From: a virus
DNA length: 50,843 nt
Strand: one strand, 5' to 3'
IMG/VR virus record: IMGVR_UViG_3300017963_003160
Location: 1-50,843 of that record
Shown: positions 1 through 50,843 of the stretch, piece by piece
How positions within the stretch are numbered: position 1 is the first letter of the stretch
Layout of the letters: every line of letters starts with the position of its first letter
Made by a program: the position numbers and the translations under genes
Notes under the pieces: generated by a model
The model's database searches: none
What the model saw: only the letters and a program-made list of their open reading frames with translations
Told to the model about the DNA's origin: nothing

Positions 1-3
1 CAT

Positions 4-1284
4 ATGCAGGATACCTCCGAGAGGCTTAAAAATTTAATTGCTCGATTTGTTTTAAAATATAATTACTGGGGGTATTTGTTTTCACGAGTCAGGAGAAAAT
101 CAGATCCACATCTTCCGTCAATTATGGGAGTTGCTCCTGAACCCGATGGAACCATATGCCTCTACTACCGTCCTGAATTAGTGGACGGAACAGATGATGC
201 AAATGTTACAAAGGTTATCGAACATGAAGGTTTGCATCTCTTAAATAAACATATTCCGCGTCTGATAAAAATATTATCAAATGAAACAGACATGTATAAA
301 AAGGCTATTAAAGCAAGAATTTGGAATAAAGCTGCTGATTGTGCAGTTAATCAACAGGGTCGTTTCAAAGACGACTTTATGATCAATGGAAAAAAGTGGC
401 CGATATGTTTACCCGAAACCATGAATTTGCCCAAGGATAAATTGTCCGAGTGGTATTATTTGAAATTGCTCGAGCAGATGCCTCCCCCAATGGGTGGTGG
501 TGGAAAGGGCAAAGGCAACGGTAAAGGTGAAGGTCCAGCCATTGGTGATCATGGAAAATGGATGGAGAATCTAAAAGGTGTGCCAGACATTGATGCGCTC
601 GCCAGAAAAGTCGATCAACATGTAAGACGTCTTGTTAAAGAATCAGTCAAGTCGTTCAACAAAGATCGAGGAAGACTTCCGGCGCACATTGCTGAGCTTA
701 TAGATGCAAACCTTGCTCCGCCAAAAGCTCCATATTATCAAATTATCAGAAAGTTGGTGCGTGGTTCTCGGTTAAGTAAGTTCAAAAGATCGCCAACCAG
801 AATCAATCGTAAGCGGACATATGCATTTCATTTAAAAGATCAAAACCTTCCTATAATATCTCCCTTTCCAGGTAAACAAAGGGATTTCACATTTGATATT
901 GTTGTGCTCATTGATACATCAGGTAGTATGAGCAACGACGATGTTAAGGAAGGTCTATCAGGAATTAAGAACATACTCGAAAAGGACAGACATTGTTCTA
1001 CCACAGTCCTTGAAGTTGATGCTGGTGTTGAAAAAGAGTATGTCTGTAAAAAGGTTCGAGATATTCAATTCAACATAAAGGGTCGTGGTGGCACGACTTT
1101 GGGTCCCGGTCTTTATAGAGCGAAGGAAATCGGTTGTGATGTATGCCTTGCTTTTACTGATGGTTACACAGAAGATATTAACGCAATTTCAAGGAAGAAG
1201 CTTCCAAAGAAAATCATCTGGGTAATCACAAAAGACGGTTCAGCAAAGAATGTGAATCAAACGGGATTTGTGGTGCATATATGA
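4..1284 (+). CDS. VWA-domain protein with HExxH metallopeptidase-like region (DUF2201-type)
   Basis: The N-terminal part carries a zinc-peptidase-like motif, HEGLH at residues 74-78, with another His at 83. A Gly/Lys-rich linker lies around residues 162-180. The C-terminal third is a von Willebrand factor A domain with the MIDAS motif DTSGS (Asp304, Ser306, Ser308). This two-part layout matches bacterial proteins of the DUF2201 kind, which are usually encoded beside a MoxR-type AAA+ ATPase. Such a partner would have to lie upstream of the window. The first ATG is at base 4 and the frame is open to the window edge, so the true start could be further left. Proteolytic activity is inferred from the motif only; a chaperone-adaptor role is equally possible. 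Confidence 0.75.
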   Translation: MQDTSERLKNLIARFVLKYNYWGYLFSRVRRKSDPHLPSIMGVAPEPDGTICLYYRPELVDGTDDANVTKVIEHEGLHLLNKHIPRLIKILSNETDMYKKAIKARIWNKAADCAVNQQGRFKDDFMINGKKWPICLPETMNLPKDKLSEWYYLKLLEQMPPPMGGGGKGKGNGKGEGPAIGDHGKWMENLKGVPDIDALARKVDQHVRRLVKESVKSFNKDRGRLPAHIAELIDANLAPPKAPYYQIIRKLVRGSRLSKFKRSPTRINRKRTYAFHLKDQNLPIISPFPGKQRDFTFDIVVLIDTSGSMSNDDVKEGLSGIKNILEKDRHCSTTVLEVDAGVEKEYVCKKVRDIQFNIKGRGGTTLGPGLYRAKEIGCDVCLAFTDGYTEDINAISRKKLPKKIIWVITKDGSAKNVNQTGFVVHI

Positions 1285-1454
1285 TGTTTAACATAATCAT
1301 TCAGATATTCATATGGTATCTGATATGGTCATTGGTGAGACTTGCAGGGGAAGCGCAAAACCCGCTTCTCCTGCTGTTTCCCATTGCTATATCATATTAT
1401 CTAATTGTTATAAGACAAACACACATAAATCGAAACAGAAAAAATGGAGATTAA
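1281..1454 (+). CDS. Small membrane protein, 57 aa
   Basis: An ATG at 1281 overlaps the stop codon of the VWA gene in an ATGA arrangement, so translation is probably coupled. The 57-residue product has two hydrophobic stretches (about residues 3-19 and 28-46) separated by a short polar segment with Arg, Glu and Gln. It ends in a basic tail rich in Arg, Asn and Lys. That pattern fits a two-pass inner-membrane peptide. The stop lies 2 bases before the start of the topoisomerase gene, and the GGAG that serves that gene sits inside the last codons. I recognise no family. Confidence 0.55.
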   Translation: MMFNIIIQIFIWYLIWSLVRLAGEAQNPLLLLFPIAISYYLIVIRQTHINRNRKNGD

Positions 1455-1456
1455 GT

Positions 1457-3238
1457 ATGGCGCAATACGGTGCAAAGGATGTAAGAGTCCTTGAGGAAGT
1501 AGAGCATATTCGATTAAACCCCGGTATGTATATTGGGGAAACAAGCAATCCTGTTCATTTGGTCGAGGAAGCTCTTGATAACGCACTCGATGAAGCGCTG
1601 GCAGGCTATGCAAAAATAGTTGCAGTCCTTATTGATACGAAAACAAATGTGTACTCGGTTTTAGATAATGGTCGGGGCATCCCTATCGAAGAAGATACCC
1701 CGATTACTATCTCTGCAAAATTATTCTCAGGAGCAAAATTTCAAGATAAGAAATCAGCATATCAAATCAGTTCAGGTCTTCATGGTGTTGGTTTGGTAGC
1801 TGTAAATGCCTTGAGTACAGATTATCAAGTTGAAGTTTATCGAAATAAACAGTATGCAATATATGAATTTAAAAATGCAAAATTGAAAAAGAAGAAAATA
1901 TCAAAGCATACAGATGAAGTTCCATTCTCAACAAAAATCGAATTTAAACCGAGTAAAAAATATTTCGATAGTGTCATTCCAGACACAAATCGTATCAGGC
2001 GACGCCTAACAACAGCTTCAGCCGAGATGGACAAAGATATTGTATTTGTATTATCAGTTGATGGAAAACAAGAAGTGATCAAGCGTGATATGACAACTCA
2101 TTTTGCAAAAGAGTGTTTGTCAACACGAGATAAAATCACTGTTACATATTTACATGCTGAAAAGAAACCGGAGAAGTTTAATGTATTATTCACATACGAA
2201 CCAGCCGGTGCAGCAAGTCCAAGGATAATATCATCCGTTAATCTTCTACCCGTTAAACAAGGTGGGTCACATGTAAATGCTTTCTATGATGTTCTCAAAG
2301 AGTTCTTTCAAAAACAAGCAAAAAAGCATGGATTCACATTTCAACCAACAGATGCATTACATAGACTACGAGCATATTTCATGTTGAGTTTGGTCGAACC
2401 CAAATTCTCAGGCCAAACAAAAGACTCGTTAATCAATGTAAAAAGTTATTTTGACAAGTTTATGGTCGAATTTAAAAAGCAGCTTGAAACATTTGCACAA
2501 CAATCAGAACCATTGTTGTTGGATTATATGCAAAGATTTCAGGATTATAGAGTCAAGCTTGATTCAAAGAAATTTGTCAAGAAGACTGCTGGAGGAAAAC
2601 GAGCATCAACAAAATTCACGAAATTGCGGGATTGCACTTCTCGTCAAGGTGAATTATATATTGTAGAAGGTGACTCAGCGGGCGGGTCAATTATTCAATC
2701 AAGAAACCCAGCGTTACATGCAATCCTTCCATTGAAAGGGAAATCAATTCCAAATGTAACAACCAAGAAAAACATATTAGCAAATAAAGAGGTTGGGGAA
2801 TTGGTCAAGGCAGTCGGGGCAGGAGTTGATACACATTTTAATATCAATAAAATGAGATACAACAAAATCATATGTGCAACCGATGCTGATCATGACGGGA
2901 ATCACATTGCATGTCTTGTAACAATGGTAATTGCAACATTGATGCCTGAAGTTGTGAAAACGGGCAGATATTATATTGCACAAACTCCATTGTTTGCTAT
3001 TAATGAAAAGAAGTCATTCATCCCATTATGGAATGATGCTGAATTAGAGAAAGCAAGAAAAGAGGGTCGAAACATAACACGATTTAAAGGTCTTGGGGAA
3101 TTGTCTCCAAAGCAATTGAAAATATGTTTATTAGATGTTAAGACTCGAAATCTTGTTCCAATCAAATACAGCAAAGATATCGGACAACTCGAAAAGTTGT
3201 TTTCAAGTGCCGAAGAGAAAAGGAAATTGGTTGTATGA
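1457..3238 (+). CDS. Type II DNA topoisomerase, ATPase/TOPRIM subunit (GyrB/ParE-like, T4 gp39+gp60 type)
   Basis: This 593-residue protein has the GHKL ATPase signature ExxDNAxDE at residues 38-45, the DNGRGIP motif near 73-79 and the GLHGVG loop. These are followed by the transducer region and a TOPRIM domain with EGDSAGG (Glu404) and DADHD (Asp476, Asp478, Asp480), the metal-binding acidic residues. Together with the subunit at 4090 it should pass duplexes through double-strand breaks, relaxing or decatenating phage DNA. In T4 these functions are split between gp39 and gp60; here they are in one chain. I chose the ATG at 1457 over an upstream in-frame GTG (1313) or ATG because GGAG lies 7-10 bases before it and homology begins there. 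Confidence 0.93.
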   Translation: MAQYGAKDVRVLEEVEHIRLNPGMYIGETSNPVHLVEEALDNALDEALAGYAKIVAVLIDTKTNVYSVLDNGRGIPIEEDTPITISAKLFSGAKFQDKKSAYQISSGLHGVGLVAVNALSTDYQVEVYRNKQYAIYEFKNAKLKKKKISKHTDEVPFSTKIEFKPSKKYFDSVIPDTNRIRRRLTTASAEMDKDIVFVLSVDGKQEVIKRDMTTHFAKECLSTRDKITVTYLHAEKKPEKFNVLFTYEPAGAASPRIISSVNLLPVKQGGSHVNAFYDVLKEFFQKQAKKHGFTFQPTDALHRLRAYFMLSLVEPKFSGQTKDSLINVKSYFDKFMVEFKKQLETFAQQSEPLLLDYMQRFQDYRVKLDSKKFVKKTAGGKRASTKFTKLRDCTSRQGELYIVEGDSAGGSIIQSRNPALHAILPLKGKSIPNVTTKKNILANKEVGELVKAVGAGVDTHFNINKMRYNKIICATDADHDGNHIACLVTMVIATLMPEVVKTGRYYIAQTPLFAINEKKSFIPLWNDAELEKARKEGRNITRFKGLGELSPKQLKICLLDVKTRNLVPIKYSKDIGQLEKLFSSAEEKRKLVV

Positions 3239-3396
3239 GAAAAAAGACAATAACGATTGATTGCGGTACATGTGATTTATGCTCAGCGAACGATCAAGGT
3301 CAATTCGTATGTTCGTGGGGCAAAGGGAAACCCAAAATCATGTTTCCACCAAAAGGAAAGAAGGTCATCAAATGTAACCTGAACAGGGGCACATAA
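3235..3396 (+). CDS. Small Cys-containing protein, 53 aa
   Basis: The ATG overlaps the topoisomerase stop (ATGA) and the stop lies 1 base before the next ATG at 3398, so this is a tightly packed cistron. The 53-residue product has Cys10, Cys13, Cys16, Cys26 and Cys47; the first three form CGTCDLC. It is very basic, with many Lys residues. A small zinc-binding protein is plausible. The spacing CxxCxxC...C resembles the other short Cys protein at 7501, but no family is recognised. Confidence 0.6.
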   Translation: MRKKTITIDCGTCDLCSANDQGQFVCSWGKGKPKIMFPPKGKKVIKCNLNRGT

Positions 3397-3397
3397 A

Positions 3398-3700
3398 ATG
3401 CCATATATTCCAGATAAAGAAAAAAATGAAATGACAGATGCGATAGAAGATCTGAGGCTTTACATATTAACAAAAGGTGATCTTAATTATGCAATATGTC
3501 AATTAGTAGGAAAATTAATCTTGGATAGTGATCGGATATCATATACAAAAATGTCCGAATGGATTGACGCAGTACATGATGCAGAAGCGGAACTTAGACG
3601 AAGATTGTTAAATCCATACGAAGATCAAAAAATTATTGAAAACGGCGACGTTCCCAGCTTTGCAGGAATTTTAGAGAGGATGAACGATGAACAAAGCTGA
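3398..3700 (+). CDS. Conserved small phage protein, 100 aa, unknown function
   Basis: This all-helical, acidic 100-residue protein begins MPYI and has the C-terminal signature RRRLLNPYEDQKIIENGDV. I recognise that pattern from small hypothetical proteins in many tailed phages (I believe the DUF6899 group, not verified). The family has no established function. The gene follows the Cys protein by 1 base and overlaps the next gene by 14 bases. It therefore belongs to the cassette between the two topoisomerase subunits. Confidence 0.7.
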   Translation: MPYIPDKEKNEMTDAIEDLRLYILTKGDLNYAICQLVGKLILDSDRISYTKMSEWIDAVHDAEAELRRRLLNPYEDQKIIENGDVPSFAGILERMNDEQS

Positions 3701-4118
3701 TTTCTATGTTGGAATGGGAAGTCAAGCAGATTGGATTGGGAGTGTTTCAAGATGCGGGGAAGTCTGGGCTGTATCAACTCCTATTCTGCTTCAAGTGAAT
3801 CGAACAATGTATGAAGAAATGGTCATAGATTATATTAATTTCTGTGAAGGAATTGTAGCAAATCATGTGTGTCAATGGCCTTGGGAATGGCCTGACAGTC
3901 GCATGACAGATTACGCATACATCTTCAGTCCAGAACATGAGAAGGTTTATATGTCAATTGAAGGTGGCGATTTAATGGATCCTGTTAAAGTGATTCAGGG
4001 AGAAAGTCTTATTGATGCAAATTGTTATCTTGGACCTCCCATATTCCCACAAATGATCGAGCAAGTATGCTTTGAGGACAAGGAATCATATGGACAAAAA
4101 CTTACCGCATCTATATAG
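3687..4118 (+). CDS. Conserved phage protein of unknown function, 143 aa
   Basis: This 143-residue mixed alpha/beta protein is rich in aromatic residues and Met. A central Trp/Pro cluster (WPWEWPDSR) is followed by MTDYAYIFSPE. I see no catalytic motif, signal peptide or membrane segment. It overlaps the upstream gene by 14 bases and the topoisomerase A-like gene by about 29 bases, so it is translated from the same message. Its function cannot be assigned. Confidence 0.65.
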   Translation: MNKADFYVGMGSQADWIGSVSRCGEVWAVSTPILLQVNRTMYEEMVIDYINFCEGIVANHVCQWPWEWPDSRMTDYAYIFSPEHEKVYMSIEGGDLMDPVKVIQGESLIDANCYLGPPIFPQMIEQVCFEDKESYGQKLTASI

Positions 4119-5388
4119 AGATTACGGTCAATATTCAAATTATCGAAACTTTCCATTAGATATTGATGGGTTAAAACCTGTTGAGCGGAGAGTTCTGTTG
4201 TCAGCTTATAAAATCGCGAGACAAAAGTTTGTAAAATCGCGGCAAGTTGATGCATATACAATTGGTCATTATCATCCACATGGTGAATGTTATGGCACAA
4301 TTGTTCAATTGGTTCGTCAAGGATTTTTAACCGGTCAAGGAAATTTCGGTTCAAATGTTGGGGTAGAGCCAGTTGGACCAGCCGCTCCAAGATACACGGA
4401 ATGTAAAATCAGTCCAAAAATTCTTGATCTTGCATTTAAGTATATTGATCATGCACCAATTGTTGAAACAGAGCTTGGCGATAAAGAATCGCTGTTTCTA
4501 CCAACAATGTTTCCTGTATGTTTGATGGGAAGCGAATATACACAAGGAATCGGATTCGGATTCAAAACATTCATCCCTTGTTATGAATTAAAAGATTTAC
4601 ATCAAAGATTATTGTGGTTGTTGGGAATCAGAAAAAGAAAACCAATAATCAATCCAATAACAGATTGTACAATAACTTCTACATCCGATGTTGTTGAGTC
4701 GTTGCTAACAACGGGGAAGGCCAAGATTGAAGTTGAGGGGATCGTTGAAGAAAACACAAGAAACAATACATTGACTCTAAAATCATGGCCACCTGGTAAA
4801 AGATTTGAATCTATGTTAAACAAATTCTCAGCTGAATTGGATTCCGGCATGGTCGGATTTACAGACCTTTCAGTTGATGAAACAAAAATTGTATTTCAAG
4901 TATTACGGGAGAGGAACAGAGACAAAATTTATCAAGAATTCCTTGTGAAACTCAAGGGAGCAGTCAAGGGAACAATATCATTTGAAACAACGGTCGTGGA
5001 TATCAATCACAAAGTTTTAGTGAAACCCATTGACCAAATGTTGTTAGATACATACAATATGTTCACAGAGATGAACGAAGCAATGTTAAACCACGAGATA
5101 TCAAAATTGAATGGCAAAATCACTGAGTACAATACATTAGAAATGATCCGAAAACCATTGAGTCATTGTATTCAGAACAATTGGGATATCCCGACAACCC
5201 TTGATACAATTGCGAAAGAAACACCGGTGGATAAAGAAACTGCGCTGGAAATGATTAATAAATATCGCATCAGTAAATTGATGACTCTGGACACAGACAC
5301 CACCGAGTTACAAAATAAATTAGCAGTATTTGCTGAAAATCTACAAAATCTAACTGATTATGTGTTAGATCAATATAAGGAGATTTAA
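4090..5388 (+). CDS. Type II DNA topoisomerase, DNA-cleavage subunit (GyrA/ParC-like, T4 gp52 type)
   Basis: This is the partner of the ATPase subunit at 1457. The winged-helix cleavage domain is clear: DGLKPVERRVL at residues 26-36, HPHG at 62-65, and the catalytic pair Arg101-Tyr102 in AAPRYTE. The Tyr attacks the DNA backbone to form the covalent intermediate. At 432 residues it lacks the C-terminal beta-propeller that lets gyrase wrap DNA. It is close to T4 gp52 (442 aa), so relaxation and decatenation are more likely than supercoiling. A TTG at 4072 is in frame, but the ATG at 4090 has AAGGA just upstream and fits the family start. The start overlaps the end of the upstream gene. Confidence 0.92.
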   Translation: MDKNLPHLYRDYGQYSNYRNFPLDIDGLKPVERRVLLSAYKIARQKFVKSRQVDAYTIGHYHPHGECYGTIVQLVRQGFLTGQGNFGSNVGVEPVGPAAPRYTECKISPKILDLAFKYIDHAPIVETELGDKESLFLPTMFPVCLMGSEYTQGIGFGFKTFIPCYELKDLHQRLLWLLGIRKRKPIINPITDCTITSTSDVVESLLTTGKAKIEVEGIVEENTRNNTLTLKSWPPGKRFESMLNKFSAELDSGMVGFTDLSVDETKIVFQVLRERNRDKIYQEFLVKLKGAVKGTISFETTVVDINHKVLVKPIDQMLLDTYNMFTEMNEAMLNHEISKLNGKITEYNTLEMIRKPLSHCIQNNWDIPTTLDTIAKETPVDKETALEMINKYRISKLMTLDTDTTELQNKLAVFAENLQNLTDYVLDQYKEI

Positions 5389-5391
5389 TAT

Positions 5392-5832
5392 ATGTACAGA
5401 ATCGAAAAGAGGTTTACATTTCCGATGGGTCATAGATTGAGTAAGCACAGAGGAAAGTGTTTTTCAATGCATGGCCACAACTTCACAGTATTGATTGGAG
5501 TTAAAGCAGCAGCATTAAATGACGATGATATGATCATTGACTTTTCAAATTTAAAAGCATTGGTTAGTGGGTTTCTTGACAAGCTTGATCATTGCTTGCT
5601 ATTGAATGAAACAGATGCAGATTTGGGAGAACAGCTGAAAGAGTTGGGGATGAATGTCATTACGGTAGATCATGACCCAACAGCAGAAAAGTTATCGGAA
5701 GAAATTTATAAAACAGTTTCCGATGCATTGAAAAAGATGTATCCGGAAGTGCTCATGGATTATGTGACAGTCTTTGAAAATGAAAATTCAAAAGCCACAT
5801 ACTCAGAGGACGATCCGGCAAGATTTGCATAA
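5392..5832 (+). CDS. queD: 6-carboxy-5,6,7,8-tetrahydropterin synthase (QueD / PTPS family)
   Basis: QueD converts dihydroneopterin triphosphate to 6-carboxytetrahydropterin, the second step towards preQ0. The zinc ligands His14, His27 and His29 are visible (MGH...CFSMHGHNF). The catalytic Cys23, the Asp66-His67 pair (KLDHCLLLN) and the late conserved PTAEKLSEEI helix are also present. Length (146 aa) is normal. An AGGAG precedes the ATG, 3 bases after the topoisomerase stop. FolE2 at 27253 would supply the substrate. Phages use this pathway to make 7-deazaguanine-modified DNA or to support host queuosine; which applies here cannot be told. QueE and QueC are not seen in this window. Confidence 0.88.
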   Translation: MYRIEKRFTFPMGHRLSKHRGKCFSMHGHNFTVLIGVKAAALNDDDMIIDFSNLKALVSGFLDKLDHCLLLNETDADLGEQLKELGMNVITVDHDPTAEKLSEEIYKTVSDALKKMYPEVLMDYVTVFENENSKATYSEDDPARFA

Positions 5833-7236
5833 ATGGAAATCTTAAAGCGTTCTGGAATATTAATCCCAACAAAGCATCGAAACACAAGAGAATATGTAAA
5901 TATAAAAGAAAAGTTGGAAAGAAGAACGCGATCATATGGAAATTCTGCAATGATAATCAATACATTTTATTTGGAGTCGGAGAAGTTTCTCTTAATTCCG
6001 AGGAACTTCCCACTCCATGATTATATGCGGAATTATGAAATTCATGATCATAGGCATCATGGAGAAAAAATTAATATAAATCACAACATTACACCGAGAG
6101 GAGAAGTTCAAGAAAGAGCCATTGAGTATATGATGAATAACGAAAATGGCATACTTCAATTATCACCAGGTGTTGGAAAAACAGTTATCACAATTTATAT
6201 GATCGCTGAAAGGAAAAGGAAATCATTAATCCTTGTCCATCGTGACCCGCTTGCAAAACAATGGAGAAACAGATTAAAACAATTCACTGATTTGCAAGAT
6301 GAGGACATTGCAAGATTGTCAAGCGCAACATTTGAAGACGATTTGGATAAACCAATCATTATAGCAACAACTCAAACGTTCCTATCATTATTGAAAAGAA
6401 AGCGTAAAGACTTTCTTATTAAACTCAATGAAGCAAATATAGGAATATTTGTAGGGGATGAGGTTCACACAACAGTTGGTGCACCGACATTTTCAGAGTG
6501 TTCCATTCACATGCCTTCAAAGTACACATACGGATTGAGTGCAACTCCATACCGATATGATGGAAATGCAGACATAATTGAATATCATCTTGGAGAGATA
6601 TTTTCAGATGAGGACACACAAGGGACAATGGAACCCAGAGTGACAGTTATGATGTTGGATTATCAAATAGATACACCCCAGAGGACGAAGTATATACGGT
6701 GGGGCGGTGAGTTCCAGCGTGCCAGGTATCTTAATCTAATTAAGAAATCAAAACCGTTTATAGCGGTTGTGAGGGGTTTATTAGGACGGTTTAAAGATGA
6801 TCGGCAAACAATCTGTATTGCTGAAAGAATCAAGTTGATTGAAGATTTATACAATTGGATGCCATCATCAAGTAAAGCAAAATTCTGTGGATCAGGAGGA
6901 TTGAAAACTCTTGATAGTCAACATACATTTGCCACACCTGGTAAATGTCGAGATGGTGTTGATGCTCCGTGGAAAGATACAATTATAATGACATCTCCGA
7001 TTGCAAATATTGAGCAATTGGCAGGGAGGGTAACAAGAGTAAACAAAGACAAAAACACTCCAATAATAATTGACATGGTCGATTATGGGTGTCATGATAT
7101 ATCCCGGACATATCACAGAAGAAGGAAATTCTACGAAGAAAAGGGTTGGAGAGTTCAGTACATCCTTTACAAGGATGGTAAGTTAAAACAAATAGACGAA
7201 GACGTTGCTTTGTCAATAATACGAGGTGATGAATGA
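5833..7236 (+). CDS. Superfamily 2 DNA helicase (UvsW/RAD25-like)
   Basis: This 467-residue SF2 helicase has Walker A SPGVGKT (residues 111-117), a DEVH box (209-212) and the SAT motif in LSATPYR. The second RecA-like lobe includes a QLAGRVTRV motif VI. The layout resembles T4 UvsW, which unwinds branched intermediates and R-loops and helps switch replication mode. It starts immediately after the queD stop, and its end overlaps the next gene by 4 bases. A nucleotide-excision or restart role is also possible. The helicase call is secure; the UvsW assignment is by similarity of size and context. Confidence 0.88.
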   Translation: MEILKRSGILIPTKHRNTREYVNIKEKLERRTRSYGNSAMIINTFYLESEKFLLIPRNFPLHDYMRNYEIHDHRHHGEKININHNITPRGEVQERAIEYMMNNENGILQLSPGVGKTVITIYMIAERKRKSLILVHRDPLAKQWRNRLKQFTDLQDEDIARLSSATFEDDLDKPIIIATTQTFLSLLKRKRKDFLIKLNEANIGIFVGDEVHTTVGAPTFSECSIHMPSKYTYGLSATPYRYDGNADIIEYHLGEIFSDEDTQGTMEPRVTVMMLDYQIDTPQRTKYIRWGGEFQRARYLNLIKKSKPFIAVVRGLLGRFKDDRQTICIAERIKLIEDLYNWMPSSSKAKFCGSGGLKTLDSQHTFATPGKCRDGVDAPWKDTIIMTSPIANIEQLAGRVTRVNKDKNTPIIIDMVDYGCHDISRTYHRRRKFYEEKGWRVQYILYKDGKLKQIDEDVALSIIRGDE

Positions 7237-7529
7237 AATTAAAAGTCGACTTTATTACAAACAGTTCAAGTGCATCTTTTACAATATTGAGAAGTGATTT
7301 AACCCCATTACAAGAACTTCTTATTATTGATCATATTGAAGCCGCCAAAATGTTTTTGCAAATAGATCCGAGTTTGGATTTCGGATATATTAGTAAATTA
7401 GATGAGTGGGCGATTACAGTTACGGATGATAAAATTGAAGGAGATTGCTCAATGGACAACTTCTCAATAATGGAATTGATAAGGCACATAGGAGTCCCAG
7501 ATGACAAGATTGAGTATGACCACTCGTAA
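7233..7529 (+). CDS. NSSS-motif small protein A, 98 aa
   Basis: The product begins MKLKVDFITNSSSASFTIL, the N-terminal signature shared by five genes in this window (7233, 7700, 11571, 50220, 50600). The remaining 80 residues are acidic, mostly alpha/beta, and do not visibly resemble the other members. The start overlaps the helicase stop by 4 bases (ATGA). Similar N-terminal motifs followed by unrelated bodies occur in other phage and bacterial hypothetical proteins; I know no demonstrated function. The motif is not a canonical signal peptide because it lacks a hydrophobic core. Confidence 0.75.
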   Translation: MKLKVDFITNSSSASFTILRSDLTPLQELLIIDHIEAAKMFLQIDPSLDFGYISKLDEWAITVTDDKIEGDCSMDNFSIMELIRHIGVPDDKIEYDHS

Positions 7530-7716
7530 AACTCCAAAGTTAGGTAAAGCAATTGACGAATTGTGTCACCGAGAGGGTAGCCCATGCCTCAATTGCTTAG
7601 TGGATTCTGCATGTACCAAGTCATTCATTGGTGGAAGTGCGTGCTATGAATTTGCTGAATTTATACAAAACGAAATGGCAAAAGCAGGAATGTTGAAAAA
7701 TGAAAATAAAGGTTGA
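7501..7716 (+). CDS. Small Cys-rich protein, 71 aa
   Basis: A 71-residue protein with Cys22, Cys29, Cys32, Cys38 and Cys48 in the pattern PCLNC-x5-C-x9-C, suggesting a small metal-binding module. An AGGAG lies 6 bases before the ATG at 7501, which supports this start even though it overlaps the upstream gene by 29 bases. A later in-frame ATG at 7516 is the alternative. It is sandwiched between two NSSS-motif genes and overlaps the second by 17 bases. Function unknown. Confidence 0.65.
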   Translation: MTRLSMTTRKTPKLGKAIDELCHREGSPCLNCLVDSACTKSFIGGSACYEFAEFIQNEMAKAGMLKNENKG

Positions 7717-8146
7717 TTTTATTACAAACAGTTCATCAACAGCTTATGTTGTATTTATTCCAAATCGGTTTAAAGCGAATCGTGAAGAAGCCGCAGAGTA
7801 TTATAGAACCGATTATTATGCAGAACATGATCCGGAGTTTGATGATGATGTATTTCATGATATTGAGCAATCAATTGAAACATTGAAAACCGGAGAATAT
7901 CTATGGCAATATGGAGATGAGGGAACACCCGGAGCTGTTTATTATGCAGTATTAGAAATATGTATGAGAAACGGATTAGTTGTATCAAGTTCAGAAATGG
8001 GTGGAGAAGGAAATAATTCCATCTTCGGAGTTAAAGAAGAGCAAATCATTGACATCCTCAAGAATCACATGGATCTCAATAAACTTGTCAACACAGCAAA
8101 CCAAGGAGTTAAATTATGTTACGAAGCCGAAAAGGATTCACACTGA
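7700..8146 (+). CDS. NSSS-motif small protein B, 148 aa
   Basis: It begins MKIKVDFITNSSSTAYVVF, the second member of the N-terminal motif family. The body is acidic and different from member A, with a Tyr-rich helix (AAEYYRTDYYAEHD) and a C-terminal helical segment. No catalytic motif is visible. The start lies inside the end of the Cys-rich gene and the stop overlaps the prepilin-like gene by 31 bases, so all four genes from 7233 to 8352 are translationally interlocked. Confidence 0.75.
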   Translation: MKIKVDFITNSSSTAYVVFIPNRFKANREEAAEYYRTDYYAEHDPEFDDDVFHDIEQSIETLKTGEYLWQYGDEGTPGAVYYAVLEICMRNGLVVSSSEMGGEGNNSIFGVKEEQIIDILKNHMDLNKLVNTANQGVKLCYEAEKDSH

Positions 8147-8352
8147 TTGAATTGTTAGTATGTGTATTCATCCTTGCTATCTTGTTTTCGATTGCAGTTA
8201 CGTCATGCGGAGTATTCATGTCAACCAAGTCGCTTCAACAAGACAGCGGAGTTGAAATTATGTCACAAGAAGAAGAGCTGCAACAATTAAAAGAAAATCA
8301 ACCGGCGCAGACAGAAGTAAAATCCACAAAAGGAAATGAAAACAAACTATGA
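8116..8352 (+). CDS. Prepilin-like membrane protein, 78 aa
   Basis: The N terminus reads MLRSRKGFTLIELLVCVFIL, a textbook type IV prepilin cleavage/methylation motif: basic leader, Gly7 at -1, Phe8 at +1, Glu at +5. A hydrophobic helix follows to about residue 28. A C-terminal hydrophilic, Gln/Glu-rich tail replaces the globular pilin domain, so at 78 residues this would be a minimal pseudopilin. A lipobox-like VTSC also lies at the end of the helix. AAGGAG precedes the ATG at ideal spacing. A phage copy might be processed by host prepilin peptidase and act on pili or envelope secretion; that is inference. Confidence 0.65.
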   Translation: MLRSRKGFTLIELLVCVFILAILFSIAVTSCGVFMSTKSLQQDSGVEIMSQEEELQQLKENQPAQTEVKSTKGNENKL

Positions 8353-9377
8353 GATTTGCATATACAGCCGACATTCATCTTTCAAGATACGGTTCTGATA
8401 AAATTGAAGATGAATCCAACCTTCCTGAGCGATTACATAGTATAAAGCAGGCATTGTACGAGATAGCACATTATTGTGTCGATAATGACATTCGAGTCAT
8501 AATAATCGGCGGAGATGTTCTACATGGGAAGTCTGTAATCTATGCCATCGCTCAGGAAATCATGCTACAATACTTTTCAGATTTTGCAGATTTGATAAAG
8601 TTTTATGTAATTGATGGGAACCATGATCTTTCGGGTAAGGGTGATGATGTAGTTTCTGCATTGAGACCTCTCGAGAATGTTAGTAATGTAAAATGGATTC
8701 CTTATTCAACAACGTATCGCTTGGAAGAGCAGGGAATATTATTTGTCCCATATTCAACAAAATTGCCTGAGATTATCATGGATAACAAAGAAAACATTTT
8801 AATTTCACATTTCGGATTGGATGAGGGAATATTAAATTCAGGTTTGAGTATTGTAGCAGATGTATCTTTGAAAGATTTAGTTGGAAGATACAAGTTGGTT
8901 CTGCTCGGTCATTATCACAAACCACAAGAAATAATCAGGTCGGACATATCCCTATATTATTCTGGTTCATTGATTCAATTGGATTGGGGTGAAAAGGGAG
9001 ATGAAAAACGATTTTTAGTTGTTGATACGGACACGCTTGATGTTCAAAGTGTTCCGATTACAAAATACAAGAAACATATTGAAATTGAAATCAAAGCAGG
9101 CGATGTTGACTCAGCATTGGCAGCTGCTAAAAAAGCCAGAGATGATGGCGATCATGTGAAAGTTATCATGAAGGAAAAAGTCGATCTAACAGAGTTCAAA
9201 GGTGAATTTAATGTGGTCGATAAAACGGATGCGGACATTACAGATCGAGGGATTACAAGTTCAATGAGTCAGGCCGACAAGATACAGAAGTATTTAGAGA
9301 TCAAAGAAGTCCCAGAAGATCAAATGGAGTTGTATGCAAAGGAAGCATTCGATATTATTCAGGAGTGTGAAATATGA
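8349..9377 (+). CDS. sbcD: Mre11/SbcD-type nuclease subunit (T4 gp47-like)
   Basis: A calcineurin-type metallophosphoesterase with the expected metal-binding blocks: DIH at residues 8-10, GGDVLHG, GNHDL, SHFGLDE and GHYHKPQ. Length (342 aa) matches T4 gp47. With the ATPase subunit encoded immediately downstream it forms the Mre11/Rad50 complex that resects double-strand ends and feeds recombination-dependent replication. It overlaps both neighbours by 4 bases, consistent with stoichiometric co-translation. Confidence 0.92.
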   Translation: MRFAYTADIHLSRYGSDKIEDESNLPERLHSIKQALYEIAHYCVDNDIRVIIIGGDVLHGKSVIYAIAQEIMLQYFSDFADLIKFYVIDGNHDLSGKGDDVVSALRPLENVSNVKWIPYSTTYRLEEQGILFVPYSTKLPEIIMDNKENILISHFGLDEGILNSGLSIVADVSLKDLVGRYKLVLLGHYHKPQEIIRSDISLYYSGSLIQLDWGEKGDEKRFLVVDTDTLDVQSVPITKYKKHIEIEIKAGDVDSALAAAKKARDDGDHVKVIMKEKVDLTEFKGEFNVVDKTDADITDRGITSSMSQADKIQKYLEIKEVPEDQMELYAKEAFDIIQECEI

Positions 9378-11563
9378 GAGAAATAACATTTCAAGAAGTC
9401 GGCATGGAAAATTATGGTCCTTATATTGATCCCATGATTCACACATTTACAAATGATACAATCACATTGATGACCGGTCCAAATGGAATTGGTAAAACCA
9501 TGTCTCTGGATGCAATACCTTTCACATTCTATGGCATTACATCAAAAGGAGCACGTGGCGATGATGTTGTAAATAATGTGGTTGGGAAGAATTGTCATAC
9601 ATGGGTCAAATTTAAAATCAATGAAGATCAATATCAAGTTGATCGGTATCAAAAATATACAAAGCGTGGGAATACGGTTGTATTGAATATGAATGGGGTC
9701 GATATTAAATCGGGTCATAGAGAAGTGTTACCTGAAATCGAAAGATTGATTTGTCCAGCAAAATCATTTATGAATACCTTGATGTTTGGACAAAAGGTAA
9801 AAGATTTCTTTACCGATTTGGTTGATTCCGACAAGAAAGAAATATTCAGAAAGATTCTCATGTTGGAACAATATATTCTGTTTTACAAAGAAACAGATAA
9901 ACGATTGAAAGAAGTAAATAACAATATTGATAATTTGTCAAATCAAGGCAAAATCAAACATGGGATTTTAGAAGATACGCTTGACCAGATCAAAACATTA
10001 CAGGCGTTGAAAAAGAAATTCTATGAAGATCAAAAACGAGAGATAGCTGATTTGAAAAGGGATCTGGAAGACAATGAACGTCTTACAGAAAACTGGAAAA
10101 AGGAGCTTGAAAAACTCGAGCAAACAGAGTTTAATCTCGAAACAATAACATCAGAAATAGCAATGATAAAATCAGAGCTTGAAAACTTTGATGCAAAATA
10201 TCAATTGTTATTTAATGATCTAAATGTTCAAAGAGATCAGAAAAGATACGAGATACAATCTGCAGCAGATAACGCTGCAAAAGAAGTTCGTGATACAGCA
10301 ATAAAAGCAAAAGATTCTATTGTGAGTTTGAAGGAAACAGTCACATTAAAGCTGAGAGAACTCACAGATAAGTGTAAACAAGTTCTTCATTCGCTTGAGT
10401 TAAAAAAGAATGATTTGATTGCAGATAACAGATCAAATGAATTGAGGATTCATGAAATCAATTCAAATGTGCTTGAGAAGGAGTTCTCCACATGTCCGAC
10501 ATGTGAGCAGGATGTGAATGAAAAAACCCGAGAGGGTTTAATGGAGAAGGTTCGGGGTCATGAGAATATTATAGCAACAAACAATAAAGAGATTGCATCT
10601 ATTGAAAAACAAATGACCGAAGCGAAGGAAGCACATATTGCAACCGAACGTGATATGAATGACCAAATAAAATCGTATCAAGATTCAATTGATGAAATCG
10701 AGCAAAACCAAAAAGATGGGCATGCAAAAATAAATGAGAGATTAACTCAAACATTTCAGAAAGTTGATGATGTGATGAAACAACAGCAAGCGAATCTTGA
10801 AGAAAAAGAATCGCAAGAAAAAGCTGATTTGTTGAAAAGAAAAGCTGAAGCAGAAAAGCTGAAAGAAGAAGCCATTGAGCATCAACAACGATATGATGGA
10901 ATCAGTGGAAAAATTAAAAATTTAGAGAATGGTCATGCAGTCATTGAAGCGAATATTAAAGCCGAGGAAGAAAAGACGTATGACGATAATCAATTGCTGA
11001 AATATCAACAAAGGGAGATTGATTTAAAATCACAAATTAAAACATTCGCCGCACAAGTAAAGCAGCTTGAAAAACGGCAAGAAGTGTTGTCATTCTGGAA
11101 AACAGGATTTTCATCAGCCGGAATGCCTTCAATGTTAATTGATGAATCAATCCCATTCATGAACCAAAAGGTCACAGAATATTTAGATATGTTGACCAAT
11201 GGACGATATATTGTTTCATTTGATACTCTTGCAGAAACAAAAGCAGGTGAGTTCAGAGATAAAATTTCTGTTAGAGTTTTAGATACACATACCCAGGCCA
11301 ATTCAAGAGTTCAATTATCGGGCGGACAAACACGAATAGTTGATATTGCAACAATATTGACTCTTGGTGAATTACAAGCAAACATGCAAGACATGAAAAT
11401 TAATATCTTGTTGTTTGATGAAATATTCGATGCACTCGATGATGAAAACATTGGATATGTAGCTAAGGTATTGAATAAATTGAAGATTGGGAAATCAATC
11501 TATATCATTTCGCATCAACATCAGGATCAAGTTGAAGCAGATCAAACATTAGCATTAAGTTAG
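9374..11563 (+). CDS. sbcC: Rad50/SbcC-type ATPase subunit (T4 gp46-like)
   Basis: An SMC-like ATPase of 729 residues. Walker A is GPNGIGKT (35-42). Long coiled coils flank a zinc hook CPTC (Cys374, Cys377). The ABC signature LSGGQ is at 648-652, Walker B LLFDE at 679-683, and the His switch region is SHQHQ. It partners the nuclease at 8349. Compared with bacterial SbcC (over 1000 aa) the coils are short, as in T4 gp46 (560 aa). The start ATGAG overlaps the nuclease stop by 4 bases. Confidence 0.93.
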   Translation: MREITFQEVGMENYGPYIDPMIHTFTNDTITLMTGPNGIGKTMSLDAIPFTFYGITSKGARGDDVVNNVVGKNCHTWVKFKINEDQYQVDRYQKYTKRGNTVVLNMNGVDIKSGHREVLPEIERLICPAKSFMNTLMFGQKVKDFFTDLVDSDKKEIFRKILMLEQYILFYKETDKRLKEVNNNIDNLSNQGKIKHGILEDTLDQIKTLQALKKKFYEDQKREIADLKRDLEDNERLTENWKKELEKLEQTEFNLETITSEIAMIKSELENFDAKYQLLFNDLNVQRDQKRYEIQSAADNAAKEVRDTAIKAKDSIVSLKETVTLKLRELTDKCKQVLHSLELKKNDLIADNRSNELRIHEINSNVLEKEFSTCPTCEQDVNEKTREGLMEKVRGHENIIATNNKEIASIEKQMTEAKEAHIATERDMNDQIKSYQDSIDEIEQNQKDGHAKINERLTQTFQKVDDVMKQQQANLEEKESQEKADLLKRKAEAEKLKEEAIEHQQRYDGISGKIKNLENGHAVIEANIKAEEEKTYDDNQLLKYQQREIDLKSQIKTFAAQVKQLEKRQEVLSFWKTGFSSAGMPSMLIDESIPFMNQKVTEYLDMLTNGRYIVSFDTLAETKAGEFRDKISVRVLDTHTQANSRVQLSGGQTRIVDIATILTLGELQANMQDMKINILLFDEIFDALDDENIGYVAKVLNKLKIGKSIYIISHQHQDQVEADQTLALS

Positions 11564-11570
11564 GAGAAAC

Positions 11571-11948
11571 ATGAAATTCAAACAAGATTTTGTAACAAAC
11601 AGTTCATCATCGTGCTTTGTATTAGCAGTTAGTCCAGAGCAACTGGAGGGTGTAAGAGAAACGGTTGCTGAATTGGATCGTCATCCAGATGCTGGTAATG
11701 AGGGAGTTCGAATATATGATGTATTTGATGATCTCAAAGAACTAGATGAATACACAAATGATGGACCCTTAGATTGGGCGCAAAAACCACGAGGTCCACA
11801 ATTCAATAACTTGGGACAATCAACATATGAAGCATGTCGAGAAGTGATTCTTGAAAATAAAATCGCAGTTTATATGGCAGTTGATTATAACGTGGTCGAG
11901 CAATTCCAAACAAAGTGGGATGACGTAATCCTTGAATGTATTTACTAA
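11571..11948 (+). CDS. NSSS-motif small protein C, 125 aa
   Basis: Third member of the motif family: it begins MKFKQDFVTNSSSSCFVLAV. The rest is acidic and predicted alpha/beta with no recognisable domain. An AGGAG precedes the ATG. It ends 9 bases before the radical-SAM ATG at 11958. The same pairing of an NSSS-motif gene with a radical-SAM gene occurs again at 49196-50600, which raises the possibility of a modifying enzyme and its substrate. Confidence 0.75.
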   Translation: MKFKQDFVTNSSSSCFVLAVSPEQLEGVRETVAELDRHPDAGNEGVRIYDVFDDLKELDEYTNDGPLDWAQKPRGPQFNNLGQSTYEACREVILENKIAVYMAVDYNVVEQFQTKWDDVILECIY

Positions 11949-11957
11949 GGAGTGCCA

Positions 11958-13007
11958 ATGAGTCTAATACGAATTGTAAATTGGATACTCACAAGGAAAT
12001 GTAATTTAGATTGTGAATATTGTGCAATTGTAAAAAATTACGATGGTATGCCGAGAGGGTATCCGAACATGCAACATTATCTTCAGGAGGAGATGTCAAC
12101 GGAAGTTGTGATAAATGCATTGAAAGCTTTCAAAAAACAGAATCCAAATGTATTTCATATCTTCTATGGTGGCGAGCCATTGTTAAGACCTGATCTTCCT
12201 GATATTATAAATTTCTGTAACGAAAACGAAATATATTATACAGTCATTAGCAACAACACTCCACAAATACAAGGTTTGATAGATCGCCTGTTTCAAGAAA
12301 CGGATTATGTTGAAGGGTTCACAAGTTCAGTTGACCCCATCTTTCATCACCCAGGATATGCAGGCGAGGATCGAATAAAGAAAAGTGTCGAGGGCATGAA
12401 ACGACTGAAAGAGATCCAAGCAAGGGGTGATGTAAAAGATGTAGTGGCTGAGATAACAGTCATGAATGAAAATCAAATGTTCCTTTATGATCTTGTTAGT
12501 GAATTAAGCGAGCATGAAATATATAGCGATATCACATTTGTAGATATTGCAAAAAATCCATATTATGATTTTTCAAATGTCACAGATCCAGAGCAGCTTG
12601 TTAAACCCTCATGGAGATTAGCAAAAGATTTAATGGCCATGCAAATGGACACAGATTTATATATTCATATGAAAGATGTTTTGCTACCGCAGATGTTTGA
12701 TACGTTACCTTCAAATTTTGATTGTGATCTTGATCTTGGAGTTCACAATGTAACGGTTGATGCAGACGGAACCATGAGATTATGCCTTCGTATTAGAGGA
12801 ACATTAACGCCACATATTCATGTGAGTGAGTTATTTGAAGAAGAAAATCCAATGGCTGTAACAAGAGATTTCTTCGAACTCATGTGTATGGATAAACGAA
12901 GGCATTGTAAACTCTGTAATCATTCCTGTTTAATGATGAGCAAACACATTGACAGAAATGATGATGGAGAAGATGATCTGGTTCATTCGGATAAACGGAG
13001 GGACTAA
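11958..13007 (+). CDS. Radical SAM protein with C-terminal Cys cluster
   Basis: The radical-SAM motif CNLDCEYC (Cys15, Cys19, Cys22) binds the 4Fe-4S cluster that cleaves S-adenosylmethionine; a GGEP motif follows near residue 72. The C-terminal part has a Cys near CDLDLG, RLCLRI and a final CMDKRRHCKLCNHSC cluster, typical of SPASM-like auxiliary iron-sulfur domains found in peptide- and protein-modifying enzymes. I start at the ATG with AAGGAG 5 bases upstream rather than the GTG two codons earlier. It is too long and has the wrong architecture for QueE. Its substrate is unknown; the preceding NSSS-motif protein is a candidate. Confidence 0.85.
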   Translation: MSLIRIVNWILTRKCNLDCEYCAIVKNYDGMPRGYPNMQHYLQEEMSTEVVINALKAFKKQNPNVFHIFYGGEPLLRPDLPDIINFCNENEIYYTVISNNTPQIQGLIDRLFQETDYVEGFTSSVDPIFHHPGYAGEDRIKKSVEGMKRLKEIQARGDVKDVVAEITVMNENQMFLYDLVSELSEHEIYSDITFVDIAKNPYYDFSNVTDPEQLVKPSWRLAKDLMAMQMDTDLYIHMKDVLLPQMFDTLPSNFDCDLDLGVHNVTVDADGTMRLCLRIRGTLTPHIHVSELFEEENPMAVTRDFFELMCMDKRRHCKLCNHSCLMMSKHIDRNDDGEDDLVHSDKRRD

Positions 13008-13010
13008 ATA

Positions 13011-13343
13011 ATGCCACAGGCAGATACAGACATTATCAGAAGTGCAGTAGAGTTTTGGGAAAAGTTATATCAAGTTGGAGAAGCAAAAGTGAAGTTCGTT
13101 AAGAAAGATGGTACAATTCGTATTATGAAATGTACTTTGGATTTCACAAAGATTCCAAAAAAACAGCACCCCAAAACAGTAAACATGCCCAAAATATTAA
13201 AACTCATGCAAGAGAGTGGAATCATTCATGTTTATGATCTCGAAAAGAAAGATTGGAGATCGGTTCCTTTCAGGCAGGTAGATTGGTTAGAGTTAGAGGG
13301 CGATCAAAATCAACGGTACAAAATCAGACCATTCAAAAGGTAA
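13011..13343 (+). CDS. SH3 beta-barrel / WYL-like small phage protein
   Basis: The central block KVKFVKKDGTIRIMKCTLDF...IP, followed by VYDLEKKDWRSVPFRQV, matches a group of small phage proteins annotated as SH3 beta-barrel fold (DUF2693-like). In these, a positively charged barrel follows a helical N terminus. Length (110 aa) is normal. The family has no proven role, though nucleic-acid binding or transcription control has been suggested for related barrels. It sits 3 bases after the radical-SAM gene and 6 before the next gene. Confidence 0.6.
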   Translation: MPQADTDIIRSAVEFWEKLYQVGEAKVKFVKKDGTIRIMKCTLDFTKIPKKQHPKTVNMPKILKLMQESGIIHVYDLEKKDWRSVPFRQVDWLELEGDQNQRYKIRPFKR

Positions 13344-13349
13344 TCGAAT

Positions 13350-13727
13350 ATGGGAATTTTGAAACAGCTTTTAAATGAATTGAAGGATTCACCTTTAACT
13401 GATCAAGTAAGAATCATTTGCGATCAGATTATCGAAGAAGAAAAAAATTCGATTGAATATCCCGAATTGAATCCAACAGGTCCAAGGGTATTCTTATCCT
13501 TGAGCGTTCCAGGAAGGAATAATAAAGAAGTTGGGTTTCTTACATTAGAAAGAGAAGATGAAGAAGTCTATGTTGCGATATACAGCACATTAGAGAAACA
13601 TCGAATAGTTGAAAATCCGGAGGAACAGTTACCTCCACGTCGGAGAAAGGTTTGGGTCATTGATGAAAACAAAGCTGAAAAAATCTTGACCCAATATGCG
13701 AAAAAACTTAAAATGTTAAGGGGATAG
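13350..13727 (+). CDS. Unknown protein, 125 aa, upstream of the Ubl locus
   Basis: A helical N terminus (residues 1-33) is followed by beta-rich sequence (VFLSLSVPG, VGFLTLE, VYVAIYS), a basic PPRRRKVWVI segment and a C-terminal Lys-rich helix. I recognise no family. It lies 3 bases before the E2-like fusion gene, in the same operon, so it could be an accessory factor of the ubiquitin-like pathway, but nothing in its sequence demonstrates that. Confidence 0.6.
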   Translation: MGILKQLLNELKDSPLTDQVRIICDQIIEEEKNSIEYPELNPTGPRVFLSLSVPGRNNKEVGFLTLEREDEEVYVAIYSTLEKHRIVENPEEQLPPRRRKVWVIDENKAEKILTQYAKKLKMLRG

Positions 13728-13730
13728 TGA

Positions 13731-16301
13731 ATGAGAGAACCCAGAAAGGACAAGCTGGTCGAAGAGATCAGATTCAATGAGAAGTATGCGCATCTATTTC
13801 TTTCGGAGTATATCCCGGAAAAGTATGAGGCGGATTCACTTCCGACCATCAAAAAGAAAACATTATTCACACAAGATTATGTTAAAAGATTAACCGCCGG
13901 TGGTATTGAAGGTGGTATAATTCCTCCGAACGTAAGATATATTGAGGAATTAGAAAAGGGACACCTTGTTGTCGTTGAAGAACCTCCGGCATACAGAACC
14001 ATCAAATCAGATATGTCATTCGGCGAAGAGATCAGCAAGCTGAAACGTGACGGAAAGATTGATATGATGGGGTATACCGATTGGATGAACGAGAACAGAA
14101 AACCTTACACGTTCACCCTTGCTTTTCCGTATGTAATATTCATATTCTATATCACCAAATATAATGAAATGACAAGCGGTCAGGTTTATTTGAGAACCCA
14201 GCAAATGACCGGTCTATCAGATTATCTTCTAAAAATGCCGATGTGTAATATATCCGATGGTGGATACATCTGCTTCGGAAATGAAGGTTCAAAACGACAA
14301 CAGTCATTCACCGCAGCAATTCAGCATGCAGTCATGGTATGGTGGTCTGCAACATTCAATACAGATTATACATATAATTATGCAGCATATAAAGATGTTC
14401 CAGTATTGAACAGCTATCTTGAGTGGCAATACATGGGGCAAGCAAATCCGATGTTCATCTATAATGCTGATTGGATTAAAATGGACCGCACCATAGGTCA
14501 AATGTTAGACCATACAAAAACAAGTCATGGCCTTAACGGAAAGAAAACAATGGGTTATAAAGAATTGGCCCAGATGTTTTATGAATCACAGGATACAGGC
14601 ACCGAGATCAAAGTATCAAAACGATCCAGAAAGACACATAAATTGTTCTATGACATTGCTCAGGGAACATATCTTGATGAACGTACAAACATAGCCGTTG
14701 GAGATTCTTTTGAGACAGCAAAAGGGCAGATGGCTTTCATTGATTCGTTTGTTGGGTTTCCCGATGGGAGCGATGTTAAATATATGCAAGTTGATATTAA
14801 CGGTCGATTGTCTTTATTGAAGTTGACACCGAAAACCCGTCCATGGTTGGCAAAGAAAATCACAGAGCAAAGAAGAGCCGATGAAGCAACAATTCCAAAT
14901 GGAACAGTTGTCAAACCCGGACAGATTCTCATTGTCAAACAGGGAGAAGGCGAAGTATATCACAAAGTTGAATTTATCAGAAAAAGTCGTGGTCTTGAAG
15001 GCGAAGATGTCCTTGAAGTTAAAATGGGAAATGATTATTATCTCACTTCGAACCTTGAAGCGACTGAATTTAAAGTCGATGAACCTGAAATCGACGGTCT
15101 TAAATTAAATAAAGAAGACCAATATATTATTCTTGGAGATGCAACCCATGCAGGTTGCAGAGTCAACGCTTACCGAATGAGATTCGATTCAATTGATGTT
15201 TCTGCTCGTGGTCGGGTGATTGCAAGATTTGTAAATTGCCATCCAAGGTTAGACGGGCATGACAGAAGAATTGAATTATCAAACGGTGCTCCGAAAAGAA
15301 TAGTCTATCATCTCGATGAAGTCAAACGACTTCAAGGACCAGTCAGAGTTGGAAAAAGGCTCTATCAAGTATCTGACGGAAACGGGAAGCCAAGACCGGA
15401 AGTTATGTGGGGAATGAATGGAATCACCGGTTACGATGGAAACTTCTCTTTGAAAACAGTCAAAGGAAGCATGACGAAACAACTGATTGATGGAGACAAA
15501 TTCTTTGTTGAAGGTGCAGATTTCGATACAGAATTTGAAATCGGAGATAAAGTTGTTGTGGCCAATTGGCAAGACCCGTTAGATGTGTTGACAGTTAAAA
15601 TGATCCAGGGATTCAAATATCAGGAAGACTATGGTCACATTTCATTTATATTGATTGACAAAGAAGGGAAATTATCAGAAACCCAATATGTTGACGGATA
15701 CACAGGTATTATCCATACCGGTCGAATCAGAAAGGTGACAAACAAGGTCGGTCGTTTATCAGCAGGCACAAAGATCAGAGCCACAGTTGCCGGCATTCCT
15801 TGCTTCCCGAAGAAGGACGTCAACATTATTGTTGCATTTGTCATTGATACAAACCGTGAACCATTAGTTCTGTGTTCAAACGGATGCACATTATGGTTGA
15901 GCGATGTTCAAGAAAACTTCAAGAGAATTACATTGAAGTCCAAACAATGGCCGAAACTTGATCATGCGCCACTGGATCTTTCAAAGATCAAATTTCAAGC
16001 AGGCGATATTATCAATGGTCTGAAAGATTACAAGAGCAAATATGGTTACCTATTATATGGCCCGTCCACAACAAGGGCATTACGAGCAATGCCATTGGAA
16101 TATTTCGGTGGCTATCCTGAGTCCTATTCCCTTGACCGTTATATGACAAGGGAGTGCAGATTGGATTGCATTCCTGCACCGAGGGTCTCGCCGGCGAAAA
16201 TCGAACAAGTTGGCGTTCTCAGGGGAATGTTAGACTTACATTCCTATGATGTATTCGAGAACAATTTATCAACCAGATACCTTAACCAAAGGAGAGCTTA
16301 A
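13731..16301 (+). CDS. E2-like (PRTRC protein B / Prok-E2_D-like) domain fused to a long beta-rich region, 856 aa
   Basis: Residues about 65-270 look like the E2-fold family of PRTRC protein B: beta strands (HLVVVEEPP, PYVIFIFYI), then PMCNISDGGYICFGN, which mimics the canonical E2 N-x5-G-x-I-C block with Cys181 at the catalytic position. A helix-rich segment with WWSATFNTDYTYN follows. The remaining 580 residues are predicted beta-rich, with repeated small-barrel-like units, and resemble nothing I know. The gene opens the run of JAB, E1 and modifier genes; its stop overlaps the JAB start by one base (TAATG). I infer a conjugation or scaffold role. An inactive E2-like adaptor is an alternative. 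GC is slightly higher than in flanking genes. Confidence 0.6.
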   Translation: MREPRKDKLVEEIRFNEKYAHLFLSEYIPEKYEADSLPTIKKKTLFTQDYVKRLTAGGIEGGIIPPNVRYIEELEKGHLVVVEEPPAYRTIKSDMSFGEEISKLKRDGKIDMMGYTDWMNENRKPYTFTLAFPYVIFIFYITKYNEMTSGQVYLRTQQMTGLSDYLLKMPMCNISDGGYICFGNEGSKRQQSFTAAIQHAVMVWWSATFNTDYTYNYAAYKDVPVLNSYLEWQYMGQANPMFIYNADWIKMDRTIGQMLDHTKTSHGLNGKKTMGYKELAQMFYESQDTGTEIKVSKRSRKTHKLFYDIAQGTYLDERTNIAVGDSFETAKGQMAFIDSFVGFPDGSDVKYMQVDINGRLSLLKLTPKTRPWLAKKITEQRRADEATIPNGTVVKPGQILIVKQGEGEVYHKVEFIRKSRGLEGEDVLEVKMGNDYYLTSNLEATEFKVDEPEIDGLKLNKEDQYIILGDATHAGCRVNAYRMRFDSIDVSARGRVIARFVNCHPRLDGHDRRIELSNGAPKRIVYHLDEVKRLQGPVRVGKRLYQVSDGNGKPRPEVMWGMNGITGYDGNFSLKTVKGSMTKQLIDGDKFFVEGADFDTEFEIGDKVVVANWQDPLDVLTVKMIQGFKYQEDYGHISFILIDKEGKLSETQYVDGYTGIIHTGRIRKVTNKVGRLSAGTKIRATVAGIPCFPKKDVNIIVAFVIDTNREPLVLCSNGCTLWLSDVQENFKRITLKSKQWPKLDHAPLDLSKIKFQAGDIINGLKDYKSKYGYLLYGPSTTRALRAMPLEYFGGYPESYSLDRYMTRECRLDCIPAPRVSPAKIEQVGVLRGMLDLHSYDVFENNLSTRYLNQRRA

Positions 16302-18184
16302 TGTTCAAAGTTGTCGTGAATGACGGGACACAGGAACTTCCGGATGATGATGTTTATTACATCGTCGCAAAAGAAGGAATCTTCCTGAAAAAGAAAATGG
16401 GGGTGATGGAAAGCATCGCCCCCGTTGACAAAATATCAATATTAGAAAGTGCCAATACAATGGCACGCATGTATATTAATCCATTGCCAGCACAAACCGG
16501 AGCCAAAATTCTTGAGTTCTTCAAAGCAGTATATAAGGAATATCATGGCGAAGCAATTGTGTTGTTATTCTACAATGAGGAAACAGGGAAGTATCGAGTT
16601 GTTCCTCCCCATCAAAAGGTTACATCAGCAGCATGTGATTACAACAGAGGTGTGACCATCGAAGGTTGGACAATGATCGGAACGATCCATAGCCATGCAA
16701 ACTTTTCAGCGTTTCATTCCGGAACGGACGATGATGACGAAAAGACCTTCGATGGCCTTCATATCACATACGGCAACGTCATGTCTGAGGAGTTCAGTTT
16801 ATCAGCATCAATCGTTGCCAACGGCCATCGGTTTGTTGTTAACCCGGAAGATTACATGCTTGGCTTGACCAAGACAAAAGATGTTGATGAAAAAGAGGTC
16901 AAATATACGACCAAGATTTATAAAGCTGACCCCAAAACAGGAAAAATGGTTTTGGATGAAGCGGCGAGCAGTCGTAGTGCATATTCAACCCGCAAATATG
17001 ATAAGCGGTTCAGGTTCAATGTATCAAAGAGCAAACGTCAATTCAATCCGAAATGGATGGACATGGTTGAAAAAGGAACCTACGTCTACACATACGGAGG
17101 CTACGGTGGTTGGCGTGGCGGGAATTATTGGCAGAATCGTGGTCAGGGGTACCGTGGTGCTCCGGGAGGCGGTTATGGTTGGGGTGGAAATTATGATCCC
17201 AACGCATGGAAAAATGCAGGTCGATATATTGCACCTGGTGTCAAGAAGCCATTGTGCGGTTCGGGACCTGGCACGCCTGGTGTGGTTGTCAAATCCGATG
17301 AGAAAACAGCAGCCTGCGGTTCAACAAATCCATGTCTGTCATGCAAGAACCGTGATATCAAAATTATGAATGAAATGGAAGGCATCGAATTTGAGGAAGA
17401 GATGTATCATTGTGAAAAATGTAATGTTGTTTTCACAACGACAGATGATGCCCCAAAATGTCCAAAATGTAAAAAGGACGACCACATGGTCTTGATTGAT
17501 GAAGATGATCTTAAAGATAATTTTGAAAAGGGTGATCCGCCCATACTCGATGATATTGATCGGGAAGCGGCACTCAATTCTGCACAATCAATGAACCCGG
17601 ATCAACAGGGATACGAAACATGTTTGGAATGTGGAAATACATTTCTCATGTTGGCATCGGATGAATGTTGTCCATTTTGCCATACCTTGTTGCCGGATAC
17701 CGTGGTTGCGTCTGGCCCTCCATCAGCACCAACAAATTGGGAATGCCCGCATTGCCAAGGTGTGTTTACGGAAGCTGGAATGGTCAATCATAATGAATGT
17801 CCCCATTGTAGTGGTGCAGTGGAGCTGCACGTCGAAAACCCTAATGACAAGGTTACGGTATTATGTCCGACATGCCAAGAAGAAAATACACTGGCAAGCC
17901 TTGAATCCATGGGTTGTTGTTATATGTGTCATGCTCCTTATTCAAACGGCGAAATTGACCGAGAGAAACAAATGGAAGCTGACTCGGGGGCATTTCTACA
18001 TCAATCAGACGAAGAGCATCAAGCAATATTAGATGCTGCAGCAGAAGCCGACAAAAACCTTGAACGGATTCCGGATCCAGAAAAAGCTGGCCAATCAATT
18101 CCATTGGCGAAAGAAAGCTTAACCTTAATTGAGAAATTCAAAAAGGTATTCGGAAAGGGAGGTGGAAATGACACAGTCCATTAA
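16301..18184 (+). CDS. JAB/JAMM metallopeptidase with five zinc-ribbon units, 627 aa
   Basis: Residues about 45-190 form a JAB/MPN domain. Glu84 and HSH-x7-SGTD (His130, His132, Ser140, Asp143) make up the zinc-catalytic JAMM motif of deubiquitinase-type isopeptidases. A low-complexity Gly/Tyr/Trp/Arg-rich linker spans 265-310. Then come paired CxxC zinc ribbons at about 345-348, 371-390, 441-460, 482-503 and 522-543. The JAB domain resembles PRTRC protein A. Its likely job is to trim the modifier C terminus or remove it from targets; the ribbons may bind targets, modifier or nucleic acid. It overlaps the E1 gene by 17 bases. Confidence 0.85.
   Translation: MFKVVVNDGTQELPDDDVYYIVAKEGIFLKKKMGVMESIAPVDKISILESANTMARMYINPLPAQTGAKILEFFKAVYKEYHGEAIVLLFYNEETGKYRVVPPHQKVTSAACDYNRGVTIEGWTMIGTIHSHANFSAFHSGTDDDDEKTFDGLHITYGNVMSEEFSLSASIVANGHRFVVNPEDYMLGLTKTKDVDEKEVKYTTKIYKADPKTGKMVLDEAASSRSAYSTRKYDKRFRFNVSKSKRQFNPKWMDMVEKGTYVYTYGGYGGWRGGNYWQNRGQGYRGAPGGGYGWGGNYDPNAWKNAGRYIAPGVKKPLCGSGPGTPGVVVKSDEKTAACGSTNPCLSCKNRDIKIMNEMEGIEFEEEMYHCEKCNVVFTTTDDAPKCPKCKKDDHMVLIDEDDLKDNFEKGDPPILDDIDREAALNSAQSMNPDQQGYETCLECGNTFLMLASDECCPFCHTLLPDTVVASGPPSAPTNWECPHCQGVFTEAGMVNHNECPHCSGAVELHVENPNDKVTVLCPTCQEENTLASLESMGCCYMCHAPYSNGEIDREKQMEADSGAFLHQSDEEHQAILDAAAEADKNLERIPDPEKAGQSIPLAKESLTLIEKFKKVFGKGGGNDTVH
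16399..16423 (+). other. GC-rich hairpin inside the JAB gene
   Basis: Ten-base-pair inverted repeat (GGGGGTGATG against CATCGCCCCC, one G-U pair) with a 5-base loop, about 100 bases into the coding region. It is far more stable than expected in this AT-rich sequence. It lies within codons for MGVMESIAPV, so it may be coincidental, or may slow translation or stabilise mRNA. No U-run follows, so it is not an intrinsic terminator. Confidence 0.5.
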
Positions 18185-18857
18185 TATTGTTATTGTCGGA
18201 CTGGGCGGTGTCGGAACCATCTTGGCAGAACGCCTGTGCCGGTTTCTGAACTTTTCTCAAGATTATTCAGCAGAGATATTGTTGGTCGATGGAGACCAAT
18301 ACGAAATGAAAAATTTCGAGCGGCAGGAATTTAGCGGAATGGGCAACAAAGCTGAAACAAAAGCTGATGAGCTTGCTATGAAATTCAGCAACATTGAATT
18401 TGACATATTCGATGCTTACATTAACGAAGAGAATATTGCCCAAGTAATCAAAGAGAATACAATTGTATTCATATGTGTTGACAATCACAAATCCAGAATG
18501 ATAATTAACAATTATTGTATGAATCTGCAAGATGTTACAGTTATTTCTGGTGGGAATGAATTGACAGATGGAAATGCACAACTCTATGTCCGAAAGGGAG
18601 GGAAGGATTTAACACCGGACCTATGTGCTTATCATCCAGAGATTGCAAACCCTGACGATAAGTTACCAGACGAAATGTCATGTGAGGAATTATCACAATC
18701 GGAACCCCAGTTATATTTCACAAATCTGGGCGTTGCAACGCTGATGTGTTGGATGTTTTACAACTCTGTTGTGAAGGGCCAGCATGATCGGTCGGAGGTC
18801 TACTTTGACATCCTGAGTATGAACTCCAACTCGAAGATTCGAATCGTAAAGGAGTAG
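18168..18857 (+). CDS. ThiF-family E1-like activating enzyme 1 (PRTRC ThiF-like)
   Basis: A 229-residue Rossmann adenylating domain: GLGGVG (11-16) binds ATP, and DGDQYEMKNFERQ (Asp41, Asp43, Asn49, Arg52, Gln53) is the E1 signature. MSCEELSQSEPQLYFTN near 170-186 resembles the PRTRC ThiF segment, in which a Cys (here Cys172) may carry the modifier thioester. It would adenylate the C terminus of the modifier encoded 55 bases downstream. The ATG at 18168 is chosen because GGGAGGTGG sits just upstream; an earlier in-frame start at 18129 is unlikely. It lacks a separate Cys domain or UFD, so it is a minimal E1. Confidence 0.85.
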   Translation: MTQSINIVIVGLGGVGTILAERLCRFLNFSQDYSAEILLVDGDQYEMKNFERQEFSGMGNKAETKADELAMKFSNIEFDIFDAYINEENIAQVIKENTIVFICVDNHKSRMIINNYCMNLQDVTVISGGNELTDGNAQLYVRKGGKDLTPDLCAYHPEIANPDDKLPDEMSCEELSQSEPQLYFTNLGVATLMCWMFYNSVVKGQHDRSEVYFDILSMNSNSKIRIVKE

Positions 18858-18861
18858 TCTG

Positions 18862-18909
18862 ATGACTACATTTCGTGAACAACAAACTAAACTTAGCAAG
18901 GAGATTTAA
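18862..18909 (+). CDS. Possible 15-aa leader ORF before the modifier gene
   Basis: ATG with AAAGGAG 7 bases upstream, 15 codons (MTTFREQQTKLSKEI), stopping 2 bases before the modifier ATG. The modifier's own Shine-Dalgarno (AAGGAG) lies within its last codons. Its sequence mirrors the start of the modifier (TFxREQ), and the 11-mer TCGTGAACAAC occurs in both (18873-18883 and 18929-18939). It may couple translation or be the relic of an older start of the same gene. Existence as a peptide is unproven. Confidence 0.35.
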   Translation: MTTFREQQTKLSKEI

Positions 18910-18911
18910 AC

Positions 18912-19385
18912 ATGGGAGCTACTTTTACTCGTGAACAACTGGAAGCCAAAACTGCAGTCGAACTGAAACGTATGTGTGTTGATGAACTCGCCATCCCCGG
19001 CATGACCAAGAAAGCCAAGGATATCGTGATCGACGCCATTCTGGCCAAGTTCGGTGCCTCCAGCGGAACCATCGCCAAAGCGGCGAAACCTGCAGACAAA
19101 ATGGCCGGCGTGGCCTTCCAGGCCCAGTCCGTCCTGACCAAACCTTCGGCTCCTTTCGGGTCCAAAACCTCCACCACCATCCAGGTGTCCTGTGGTGCCT
19201 CCACCGGTAACTTCCCCGTTGCCGGCCGAAGCGTCAAGGAAGTTGGGGAGTTCCTCCGTGAGGTTCTGAATGTGGACAAGCTGTCCACCGGTCTGGTAAA
19301 CGGCAAGGAAGTCGGTGCCGACTATACCCTGAAACCCGGCGATACTCTTGAGTATCTGAAACCTGCCGGCAAGAAAGGGTGCTAA
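18912..19385 (+). CDS. Ubiquitin-like modifier with N-terminal SAP-like domain
   Basis: Residues about 5-48 form a SAP/HeH-like helix-loop-helix (AVELKRMCVDELAIPGMTKK), usually a DNA-binding unit. A Lys/Ala/Ser linker to about 87 leads to a beta-grasp domain (88-157) with strands IQVSCGA and NFPVAG, helix VKEVGEFLREVLN, then GLVNGKEV and LKPGDTLEYLK. This resembles the Prok-Ub/PRTRC protein C and ThiS families. The C terminus is PAGKKGC: Gly156 then a single Cys157, so the usual GG is absent and trimming may be needed. GC is about 60-65% in the middle, against about 37% around it, with CTG, ACC, GCC and GGC codons. That implies very high expression or recent acquisition. Confidence 0.78.
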   Translation: MGATFTREQLEAKTAVELKRMCVDELAIPGMTKKAKDIVIDAILAKFGASSGTIAKAAKPADKMAGVAFQAQSVLTKPSAPFGSKTSTTIQVSCGASTGNFPVAGRSVKEVGEFLREVLNVDKLSTGLVNGKEVGADYTLKPGDTLEYLKPAGKKGC

Positions 19386-19403
19386 TCCATCCTTGATGGA
19401 GTA

Positions 19404-19432
19404 AAAATGGGGGGCCTCCGGGTCCCCCAAAT
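19404..19432 (+). terminator. GC-rich hairpin after the modifier gene
   Basis: An 8-pair stem (GGGGGGCC with GGTCCCCC, one G-U) and a TCCG loop lie about 20 bases after the modifier stop. The bases after it are not U-rich, so it is not a classic intrinsic terminator. A 3'-end stabiliser or attenuator that raises modifier mRNA above the downstream genes would fit a highly expressed gene in an operon. Confidence 0.5.
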
Positions 19433-19456
19433 CCACTTGGAAGGAGAAGTAATTTA

Positions 19457-20374
19457 GTGTTTCGTAAAGTGGCAGTAATCGGAGTAGGCACATTAGGTGG
19501 GTTTCTATCTAAGCATATTTCCGAATTGAGCGATGTAAAGGAATTAGTAATTATTGACCCAGACATTGTTGAAAGCAAAAATGTTTTTAAGTCCATTTAC
19601 AGCTCTTCACAAGTCGGTGACTATAAGGTCAATGCATTAGCAGATATTATAAATGATGATGTTGCTGTCACTAAAATTAACAGGAGGTATGTTGAAGGAC
19701 AAACTTCTCTGCCTCAATGTAACCTTATAATAGATTGCAGGGACGTTGTTTGTAATAGAGGTGATGAAATTGATGTTCGATTTTACATCTCAGAAAAAGT
19801 TCTAATAATTGATTGTAGAAAGAATGTCAAAAATGCCTGTTCGTATGACGGAGCATATTCAATTCAATTGTCAAGACCGGAGATTAATAAAGCAGCATTT
19901 TATGCAGCACAAATAATCGACAGTCCAGAGATCCATGATATGATGAAAAACAATATGCTTCAACGGGTTGATTTGAAAATTCTGCCTTCGATTATGAGCA
20001 AAGCTATCAAAAGAACTTTGGACAATAAAATTGATATTGTTTATGAACAAGCGGATGTATCGCAACGTCTCCAATGCATAGAAGACAACATCAAACCAAT
20101 ATTAGAAGTAAACGAAAATGAACACGTCGATGTTTATGTTGGAGAAAAACCAACAGCTAACGTTCTGCAAAGGCTATTTCATAGAATGCCAGAAGTAGCA
20201 GAAACAAAATATGCCTTAATTCCAGCGGGAAGTCTTAATACATCAATGGATGTAATGAGACGTCTCTCAGATTTAGTTGATTCACAACCAGGAGTATCTA
20301 ATTTTATAGTTACTGTAAGGAGAGAAAATGGCCGCACATTCATCGAATTATTGGAAGAAACGGGCGCCGCATAA
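19457..20374 (+). CDS. ThiF-family E1-like activating enzyme 2
   Basis: A second Rossmann E1-type protein, 305 residues: GVGTLGG (9-15), IIDPDIVESKNV (Asp34, Asp36, Asn42) and Lys57 in GDYKVNAL. It is only distantly similar to the E1 at 18168. It has a C-terminal extension of about 120 residues whose end (YALIPAG..., FIVTVRRENGRTFIELLEE) looks like a small alpha/beta module. Candidate Cys residues are 94, 99, 120 and 128; no obvious catalytic one. The start is GTG with AAGGAG 10 bases upstream. It overlaps the E2-like gene by 47 bases, suggesting the two products work as a pair. Confidence 0.78.
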   Translation: MFRKVAVIGVGTLGGFLSKHISELSDVKELVIIDPDIVESKNVFKSIYSSSQVGDYKVNALADIINDDVAVTKINRRYVEGQTSLPQCNLIIDCRDVVCNRGDEIDVRFYISEKVLIIDCRKNVKNACSYDGAYSIQLSRPEINKAAFYAAQIIDSPEIHDMMKNNMLQRVDLKILPSIMSKAIKRTLDNKIDIVYEQADVSQRLQCIEDNIKPILEVNENEHVDVYVGEKPTANVLQRLFHRMPEVAETKYALIPAGSLNTSMDVMRRLSDLVDSQPGVSNFIVTVRRENGRTFIELLEETGAA

Positions 20375-20804
20375 ACCGATGGAATATGTTGACGACCGAA
20401 TAGTCATATGGGGTCACAACACAGATCTCCCTCTCATAGAGAAAATTCATCTCTATGAGGGGCAGATCATACCGAACCGTATGATTAAAGACAAGCAAGT
20501 TTATGAAATTACAAAATTGCACCCACAATTTTTTATTAATGGGTTCATAGTTATAACAGAACAGGAGTTTGTAACAAACATTGTATTGTTTGGATATCAC
20601 CCAAACAGAGATCCTGATACACATTTATATTGTTTGCCTGATTATAAAAAGGGCGTGAAATACGACCAAAAGTATTTCGACATGCTTCTAACAAATATAA
20701 AGACGTATTATCTGGATGATTGTTTTTATACACCACCGAAAAATCAGGTGGAATATAAAAGAATCAAATCAGTGCCTATGAAATCGAGTCAAGGAGAAAA
20801 ATGA
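20328..20804 (+). CDS. E2-like ubiquitin-conjugating enzyme, 158 aa
   Basis: The block FGYHPNRDPDTHLYCLPDY (His91-Pro92-Asn93, Cys102) reproduces the E2 active-site pattern HPN-x(7-8)-C-L-x-D of ubiquitin-conjugating enzymes. The strand order before it (DDRIVIWG, FINGFIVITEQE, VTNIVLFGY) fits the E2 sheet, and a C-terminal helix follows. At 158 residues it is the size of a plain UBC domain. AAGGAG 6 bases before the ATG supports this start inside the E1-2 gene. It should accept the modifier from an E1 on Cys102 and pass it to a target Lys. No E3 is recognisable nearby. Confidence 0.72.
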   Translation: MAAHSSNYWKKRAPHKPMEYVDDRIVIWGHNTDLPLIEKIHLYEGQIIPNRMIKDKQVYEITKLHPQFFINGFIVITEQEFVTNIVLFGYHPNRDPDTHLYCLPDYKKGVKYDQKYFDMLLTNIKTYYLDDCFYTPPKNQVEYKRIKSVPMKSSQGEK

Positions 20805-21022
20805 TGAGTGACACACCAAATATAATGGAAGATTATATAAGAAAATTAATCAAAGAAGAAATGGATAAACAAGCTGACTTGTTAGAAGTGACATTGAAAG
20901 AAGAAGATGCAAGTAGAATCGTTTTGGCAATTTTACCCCATTTAGATGAACTTATATCCAAGCGAGTCAAACAGCATTTCACCGAGTTAGCAGATCTCGT
21001 AAAAGGGAAATTTTCACAATAA
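20801..21022 (+). CDS. Small acidic helical protein, 73 aa
   Basis: Overlaps the E2-like stop by 4 bases and ends 13 bases before the RNA polymerase beta' gene. The sequence is almost wholly helical and acidic (MEDYIRKLIKEEMDKQADLL, then a Leu-rich heptad-like region). No domain is recognised. Its place between the conjugation genes and the polymerase makes it a candidate adaptor for either, but that is position-based inference. Confidence 0.6.
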   Translation: MMSDTPNIMEDYIRKLIKEEMDKQADLLEVTLKEEDASRIVLAILPHLDELISKRVKQHFTELADLVKGKFSQ

Positions 21023-21035
21023 GGAGACGCTGGTA

Positions 21036-23705
21036 ATGCCAAAAGTTTTAGATTACGCACAATTCTGTGAAGATCTAGAGGAAGTGACCTCTCTAAAAGT
21101 ATTCGGAAAGAAGAAGTTTCATCCGCAAGGTCTGTTCTCAGAGCAGATTTTCGGACCCCTAAAAAATTACACATGTCAGTGCGGAACCTACTATGGCTTA
21201 TCGAAATCGGGCGGAAAGTGTTCAACATGCGGAGTTGATATTATCAACAGTGATGTAAGGAGAACACGTTTTGCAAAAATCGGATTGCCAATCCCTGTAG
21301 TCAACCCTCTATTCTATGACCTTGTTGTCGAGGTAGGGGGAAAGACTTTAAAACATGCCATTGATGAATTAATGCGAAATGAAAAAAGTTATTTATACAT
21401 GGACGGGCTTGAGCATATCGTTGGATCCGATCAAGATAAGATTGAAGCAGGAATAGAATATTGGGAAAGGACTGATGCAATATATAAACTGATTAAAGAC
21501 TTATCTCTCCTATTCGCAAAAGATGGTGTTCCTGAGTGGGTTTTAATTTACAATAACATTGAAAATCTTTTGATTGACCATGTGATTGTGCTACCACCAG
21601 ACCTGAGACCATCATCTGCTGCAGCAGGTGGGAAACAGTTGATGGACAAAATCAATAGATATTACGTTCAAATATTAACGAAGAAGGAGATCATGAAAGA
21701 TACAATGATCAATATTCTTCGTGATAAGAATTTGTATTATACATACTTCAAGCAATTACAGAAGGATGTGAATGAGTTATATCATCGAATATTAGAAAAG
21801 ATGGCAAAGAAGGAAGGGTTGATTCGTGGAAACATCTTAGGTAAACGTATCGACTTTTCTGGTCGTGCAGTTATTACACCAGATCCAACATTGAATATTG
21901 ATCAATGTGTTTTGCCATACATCATGATTTTAGAATTATTTAAATTGCCAATTGCAAAGAGAATCATTGAAATTGGTAAATTTAAATTGTTGAATAAAGC
22001 AATTGACTTTGTTGACAAATGCATCGAAACAAACAATCCGGTGCTTTACAAAATATGTGAAGAAGTAACTAAAGATGAGGTTTGTATATTGAACAGACAA
22101 CCTTCGCTTCACAGATTGGGTATGCTTGCATTTAACATTAAAATGACAATGGATAAAGTCATTAAAATTCATCCTCTTGTATGTCCTCCATTCAATGCAG
22201 ATTTCGATGGAGATCAAATGGCTGTTTATATTCCAGTCACAGAGGAAGCAAAACAAGAGATTCGTGAAAAGATCTTCATCACGAAAAATTTGAGCAGCCC
22301 ATCAAATCAAAGCTTGACAACAGTTCCAAGTCAAGATATAATCCTGGGTATCTATTTTATAACATCACCGGACTTTGAAGATCGCCAGGAAGGATTCAAA
22401 TTATTCAATGACTGTCTACCGGAGGATTATCCCGAAGTAACAGAAATCGTTGATGAAAAGAAACTTCTTGCAATTTTGAATGATATTAAAGATAAATATC
22501 CTGAGGATGTTACGGCACAAACATTGGATGCTGTCAAACGAGTTGGATTCAAATATGCAACTCTTCTTGGTTGCACAATGTCTCTTGATGACTTTGACTT
22601 TGAAGGAGCAGATGATATTCGTAAATCAATCTATGATAAAAAAGAAATCAGAGATCAATTGGTTGCAGCAAACAGTGCAGAGGTAATCGAAGGATTGAAA
22701 AAGACCTTCCCGTATGCATACATGATCGAATCTGGAGCAAGGGGAAGTTGGGATCAGGCAAAACAAATGATCCTAACCCGTGGGTTTATCTCAAACTTTG
22801 AAGGGGAGATTTTACCAACTCCTATTAAAAACAGCCTGGTACAAGGATTGACTCCGCAGGAGTTTTTCTTATCGACCAATGGTTGTAGAAAAGGTCTTCT
22901 TGATGTTGCATTGAATACAGGAACATCAGGTTATCTATCAAGAAAATTGATATTCACATGTGCCAATTTACAGATTGATGAAAATCTTGATGATTGCGGC
23001 ACAACGGATTTCCTTGAAGTGAATGTTAAATCAAGCAAGAAGGCAAAAATGCTTGTTGGCAGAAATATGTCACAAGGTGGTGAGTTGGTCAAAATTACAC
23101 CTGAAAATTGTGAAGATTTGGTCGGTCAGGTAATTAAAATCAGAAGTCCGATTCTTTGCAGATCACCCAAATTGTGCAAAACATGTTATGGAGATCTTTA
23201 TAAATATATAAACAGTCGTTTTGTTGGAATCATTGCAGCACAAACCCTTGGTGAAAGAGGGACCCAGTTAGTGTTGAGAACATTTCACACATCAGGTTCA
23301 GCTGTTATCAAAGGTGAAGATGCAAGCGATCAAAGCATGAAACAGAAAGACATCATTGGCGATTTGGCAGCAGTTGCAGAATTGCTTCACAGATTCAGGG
23401 GCAAAGATTATACAAAAATTGTCAATGATCTATTCGCAGTATATGACAAGGACATACATCATGTGCATTTCGAGTGTGTTGTAGCACAGTTGATGTGGAA
23501 AAATTCACGCAAGTGGAGACTGCTTGAAGACCGAGACAAGGTTAAACCATCATATTTCAGTATCCAATCGGTTCCAAACCAGGAAAGTTGGATATTGGCA
23601 ATGGCGTTTTCAAACCCAAAACGAAGCATATTGAAAGGAATTATGTATGAAGGTCGCTACTCAGGCATAATGGATAAAATCCTAAAGGGAGAAATGATTG
23701 AATGA
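21036..23705 (+). CDS. rpoC: DNA-directed RNA polymerase beta'-like subunit, 889 aa
   Basis: The catalytic Mg motif NADFDGDQM is at 387-395. Other beta' landmarks are GLFSEQIFGP (32-41), an N-terminal zinc module (Cys47, Cys49, Cys62, Cys65), GNILGKRIDFSGRAVI, NRQPSLHRLGM and a second zinc cluster LCRSPKLCKTCYG. The trigger-loop region contains ERGTQLVLRTFHTSGSA. It is one continuous chain, unlike the split subunits of phiKZ-like phages, but much shorter than bacterial beta' (about 1400 aa). No alpha, omega or sigma gene is visible. It overlaps the beta gene by 4 bases. It probably transcribes a class of phage genes. Confidence 0.95.
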   Translation: MPKVLDYAQFCEDLEEVTSLKVFGKKKFHPQGLFSEQIFGPLKNYTCQCGTYYGLSKSGGKCSTCGVDIINSDVRRTRFAKIGLPIPVVNPLFYDLVVEVGGKTLKHAIDELMRNEKSYLYMDGLEHIVGSDQDKIEAGIEYWERTDAIYKLIKDLSLLFAKDGVPEWVLIYNNIENLLIDHVIVLPPDLRPSSAAAGGKQLMDKINRYYVQILTKKEIMKDTMINILRDKNLYYTYFKQLQKDVNELYHRILEKMAKKEGLIRGNILGKRIDFSGRAVITPDPTLNIDQCVLPYIMILELFKLPIAKRIIEIGKFKLLNKAIDFVDKCIETNNPVLYKICEEVTKDEVCILNRQPSLHRLGMLAFNIKMTMDKVIKIHPLVCPPFNADFDGDQMAVYIPVTEEAKQEIREKIFITKNLSSPSNQSLTTVPSQDIILGIYFITSPDFEDRQEGFKLFNDCLPEDYPEVTEIVDEKKLLAILNDIKDKYPEDVTAQTLDAVKRVGFKYATLLGCTMSLDDFDFEGADDIRKSIYDKKEIRDQLVAANSAEVIEGLKKTFPYAYMIESGARGSWDQAKQMILTRGFISNFEGEILPTPIKNSLVQGLTPQEFFLSTNGCRKGLLDVALNTGTSGYLSRKLIFTCANLQIDENLDDCGTTDFLEVNVKSSKKAKMLVGRNMSQGGELVKITPENCEDLVGQVIKIRSPILCRSPKLCKTCYGDLYKYINSRFVGIIAAQTLGERGTQLVLRTFHTSGSAVIKGEDASDQSMKQKDIIGDLAAVAELLHRFRGKDYTKIVNDLFAVYDKDIHHVHFECVVAQLMWKNSRKWRLLEDRDKVKPSYFSIQSVPNQESWILAMAFSNPKRSILKGIMYEGRYSGIMDKILKGEMIE

Positions 23706-26698
23706 ACATAACGAATCCGGTTTTTAAAATCCAAAACGAAGATAAAAATATCTTCACATTAAGGAGACTCGATTATGAGAATATTTTACCTTTAGCGACG
23801 CAGATACTACAGCCGGTGACAGAGATCGGTTTTGAAATTACAGAGTTGGATTTAAGAGATTCGAGATTCTCATCGGGAGAGTTATCGAAAACGCTAAAAC
23901 AATCTCTTGTTATCCGCCTACAAAAAGGGACTCACAACATTGATTTAAGCATCTTTGTTCCAAAGATCGTTGATAATAATTATATCTTGATCAACGGAAG
24001 AAAGAAAATCCCTTTATTCCAGTTATTTGATATCCCTGTTGTTACAAGGGGCGAGTCAATCAAGCTACGAACAAACGTGGCAACTTTGATGATCATCAAA
24101 GATAAAGAGGAACCAAACATCTATGTGAGTTTCTTAGGAAAGAAAGTCCCATTATCATTGCTCATGTTAGCATATTATGGAGTGGAAGAAATGGGCAAGC
24201 GTTTCTTGCTTGATACATTTCAGATTCGAGACAAAACCAATTTGATGGAATTGTTGCTTCAGGATTTGAAATTATTCTATGATGAATCATCGGGATACAC
24301 ACAAGATGATTTTATATTAGAGGTTGGCCGCATCTATTCACGATACAATGCTAAATCAAAGGGCGAGGACGTTTTATATGCATTGGATTTGATCCCGAAG
24401 ATTGATCCAATCACAACCCAATTCTTGCAGACTGGATCGCTCATAGAAGAATTGTTGTGGGCAATGCAAGCTGTTGATATTGATGATACAGAGTTCACGA
24501 ATAAACGTGTCCGATGTTTTGAATATATGATCTTTGCAAAGCTATCAAAAATTGTGTTCGATTTATGTTTTTCAAACAGAACAGCAAGGCATCCAAAATT
24601 CAATATCAGTTCAACACAGATATTGTCGGAATGTAATGTCTCGGATATTGTTCAATTTGATTTTTCAATCAACCCGATTGAGGAATTGACAAAACTTTCA
24701 AGAATCAGCCTTTTAGGACCAGGTGGATTTAAGAGAGAAAACATTCCAAGGCATTTGAGGGATATCACTCCATCAATGTACGGTCGCATATGTCCGGTTG
24801 ATACACCTGACCGTGACAATTGTGGCGTTTTGCAAAATCTCATTCCGAATGTTAAATTGGATCCAAATTTAAGATTTGAACCAGAATATTTAGAGAAACA
24901 GCCAATATCAATCCCTGTTTCAATGGTTCCGTTTCTGGAGCATGATGACCAGACACGTTTGCAAATGTCATCTTCACAGATGAGACAATCAATATTATTG
25001 AAAGATTTTGACCATCCAATGATCAGGTCTGGGTGTGAACATTTGTATTCTGATTATACCCAATTTGTGAAACGTGCAAAGAAAGATGGTGAGGTCGTTC
25101 ACATTGATACAAAATATTTAATTGTTGTTTATACAGACGGTTCAGTTGATATATTCAACATTGCATATAGAAAAATATATGTTGAGCACATGGACTTTAT
25201 GAATGTCTATGTTAAACCAGGAGATCACTTTAAAGCGGGCGACATTTTAGCAGAAAGCAATTTCTGTAAAGATGGTGGGATTCGCTTTGGACGAAATCTA
25301 TTGACTGGTGTAATGGTGTATTATGGAAACAATTACGAGGATGGTATTGTTGTTTCTGACCGCCTTGTAAAAGAGGACATATTAACGTCAGTGCATTTTA
25401 AAGATTTATCATTTACAATACCTCCACATAAGGTATTGCTATCATTAAAGGAAAATGAATATCAACCACTTCCAAATGAATTTGAAACAATCAATACAGG
25501 CAGTCCTTATGCAATTTTGAAAAGCCTGACAATTGATGATATGTACTCGGTCTTTACAGAGTCTATGCCTCTTGAAGCTGAAAAAACATTCATCATCCCA
25601 GAAGTAAACATCTATGCAAATGCATGGAATGAAGACATCCCTGAGTTTCGAGATTGGGTCGCAGAAACGATTGAGAAACAAAAGGAGAAGGAGTTGGTGT
25701 TGAAAAAGGTCCTGAAAGATAAATTGGACAAGGATCAAGCCAACAAATTCATCCGGGAGAATGGTCTTGATTTATTCTCATTTGTTGGAAAATACAAAGA
25801 GAAGAAAGAAAAGATCAATGGTATCAAGGTTGAAATGTATGGTGTCCATTTCAGAAAAGTAAAGGTCGGTGACAAGGTCGCTAATCGACACGGGAACAAA
25901 GGAGTTATTTCAAGAATCGTTCCTCATGAAAAAATGCCAAAGTTGGATGATGGAAGGCATTTGGATATCTGCATAAACCCGCTTGGTATCATATCAAGAA
26001 TGAATATCGGTCAGTTGTTTGAGTTACAATTATCCATGTCGCTCTATGACCTGAAACAAAACATGTTACAGTTGCTCAAAGATGGTGTTGATCAAAACGA
26101 AATCAAAGAGTATCTGTTAGCATATATTGACATTATTGATAAAACGGAAGATAAGTGGTATGTTACACAATTTGCCACACAGCTTCCGAAGACAATAACT
26201 CCTGAATTTATAAACGATCTTACATTGATTCAGCCACCATTTGAGTCATGTAAACTCGAAGATATAAAGAAAGCGTTGGAATATACGCACACGAGCTTCA
26301 AATCAAGAATATATGATCCATTAGCGAAAACGCATTTGAAAAATCCTGTTGCGGTCGGGTACATTTACTTCTTGCGAATGGTTCACATAGCTGAGGAAAA
26401 GTTAGCTGCTCGTGGAATCGGTGCATATGCAAAACGAACATTGCAACCATTGGGTGGTCGTAAAAATAAGGGTGGTCAAAGATGTGGTGAAATGGAAACT
26501 GCATGTATCATTGGCCATGATGCTCCGATAAATCTTTTTGAATTTCTAACAACCAAATCAGATTGTATCGAAAGAAAGAACTCATATATCCGAGGGTTCA
26601 TTGATGAAAAGGCTCCAGAACCAGAAGAACTTGACTCAACACCAGAGTCTGTTAAGCTCTTAAATTCATATCTAACGGTTATCGGTATAGATCAATAA
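23702..26698 (+). CDS. rpoB: DNA-directed RNA polymerase beta-like subunit, 998 aa
   Basis: Single-chain beta subunit. Landmarks include GPGGFKREN, SMYGRICPVDTPDRDNCG (the fork/rifampicin-region equivalent), and KVGDKVANRHGNKGVISR with HLDICINPLGIISRMNIGQ (the double-psi-barrel Lys region). The C-terminal clamp GGQRCGEMETACIIGH is also clear. Length is below bacterial beta (about 1340 aa), so several lineage-specific insertions are absent. The TAATG junction with the next gene shares one base. Confidence 0.95.
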   Translation: MNITNPVFKIQNEDKNIFTLRRLDYENILPLATQILQPVTEIGFEITELDLRDSRFSSGELSKTLKQSLVIRLQKGTHNIDLSIFVPKIVDNNYILINGRKKIPLFQLFDIPVVTRGESIKLRTNVATLMIIKDKEEPNIYVSFLGKKVPLSLLMLAYYGVEEMGKRFLLDTFQIRDKTNLMELLLQDLKLFYDESSGYTQDDFILEVGRIYSRYNAKSKGEDVLYALDLIPKIDPITTQFLQTGSLIEELLWAMQAVDIDDTEFTNKRVRCFEYMIFAKLSKIVFDLCFSNRTARHPKFNISSTQILSECNVSDIVQFDFSINPIEELTKLSRISLLGPGGFKRENIPRHLRDITPSMYGRICPVDTPDRDNCGVLQNLIPNVKLDPNLRFEPEYLEKQPISIPVSMVPFLEHDDQTRLQMSSSQMRQSILLKDFDHPMIRSGCEHLYSDYTQFVKRAKKDGEVVHIDTKYLIVVYTDGSVDIFNIAYRKIYVEHMDFMNVYVKPGDHFKAGDILAESNFCKDGGIRFGRNLLTGVMVYYGNNYEDGIVVSDRLVKEDILTSVHFKDLSFTIPPHKVLLSLKENEYQPLPNEFETINTGSPYAILKSLTIDDMYSVFTESMPLEAEKTFIIPEVNIYANAWNEDIPEFRDWVAETIEKQKEKELVLKKVLKDKLDKDQANKFIRENGLDLFSFVGKYKEKKEKINGIKVEMYGVHFRKVKVGDKVANRHGNKGVISRIVPHEKMPKLDDGRHLDICINPLGIISRMNIGQLFELQLSMSLYDLKQNMLQLLKDGVDQNEIKEYLLAYIDIIDKTEDKWYVTQFATQLPKTITPEFINDLTLIQPPFESCKLEDIKKALEYTHTSFKSRIYDPLAKTHLKNPVAVGYIYFLRMVHIAEEKLAARGIGAYAKRTLQPLGGRKNKGGQRCGEMETACIIGHDAPINLFEFLTTKSDCIERKNSYIRGFIDEKAPEPEELDSTPESVKLLNSYLTVIGIDQ

Positions 26699-27030
26699 TG
26701 AGCGATATAGATTGGTGGAGTAAATATACTGACACTTCATCATCGACAGCAAGCAGCGGCTATTATATGAAATACGATACATATCGGGCATATCAAAATC
26801 CTGAGTTTGACCAGGAAGTTGCAAAAAAACAGATCGAAGAAGTAAAGATTGACTTTGATAAGTTCAAAGATTTGTATTTAAACAAGCCGTTTGAGCCGCC
26901 ACAATTTATGAGAAGCATCCTTGATGACTTTAAAGAACAACTGGAGCCAGAACCAAAAGAAGAGCCGCAGACAATTTTTCACTTTGATCCAAAAGGAATA
27001 GTTGAAGAATGGCCAGAAAACGAGAATTAA
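26698..27030 (+). CDS. Unknown protein, 110 aa, downstream of RNA polymerase
   Basis: Starts on the last base of the beta stop. The N terminus is Ser/Thr/Tyr-rich (about residues 8-32), followed by a charged helix and a Pro/Glu-rich region (EPEPKEEPQ). No domain is recognised. Because it is translationally coupled to the beta gene it might be a small polymerase-associated factor, but there is no sequence support for that. Confidence 0.55.
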   Translation: MSDIDWWSKYTDTSSSTASSGYYMKYDTYRAYQNPEFDQEVAKKQIEEVKIDFDKFKDLYLNKPFEPPQFMRSILDDFKEQLEPEPKEEPQTIFHFDPKGIVEEWPENEN

Positions 27031-27200
27031 CGATAAGTGAAGAAAATGAATTAAATTGGAATGATGGTATGCACTCATTGAATACCGAAAGACAATACAT
27101 CCGTGAAATGAAACGCGGTCTTGAGATGATGGCCAAAGATCTAAAACGTGAAGGTCATACAGATCTAATGTTTGATCCTATGAAATTAGTAGTAATGTGA
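27009..27200 (+). CDS. Small charged protein, 63 aa
   Basis: A highly charged, helical 63-residue product (MARKRELTISEENELNW...), overlapping the previous gene by 22 bases. It ends just before a hairpin. The ribosome binding site is weak. No family is recognised. Confidence 0.5.
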   Translation: MARKRELTISEENELNWNDGMHSLNTERQYIREMKRGLEMMAKDLKREGHTDLMFDPMKLVVM

Positions 27201-27223
27201 GGGAAGGTGTATAAAACCTTCCC
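27201..27223 (+). other. Hairpin between the polymerase operon and folE2
   Basis: Perfect 8-bp stem (GGGAAGGT with ACCTTCCC) and a 7-base AT-rich loop, beginning right at the preceding stop codon. No U-tract follows. It may be a weak terminator, an RNA-processing site or an mRNA stabiliser. Confidence 0.5.
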
Positions 27224-27252
27224 CACAATCACAATAACGGAGGAAGTTATTA

Positions 27253-28143
27253 ATGACAGATAAAACGTGTTTGCCAGATGTTCAATGTTCGCTCCCAAAC
27301 ATTCACAGACCGATTATGCAGGTTGGTGTTGAAAACATTGAACTCCCCTTCAAATTGGAATTTAAATCTGGAGGGTTTTACCAACTCAACGCAAATGTTT
27401 CAATAAGAACAAATTTGGATGCTGATACAAAAGGCATCTCAATGTCAAGATTGGGGTTGACATTAAAACCTTTTCTTGATCTCCCTTTAAAGAAAACATT
27501 GATTCGGGAGATTCTTAAAGCGTTAAAAATAAATGTTGAAAGCAAAGCGAGCTTTATGAAATTTGATTTCAGAATGCCGCTTGAACGAAAATCTATATTA
27601 TCAGACAACAGCTTTCCTTTATATTACAAATGTAAATTTGAAGGACAATTGTATCCAATTAAAACTGATATTGAGCAAGGAGATGTGTATAGATGGACGG
27701 ATTATTTCAGATTCTTTCAGGGCGTAACAGTTCAGTATGCATCTTATTGTCCATGCTCAGCAGAATTATGTGGTCATTTATCAGACCATGAAAGTAGTGG
27801 ATATCCTCATAATCAAAGATCGTTTGCACATATCATAGTTGAATCTGACCCCGATCATTATTTGTGGCTTGAGGATATCATTGATGTGGTAGAATCAAGA
27901 ATAAAAACACTCCCTTATCCTGTAATAAAAAGAGTTGATGAACAGGAGATTGCAAGAGTTGCAGCTGAAAATCCAATGTTTGTAGAAGATGCAATTCGAA
28001 CCATATCAGAGGGGTTGGACGAATTGCCTGTAAGAGATTGGATTGTGAAATGTATTCATGAAGAATCAATTCACACACACGAAGCGATTGCAGTCAATTG
28101 GAAAGGGGTACCAGGGGGCTTCAACGGAAGCAGGTTTATATGA
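27253..28143 (+). CDS. folE2: GTP cyclohydrolase FolE2 (type IB)
   Basis: FolE2 makes dihydroneopterin triphosphate from GTP, the first step towards both folate and preQ0. The family hallmarks are SYCPCSAEL (Cys166, Cys168) and PHNQRS (185-190), plus the early PDVQ...IHRPIMQVGVENIELP block. Length (296 aa) is typical. Type IB enzymes do not need zinc, unlike FolE. The product feeds QueD, encoded 22 kb upstream. AGGAGG-type sequence precedes the ATG, and the end overlaps the TIM-barrel gene by 4 bases. Confidence 0.92.
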   Translation: MTDKTCLPDVQCSLPNIHRPIMQVGVENIELPFKLEFKSGGFYQLNANVSIRTNLDADTKGISMSRLGLTLKPFLDLPLKKTLIREILKALKINVESKASFMKFDFRMPLERKSILSDNSFPLYYKCKFEGQLYPIKTDIEQGDVYRWTDYFRFFQGVTVQYASYCPCSAELCGHLSDHESSGYPHNQRSFAHIIVESDPDHYLWLEDIIDVVESRIKTLPYPVIKRVDEQEIARVAAENPMFVEDAIRTISEGLDELPVRDWIVKCIHEESIHTHEAIAVNWKGVPGGFNGSRFI

Positions 28144-28847
28144 TTAACATTTCAGTTTCATATGGATTCGGTGATGATAACAGATATCACACCGAAAACA
28201 TACCTTCTAGCATACAACTCGCATTGTATAAATTTGGAAATTACATGAGGTATCGGGATGCCATCTTCAATTCCTTAGAAGAAAATAATACAAAACTGCG
28301 GGTTACACACTTACCTCTTGATACACTCAAAATACCTGAAGATGATATTTGTAAAATGATAAATACAATCTTTGAAAAAACAGGGTGTGTCAAATATGTA
28401 GTTCATCCAAATAAAGGGTTCGGCTATTTCGTAGATCACTTTTTTGCAAATTGTTATTCACAGACAAGGTTATGTATTGAAACATTTGGTTGGCGAAGCA
28501 ACAAGTATTTGCGAAGTCCATTAGAAATTGTGGAGTTCATATTAACTCATCAACCATCTCTTGAAATGGTTATTGATACAAGTCACATTGAAGAAATGTG
28601 GTTCGATAAAAAAATTATTCCATTTCTTTTGAGATACACATCTGTTATACATTTATCAAATCGTGCAAAAGGGTATGGTCAACATCTTCCATTTACATCA
28701 CCACACGGAAGCTTGAACCTCGTCAAATTCGTAAAGGATTTGAAGAATCGTTATAAGTGGGAAGGTGATATTGTATTGGAGTATATGCCCGAGTATAAGC
28801 ATAAGCTGTATAAAAATGCCAAGTATTTAGAACACTTGGTAAAATAA
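28140..28847 (+). CDS. Xylose-isomerase-like TIM-barrel protein
   Basis: The spacing of short strand-end motifs is that of the AP-endonuclease-2/sugar-isomerase superfamily: THLPLD, VVHPNKGF, LCIETFGW, VIDTSHIE, VIHLSNR and IVLEYMP, presenting His, Glu, Asp, His and Glu metal ligands. It could be a DNA-repair endonuclease IV relative or a sugar/nucleotide isomerase. ATGA overlap with folE2 suggests a linked role, perhaps in the same base-modification pathway. I chose the ATG over an upstream in-frame TTG at 28098. Confidence 0.65.
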   Translation: MINISVSYGFGDDNRYHTENIPSSIQLALYKFGNYMRYRDAIFNSLEENNTKLRVTHLPLDTLKIPEDDICKMINTIFEKTGCVKYVVHPNKGFGYFVDHFFANCYSQTRLCIETFGWRSNKYLRSPLEIVEFILTHQPSLEMVIDTSHIEEMWFDKKIIPFLLRYTSVIHLSNRAKGYGQHLPFTSPHGSLNLVKFVKDLKNRYKWEGDIVLEYMPEYKHKLYKNAKYLEHLVK

Positions 28848-28863
28848 GAGAAGGAGAAAGCGT

Positions 28864-29214
28864 ATGAATTTAAGAGAACTGTTTGATCTCTATCAACGCG
28901 AGAGGGAATATCAGAGATGTTGTTTTGGCGAATATTCTGATGTAAAATCTCTCAATTTTGCAAGCTTCTTGTTATTCATAGAGGAGTATTTGCAAAAAGC
29001 CAAAAAGGGTTACTCAGGAAAATGGGAAACTCAATTACCTGAATGGTTATTGGGGTCCCAAGAAATGAAGGAAGGATCAGCACCAGTTGAGGCATACGAG
29101 CAATTAGTTAAAGTCTTTGCATTGGCAGGGGCAGCATTAGAAACATTTGCTGATATTAACCCTACTGAGTGGAGAACAGACCCAGAAAAAGAAAGTAACA
29201 AGTGGAAAAAATAA
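28864..29214 (+). CDS. Conserved phage helical protein, 116 aa
   Basis: An all-helical protein with a recurring phage pattern: YQREREYQRCCFGEY, LNFASFLLFIEEYLQKA, LPEWL, then SAPVEAYEQLVKVFALAGAALETF and a C-terminal EWR. I recognise this pattern from hypothetical proteins in several large phages; a link to MazG-like or dNTP-pyrophosphohydrolase N-terminal regions is possible but not certain. GAAGGAG precedes the ATG. Confidence 0.6.
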   Translation: MNLRELFDLYQREREYQRCCFGEYSDVKSLNFASFLLFIEEYLQKAKKGYSGKWETQLPEWLLGSQEMKEGSAPVEAYEQLVKVFALAGAALETFADINPTEWRTDPEKESNKWKK

Positions 29215-29236
29215 AATGTAAAGGAGACTAATTGCG

Positions 29237-29965
29237 ATGAGCGAGAATTTATCTCAAATGGTCAAAAACGGAGTAACAGAAGAACCGGTCGTATTTTCCG
29301 AAGCTGATTTGGATATACCACCAGAGACTGAAGAGGTCACAGCAGAAGCTGCGGATCCAACAATTATTGAAATTGTAAGTTTGGGTGATTGGTTTGATGC
29401 AAATGTTGGAAACTTTCCAAACATCAGAAAACCAACCATTGCAATTACAGATGTTGATTCAAGCGAGCAATTGCTTGTAACAATTCCTGTTGAAACACCA
29501 GAAGGAAGTGATCCAAAAAGACGAATGGTAGTTTTTGACGATGCACATCTGACTCCGGTGTTAAACAAACCTGCAATGGACATGCAGATTTACAATAATG
29601 GTTTCAGAATCGTTTACGATCTTGGAAACGGTATTTTCGTAAAGAGTTATGGAGTCCGCACAGGACTGATCTCAACATTTTGCAATGACATTGATGATAA
29701 ACTGATCCCATACGGCATTGTCCGGGCAAAGAAGAAGGATGCAGACATTTCAATCATTGTCAGAGATCCAGCCGATGTTCGGCACAAACTGAGCGAGGCA
29801 TTGGACATTGAAGCATTACAGTTACGATACAAACAAAGTTCAAAGGCCGAAGGTCTTGAATCAAATCAGGATGCTATCAATTGGCTGCTTGAACGGCAGG
29901 CAACAATTGAAGATATCAATCACCATCTTCAAATCGACAACGTTATTATCGACACCCTGGCATAA
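29237..29965 (+). CDS. Unknown protein, 242 aa
   Basis: An acidic N-terminal tail (to about residue 42) leads to a beta-rich middle (TIAITDVD, LLVTIPVE, FRIVYDLGNGIFVKSYGV) and a helical C terminus. No domain is recognised. AAGGAG lies 10 bases before the ATG. It is followed by an 80-base gap containing a GC-rich hairpin, so it may end a transcription unit. Confidence 0.6.
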   Translation: MSENLSQMVKNGVTEEPVVFSEADLDIPPETEEVTAEAADPTIIEIVSLGDWFDANVGNFPNIRKPTIAITDVDSSEQLLVTIPVETPEGSDPKRRMVVFDDAHLTPVLNKPAMDMQIYNNGFRIVYDLGNGIFVKSYGVRTGLISTFCNDIDDKLIPYGIVRAKKKDADISIIVRDPADVRHKLSEALDIEALQLRYKQSSKAEGLESNQDAINWLLERQATIEDINHHLQIDNVIIDTLA

Positions 29966-29971
29966 GGAGTT

Positions 29972-30037
29972 TGGGGGTGTGGTTCGGGCAGGGTGCATTG
30001 CATCAATCACGGTCCGGCTCCTGCTCCCCACCCCCAT
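29972..30037 (+). other. GC-rich structured intergenic element
   Basis: In the gap 29966-30045, TGGGGGTG pairs with CACCCCCA (8 bp), and inside it GGGCAGG pairs with CCTGCTC (7 bp, one G-U), giving a bulged long hairpin. The GC content is unlike the flanking coding sequence. There is no U-run, and the gene after it (30046) has no clear Shine-Dalgarno. An attenuator, a translational switch or a small structured RNA is possible. Confidence 0.5.
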
Positions 30038-30045
30038 TACCTTAG

Positions 30046-30777
30046 ATGGAATTAAATCCTAATTTACCATTGATAATGAGAGATCTCCGTGTTTACGATA
30101 TTGAGGCCTGCCATTACACAATATTGAAGAACCAAGGGTATGATCTTTCTCATATTGATCCCGAAGATAAGCTCGGTAGAAATATAATGATCGGGCAGAT
30201 GATGAGGGACAATCCGAGAATTACATCTCTACTGAGGACAACAACCGAAGCCATTATCAATGATTATATAAACATCAATAATATCGAAGATGATGATATT
30301 GTAATACGTCAATATGACGGTTTGATTTTAAAAAGAAAACTTGATGTAACAAATATTGGACACATGCCTTTAGAGTTAAGACAGGCATTTAAAATATTTA
30401 TTTCATCAATCAATAGGAAATCCTATATTGCGTTGGATGGAAATGACGAACTTAAAGTAAAAGGAGTTCCTTTTAAATATCCAGCAATGAACGAGGTATA
30501 TCGAGAATTGTGTAAGATCCTTGATGTAACAAAGGCTTCATTATTCACAAGATTACAAAAACTTAAAGATGAGTTTTTTGAAACAGAGAATCCCGAGTTG
30601 TTTGGGATCCCAGTTAAAAATGGCAAGTTCAATATATTCCTATTAGGATATGGAGAGCTTGAAGTATCCCAATCAACTTTGAAAATAATGGATACGGATG
30701 ATGTTGATCGTGAAAGATATTTCAAATTTTACATCGAACCGTTTACAAAATCAATAGTCTACGAAAACGTGAGGTGA
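30046..30777 (+). CDS. Unknown conserved phage protein with possible polymerase-palm-like motifs, 243 aa
   Basis: An early VYDIEACHYTIL segment looks like the motif A region of DNA polymerases, where an Asp begins a hydrophobic/aromatic stretch. It is followed by a helical block with LLRTTTEAIINDYI, then VIRQYDGLIL, which could mimic motif C. The second half is alpha/beta and ends in YIEPFTKSIVYENV. A full polymerase would be far longer, so this may be a remnant, a primase-like palm or an unrelated fold. No Shine-Dalgarno is seen before ATG 30046. Confidence 0.5.
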   Translation: MELNPNLPLIMRDLRVYDIEACHYTILKNQGYDLSHIDPEDKLGRNIMIGQMMRDNPRITSLLRTTTEAIINDYININNIEDDDIVIRQYDGLILKRKLDVTNIGHMPLELRQAFKIFISSINRKSYIALDGNDELKVKGVPFKYPAMNEVYRELCKILDVTKASLFTRLQKLKDEFFETENPELFGIPVKNGKFNIFLLGYGELEVSQSTLKIMDTDDVDRERYFKFYIEPFTKSIVYENVR

Positions 30778-30779
30778 AA

Positions 30780-31382
30780 ATGATTGTATTAAATATAGCA
30801 GGGGGAAAGTTTGATCCTCTACCTATGAGCAGCAAAGAAAATCTAATGATGCCAAAATATGTATTGAGTGTCGATACATCATATTTTACAGAAAACAAAG
30901 CATCAGTAATTGAAAGCGATATACATGCTTGGGGTCGGGATAAAGACAGGATATCAAAGTATACCCATTTAAACATGGACGTGTTTGAGTTCATGGAACG
31001 AACATCAATTATATTTGATCGAGTTGTGATATATCGTTTTCTTGAGCATGTAACATTTCCTCAAGTCGATTATTTCACATATCTGGTTTCAACAGTATTG
31101 CGTCCGGGTGGTCAAGTCGATGTTATTGTTCCAAATTATATACAATTGGCCGAAATGATATTGAACGACAATCCGAGAATGTCTGATTTTCCAGAGAAAA
31201 ATATTCTTTTAACAACCGAGCTTTTGAATGAACCATCCTGTCCTCACGCATCAATATGGACACCTGAACGGATGAAATACTTCTGGGAGCTCGAAGGACG
31301 ATTTAAAGTGGGATTACAAAATCCTGCTTTCAAATTTGATGGAAGGGATATTTACTTAAGGTCTTTCATCGAAAGGATCTAA
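30780..31382 (+). CDS. SAM-dependent methyltransferase-like protein, 200 aa
   Basis: The opening MIVLNIAGGKFDPL resembles motif I of class I methyltransferases. FDRVVIYRFLEHV resembles the motif II to IV region, and LRPGGQVDVIVPNY is the typical post-motif strand. Length and order fit a small methyltransferase. The substrate is unknown. ATG at 30780 follows GAGGTG; a GTG two codons earlier is the alternative. It overlaps no gene but ends at the next start. Confidence 0.6.
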   Translation: MIVLNIAGGKFDPLPMSSKENLMMPKYVLSVDTSYFTENKASVIESDIHAWGRDKDRISKYTHLNMDVFEFMERTSIIFDRVVIYRFLEHVTFPQVDYFTYLVSTVLRPGGQVDVIVPNYIQLAEMILNDNPRMSDFPEKNILLTTELLNEPSCPHASIWTPERMKYFWELEGRFKVGLQNPAFKFDGRDIYLRSFIERI

Positions 31383-31955
31383 ATGCAGCAAGAAATATTG
31401 CCTTGGGTAAAACAATCATTTAGCGGTACTTATTTTGCATGCTCACATCGTTCCACTTATCGTGATGGAAGGCGAACTAGATATATTAAAGAATATCTTG
31501 ACGATAACCCTCATATGCATTGGAGAAAAGGCGATATAGTAAAATTCAGCGACGGATTCCATCATAGACAGTTTTCAGATTGGCGTGGATGGTTCGTAAC
31601 CAAAAAAGATCAAAAGGGATTTTGGCCAAGGAATCCAGTGGTATCAAGGTGGGCAAGAAACCAAATCGGTATCATCGTTGGTCGATATAGAAAGATAAAA
31701 TTCAAATATACAACCTTCACTGATTATGGTATTGTTGTCATGTTATTAACTGGTCCACGAATTGGTCATATAAGACATTATTGGACATCCCACCCGTTCC
31801 ATATTATATCGCCGTTTGAAAGAAAATTAACAAAAGCATTAAAGAAAAAGCTGATGCCAGAGATGGTAGAAATATTAGATGCCCCATATGAGGACACAAA
31901 TGAAGGTCGAAACATTTTAGTTTCAAGACTCTATTATGGACTGAAAGGAGCTTGA
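31383..31955 (+). CDS. Unknown protein with SH3-like strand pattern, 190 aa
   Basis: A Trp/Tyr/Arg-rich basic protein. The central part (RKGDIVKFSDG, IGIIVGRYR, YGIVVMLL) has the strand and turn spacing of SH3/KOW-like barrels, and the C terminus is helical. No family is recognised. It begins right after the methyltransferase-like stop and ends one base before the next ATG. Confidence 0.5.
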   Translation: MQQEILPWVKQSFSGTYFACSHRSTYRDGRRTRYIKEYLDDNPHMHWRKGDIVKFSDGFHHRQFSDWRGWFVTKKDQKGFWPRNPVVSRWARNQIGIIVGRYRKIKFKYTTFTDYGIVVMLLTGPRIGHIRHYWTSHPFHIISPFERKLTKALKKKLMPEMVEILDAPYEDTNEGRNILVSRLYYGLKGA

Positions 31956-32384
31956 ATGGCACCGACTACAAAATTTCATATGAAAGCATCAGGTGAGTGT
32001 GGCGGAGGTGGGGGATTTCATTTAAACCCAGAAAACTCCACAACTCGCCTGATGCATGATGCTATTACTATTCTATCACTTGATTATAAATATAAATTTA
32101 AATTGTTGAAAGACAGATCAAAGGCTAAGAAGGGAGAAATATCATTTGAAGAAGCCATAGAGCATATGGCTGGCATGATTGCAAAAGTCGTGTTTGACGG
32201 CTCAATGGAAATGTTTCAAGAAACAATGAAAATGAAATTGGTAGAATGTATCCAGGATGTTATATCCGGGGGCAACATTATACCGGAAGGGGATGTTTAT
32301 GCGGACTCCGTTCAGCGAGAGAGCAGAGGCAATGGGTCTGGACACAACTCACTCCTTCAAAGGTTTGTACAGCTACGCCGATAG
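31956..32384 (+). CDS. Unknown protein, 142 aa
   Basis: A Gly-rich stretch (ECGGGGGFHLN) near residues 14-24 is followed by a helical domain. AAAGGAG precedes the ATG. Its last 86 bases overlap the start of the following gene in another frame, which is unusual in this window and suggests either a real overlap or a frameshift-derived tail. Function unknown. Confidence 0.5.
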   Translation: MAPTTKFHMKASGECGGGGGFHLNPENSTTRLMHDAITILSLDYKYKFKLLKDRSKAKKGEISFEEAIEHMAGMIAKVVFDGSMEMFQETMKMKLVECIQDVISGGNIIPEGDVYADSVQRESRGNGSGHNSLLQRFVQLRR

Positions 32385-33237
32385 ATATGGTGAAGTTGTA
32401 TATCGTGAGTTGAATCCTGTTCACCCAATTGAGCAAGAACAAGACTGGGTTCACCCAACAGATGAAATGAAAAGTAATTTGTTGGGAATATTCACAAAAG
32501 GACCTGAGGAACAAGAGTGGACCTACGCAGGGTATGTGTCAGAACTTTACAAATTCATGGGCAATGACGTTATAAATAACCGGATCAGAACAGCTATCAA
32601 TAGCGTTGGTATGCCCATCCTGGAAGAGAACACAATTCTTTGGGATGCATTTTGCAGAATGAGAAATGAGATCATTTTGCAAAGCAGTCAAAGTACCCGT
32701 GAAGCCGGAGATGTACTTCCAGTTATGATTGTAAACAATAGCTATAACGGCACAAGAGCCGCCACACTGGGTTTTGGTATGGCAATTGATAACATAGGGC
32801 GGCAAGTCGGACGAACCATATTTGGGTTCTCCTTGGGTGAAATGAGACAGGTTCATATTGACAGCTCCACCACCCAATTATCAGCAGCAGTCGGTTCATA
32901 TATGCAGGTATTCAATGAAAGCATTTTGGACATGATTACATCAAGCTTTCAAAGCACACTGACGGATGATGAAATGTTATCTGTCCTTGATATGATCGAA
33001 GCAATAGGCAAGCAGAGGAAAAAGAAAATTGTGGATATTCTGAATGAATTGAATCCGCCACAACAAGAAGGCGCAACTCCTCCACTTCCATCGGCATGGC
33101 AGGTGTTTTTAGCGATTGCCAGATACAGTAGCCTTGAGCCGAACTTGAACAGCAAGCGTCTTCTTGAGAATGCGGCAGAAAGCGTTCTTGTTATTCCGCC
33201 AAGAATGTATGATGTCTTAGAGAGACTTCAACAATAA
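32299..33237 (+). CDS. Unknown protein, 312 aa (weakly DUF932-like)
   Basis: The segment PVMIVNNSYNGTRAATLGFGMAI resembles the conserved NSxxG region of the DUF932/phage-plasmid LF1 group, but the resemblance is weak. The C-terminal third is helical with IGKQRKKKIVDILNELNPP. I start at ATG 32299 because GGAAGG lies 8 bases before it; ATG codons at 32257 and 32293 are alternatives. It ends a plus-strand run with a terminator 18 bases later. Confidence 0.55.
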   Translation: MRTPFSERAEAMGLDTTHSFKGLYSYADRYGEVVYRELNPVHPIEQEQDWVHPTDEMKSNLLGIFTKGPEEQEWTYAGYVSELYKFMGNDVINNRIRTAINSVGMPILEENTILWDAFCRMRNEIILQSSQSTREAGDVLPVMIVNNSYNGTRAATLGFGMAIDNIGRQVGRTIFGFSLGEMRQVHIDSSTTQLSAAVGSYMQVFNESILDMITSSFQSTLTDDEMLSVLDMIEAIGKQRKKKIVDILNELNPPQQEGATPPLPSAWQVFLAIARYSSLEPNLNSKRLLENAAESVLVIPPRMYDVLERLQQ

Positions 33238-33254
33238 ACTGTCGCAAATATAGA

Positions 33255-33284
33255 ATGGGGGGAGGAAACTCTCCCCATTTTTTT
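33255..33284 (+). terminator. Intrinsic (rho-independent) terminator
   Basis: A 10-bp GC-rich stem (ATGGGGGGAG with CTCTCCCCAT, one G-U), a GAAA tetraloop and an immediate run of seven T. It ends the gene run finishing at 33237 and separates it from the virion genes. Confidence 0.9.
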
Positions 33285-33308
33285 CGTTTAGATTTTTTTG
33301 GAACAAAA

Positions 33309-33316
33309 TATAAATC
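33309..33316 (+). promoter_or_regulatory. TATAAATC, possible late promoter element
   Basis: Lies 21 bases before the ATG of the first virion gene and right after the terminator. It differs from the T4 late promoter TATAAATA at one position. In an AT-rich genome such an octamer can arise by chance, so position is the main argument. Confidence 0.4.
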
Positions 33317-33336
33317 ATTGAAAAGAGGATGGTAGG

Positions 33337-34584
33337 ATGGCAGCTAGTGATAGAAAAAGGTATATTAGTCCAAGTAGGACGTATGAATTTGAATTAAAAA
33401 TAGGGAAGATAGATTTAACCCCCGACCTTGTTTCAGTTACCATTTTAACGTCGATTGATGTTCCATATCAAACATTCATTCTTCAATTTACAGTTGATCC
33501 GAATGATGTTATTTTAGAGCAAATATATGGGCAAACTCCGTTGAAATTAAAAAGTAGATTATATGCCACCAGTGCAAATGTTATCCAAGAAGAAATAGAT
33601 TTTGAGTTAATGTATTTATCATCTGATATACCTATGGGTGTATCTGTTCCCGAACCAACAAATATGCAAAAGGATAGATACTTATTTAAAATTGTATGTG
33701 TTTCAAGAAGCGCATACACAACAATGAATTGGGTTGTTAACTCTGTTCACATCGGGCAAAATTTACAACAAATTACCCAAGAAATGATAAATACAAGAAA
33801 AGAGGCAAAATTAAAATTCGATACTCAAGGAATGAATAAAGAGAAACTTGATCAGGTTTTGATTCCAACAAGTACCATATATAAAAATTTAAAATATCTA
33901 AATAGAACATTTGGATTTTATGATGGGATGGCAGGTATATTTTGCTCACATGATAACACAGTATATGTGAAAAATTTAACTGCAAAAATGACTTCATCTA
34001 ATTCATTTGTTTTATATCAGTTGCCATTAAATAAGGATAACTCTAAAATCATTGACAAATGTACAGATGGAAAGAATTTTTATACAACAGATCCGATACA
34101 AACATCTTACCAAGCAACTGCTGCCTTTGCATATATGGCACCAAAAATGAAATTCATTGTTAAACCAAAAGATAGATTATATCATGCAATTGATGTTGAG
34201 CTTGAAGATTTTTCAAAGAAATACGGATTAATATCAAAAGGCGATAAAATCTTTTATGATAATAAAGCTATGTCAACAAAATCTCGAGTTGCTATTCATA
34301 AAGATCATACGGGTTATGAATTGAATGAAAACTTCATTAGAGCAAAATACTCAAGACGAGTTTCGACATTTTCAGAGTTGACAGTAACTGTAGCAAATAG
34401 TATGCGAATATTAGAATTGATGAATGTAGGAGAAGCTGTAAAGCTGAATACAGAAATAACCCCGACAAGAGATTTTACAGATATGTATCTGCTTAGAGCT
34501 ACCCAACTTTCGTTTCTAAGAGAAAAAGATTGGGAGTCAGTTGGAAATCTCTACCTTATCAGAACTAATAAGACAACAACCTAA
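33337..34584 (+). CDS. Virion structural protein, possible baseplate hub, 415 aa
   Basis: A beta-rich protein beginning with RKRYISPSRTYEFELKIGKIDL and VSVTILTSIDVPYQTFILQF, reminiscent of tail hub proteins that start with a small barrel domain (gp27/gpD-like). The C terminus has VGEAVKLNTEITP and MYLLRATQLSF, which also fit hub barrels. It is the first gene after the terminator and lies just upstream of the terminase. The hub assignment rests on strand pattern and context and is tentative. Confidence 0.5.
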   Translation: MAASDRKRYISPSRTYEFELKIGKIDLTPDLVSVTILTSIDVPYQTFILQFTVDPNDVILEQIYGQTPLKLKSRLYATSANVIQEEIDFELMYLSSDIPMGVSVPEPTNMQKDRYLFKIVCVSRSAYTTMNWVVNSVHIGQNLQQITQEMINTRKEAKLKFDTQGMNKEKLDQVLIPTSTIYKNLKYLNRTFGFYDGMAGIFCSHDNTVYVKNLTAKMTSSNSFVLYQLPLNKDNSKIIDKCTDGKNFYTTDPIQTSYQATAAFAYMAPKMKFIVKPKDRLYHAIDVELEDFSKKYGLISKGDKIFYDNKAMSTKSRVAIHKDHTGYELNENFIRAKYSRRVSTFSELTVTVANSMRILELMNVGEAVKLNTEITPTRDFTDMYLLRATQLSFLREKDWESVGNLYLIRTNKTTT

Positions 34585-34613
34585 AATGAGAACAAAATAA
34601 TAAGGGGAATAGT

Positions 34614-36269
34614 ATGGCGAAGATAAAGAAACCAATGCAGTTAAAGAACTTAGCGAATCAATATATCGCTGAGTTTTTAAAATGCCGTTCGAGTTTTAAT
34701 TATTTTTGTAAGAATTACGTTTATTTGGAATTACCCGGAAAAGATGTACTATTCAACCCTTATACAAAGCAAACAGAATTAATTGATGTAATTAATCTTA
34801 AAAAATATGTATTAGTATTAAAAAGTAGACAGATTGGTATTTCAACTGTTATTCAGGCATATGCAGCATGGTTAACAACATTCTATGATAATGTTGTTAT
34901 CGGGATTATTTCAAAGGATGGTGCGGAAGCTACAGACTTTGCAAGGGTCATCCGTGGAATAGTTGAAAAGCTACCAGATTGGATGAAACCAACGGGTGGA
35001 CTTCTTGGTCGTGGATTTGCAAAGAGAACTGAGCGTTCATTTATTTTAACAAATGGATCAAAGGTTTATGCATCACCTGTTAATCCAAATGCACCTGATA
35101 AAACTCTTCGTGGTAAAGCAATAACATTTTTGGTTATTGATGAGGCAGCATTTGTCCATCATATAAGCACAGCATGGACTTCAATGGTTCCTGCTCTATC
35201 AACAAACCAGATGCAAGCAAGAAAAGCTGGAATACCACACGGAACAATTGTTCTTTCAACGCCAAATAAAACGGTTGGTGTCGGTCAGTGGTATTTCGAG
35301 CGATATATGAAAGCAATCGCTCACGATGATATTTTTGAACCGTTTGTGATTCACTGGAAAATGATTCCTGAGTTGGCAAATGATCCTGATTGGTATAGTA
35401 CTCAATGTGCATTGTTTGATAATGATCCTAAACGAATTGCACAGGAATTAGAGTTGAAATTCTTACCAACAGAAGGATCGTTCTTTGAAGCAGAGACAGT
35501 TGAAGCAATGCAGAATGCTGCTGCTGAACCCATTGATAAAATCAAGATTTTCAATGGTGAAGTGTGGAAATTCCAAAATGCAGTTCCTGGAAAATACTAT
35601 ATAATTGGAGTCGATACAGCTCCAGAGCACGGAACTGATAAATCAGCAATTACAATATGGGATTATGAAACATTAGAGCAAGTTTGGGAGTATCAAGGAA
35701 AATGTAAAGTCCTTGATTTTGTAAAAGTAGTAAAAGTTGCCGCAACAGAGTATCCAGGGTTGATTGTTGTTGAATCTAACTCCTACGGAAACCAAGTTGT
35801 AGAGCATTTAAATGCAAGCGAATACTCTCATATGCTTTACAAAGAAAAACGCGGTAAAAACACCTATGTGCCTGGTCTATCAACCAATGCAAAAACAAGA
35901 CCGCTTATGATTGATGCTTTATATTCATACATGACACAATTTCCTGAGTCTGTTAAATCACAAAGACTTGCTTTGGAATTAACAGGACTTGTTTCCAAAT
36001 CAAGCGGTAAAGTTGAAGCAGATTCCGGATGCCATGACGATATTGCATTGGCTGCTGCTGTTTGTATGTATGTTAGAAAATATGATCCACCTGTAATGAT
36101 AGATTCAAAACGATTTGGTGATTTATCGAGTGAAATGCAAGACATTATGGGTATGAATACAGATGATATTAATATCGGATTCGATAACAAAGACATTATG
36201 AGACATGTTAAAGAATCATATGACGAAAAAACTGGATTTGTTGATACTTTGACATTTTTTAAGGGGTAA
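34614..36269 (+). CDS. terL: Terminase large subunit (packaging ATPase/nuclease)
   Basis: The packaging motor: an ATPase domain with a deviant Walker A KSRQIGIST (70-78), Walker B FLVIDEAAF (Asp176, Glu177), a coupling motif in LSTPN, and a C-terminal RNase H-like nuclease with IIGVDTAPEHGTDKSA and HDDIALA. Length (551 aa) is close to T4 gp17 (610 aa). The usual P-loop GK[ST] is replaced by GIS, with the Lys seven residues before Ser77, as in some other phage terminases. No small subunit is recognised next to it. Confidence 0.92.
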   Translation: MAKIKKPMQLKNLANQYIAEFLKCRSSFNYFCKNYVYLELPGKDVLFNPYTKQTELIDVINLKKYVLVLKSRQIGISTVIQAYAAWLTTFYDNVVIGIISKDGAEATDFARVIRGIVEKLPDWMKPTGGLLGRGFAKRTERSFILTNGSKVYASPVNPNAPDKTLRGKAITFLVIDEAAFVHHISTAWTSMVPALSTNQMQARKAGIPHGTIVLSTPNKTVGVGQWYFERYMKAIAHDDIFEPFVIHWKMIPELANDPDWYSTQCALFDNDPKRIAQELELKFLPTEGSFFEAETVEAMQNAAAEPIDKIKIFNGEVWKFQNAVPGKYYIIGVDTAPEHGTDKSAITIWDYETLEQVWEYQGKCKVLDFVKVVKVAATEYPGLIVVESNSYGNQVVEHLNASEYSHMLYKEKRGKNTYVPGLSTNAKTRPLMIDALYSYMTQFPESVKSQRLALELTGLVSKSSGKVEADSGCHDDIALAAAVCMYVRKYDPPVMIDSKRFGDLSSEMQDIMGMNTDDINIGFDNKDIMRHVKESYDEKTGFVDTLTFFKG

Positions 36270-36271
36270 AT

Positions 36272-37153
36272 ATGGAAATTCAAGAATTAGTTGCTGCTCC
36301 ATTAAAACTTTCTCTCGAAACTACAATTGATGGGAGCAAATTCTATTCCTCAGATGCGTTAAAAGCAAAATTTATTGAAGCTTTTGCCAAATCATCGAAA
36401 GGAAGCCAAATAACACCTCAAATTGAAAAATTGGTTCAAAAGGGACTTGTATTACCGTGTTACAAGTCAAAGAACTTGCTCGGTTTTATAAAAAGGAAAC
36501 TTAGCAGAAGTCCAGATAAGTACATTCTTGGATTTTACCATACAAAAGAAAAAAGAGTTGTTGTTCTAATTGAAAATGCGGTAAATATCATCGGAACAGC
36601 GGCAAATAATGAACTTGTTTCCACAACAATGCACGAATGTATGCATTTATCAGCTGGAAAGAATCTATCTAAATTTGCAAGTTCATTTTATAAGTATTTA
36701 CAAGCATATTACACTCAATTTGTTGATTCTTATTTTGGTGTAAATCGCCCAGAACCAAAAAAGATCAGTGAATTGATGAAATACATATTAAATCTCGAAA
36801 AACGAGGCCCACAATATGCAAATCGAGAATTGGGTAATTATTATCGAGAAATTTATAGATTATTCGGTACAGATACAACATTAACAGAAGTAGATTTTGA
36901 TCAACGATTAACAGACATGGTTGTTGCTCTAAAATTGATGATTATGCATATGCCATCTTTGTTAAAAAATGCAAGAAAGTATCAAATGTTGTTTTCATCA
37001 CTAAATCATGCGTATTTATACGCATTTGGACAAAGAAATAAGTACACAACACCCATTCAAGAGCTAATTTCGCTTTCAGAAGTAGCTTGTGTATTCGTAG
37101 AGATATCGCCACACGACCCAGTCGTGAAAAGGTTATTTAAAATTATAGCATAA
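36272..37153 (+). CDS. HExxH-type putative metallopeptidase, 293 aa
   Basis: The sequence TTMHECMHLSAGK, with HECMH, is a zinc-peptidase-like motif in a mainly helical protein. It lies 2 bases after terL and 12 before the tape-measure-like gene. A role in virion maturation or processing of structural proteins is possible. No propeptide or signal sequence is visible, and I recognise no family. The third zinc ligand cannot be placed by eye. Confidence 0.6.
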   Translation: MEIQELVAAPLKLSLETTIDGSKFYSSDALKAKFIEAFAKSSKGSQITPQIEKLVQKGLVLPCYKSKNLLGFIKRKLSRSPDKYILGFYHTKEKRVVVLIENAVNIIGTAANNELVSTTMHECMHLSAGKNLSKFASSFYKYLQAYYTQFVDSYFGVNRPEPKKISELMKYILNLEKRGPQYANRELGNYYREIYRLFGTDTTLTEVDFDQRLTDMVVALKLMIMHMPSLLKNARKYQMLFSSLNHAYLYAFGQRNKYTTPIQELISLSEVACVFVEISPHDPVVKRLFKIIA

Positions 37154-37165
37154 GAGGACTATTAG

Positions 37166-40100
37166 ATGGCTGACGAACCAACAAAAACCCCTGGTAGCAT
37201 CACCCAAAATGCTGATAGTAAAGATCAGCGCATTTCAGAGATCAGTAATGTAAGTCGTGCAATCTCCAACATGCAAAAACAGATTGATCAGAAAATAAGT
37301 GAAATTGATCAAAAAGTTGCTACAGGTGAGGATCTTAGTGCGATTCAAGCCAATATGAATGATGTCCTAAGAAAATTAAGTGCTACTGTTGGTGATATGG
37401 GTAAGGGGTTTTCATCAATTGCGATGAATGTAGCCAAAGGAACAGGAAGAACGCTTGCTCAAATGAGAAGAGCTATGCAAGACGAGGTCAAATATGACCC
37501 ACAAAAGATGGTTGCAATGGCTCTATCAAAAACAACCGGTCCAATTTTTGGTTATTATGTCTCCCGCTTTATGGAAACGGATGTTTTCAAAACCGCAGTA
37601 GAAAAGATGAAAACAAACATCGGAAATGCATTGAGCGGAGTAGGTAGCAAGTTAAAAGGTTTTGTAACAGGTAGAAGTAAAGGGACGAAAGATTCGACTC
37701 GAGCATCAATTGATGTAACAAAGTCAACTAAAGAAAAAATCCCACATATGCAGAAGGGTGGTGTGGTTGAAAAAGGAGGTGTTGCTCGACTACATGCCGC
37801 CGAAGTAGTAATGCCGGTTGATAAATTGCTTAAACGGATGGATGATCAAATTTCCGTTACAAAAGCATTATCAACTTCTTCTGTAAAATTCCAAACAAGT
37901 GCTCTTGCTAAAATGGACACATATATTGGTGAAGTCCATGCGCAAGAAAAGGTTGGAATGTTCAAAGGTTTCTTAAGAGCTTTAGAAGAAGTACAATCAC
38001 AGTACGAAGAACCTGCTGAAAAACGTATGTTGAGATCATTGCTTGCTATTCAACAGGCAATTGGTGCTCAAATTGGTACTTGGGAACAAGTATGGCAAAA
38101 GATGCTTATTCAGCATCCGATAATGAGAACGTCCTTATATACTGCTAAAATAATGAGAGGACTTCTTGGAAAAGCGTATTCTCCAGTATACGGTTTCTTC
38201 AAAGGTAGAGGTGGTTACGACAGACATTTATCTAAATCAAGTAAACCTTTACAAGCAATGAGTGATAACATTGGAACATTATATACAGGATCGATGTATC
38301 GTCTTGATGCCATTGCTACATTCACCAGAGCAACTGCTGAAGCAGTAAGACATATATCAACTGCATTAACAGGCACACGATATAAAGCCATTGCAGGTAT
38401 TTCATCAGGAAAATGGTCATGGTTCGCAAAATTCAGAGGTGCATTAAATGCTCTTGTTGCAGGCACTGGAAGTTTAGGAACACGTCTAATAGCTAAACCG
38501 TTCGTAGGGCGGGGAATGAGACGGGAGATAGGTGAAAGTGCGGCTGATTTTAGAGCAAGAAAGAAACAAAAATCGAAAGAGGTCGATGACTCAATAAAAG
38601 GCTTTTGGGGACTGACTAAAAAAGGTATTCTTGCACGAGAGGTTCTAAAGAAACCTGGTTTGGTAGGTCTTTCAAAAGGTTTCATGGAAGATATATACGG
38701 GTCAGAACAAGTCATTCGAGCAAAACAAAGCGAAGAAGAATATCAAAAATACATGCCAAAGAAAATGGCTAAAATTGCAGTTGCTCACGGAGCTATGCCC
38801 GTAGTCATTGCTGGGAATATTGGAGAAGCTGCAAAAGCAGCAGCAGAAGAAGAGCACGAAGAAGTGTCCGCTGCAAAAATGACAAAGAAACAATATCAGG
38901 ATGCTAAAAAAGAACATGCTCGCAAAGTGAAACTTGAAAAACATCAAGCTCGAGTTGCAGCAGCGATTCAAAGAAAACGAGACAGGCGAACAAAGATGGC
39001 GCAAAAGGCAGCTGCAAAATTAGTTAAAAAAGCTCAAAAGAGAATCGCTCTTGAAAAGAAAGCATTAGCAAAAGAAAAACGTGCTGCGAAAATGGAAAAG
39101 ATTAGAGAAGGTTTGAAAAAGAAATATTCTGCTGCTAAACAAGGTCTATTTGGTTTGTTCGGTGGTGGCGGTGGAATAATGGGATTCATCAAACGTCTCG
39201 GACCAATGCTTCTAACTATAGGAGGAGGATTAAAAGGTCTCATTACAAAAACCATAGGACCCGCAATCACAGGTTTGTTTGCAGCCGGTGGCCCAATAGC
39301 AGCAGGTATGATAAGTACAATGGCCACAGGAGTCACAAATTTTCTTAAAAATCCAGCTGTATTGAAGACTCTTGGTGGACTTGGAGCTGTTGCGGCTGCG
39401 GGATATGCTGGATATGAATTAGGAAAGAAACTTGATGAAATGTTAGGCATCACTGAAAAGATTCAGGGATGGCTTGCAAAGAAAGATCAAAAAGACAGAG
39501 AATATGCAAACGAAATCAGTTCAGCAACTCACAAATCTGCAATGGCAGCAAGAGAGGGTGGAAGACTTGGTTTTGAGGAAAAGGCCAGAGTAAATCTTGC
39601 TGCAAGAGCATGGAAGGGTAAAGATATTGCAGAAATGTGGAATGAAGATGTTGGGACTTTTGGAAGAAGAAATCAAGCTGCCATTAAAGCTGGTCAGATT
39701 GAATATATGCGAAAGAATATTCACGACTATCTTAAATATTCGCCTGAAACACTCCAAAAAGCAAGAAGAGCATTTTTAAGAAAAAATAGATCATCTTGGA
39801 CTAACTGGATTGGAATGGGTGGAAAAGGCATTGGAACAAGTGCTAGAAATTATGGAAAGAAACGTGAAGCAGACTTCTTAAAATTCTTAAAGAGCAACAA
39901 GTCATATAAACCTCTTACCGATGAGCAATTACAAGACAGGTTTGCTGACTATCAAGCATCTGTTGGTTTAGCTGCTGATGCCCCATATGTTCCATATGAT
40001 CAACTGTCAATGACAGAAAAGATCCAAAGAAATTATGGTGATAAAATTGAAATGGCTAAACGTCAAACAGCTATGGGAATATATCAAGCCAATGAACAAA

Positions 40101-40315
40101 GAAAAGCTGCTCTTGAGGTTGGACAACAAGCGATAAAAGACAGAGAGAAACATGCACAAACAATTAAGGATGCAACAATAGTTGGAGCCAACAATGTTGT
40201 TAATAGTGTACAAAATACAACTAATAATGTAATGAATCAGGGACAAGCTGCTGTAGACTATATGGGTAAAGAATATAACAGACTCATAATCCCTGGTGAA
40301 GTAGACGGAGATTAA
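37166..40315 (+). CDS. Tape-measure-like tail protein, 1049 aa
   Basis: A long, helical Ala/Lys-rich protein. N-terminal heptads are followed by MQKGGVVEKGGVARLHAAEV near 193-213, with EVVMPVDKLL just after, a signature of tape measure proteins. A very basic coiled region spans about 570-660. A hydrophobic Gly/Ala-rich stretch (665-752) is typical of the segment that enters the host membrane. The tape measure sets tail length and helps DNA entry. No peptidoglycan hydrolase domain is seen. It overlaps no gene and is followed 1 base later by another structural gene. Confidence 0.65.
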   Translation: MADEPTKTPGSITQNADSKDQRISEISNVSRAISNMQKQIDQKISEIDQKVATGEDLSAIQANMNDVLRKLSATVGDMGKGFSSIAMNVAKGTGRTLAQMRRAMQDEVKYDPQKMVAMALSKTTGPIFGYYVSRFMETDVFKTAVEKMKTNIGNALSGVGSKLKGFVTGRSKGTKDSTRASIDVTKSTKEKIPHMQKGGVVEKGGVARLHAAEVVMPVDKLLKRMDDQISVTKALSTSSVKFQTSALAKMDTYIGEVHAQEKVGMFKGFLRALEEVQSQYEEPAEKRMLRSLLAIQQAIGAQIGTWEQVWQKMLIQHPIMRTSLYTAKIMRGLLGKAYSPVYGFFKGRGGYDRHLSKSSKPLQAMSDNIGTLYTGSMYRLDAIATFTRATAEAVRHISTALTGTRYKAIAGISSGKWSWFAKFRGALNALVAGTGSLGTRLIAKPFVGRGMRREIGESAADFRARKKQKSKEVDDSIKGFWGLTKKGILAREVLKKPGLVGLSKGFMEDIYGSEQVIRAKQSEEEYQKYMPKKMAKIAVAHGAMPVVIAGNIGEAAKAAAEEEHEEVSAAKMTKKQYQDAKKEHARKVKLEKHQARVAAAIQRKRDRRTKMAQKAAAKLVKKAQKRIALEKKALAKEKRAAKMEKIREGLKKKYSAAKQGLFGLFGGGGGIMGFIKRLGPMLLTIGGGLKGLITKTIGPAITGLFAAGGPIAAGMISTMATGVTNFLKNPAVLKTLGGLGAVAAAGYAGYELGKKLDEMLGITEKIQGWLAKKDQKDREYANEISSATHKSAMAAREGGRLGFEEKARVNLAARAWKGKDIAEMWNEDVGTFGRRNQAAIKAGQIEYMRKNIHDYLKYSPETLQKARRAFLRKNRSSWTNWIGMGGKGIGTSARNYGKKREADFLKFLKSNKSYKPLTDEQLQDRFADYQASVGLAADAPYVPYDQLSMTEKIQRNYGDKIEMAKRQTAMGIYQANEQRKAALEVGQQAIKDREKHAQTIKDATIVGANNVVNSVQNTTNNVMNQGQAAVDYMGKEYNRLIIPGEVDGD

Positions 40316-40316
40316 A

Positions 40317-41603
40317 ATGGCAAGAAAAGTAACTGCTAACAGAACAATTGATTTTACAATTGGACTACCACCTTCAAGTCTTCAAGCGGATACACAAGCT
40401 GTAATGGAAGACTCGATGCCAATAGCAAGAATATTTCCTGGGATTCCTTCGTTTACAAAAGGTCTTACATTATTTAAACGAGAACCTTATTTTGGCGGTG
40501 GAGGAACAAAAAACAATCTTTCTTATTTGAATCTACTAAACGCTCATGGGTTTGGATTGAAACAACCTAAGTATGCAGTGAACAATGGAGGAAAAGAAGG
40601 GTGTATTGTTCTTGCATATCAAGCCGATAGTTTTCCAACGGATTCTTTTGCGAATGAATATGGAGAAAACTTTTTACAGGGATTAACTTCTATCGGATCA
40701 GATGCTGCTGCATCATTAGCACAAATTCGTGGTGCAAGAGATATGGGCGAAGTTGCAAATAAAATTTTAAACGATTTAGCTTCAACCGGAAGTATGGGAG
40801 AAATGGCGGCAGGTGCTTTGAGAACAGGCGGGAATTTAATCGGAGGTGCTGCAAGAGCTGTTCTACCAAAAAGCATCACAGGCGGTATTGATGTTGTATC
40901 AAAATTGATGGCAGGATCAAGAATTGACTTTCCGATGGTCTGGAAAGGAAGCCAGTTCCAGCCTTCATATACAATGACTGTAAGATTGTATAATCCATGG
41001 CCAGGAAACAGAGAAGCGACTGAAAAATATATAGCTGCTCCAATAGCGGCAATTATGTTACTTGCAACACCCGTATCAACCGATGGAATCACATTCAGTT
41101 GGCCATTTATTCACAGAATACAGTCTCCGGGTATATATGACTTAGATCCAGGATTTATTTCAAACATCACTGTTATTAAAGGTGGAGATCAACAACAAAT
41201 TTCATATAAACAAACTCTTGGGGTTGTAGATGTTAGGATTGAATTTGGAAGTTTATTCAGTAGTATGTTAGCAGCTCCAAATATTGACTCTGGAAGACCA
41301 ACTTTAGCAACATACCTTGATACAATGACAAAAGATGAGAATCTTGTATGGTCAAAACCGAATGTTAAAAATTATAGCACAACTCCTTTACAATATACAT
41401 TAGATGAGCAACTTCAAAATACAGCTCGAAGAAGGGAAGAAGAGCAAAGATTGTTAGCCGAACAACAACAAGCATTAGTTACAAAAAATCAAGCTCCCAC
41501 ACAAGAAGAATTGACGACGGAGCAAAAGGACAATCCACCGAATAGAGTTACACAGGCCGTAAAGGATACATATAACAATCTTAAAGCAAGATTACCATTT
41601 TGA
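40317..41603 (+). CDS. Tail/baseplate structural protein, 428 aa
   Basis: The middle (SYTMTVRLYNPWPG, PIAAIMLLATPVSTDG, SPGIYDLDPGFISNITVIKGG, VDVRIEFGSLFSSML) follows a pattern seen in baseplate and tube-associated proteins of contractile-tailed phages (gp48/gp54 region). A Gly/Ala-rich stretch lies at about 120-190. The C terminus is a Gln/Glu-rich helix. It is the last plus-strand virion gene; its stop is 2 bases from the stop of the opposing gene. Exact role unproven. Confidence 0.55.
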   Translation: MARKVTANRTIDFTIGLPPSSLQADTQAVMEDSMPIARIFPGIPSFTKGLTLFKREPYFGGGGTKNNLSYLNLLNAHGFGLKQPKYAVNNGGKEGCIVLAYQADSFPTDSFANEYGENFLQGLTSIGSDAAASLAQIRGARDMGEVANKILNDLASTGSMGEMAAGALRTGGNLIGGAARAVLPKSITGGIDVVSKLMAGSRIDFPMVWKGSQFQPSYTMTVRLYNPWPGNREATEKYIAAPIAAIMLLATPVSTDGITFSWPFIHRIQSPGIYDLDPGFISNITVIKGGDQQQISYKQTLGVVDVRIEFGSLFSSMLAAPNIDSGRPTLATYLDTMTKDENLVWSKPNVKNYSTTPLQYTLDEQLQNTARRREEEQRLLAEQQQALVTKNQAPTQEELTTEQKDNPPNRVTQAVKDTYNNLKARLPF

Positions 41604-41605
41604 AG

Positions 41606-42727
41606 TTAAACTTGACACACACTTCTTCTTACCATAATAGTAAGATAAAATGCCAAAAAAGAATTAATAATAAATTGAGTTTGTGACGTGTACTTCTCAT
41701 ATGTTTTAAGTTGTCCAGCATCTTTTAAAACCTCTATGAGAAGTATGTTTATTTGAGCTTTAAAATACAATTGAGCAACAGTTCTTTTCACTGCCATTAG
41801 ACGCTTCACATATTTATAGAAAGCATCCCCACACACCATATCAACAGTTTTCGCTTCTTTAACAAATAATTGCAACGCAATCTTTATATTATTATAATGT
41901 TTTTCTTTCATGAGTCCATTTGCAATCACAGTTGCAATTGATGTTTTTACTTTACTTATTTTCTTTGCTTCATCAAATGCAGCCCTATCAATAACTTTAT
42001 AAGAGATTATTTTCTTGGTAATATCATCAACAATTTTTTGTCCCTTTTCTAATACCTGATATTGATAATTATTGGAGTCATCATCGTCTTGAAGTTCACC
42101 TTGTGTTTTAATTCCAGCTCCAGCTTTTTGATTTCTGTAATATGCTTCAGCAAAACTCTTTACACTTTGGCTTATTCTGTGTCTTGATCCCTGGATAAAA
42201 TGAATGATACGATCAACATCCCAATTTTTAATATCGTCTTTGTAAGCATTTTGCATCTGTGTTGATAAATAATAAAGACTATTTGGGATTGATTTTTCTC
42301 TAAAAAATAAGTGTGTTCGTGTTAGCGTATCAAGGGTATATTTAAATACTTCTGGATAACAATATTTGATTTGTTTATGCATAAGCCGAGAATATTGAAT
42401 GACCATATAATATGCCATTGCGGCTGAAAATGATTGTTGGTCTCTGCTCTTTAAAAAATAATGCATAACAAACACAAGAAGGTTAGTTCCTACGTCATTC
42501 ACAACTTGGAATTTTTCTGCTTTTGTTCCCTTATAAGTTCTTTTTACAAACTCTTTGACGTCTTTATCTTTAATTTTTAGGATATTCAACAACTCAAAGT
42601 AGAATCTTTTTGTTTTGGGATAATAGCAAGGTTCCGAAAGTGCGGACAATTCTCTTGCAGCACTTGTTGTTATAAACTTCTTTAATTGATTATAATTTGG
42701 ATTTACTTTATCGTGTAATATTTGCAT
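41606..42727 (-). CDS. Unknown virion-region protein, 373 aa
   Basis: A mainly helical, basic 373-residue protein, last gene of the minus-strand tail operon and 2 bases after the gp6-like stop. Internal features are an Asp-rich loop (ELQDDDDSNNYQ) and repeated helical blocks, but no known motif. Position suggests a tail or baseplate accessory protein. It converges with the gene ending at 41603; I see no terminator hairpin in the 2-base gap. Confidence 0.6.
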   Translation of the reverse strand: MQILHDKVNPNYNQLKKFITTSAARELSALSEPCYYPKTKRFYFELLNILKIKDKDVKEFVKRTYKGTKAEKFQVVNDVGTNLLVFVMHYFLKSRDQQSFSAAMAYYMVIQYSRLMHKQIKYCYPEVFKYTLDTLTRTHLFFREKSIPNSLYYLSTQMQNAYKDDIKNWDVDRIIHFIQGSRHRISQSVKSFAEAYYRNQKAGAGIKTQGELQDDDDSNNYQYQVLEKGQKIVDDITKKIISYKVIDRAAFDEAKKISKVKTSIATVIANGLMKEKHYNNIKIALQLFVKEAKTVDMVCGDAFYKYVKRLMAVKRTVAQLYFKAQINILLIEVLKDAGQLKTYEKYTSQTQFIINSFLAFYLTIMVRRSVCQV

Positions 42728-42729
42728 AT

Positions 42730-45189
42730 TTAGAATACCCTAATTGCTATATCATCTTCTGTAAAATATACATACTCTGGTGCATATTCCAGTAGTTGTG
42801 TTTGTGTAAATTCATCAATATCAAAATTAAAAAAGATGCTTGACTCTGGAGTTTTAAGCCTACAATGATCAACCCCATCTACTTCCTGGACAACATCTAT
42901 AATCTCAGATCTGTAAATTTCTGCATTGATTCCGAACCTTTCTTCAAACGCTTCAACTAAAGCTTCTCGAATTGATTGAGTCAAAGCCCCAAGAGAACCC
43001 GTATAAGTATCTTCTCTGAATATATCAAGAGATATTTGTAACGGTATCATATATTCAGGTTTTACCCAACCAGCATCTGAATAAATGTATTTATAAGATT
43101 CATTAATAACATATACCATTTGATCTGTTTTTGGTTCAACATAAGACCATAAGAAAGCAGTGCCGTCAGCTATATATTGTGCAATCTCATCTTCGTGATC
43201 TTTCCAGTCTCCGCTGCTTCCACGACCAACTATATAACGATCTCCCTCTGAAGGCAATAGAGGTTCACTACAACGTATAGATGTCACCGGAAGATGATCT
43301 ACATCATTCAATTGCATATTTCTCAAGACACCCGTTGTATTTGAAAATTTAAAATTGATAAAGTCTGTCAACATTCTATAGTCTTTGAATGATAAAGTAG
43401 ATAGAAGATTTTGCATAACTTGAACTTCAAAATCTCTTTGATCTATGCTATCGTAATAATCTTTTTCTACCGTAGGAATGTCATAAACAGTAAATGATGT
43501 ACCATCACTCACAACATCCGACATTGTAAAATCAGTTAGATCTTGTCTGAAAATAAACTGTGTTGAGTATTGTGCAATATCACCTTCTGTTGGATGACTT
43601 ATTGTGAAGAAATATGTCAACTCTCCTTTCGGAATTGCTTGATTGTTTGCAAAGAATAAAACAAATGCAGTTCCGTCGTTTACCATATTATAAGTTGCAC
43701 CAGTTTCTGATATTTCCATTGTACAAGTTGTTGATATAGAATCAGATTCTGTTGTCTTATAATCGAGTGTATATGTAGCAGAAGATCCAGCCCTCTCAAC
43801 TGTTAAAAGGTCTGCATAAAGATCGTAGTCAGATCCATAACTTGTTACCAATGAAGGAATCTGCTCAATCTCATACATAATATATGTGTACTCAGCATTA
43901 GAATTTAACTCGTCAATTTCTATATCAAAAACTGTATAATAATCAACTCCATCAAAATTTATAATGGTCTGTCTTGGAATATATAAACTGCCGAATGTTT
44001 GAAAGACGTCTCTTGTTGGAACGAGATCATCTCCAAAATAAATGGTCGAATAAAGAGCAATCTCATTGACCTTTAAATCAGATCGTTTCAATACAGGCAA
44101 TGAGTTTGGACCAATCGGAGAATCGTCAATAATAACATTTGCATTAACAAAGTCATTTTCTGTTACAATTCTTTCTAATGCAGAAATGTTAGTGATTGCG
44201 TTTCTTCTTATTTCTTCAAGAGACTCTTCATCTTCTCCATTAAATGCAGGAGATGGATTGGTAATATTATATTGAACAATCTCAGTTATACCAGCATCGG
44301 TTGTGTTATAGATTCGATCTCCACTTTTAATAGAACCAGAAATAACATTACCATCAGCACCTTCTGTTATAGAAAGATTGACAAGAATAGTGGCACCGGC
44401 TTCAGGTTGATATCCAATCAAACCATTTCCGAATTGAATATTGATACCGGTATCAGTTCTTCTCGATACATACCCTTTAGTGGATGCATCCATTAAAAAC
44501 AAACTTGGGTATTCAGTATAGCTTTCATATGAAGCAGATTCAAGGGGTTTTATTTGAACTGTTTGCTCTGATATTTGACCTGTAAAAGGAACATCAATAG
44601 AAACAAATTGATACTGTTGTAAATCTTCAGGAACAGCAAACTCTTGCTCTGTTAATGAATATTGTCTAAACGGAAGAATGAATACAAATTGATCAGACTC
44701 TATTGTCACTGGAAGATTATATGTTCTGTTTCCTTCCCTTACAGTAATTGTCACTTGTGAGTTGTTTGTAACATTAATGGTTGTTGAATAATAAGTTGTA
44801 AAGACAACATTCCCTTCAGCAGTAACCGTAAACCCTTCAGGAATCTCAAATGATGTAATTGAGTCATCGAAACCAAAAGGAATAGTAAATAAAACATCAA
44901 CATTTGCTGCGGTGGCTTCATTTGGACTATATCCTAAAAATGCAGATAGGTTGTAAATAGATTCAGGTAATTGTGCTTTTGTTAAAAAGAATTCCCTGTA
45001 TGCAGATATTTGGTAGAATAATGTGTTGCTTGTTAAAGCAGAAAGAGCATCAACGATAAATGATAAAAAAGAAGACTTCGTTAAATCCACATTTTCGAGT
45101 TCCAGATATTGCTTCAATAGAGTAATGATCTGGTTTCTAATTTGATCTCTTGATTTATATACCTGACTTGATACTGTTTCGTCTGCCAT
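42730..45189 (-). CDS. Baseplate wedge protein (T4 gp6 / Baseplate J-like), 819 aa
   Basis: The N terminus (IRNQIITLLKQYLE, FLSFIVDALSALTSNTLFY, LGYSPNEATAANVDV) is the conserved opening of gp6-type wedge proteins. A long beta-rich middle and a C-terminal domain with VVQEVDGVDHCRLKTPESSI also fit. Length (819 aa) exceeds T4 gp6 (660 aa). It forms the inner baseplate ring that opens during sheath contraction. It lies downstream of the gp25-like gene. Confidence 0.8.
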   Translation of the reverse strand: MADETVSSQVYKSRDQIRNQIITLLKQYLELENVDLTKSSFLSFIVDALSALTSNTLFYQISAYREFFLTKAQLPESIYNLSAFLGYSPNEATAANVDVLFTIPFGFDDSITSFEIPEGFTVTAEGNVVFTTYYSTTINVTNNSQVTITVREGNRTYNLPVTIESDQFVFILPFRQYSLTEQEFAVPEDLQQYQFVSIDVPFTGQISEQTVQIKPLESASYESYTEYPSLFLMDASTKGYVSRRTDTGINIQFGNGLIGYQPEAGATILVNLSITEGADGNVISGSIKSGDRIYNTTDAGITEIVQYNITNPSPAFNGEDEESLEEIRRNAITNISALERIVTENDFVNANVIIDDSPIGPNSLPVLKRSDLKVNEIALYSTIYFGDDLVPTRDVFQTFGSLYIPRQTIINFDGVDYYTVFDIEIDELNSNAEYTYIMYEIEQIPSLVTSYGSDYDLYADLLTVERAGSSATYTLDYKTTESDSISTTCTMEISETGATYNMVNDGTAFVLFFANNQAIPKGELTYFFTISHPTEGDIAQYSTQFIFRQDLTDFTMSDVVSDGTSFTVYDIPTVEKDYYDSIDQRDFEVQVMQNLLSTLSFKDYRMLTDFINFKFSNTTGVLRNMQLNDVDHLPVTSIRCSEPLLPSEGDRYIVGRGSSGDWKDHEDEIAQYIADGTAFLWSYVEPKTDQMVYVINESYKYIYSDAGWVKPEYMIPLQISLDIFREDTYTGSLGALTQSIREALVEAFEERFGINAEIYRSEIIDVVQEVDGVDHCRLKTPESSIFFNFDIDEFTQTQLLEYAPEYVYFTEDDIAIRVF

Positions 45190-45203
45190 TTCTTATCTCC
45201 AAA

Positions 45204-45878
45204 TTAACAAGGTGCTACATCATTATTTGCAAAGTAATATCCACTTCTTGAGTCGTATAAATGTTCTTTAACACATCGTTTTAAGTTCTCATTTTTAGAT
45301 AATAACAAAGATATAAATTGAGCATCTTCTAACGTATGGATTTTTTTATCATAATCAACAAATGAATATATGTCTGAAACCTGCAAATTTAGTTGATCCT
45401 CAGTAACACTTTGTTCAACCTTTACTTTTAATTTCCAGAATGTCCTTTGTGTGTTTACAGATTTTTCTACCCCTGTAACATTGAATATTGGATAAATATT
45501 ATTATCTGGTTGTAGGTATGCTTGCTCTAATTTGATTTTATCATTGGGTAGTGGCGTGAAGCCATATGTACTTGGAATTACAAAAGAAGTATCGTTTTCT
45601 TTTACATATCCCATATCCTGACCATCAAATGCGGTAGAAATTTCTTCAGAATAATAAACAGGAAGTAACAATATCTTATTCCATTGGACGCCCGAATATT
45701 CACCAACTCTATCGTAGGAACCGGCGAATACATTTTCATCTTCCCAAATGGTAGTATCTGTATCAATGTGATAATACGTTGTTAAAAACGAAACTACGTC
45801 TTTGCTGTAAAAATCATATACAAGATTTTGATACTCATGTATATAATCGTATATGTTGGTATATTTTTGTCCACTCAT
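45204..45878 (-). CDS. Baseplate/tail structural protein, 224 aa
   Basis: An acidic, Tyr-rich protein between the gp25-like and gp6-like genes, the slot often occupied by gp53-type wedge proteins. The opening YTNIYDYIHEYQNLVYDFY and the VEKSVNTQRTFWKLKVKVE strand region are the most distinctive parts. Its ATG overlaps the stop of the gp25-like gene by one base. I see no diagnostic motif, so the gp53 idea is from context alone. Confidence 0.55.
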   Translation of the reverse strand: MSGQKYTNIYDYIHEYQNLVYDFYSKDVVSFLTTYYHIDTDTTIWEDENVFAGSYDRVGEYSGVQWNKILLLPVYYSEEISTAFDGQDMGYVKENDTSFVIPSTYGFTPLPNDKIKLEQAYLQPDNNIYPIFNVTGVEKSVNTQRTFWKLKVKVEQSVTEDQLNLQVSDIYSFVDYDKKIHTLEDAQFISLLLSKNENLKRCVKEHLYDSRSGYYFANNDVAPC

Positions 45879-46318
45879 TATATAGCTGAACTCCCGTCCT
45901 GTCTTACAACAGTACTATCATCAAATTTGACCGACAGCGTTCCTGTCTCGCCATCATAATCGACAAATACATTGACAGTGAAACCTTTACGGTTTGAGTT
46001 TAAAATTACTTCAACACCATCAATTCTTGCCCGATCATCGTAGGTCCTTATCCGGGATACAACCTCAGTCTTAATCCTCTCAACTGTTGTTTCGTCTACC
46101 GGTTCAAAAAGAATTTTGTGGAGGTCGCTTCCATATTCTGGATCCATTAGATAAGTTCTTCTTGGAGTCATCAAGATGTTATTCCAAGATGTGATAATAA
46201 CATCAATGTCCTTAACTCTTTTAAAGTCACCCTTAGCTCCAATTTTGGCAACATAATCGTAGAGTCTATCATCAGAACCAATTACTTCTGTATTGAATCT
46301 CTGCAATAAATTTGCCAT
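45878..46318 (-). CDS. Baseplate wedge protein gp25-like
   Basis: A 146-residue protein with the gp25/GPW pattern: VKDIDVIITSWNNILMTPRRT, YLMDPEYGSDLHKILFEPVDE, then the C-terminal sheet VEVILNSNRKGFTVNVFVDY. The usual EPR core is present as TPRR. gp25 bridges the tube and sheath in the baseplate core. It is followed by the 224-aa gene with a one-base overlap. Confidence 0.88.
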   Translation of the reverse strand: MANLLQRFNTEVIGSDDRLYDYVAKIGAKGDFKRVKDIDVIITSWNNILMTPRRTYLMDPEYGSDLHKILFEPVDETTVERIKTEVVSRIRTYDDRARIDGVEVILNSNRKGFTVNVFVDYDGETGTLSVKFDDSTVVRQDGSSAI

Positions 46319-46319
46319 T

Positions 46320-46448
46320 TTAGCTTGCTCCCTCTAACAACATCTTTTGTTTTTCATCTTCAAGATCGGTCTTCCACTTCAAATAATCTTGAAATCTTTT
46401 AACCGGCATTAACATTGTCTCCCCATATGATTGTTTACTCATCTCCAT
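46320..46448 (-). CDS. Frameshift extension or small ORF after the gp26-like gene
   Basis: This frame is open from a stop just upstream of a T6 run (coordinates 46519-46524) down to TAA at 46320-46322. It is in the +1/-2 frame of the gp26-like gene. Its translated end (MPVKRFQDYLKWKTDLEDEK...) looks like a real tail-chaperone C terminus. As an independent ORF it would start at ATG 46448 (42 aa), but that ATG has no Shine-Dalgarno. A frameshifted fusion fits better. Confidence 0.5.
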   Translation of the reverse strand: MEMSKQSYGETMLMPVKRFQDYLKWKTDLEDEKQKMLLEGAS

Positions 46449-46497
46449 ACAGGTGAAAATATTTGATACAAGTATGTCACGATATTTATCTACGGTA

Positions 46498-47286
46498 TCA
46501 GATTGAGTGCACCATGCGAAAAAAGTTTTCTACAAGATCGATATCCATCTGCTCATTGTGCCCACAATGTATGCAGTTGGTTGTCATTTGCAAAAGAATG
46601 CCATATTGACCGAACTGTTCCCTATATTTATTGTAAATAGCTCTCTTGTCCTTTGCAGGAAGAGACTTATAAGCATCCATAACATCTTCTCTTTCTGAAT
46701 AAACAACTGAATCCCCACCATCTTCAGGGTTATGTTGAAACTTGATTAAAATCAAAGTTTCTGTCAACAAGTCCATATTAGACGAAACTCCAATTCCCAT
46801 AGCTTTCAATGCAACACTTTCATCATATAGAGTCGGTTGCTTGATTGTAGCAATAACTCCTTTTGATAAAGGTAGTTTAACATCAATTTGTTTTGACAGA
46901 ATATCCTTTCCAGGATAAGGATTATGATCAAACGTGGCCGAAGCCTTTATAGTGATCGCATAATCTTTTCTACATGACCCACATGTAACATCGTAATTTC
47001 GGATATCTTCATATGTAATGTGGTATAGACCATAAAGCAATGCATCACGATCCTTTAATGTTGTCCCTCTTAGAAACTCATCATAAGTTCCCATTCCATC
47101 GGGTTTAACAACACAAGCATCGAAAATACATTTGTTTAAATGATCATTGATTTTCGATGGTGTAACTAAGCTTGCTTTTAGACGTTCTTCTTCTTGTACA
47201 GTAAGTGATCTTACATGGAACGAATTACCCGTTTGAGGTGTAATGACCTCATACTCCGGGTACTTAATATTAAATCCCTTAAACAT
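46498..47286 (-). CDS. T4 gp26-like tail/baseplate assembly protein, 262 aa
   Basis: The opening YPEYEVITPQTGNSFHVRSL and VQEEERLKASL match the T4_baseplate (gp26) family. It contains two Cys pairs, CGSC and CIHC, expected to hold a zinc. The family assists assembly of the baseplate hub or tape measure. The C-terminal codons GAA AAC TTT TTT CGC precede the stop by only seven codons and coincide with the candidate frameshift. AAAGGAG precedes the ATG. Confidence 0.75.
   Translation of the reverse strand: MFKGFNIKYPEYEVITPQTGNSFHVRSLTVQEEERLKASLVTPSKINDHLNKCIFDACVVKPDGMGTYDEFLRGTTLKDRDALLYGLYHITYEDIRNYDVTCGSCRKDYAITIKASATFDHNPYPGKDILSKQIDVKLPLSKGVIATIKQPTLYDESVALKAMGIGVSSNMDLLTETLILIKFQHNPEDGGDSVVYSEREDVMDAYKSLPAKDKRAIYNKYREQFGQYGILLQMTTNCIHCGHNEQMDIDLVENFFRMVHSI
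46513..46527 (-). promoter_or_regulatory. Candidate programmed frameshift site (CTTTTTTCGC)
   Basis: Six T residues followed by CGC in the last codons of the gp26-like gene. A -2 or +1 shift here enters a 66-codon open frame that ends at 46320. The pattern TTTTTTCGC parallels the GGGGGGCGA -2 slip site of phage Mu tail genes. No experimental support. Confidence 0.45.
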
Positions 47287-47327
47287 TTTGAACTCCTTTC
47301 ATTCACTCTTTATTTAAATTATTTCAA

Positions 47328-48047
47328 TTAACTGGCTGCCGCTACAATATTACCATAAGGTTCAATTGTATTAGCTTTCTGTGCAAATACTTCATCTGCC
47401 AATGCTTGACATTTGTCCTTTACCCAGTTTTCATGCCAGATATAGTCGACGTTAAACTCGATTTCTGTATCAAGTCTACCCACAGTTTCAACGTCACTTG
47501 TGAATAAATCTTGTGGGTCTTTTGTTGGAAACACACCATCGTAGCACGCATAGTACTCAACGGTTTTTGCATCCGGCGCTGTAGTCCAGTAATACATAAT
47601 TGCAGCATATGTGGATTTTGTATAACCAGCACCCTGTGGACCATCAACAAGGTCAGTAGTACCTGTTCTGTAGTCTCTGATCATCTTGACCCAACCATGC
47701 ATAATATTAAGAATTGGTACACCGTTAAACTCTAAGAATTTAACAGATACAGAGTTACCATAATCAATATTCGCAGGCACCGCCCACTTAATTCCTCCGA
47801 GGCCTGTAAACTCAACTTTGTTAAGAGTTCCACCTGGAGGTGTTACAGATAAACATGCACCCGCTAACAGATTTTGAATTGTTGCTGTATCCAATCCGGC
47901 GTAATCAGGTAGCTGTGTTGGTATTTTGGTCATGTACATAAAGTGATAACCAGTAACGTAAGGGTCAGCGACCCCACCAACAGTTCCACCGAAATTACGG
48001 GTTAATCTGTTATTAGGAACTTTTGCAAATGAGTTTTTGATTCCCAT
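47328..48047 (-). CDS. Tail tube-like protein, 239 aa
   Basis: A beta-rich protein with the gp19-type layout: VTGYHFMYMTKIPTQLP near the N terminus, then VSVKFLEFNGVPILNIMHGWV and TYAAIMYYWTTAPD, and a C-terminal IEFNVDYIWHENW. The GVPI/MHGWV segment is typical of tube proteins that stack as hexamers. Placement upstream of the gp26 chaperone-like and baseplate genes agrees. AT-rich spacer 47287-47327 separates it from the next gene. Confidence 0.7.
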   Translation of the reverse strand: MGIKNSFAKVPNNRLTRNFGGTVGGVADPYVTGYHFMYMTKIPTQLPDYAGLDTATIQNLLAGACLSVTPPGGTLNKVEFTGLGGIKWAVPANIDYGNSVSVKFLEFNGVPILNIMHGWVKMIRDYRTGTTDLVDGPQGAGYTKSTYAAIMYYWTTAPDAKTVEYYACYDGVFPTKDPQDLFTSDVETVGRLDTEIEFNVDYIWHENWVKDKCQALADEVFAQKANTIEPYGNIVAAAS

Positions 48048-48051
48048 TTTT

Positions 48052-48705
48052 TTAATCCTCCAAATTATGACTGATTCTAGATTTGATTTCCTTCAGAACT
48101 TCCAGCCAATTACCATCCTTTATATGAATGGCCTTATCATCTATATAAAAATCGGCGTTTAATTTCTCAGCGGTCACCCTGTCATATGGTATATCGTTGT
48201 TGCTTAGCCAGTTTTCAACACCTTGTATTTGTTCATTAACATCTTGTCCATGCTCTTTAGCATTCTCGGCTGAAGCTCTTGTTGTAAATATAACTATTTC
48301 ATACCCTTTCGATTTTAACCAATCAATAACTTGTTTGGCACCTGGAACTGGATCATCATAAACAGATCCATCCTGCCAACTTTTTGAGTATTTATGTATT
48401 GTTCTATCAAGATCAATCATTGCCCTCATAACTTGAGTCGATTTAACAACCGCCTCGTTTGGGTATGCAACTCGTAGTACTTGTTTCTTTTTCTTTTTCT
48501 TCACTCTATCACCGACTTTCGGGTATCTACTCGAACCAGGGAACGCATCATATGTAGCACCAATGCCTGCTGCAGCAGAGGCACCACTCATTTCTTCTGT
48601 ACCCTGAATTTGTTCCAAATATTTTTCTAAGTTCATATTTTTATTGACCGTATAGGATAGACACCAAGATTTATATTTTGTTCTAAAAAGATGGGGATAT
48701 CTCAT
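48052..48705 (-). CDS. HAD-superfamily phosphatase-like protein, 217 aa
   Basis: A HAD fold is visible from about residue 92: MIDLDRTIH (motif I DxDxT), IVIFTTRAS (motif II) and ADFYIDDKAIHI (motif IV). It resembles small nucleotide or polynucleotide 3'-phosphatases. A Lys-rich segment (VKKKKKKQ) and a Gly/Ala/Ser-rich N terminus precede it. First gene of the minus-strand tail block, though its product looks enzymatic. The start is uncertain: neither ATG 48705 nor ATG 48636 has a clear Shine-Dalgarno. Confidence 0.7.
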   Translation of the reverse strand: MRYPHLFRTKYKSWCLSYTVNKNMNLEKYLEQIQGTEEMSGASAAAGIGATYDAFPGSSRYPKVGDRVKKKKKKQVLRVAYPNEAVVKSTQVMRAMIDLDRTIHKYSKSWQDGSVYDDPVPGAKQVIDWLKSKGYEIVIFTTRASAENAKEHGQDVNEQIQGVENWLSNNDIPYDRVTAEKLNADFYIDDKAIHIKDGNWLEVLKEIKSRISHNLED

Positions 48706-48783
48706 TTTTTTTAGTTAACAAAACTATATATATAAATTACTGATATGAACATGTTGGCAATTTTTTTTGAAAGGGGGATAGCA
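48706..48783. promoter_or_regulatory. Divergent AT-rich intergenic region
   Basis: Between the minus-strand tail block and the plus-strand genes. It holds two T-runs and TATATATATAAATT (TATAAATT at 48731-48738), similar to a T4-type late or -10 element. Both transcription units could start here. Confidence 0.45.
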
Positions 48784-49185
48784 ATGGCAAGGAAGAAAGT
48801 ATCATTTACTTTTAATTGGTTTTGGATTTTGATATTGATTGGTGGGTATAATATGATTTTCGATGATGATAAAAATGAGGTTGAAGTTGTAGATCAAGAC
48901 CAAATCGTTCAATCTTCTCCGGCACCAGAAGGATCAACACTTCGTGATTCTGTAAATCAAATCAGAGAGGAATTGAAAATTGTTGGCAATCAATTAAAGG
49001 AGGAAGCAACTGTTATTGTTGATGATCTCAAAAATGAATTGAGTGACAAGTCAACTCAAGCATCTGATGACGAAAAGAAGAAAGATCCAAAAGACAAAAA
49101 ACAACCAGAAATGATTGCTGAACCGGAAACACTTAAACCTTTAAATGATGCTCCAGACAAAAATGAGGGCATGAAGAAACTGTAA
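48784..49185 (+). CDS. Single-pass membrane protein, 133 aa
   Basis: A short basic N terminus (MARKKVSF) is followed by a hydrophobic helix (residues 9-25) and a long acidic, Lys/Asp/Glu/Pro-rich soluble tail with a coiled-coil-like middle. This is an N-in, C-out or C-in bitopic protein. AAGGGGG precedes the ATG at 48784, so I prefer it to the ATG 39 bases upstream. It is followed 10 bases later by the radical-SAM gene. Function unknown. Confidence 0.6.
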   Translation: MARKKVSFTFNWFWILILIGGYNMIFDDDKNEVEVVDQDQIVQSSPAPEGSTLRDSVNQIREELKIVGNQLKEEATVIVDDLKNELSDKSTQASDDEKKKDPKDKKQPEMIAEPETLKPLNDAPDKNEGMKKL

Positions 49186-49195
49186 AGGAGATACC

Positions 49196-50200
49196 TTGAT
49201 ACCGAAAAAGGGAGTTGTTTTAAAATTCGATAAGCGTTTTGCAAACGATGATTATGAGTTACTATTCAATTCAACAACAGGATTAGAAATACTTCAAGGA
49301 ATAAATGGAAAAGAAGATCCATTCTCATTGTGTCTGCCCTCATTACTTGATATAGGGGTGATGGGCACCTGCAAAAACAAATGCCCATTCTGTTATCAAG
49401 GGCATGAAGAAATGCCCAATATGAGGTTATCAGACTTCATGAGCATCATTGATGTTGTCCAACACCATACAAACCAAGTTGCATTAGGTGGACGTGGTGA
49501 CCCAAACAAACATCCAAAATTTGCCGATATGTTAGAGTATTGCCGCAAGAATGGGATTGTGCCAAACTACACAACAAGCGGGATTGATCTCACGGATGAT
49601 GAAATTGAAATATCTAAAATGTGCGGAGCCGTTGCTGTCAGTGATTACGAAAAAGACTTCACATATGATGCCCTGCAAAGATTCATGGATGCAGGAATCA
49701 AAACAAACATCCACCAGATCTTCGACGCAAAAACATTCCATAAATGCACATCCTTAATAAACGGCATTGATTATTGGTCAGGCCGAGTTGACATTGATCG
49801 GTTAAATGCTGTAATATTTCTCCTATTCAAACCGCAGGGAAGTGGGAAGAAGTTGCGCTTCCTAAAACCAACAGAAATACAGTTGGAAGTAATGTCAAAT
49901 AGAATCCTTACCCCAAAATGTAAATTTAAAGTCGGGATGGATAGTTGTTTGGCAAATCATGTTTTGAATTATCAAACACCAGAAGGGTTGCAAGCAATGT
50001 CAATCGACACTTGTGAAGCCGCAAGAATGTCAGGATATATAACACCTGATATGAAATTCAAGCCGTGTAGTTTTGCGGAGTGCAGTACAGAAATTGATTT
50101 GAATGATAACCTTGAAGATGTGTGGAACACTGGTGATTCATTTAAATTCTTTCGTGATGTTCTGCAACAAAAATCCAATACCTGTCCGATAGGATTCTGA
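49196..50200 (+). CDS. Radical SAM protein 2, 334 aa
   Basis: CKNKCPFC (Cys59, Cys63, Cys66) is the 4Fe-4S radical-SAM motif. GGRGDPN takes the place of the GGEP SAM-binding motif. The C terminus is rich in Cys (CKFKVGMDSC, DTCEAARM, FKPCSFAEC, TCPIGF), consistent with one or two auxiliary clusters. Start is TTG with AGGAG 5 bases upstream; there is no good ATG alternative. It is followed by two NSSS-motif genes. It differs clearly from the radical-SAM protein at 11958. Substrate unknown. Confidence 0.82.
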   Translation: MIPKKGVVLKFDKRFANDDYELLFNSTTGLEILQGINGKEDPFSLCLPSLLDIGVMGTCKNKCPFCYQGHEEMPNMRLSDFMSIIDVVQHHTNQVALGGRGDPNKHPKFADMLEYCRKNGIVPNYTTSGIDLTDDEIEISKMCGAVAVSDYEKDFTYDALQRFMDAGIKTNIHQIFDAKTFHKCTSLINGIDYWSGRVDIDRLNAVIFLLFKPQGSGKKLRFLKPTEIQLEVMSNRILTPKCKFKVGMDSCLANHVLNYQTPEGLQAMSIDTCEAARMSGYITPDMKFKPCSFAECSTEIDLNDNLEDVWNTGDSFKFFRDVLQQKSNTCPIGF

Positions 50201-50219
50201 CAGGCGAAAGAGGTCAAAC

Positions 50220-50600
50220 ATGAAGGTAAAGGTCGACTTTGTCACAAATTCAAGTTCATCATCATTTGTTGTTATGGGAAGCAATATAGACGTTCGTGAA
50301 ATCACGGATGAAGCATGGGGAGCTCTTGCAGCAAAAGTGAACGATGAGAATGTAACCCCAGCGGAATTAGAGGAAGACATTCAAGAGTATATTGATACAA
50401 TGCTCGAAGAAACAGATTTACAATACTCATTTGGTTATGACTACTATACTGGAGATCTCCAGGTTGGACTTTGTTATACTCAAATGAGGGATGATGAAAC
50501 TCTTGCAGAATTTAAAGGCAGAGCCAAAATACAAATCAAAAATGCGTTCGGCATCTTAACGGAGGTCGGTCACATTGAAGAATGTTGGATGGATGGATAA
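50220..50600 (+). CDS. NSSS-motif small protein D, 126 aa
   Basis: Begins MKVKVDFVTNSSSSSFVVMG, the most complete form of the shared N-terminal motif. The body is acidic (many Asp and Glu) and alpha/beta, without a recognised domain. It ends with WMDG at a TAATG junction with the next motif gene. It starts 20 bases after the second radical-SAM gene. Confidence 0.75.
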   Translation: MKVKVDFVTNSSSSSFVVMGSNIDVREITDEAWGALAAKVNDENVTPAELEEDIQEYIDTMLEETDLQYSFGYDYYTGDLQVGLCYTQMRDDETLAEFKGRAKIQIKNAFGILTEVGHIEECWMDG

Positions 50601-50843
50601 TGAAAATAAAAGCGGATTTTGTAACAAACTCGAGTTCGTCGTCGTTCGTTGTTGCATTTCCAAAAAAGGTGAGAACTCTTGAGCAGGTTCAAGAGTTTCT
50701 CCCTTATAAATATGCAGAAACTGTTTATAAAGATGCAACAAATCAAAAACCCCGAAGAGCAAAAAACCCCAAAATTCAATCAATGATTGCAGAAGAAATA
50801 ACTCACGGATATATCGAAGATGATCGCTTTGATGATAGTTGGG
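50600..50843 (+). CDS. NSSS-motif small protein E, partial at window end
   Basis: ATG overlaps the upstream stop by one base. The product begins MKIKADFVTNSSSSSFVVAF and runs off the window after 81 codons. The visible body (basic middle PRRAKNPK, acidic end) is unlike member D. Ser codons differ from those in member D (mostly TCG rather than TCA), so the motif is conserved at protein level. Confidence 0.7.
   Translation, partial: MKIKADFVTNSSSSSFVVAFPKKVRTLEQVQEFLPYKYAETVYKDATNQKPRRAKNPKIQSMIAEEITHGYIEDDRFDDSW

Follow-up and report, generated by a model that had tools for sequence, protein, structure and literature searches.

A six-gene cassette found in a large tailed phage and in dozens of its relatives very probably encodes a protein-conjugation pathway. 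It is probably a reversible ubiquitin-like system that belongs to the core genome of a clade of large tailed phages, with RNA polymerase and its associated factors as the likeliest targets. This reading draws on the presence of all component classes in one cassette, on conserved active sites, selection and fixed synteny, and on the C-terminus of the modifier; the gene set, catalytic residues, selection, synteny and domain fusions are read directly from the sequence. The results suggest that certain bacterial viruses possess a ubiquitin-like signalling system of their own, which may act on the transcription machinery.

Ubiquitin-like conjugation in bacteria is known from plasmids and from antiphage defence. 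For phages, the literature surveyed describes only a ubiquitin-like/JAB pair in tail clusters (PMC1779556). What appears to be new here is that a clade of phages has, among its core genes, an entire cascade comprising two E1-like and two E2-like proteins. One of its E2 proteins has a eukaryote-style HPN motif and another a Spt5-like barrel array, the modifier bears a Rho_N domain, and the cascade is physically tied to RNA polymerase genes.

Composition and conservation of the cassette

The window, that is, the whole stretch of DNA analysed, is a 50.8-kb fragment (record IMGVR_UViG_3300017963_003160), with the cassette at 13731-20804. All six plus-strand open reading frames of the original prediction are present, and its assignment of the genome to a tailed phage agrees with the terminase, tape measure, baseplate wedge and hub identified. 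The genes encode an E2 joined to a β-barrel array (E2F), a JAMM peptidase, ThiF1, a β-grasp modifier (Ubl), ThiF2 and a small E2 with an HPN-x8-Cys motif (E2s). The tail cluster of the phage lies apart from them, at 37-48 kb, and genes that look to be of preQ/queuosine type are found near the cassette.

Table 1. Genes of the cassette and their constant neighbours.
Feature	Position	Strand	Length (aa)	Characteristics
WYL_2 protein	13011-13343	+		WYL_2 1.5e-10; constant upstream neighbour
125-aa protein	13350-13727	+	125	Conserved C24, G44, E67-R68; constant upstream neighbour
E2F	13731-16301	+	856	N-terminal Prok-E2_D-like E2 domain, C-terminal SH3/KOW/Tudor-like barrels
JAB/JAMM metallopeptidase	16301-18184	+	627	Gly-rich linker, CxxC zinc-ribbon tail
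ThiF1	18162-18857	+	231	GLGGVG, D43, R54, K63, D107, probable catalytic Cys174
Ubl	18912-19385	+	157	Rho_N-type domain ~5-48, linker, beta-grasp ~88-156, end ...PAGKKG-C
ThiF2	19457-20374	+	305	Divergent E1-like; GTLGG, D34, K57, C94, D119
E2s	20328-20804	+	158	HPN(91-93)-x8-Cys102; overlaps ThiF2 gene end
X73	20801-21022	+		Small, probably helical, conserved His; between E2s and rpoC
RNA polymerase β'	21036-23705	+		Constant 3' neighbour
RNA polymerase β	23702-26698	+		Constant 3' neighbour

Besides a first set of relatives, an independent sample of 60 contigs was used (the RNAP-anchored sample), chosen only via the neighbouring RNA polymerase β' gene. In 51 of the 60, all six genes are found as separate reading frames in one order, and the end of the cassette is within 0.83 kb of rpoC. 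The six genes are likewise present in 53 of the 68 RpoC clusters formed at 95% identity. Every cassette gene is under purifying selection (dN/dS = 0.06-0.30). Loss of the E1, E2 and JAB catalytic residues in relatives had been named as grounds for rejecting the prediction; these residues are instead kept, being invariant or nearly so although the relatives diverge to 25-30% identity.

Enzymes, modifier and proposed pathway

The E2 domain of the predicted E2-like fusion is borne out, Prok-E2_D being matched in 27/33 E2F relatives (best 3.1e-6), with the window's own protein reaching only 0.0017, below the gathering score. N173 and Cys181 are invariant in 55/55 relatives, and with these matches the conserved C181 identifies E2F as an E2 with a catalytic cysteine. 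The β-barrel array had been overlooked. In the AF2 model (pLDDT 86.7) the C-terminal part of E2F is predicted to fold as a KOW/Tudor-like array, and the best Foldseek matches are to Spt5/DSIF (1.1e-5 to 6.9e-5) and UBE2O (7.2e-4). The TM-scores of the Spt5 matches are low, at about 0.06-0.14, and we therefore regard this tail as a string of small barrels and not as a homologue of Spt5; Pfam KOW and NGN found no match in 33 E2F members, and the resemblance is structural only.

The JAMM protein carries the full deconjugase motif, together with 9 CxxC motifs. It matches Prok-JAB at 1.3e-5 (25.5 bits, cut-off 25), and the predicted residues E84, H130, H132 and D143 are all there, plus an invariant S140. 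These are kept in 67/67 of the first set of relatives, and in the RNAP-anchored set E84 is found in 61/62 and the other four in 62/62.

ThiF1 and ThiF2 match the ThiF family (PF00899) at 5.7e-21 and 8.9e-11, respectively; these matches are above chance, as are those to Prok-JAB, Prok-E2_D, PRTRC_A and PRTRC_ThiF. The nucleotide motifs expected of them are present, GLGGVG in ThiF1 and GVGTLGG in ThiF2. PDB matches of ThiF1 include BubCD, UBA5 and MoeB, and the profile matches of ThiF2 include MoeB, MccB, ThiF, Cap2 and UBA5. Key residues of ThiF1 are kept in 60-67 of 67 relatives, with GxGGxG, D43 and D107 in all 67 and C174 in 61, which identifies it as an E1. Its start is probably the ATG at 18162, behind AGGGAGGTGGAA, rather than the listed TTG at 18129. 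In MoeB-type enzymes the arginine finger is supplied by an N-terminal helix; this helix has no counterpart in either ThiF protein, which counts against the pathway reading.

In E2s the predicted motif is confirmed, with HPN at 91-93 and C102 at the canonical E2 spacing. Only P49, H91, P92, N93 and C102 are invariant among 32 sequences (~27% identity); HPN...C is found in 53 of 59 E2s of the RNAP-anchored set, and the Cys is kept in the remaining six. No family profile matched E2s. Two of its three matches in a PDB profile search are E2 enzymes (E 0.17 and 0.45), and alignment on UBE2U and Pex4 puts HPN on HPN and Cys on the catalytic Cys; we regard the third, to the designed repeat protein 5cwi, as a chance match. 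In the AF2 model (core pLDDT >90) the strand order is E2-like and the HPN, Cys and helix fit, but Foldseek searches of the PDB and of the viral set gave nothing significant, so that the case for an E2 fold comes from the motif, the strand order and weak profile matches.

ThiF2 is a very long branch in the ThiF tree, and cassettes limited to the first four genes occur in Patescibacteria MAGs and in further contigs. Both observations would fit an arrangement in which the true pathway is E2F-JAB-ThiF1-Ubl, while ThiF2 and E2s, as paralogues without activity, serve as scaffolds in the manner of UEV/RWD proteins and non-catalytic E1 halves. However, E2s shows little or no variation at HPN and Cys102, and key nucleotide-site residues of ThiF2 are kept in 64-67 of 67 relatives, unlike typical inactive paralogues, and we consider the scaffold role somewhat unlikely.

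The modifier region matches TGS (27 of 36 relatives), ThiS (19 of 36) and also MoaD, in line with the β-grasp fold predicted. The original prediction had missed the N-terminal Rho_N domain, which is recognised in 27/36 members (best 1.8e-9); SAP was rejected for this domain, as only 5/36 match it. Residues G95, G105, G131, E147, K155 and G156 are invariant in 42/42. The C-terminus is nearly always ...KG (pattern ...G-x-KG), followed by a variable tail of 0-9 residues: most copies stop exactly at KG, many others end ...KG-Cys, and one relative (L023/L071) has two tandem copies. A variable tail and a tandem copy are expected of a processed ubiquitin-like protein, as in ubiquitin precursors. The modifier thus has the character of a β-grasp protein with a C-terminal glycine, which would be freed from a precursor by cleavage.

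The ThiS, TGS and MoaD matches could also point to a sulfur or amino-acid carrier of ThiS/MoaD/CysO type, activated by ThiF1 and ThiF2, with the E2-like proteins as accessories and the JAMM enzyme freeing a small product in the way that Mec acts on CysO-cysteine. The ...KG-Cys ends, the resemblance of ThiF1 to MoeB and ThiF and the preQ/queuosine-type-looking genes would agree with this. Nevertheless a carrier is very unlikely: two E2-like proteins with conserved cysteines are found in nearly every cassette, tails vary and most modifiers end exactly at KG, with one tandem copy, and fusions to Rho_N and a barrel array would not be expected in a sulfur-carrier system. Beside the cassette, no rhodanese, sulfurylase or cysteine synthase was recognised.

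We therefore return to conjugation, for which we infer a series of transfer steps, a role in them for each E1 and each E2, and isopeptide chemistry. The JAMM peptidase would cut the modifier precursor behind Gly156, taking off Cys157 in the window's protein and, in relatives, longer tails or the tandem copy. ThiF1 would adenylate the C-terminal glycine and load the modifier on its own cysteine, from where it would be handed to Cys181 of E2F and/or Cys102 of E2s; ThiF2 may be a second or partner E1 subunit. The modifier would then be attached to target proteins through their amino groups and later removed by the JAMM enzyme. Through the modifier's Rho_N domain and the KOW/Tudor-like array of E2F, the reaction may be anchored at nucleic acid or at transcription complexes. 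The working protein-modification pathway originally proposed is well supported by the catalytic residues, purifying selection, synteny and modifier C-terminus; its targets are considered below.

Association with RNA polymerase genes

That relatives nearly always carry the cassette next to rpoC was not part of the original prediction. Other neighbours in the RNAP-anchored contigs are the genes for the WYL_2 protein (54/60), the 125-aa protein (46/60) and X73 (45/60; H59 in 25/25). Despite its ..RG or ..RGE end, the 125-aa protein is unlikely to be a second modifier, having no family match and a C24/E67-R68 signature. At 68 RNAP-linked loci the modifier has Rho_N and the E2 protein is at least 660 aa long, whereas Rho_N is missing from all 7 loci that lack a nearby rpoC, where the E2 is at most 484 aa. 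Rho_N and the long E2 array are thus essentially confined to RNAP-linked loci, though these form one clade, so that the events are not independent.

Given that the cassette nearly always adjoins phage RNA polymerase genes, ubiquitin-like signalling may perhaps act on the transcription machinery, and tethering of the Rho_N/KOW type would make RNA polymerase, of the phage or of the host, and the factors associated with it the likeliest targets. Of the two kinds of target originally suggested, transcription gains circumstantial support (Rho_N, the Spt5-like array and rpoC adjacency) and defence gains none. We rate the chance that the pathway acts mainly on transcription complexes as a little short of even. 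We put forward tentatively a transcription-coupled system, in which a Rho_N modifier is put on phage or host RNA polymerase complexes by an E2 with a Spt5-like array, and the second E1 and HPN-type E2 form a branched or two-step cascade. If true, this would parallel, in prokaryotes, the ubiquitination of RNA polymerase II. In the cultured phages Arash and D69, related cassettes are not beside RNA polymerase genes.

Conjugation might instead be aimed at virion proteins or their maturation, as in the ubiquitin-like/JAB pair of lambdoid tail assembly, such genes being known from phage tail clusters (Iyer 2006, PMC1779556). Following virion proteomics, two proteins of the Arash cassette carry a structural annotation; however, those data comprise 116 proteins including many enzymes, which makes carry-over likely, and the proteomics table and GenBank labels do not match exactly. 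The cassette studied here sits with RNA polymerase, WYL_2 and nucleic-acid genes, outside the tail cluster, and a virion target is unlikely.

Comparison with known systems

The PRTRC plasmid cassette (TIGR03735-03738) is operon class 6d of Iyer 2006 (PMC1779556). The predicted resemblance holds for PRTRC B, A and ThiF, with homologous E2 (PRTRC_B/Prok-E2_D), JAB and ThiF proteins, the same B-A-ThiF gene order and JAMM/E1 chemistry, but fails for the modifier, none of 36 members of which matches PRTRC_C. Scores lie far below the cut-offs (JAMM protein against PRTRC_A, 2e-10, 40.5 vs 101.8; ThiF1 against PRTRC_ThiF, 5e-11, 42.3 vs 144.75; E2F against PRTRC_B, 11.2 vs 131.45), and with the different gene content this sets the cassette outside PRTRC. 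Unlike PRTRC, its modifier sits downstream and is fused to Rho_N, its E2 is about three times longer, ThiF2 and an HPN-type E2 are added, and it lies in a tailed phage genome beside RNA polymerase. No PRTRC F-like gene was recognised at the cassette, and no ParB-like protein by eye among the window's reading frames; an NCBIfam scan covered ten neighbouring proteins.

Patescibacteria MAGs (L098-L100) and IMG/VR contigs L079-L081 have four-gene E2-JAB-ThiF-Ubl cassettes with the same core. Their ThiF proteins are the closest relatives of ThiF1 (tree node 97/86; 43-47% identity for the MAGs). In contrast to the window, their modifiers have 68-136 aa and no Rho_N, the E2 has 220-484 aa, and neither rpoC nearby nor E2s was found.

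Structural resemblance links E2F with UBE2O, an E2 with SH3-like domains, and with the KOW array of Spt5, with low TM-scores and no sequence homology shown. The domain order of UBE2O differs from that of E2F.

Bub, Bil, CBASS type II Cap2-Cap3 and 6A-MBL share the E1-E2-JAB chemistry and have distantly related ThiF proteins, but are antiphage defence systems with E1-E2 fusions, whereas the window has separate E1 and E2 genes in a phage core. A role in counter-defence or superinfection exclusion, in which the phage would use chemistry like that of CBASS Cap2, Bil or Bub to modify host defence or incoming phage proteins, would suit BubCD among the ThiF1 matches and the PADLOC results, where E1-E2 models match ThiF2 (6e-13) and BilD weakly matches ThiF1. 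PADLOC matches these two proteins only, however, with nothing for the modifier, the JAMM protein or either E2-like protein, which places the cassette outside CBASS type II, Bil and Bub; and its near-fixed core position beside RNA polymerase (51/60) is unlike that of patchy counter-defence genes. We judge this role improbable.

Plainer PRTRC-like cassettes, unrecognised or partly annotated, are present in cultured tailed phages: Salmonella Arash, Vibrio D69 (and D181/D148) and Bacillus KLEB27-3. Each has a modifier, a Prok-E2_D/PRTRC_B-like E2, a JAB protein and one ThiF, which falls on the PRTRC-like side of the ThiF tree (modest support), and no HPN-type E2 was noticed in them. The D69 E1 is not degraded, the GenBank start being too late (the frame from 8872 contains GCGGTG), and the Arash modifier is present unannotated in another frame, ending RTGTKG. 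Modifiers of these phages end TGTKG or GVKG: D69 has three repeats ending TGTKG, and KLEB27-3 has a four-repeat polyprotein, every repeat ending GVKG, adjoining E2-JAB-ThiF. The role of PRTRC-type cassettes, and prokaryotic ubiquitin-like tagging in transcription regulation, thereby become testable, and the related cassettes of KLEB27-3, D69 and Arash make bench tests possible.

Six-gene cassette and its association with RNA polymerase genes

The ubiquitin-like conjugation locus proposed in this tailed phage is real, and more widespread than the original prediction could know. All six ORFs are present at 13731-20804, and family profiles identify Pfam ThiF twice (5.7e-21 and 8.9e-11), Prok-JAB (1.3e-5) and, weakly, Prok-E2_D (0.0017), the modifier (Ubl) and small E2-like protein (E2s) of the window giving little or no family signal when taken alone. 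The products of the cassette, two E1-like and two E2-like proteins among them, are predicted to form a ubiquitin-like conjugation pathway belonging to the phage core genome, and domains of nucleic-acid or transcription type are fused to the modifier and the E2. ThiF1 probably starts at ATG 18162 rather than TTG 18129, because a strong ribosome-binding site (AGGGAGGTGGAA) precedes the former. dN/dS is 0.06-0.30 for all genes (window against two relatives). The 50,843-base IMG/VR record also has genes for terminase, tape measure, and baseplate wedge and hub proteins, which bear out the tailed-phage origin; the window is thus part of the genome of a phage with a contractile tail.

Features of the window
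Feature	Position	Remark
E2 fusion (E2F)	13731-16301	856 aa
JAB/JAMM peptidase	16301-18184	
ThiF1	18162-18857	
Ubl (modifier)	18912-19385	
ThiF2	19457-20374	
E2s	20328-20804	158 aa
Five small ORFs with leader-like motif MK(I/L/V/F)K-x-DF(V/I)TNSSS	7233-7529, 7700-8146, 11571-11948, 50220-50600, 50582-50843	
Radical-SAM genes adjoining two of these ORFs	11952-13007, 49196-50200	
Topoisomerase subunit, 6-pyruvoyl-tetrahydropterin synthase-like and QueF-like (queuosine or preQ pathway) genes, SbcCD-like pair	1313-5832, 8349-11563, 27253-28847	identified by eye

The leader motif occurs in 33 of the loci compared; these ORFs and the radical-SAM genes are possibly a peptide-modification or marking system.

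IMG/VR scans using alignments of JAB and of ThiF1 recovered some 40 distinct contigs arranged like the window: radical SAM, WYL_2, a 125-aa protein, E2F, JAB, ThiF1, Ubl, ThiF2, E2s, a 73-aa protein, rpoC and rpoB. So that the cassette should not select its own relatives, IMG/VR was rescanned using RpoC only, and counts were made on the 60 contigs in which 8.5 kb or more of sequence precedes rpoC. Fifty-one of these 60 have all six genes as separate ORFs in the same order, the end of E2s lying no more than 0.83 kb from rpoC. Full-length RpoC sequences form 68 clusters at 95% identity, 53 of which have all six genes. Within this clade of phages that encode an RNAP the cassette is therefore nearly fixed. 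The largest contigs with an RNAP-linked cassette (rpoC nearby) reach 248 kb.

Five larger relatives (G006-G010, the contigs of L054, L073, L082, L023 and L024) have a second, divergent beta'-like gene elsewhere, which suggests that these phages have two RNA polymerases each. Locus L097 (DAOVGR010000079.1), binned as a Thermoplasmatales archaeon, has the gene content of a phage contig of this clade; its label may be a binning error or a hint at the host.

Modifier and enzymes

Pfam matches among 36 modifiers (Rho_N in 27, TGS in 27, ThiS in 19) give it a Rho_N-linker-beta-grasp architecture. In nearly all members the protein finishes in KG, mostly with nothing after it; one further residue, usually Cys, follows in about a quarter, the window included, and 2-9 residues in a few. 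In L023/L071 two complete modifiers are fused in tandem, KG marking the point where they join. Vibrio phage D69 (L003 5310-6101) has three tandem ubiquitin-like repeats ending TGTKG, annotated as hypothetical. Gp199 of Bacillus phage KLEB27-3 (L212 742-1449, OM634661.1) has four near-identical repeats of 57-58 aa, each ending GVKG, plus a short tail; its whole-protein score exceeds the PRTRC_C cut-off, and it lies near E2, JAB and ThiF genes, modifier and E2 being annotated as hypothetical. This polyubiquitin-like arrangement points to a cut following KG, made by the adjacent JAMM enzyme.

The four JAMM residues originally picked out (Glu84, His130, His132, Asp143), together with S140, are invariant in 67 sequences and kept in 61-62 of 62 in a second set. 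ThiF1 retains GxGGxG, D43, K63, D107 and C174, the last falling in the part of the protein where ThiF and UBA3 have their catalytic cysteine; it is missing in 6/67, at least some being loci whose best ThiF1 match is a ThiF2-like paralogue. ThiF2 retains G9, G11, G14, D34, K57 and C94.

The HPN...Cys102 signature originally noted in E2s holds: H91, P92, N93 and C102 are four of the five invariant positions among 32 sequences (~27% identity). HPN...C is kept in 53/59 of a wider set, and the other six (HVN, HAN, HCN, HPH) retain Cys; E2s of L065, L023 and L024, overlooked by BLAST, is present with a longer HPN-to-Cys loop. The family profile has only three PDB matches: UBE2U and Pex4, which align HPN over HPN and Cys over the catalytic Cys (HPNVDPHTGQPC, HPNVNFKTGEIC), and a designed repeat protein, taken as a chance match. 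AlphaFold (pLDDT over 90 in the core) gives beta-meander, HPN, Cys and helix in E2 order. However, the model has no first E2 helix and no significant Foldseek match, so E2s is called "E2-like" rather than a proven E2.

In E2F, N173 and C181 are kept in 55/55 and align with LPFPN-x7-C of the E2 proteins of Salmonella phage Arash and D69. Its C-terminal 550 residues are predicted to form a string of small beta barrels, matched best in the PDB by Spt5/DSIF chains (1.1e-5 to 6.9e-5), then by UBE2O, Tudor and PWWP domains. Because TM-scores are low, only a barrel-array character is claimed for this model.

Possible link to transcription

Rho_N on the modifier coincides with a nearby rpoC in 68 loci, and 7 loci have neither; in these 7 E2 is 220-484 aa, whereas in RNAP-linked loci it is 660-1228 aa. 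The exceptions to the pairing are L077 (rpoC without Rho_N) and L005, a cut-out of the window itself. L080 and L081 carry the short form of the cassette, and no window-type RpoC is matched anywhere in their contigs (458 and 177 kb). The ThiF1 tree unites the RNAP-linked loci (91/83), so the association may reflect a single evolutionary event. It favours, without proving, a coupling of the cassette to transcription.

Comparison with known systems

The operon class of the PRTRC cassette (6d) and the pairing of Ub-like and JAB genes in lambdoid tail clusters were described by Iyer et al. 2006 (PMC1779556); a search of open-licence papers turned up no account of a phage with a full E1-E2-Ubl-JAB cassette. 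The paper on Arash names Gp246, Gp247 and Gp248 as virion-associated and RNAP subunits as very abundant, which is weak evidence because the list differs from the GenBank labels. In Arash (L004 about 107-304, OQ632216.1) gp251c is probably annotated in the wrong frame; read in the other frame, the DNA codes for a PRTRC_C-like modifier with RTGTKG at its end. The annotated E1 of D69 (L003 about 8872-9867, OZ195729.1) begins too late, the in-frame stretch upstream containing both GCGGTG and ThiF's nucleotide-binding half.

The ThiF1 tree places the window in one group (97/86) with cassettes from Patescibacteria MAGs and other contigs; Arash, D69, KLEB27-3 and Polaromonas PRTRC ThiF are placed elsewhere, with modest support. 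The cassette of the Patescibacteria contigs (L098, L099, L100) is minimal, E2-JAB-ThiF-Ubl, and may be chromosomal or on a mobile element; its modifier is a standalone protein of 68-86 aa ending TKG or DKG. The suggested resemblance to PRTRC plasmids is upheld for distant homology and the B-A-ThiF order (C, hypothetical, B, A, ThiF in the Polaromonas plasmid), but the window differs in modifier family, gene content and scores, its NCBIfam matches (PRTRC_A 2e-10, PRTRC_ThiF 5e-11) all being under the PRTRC cut-offs.
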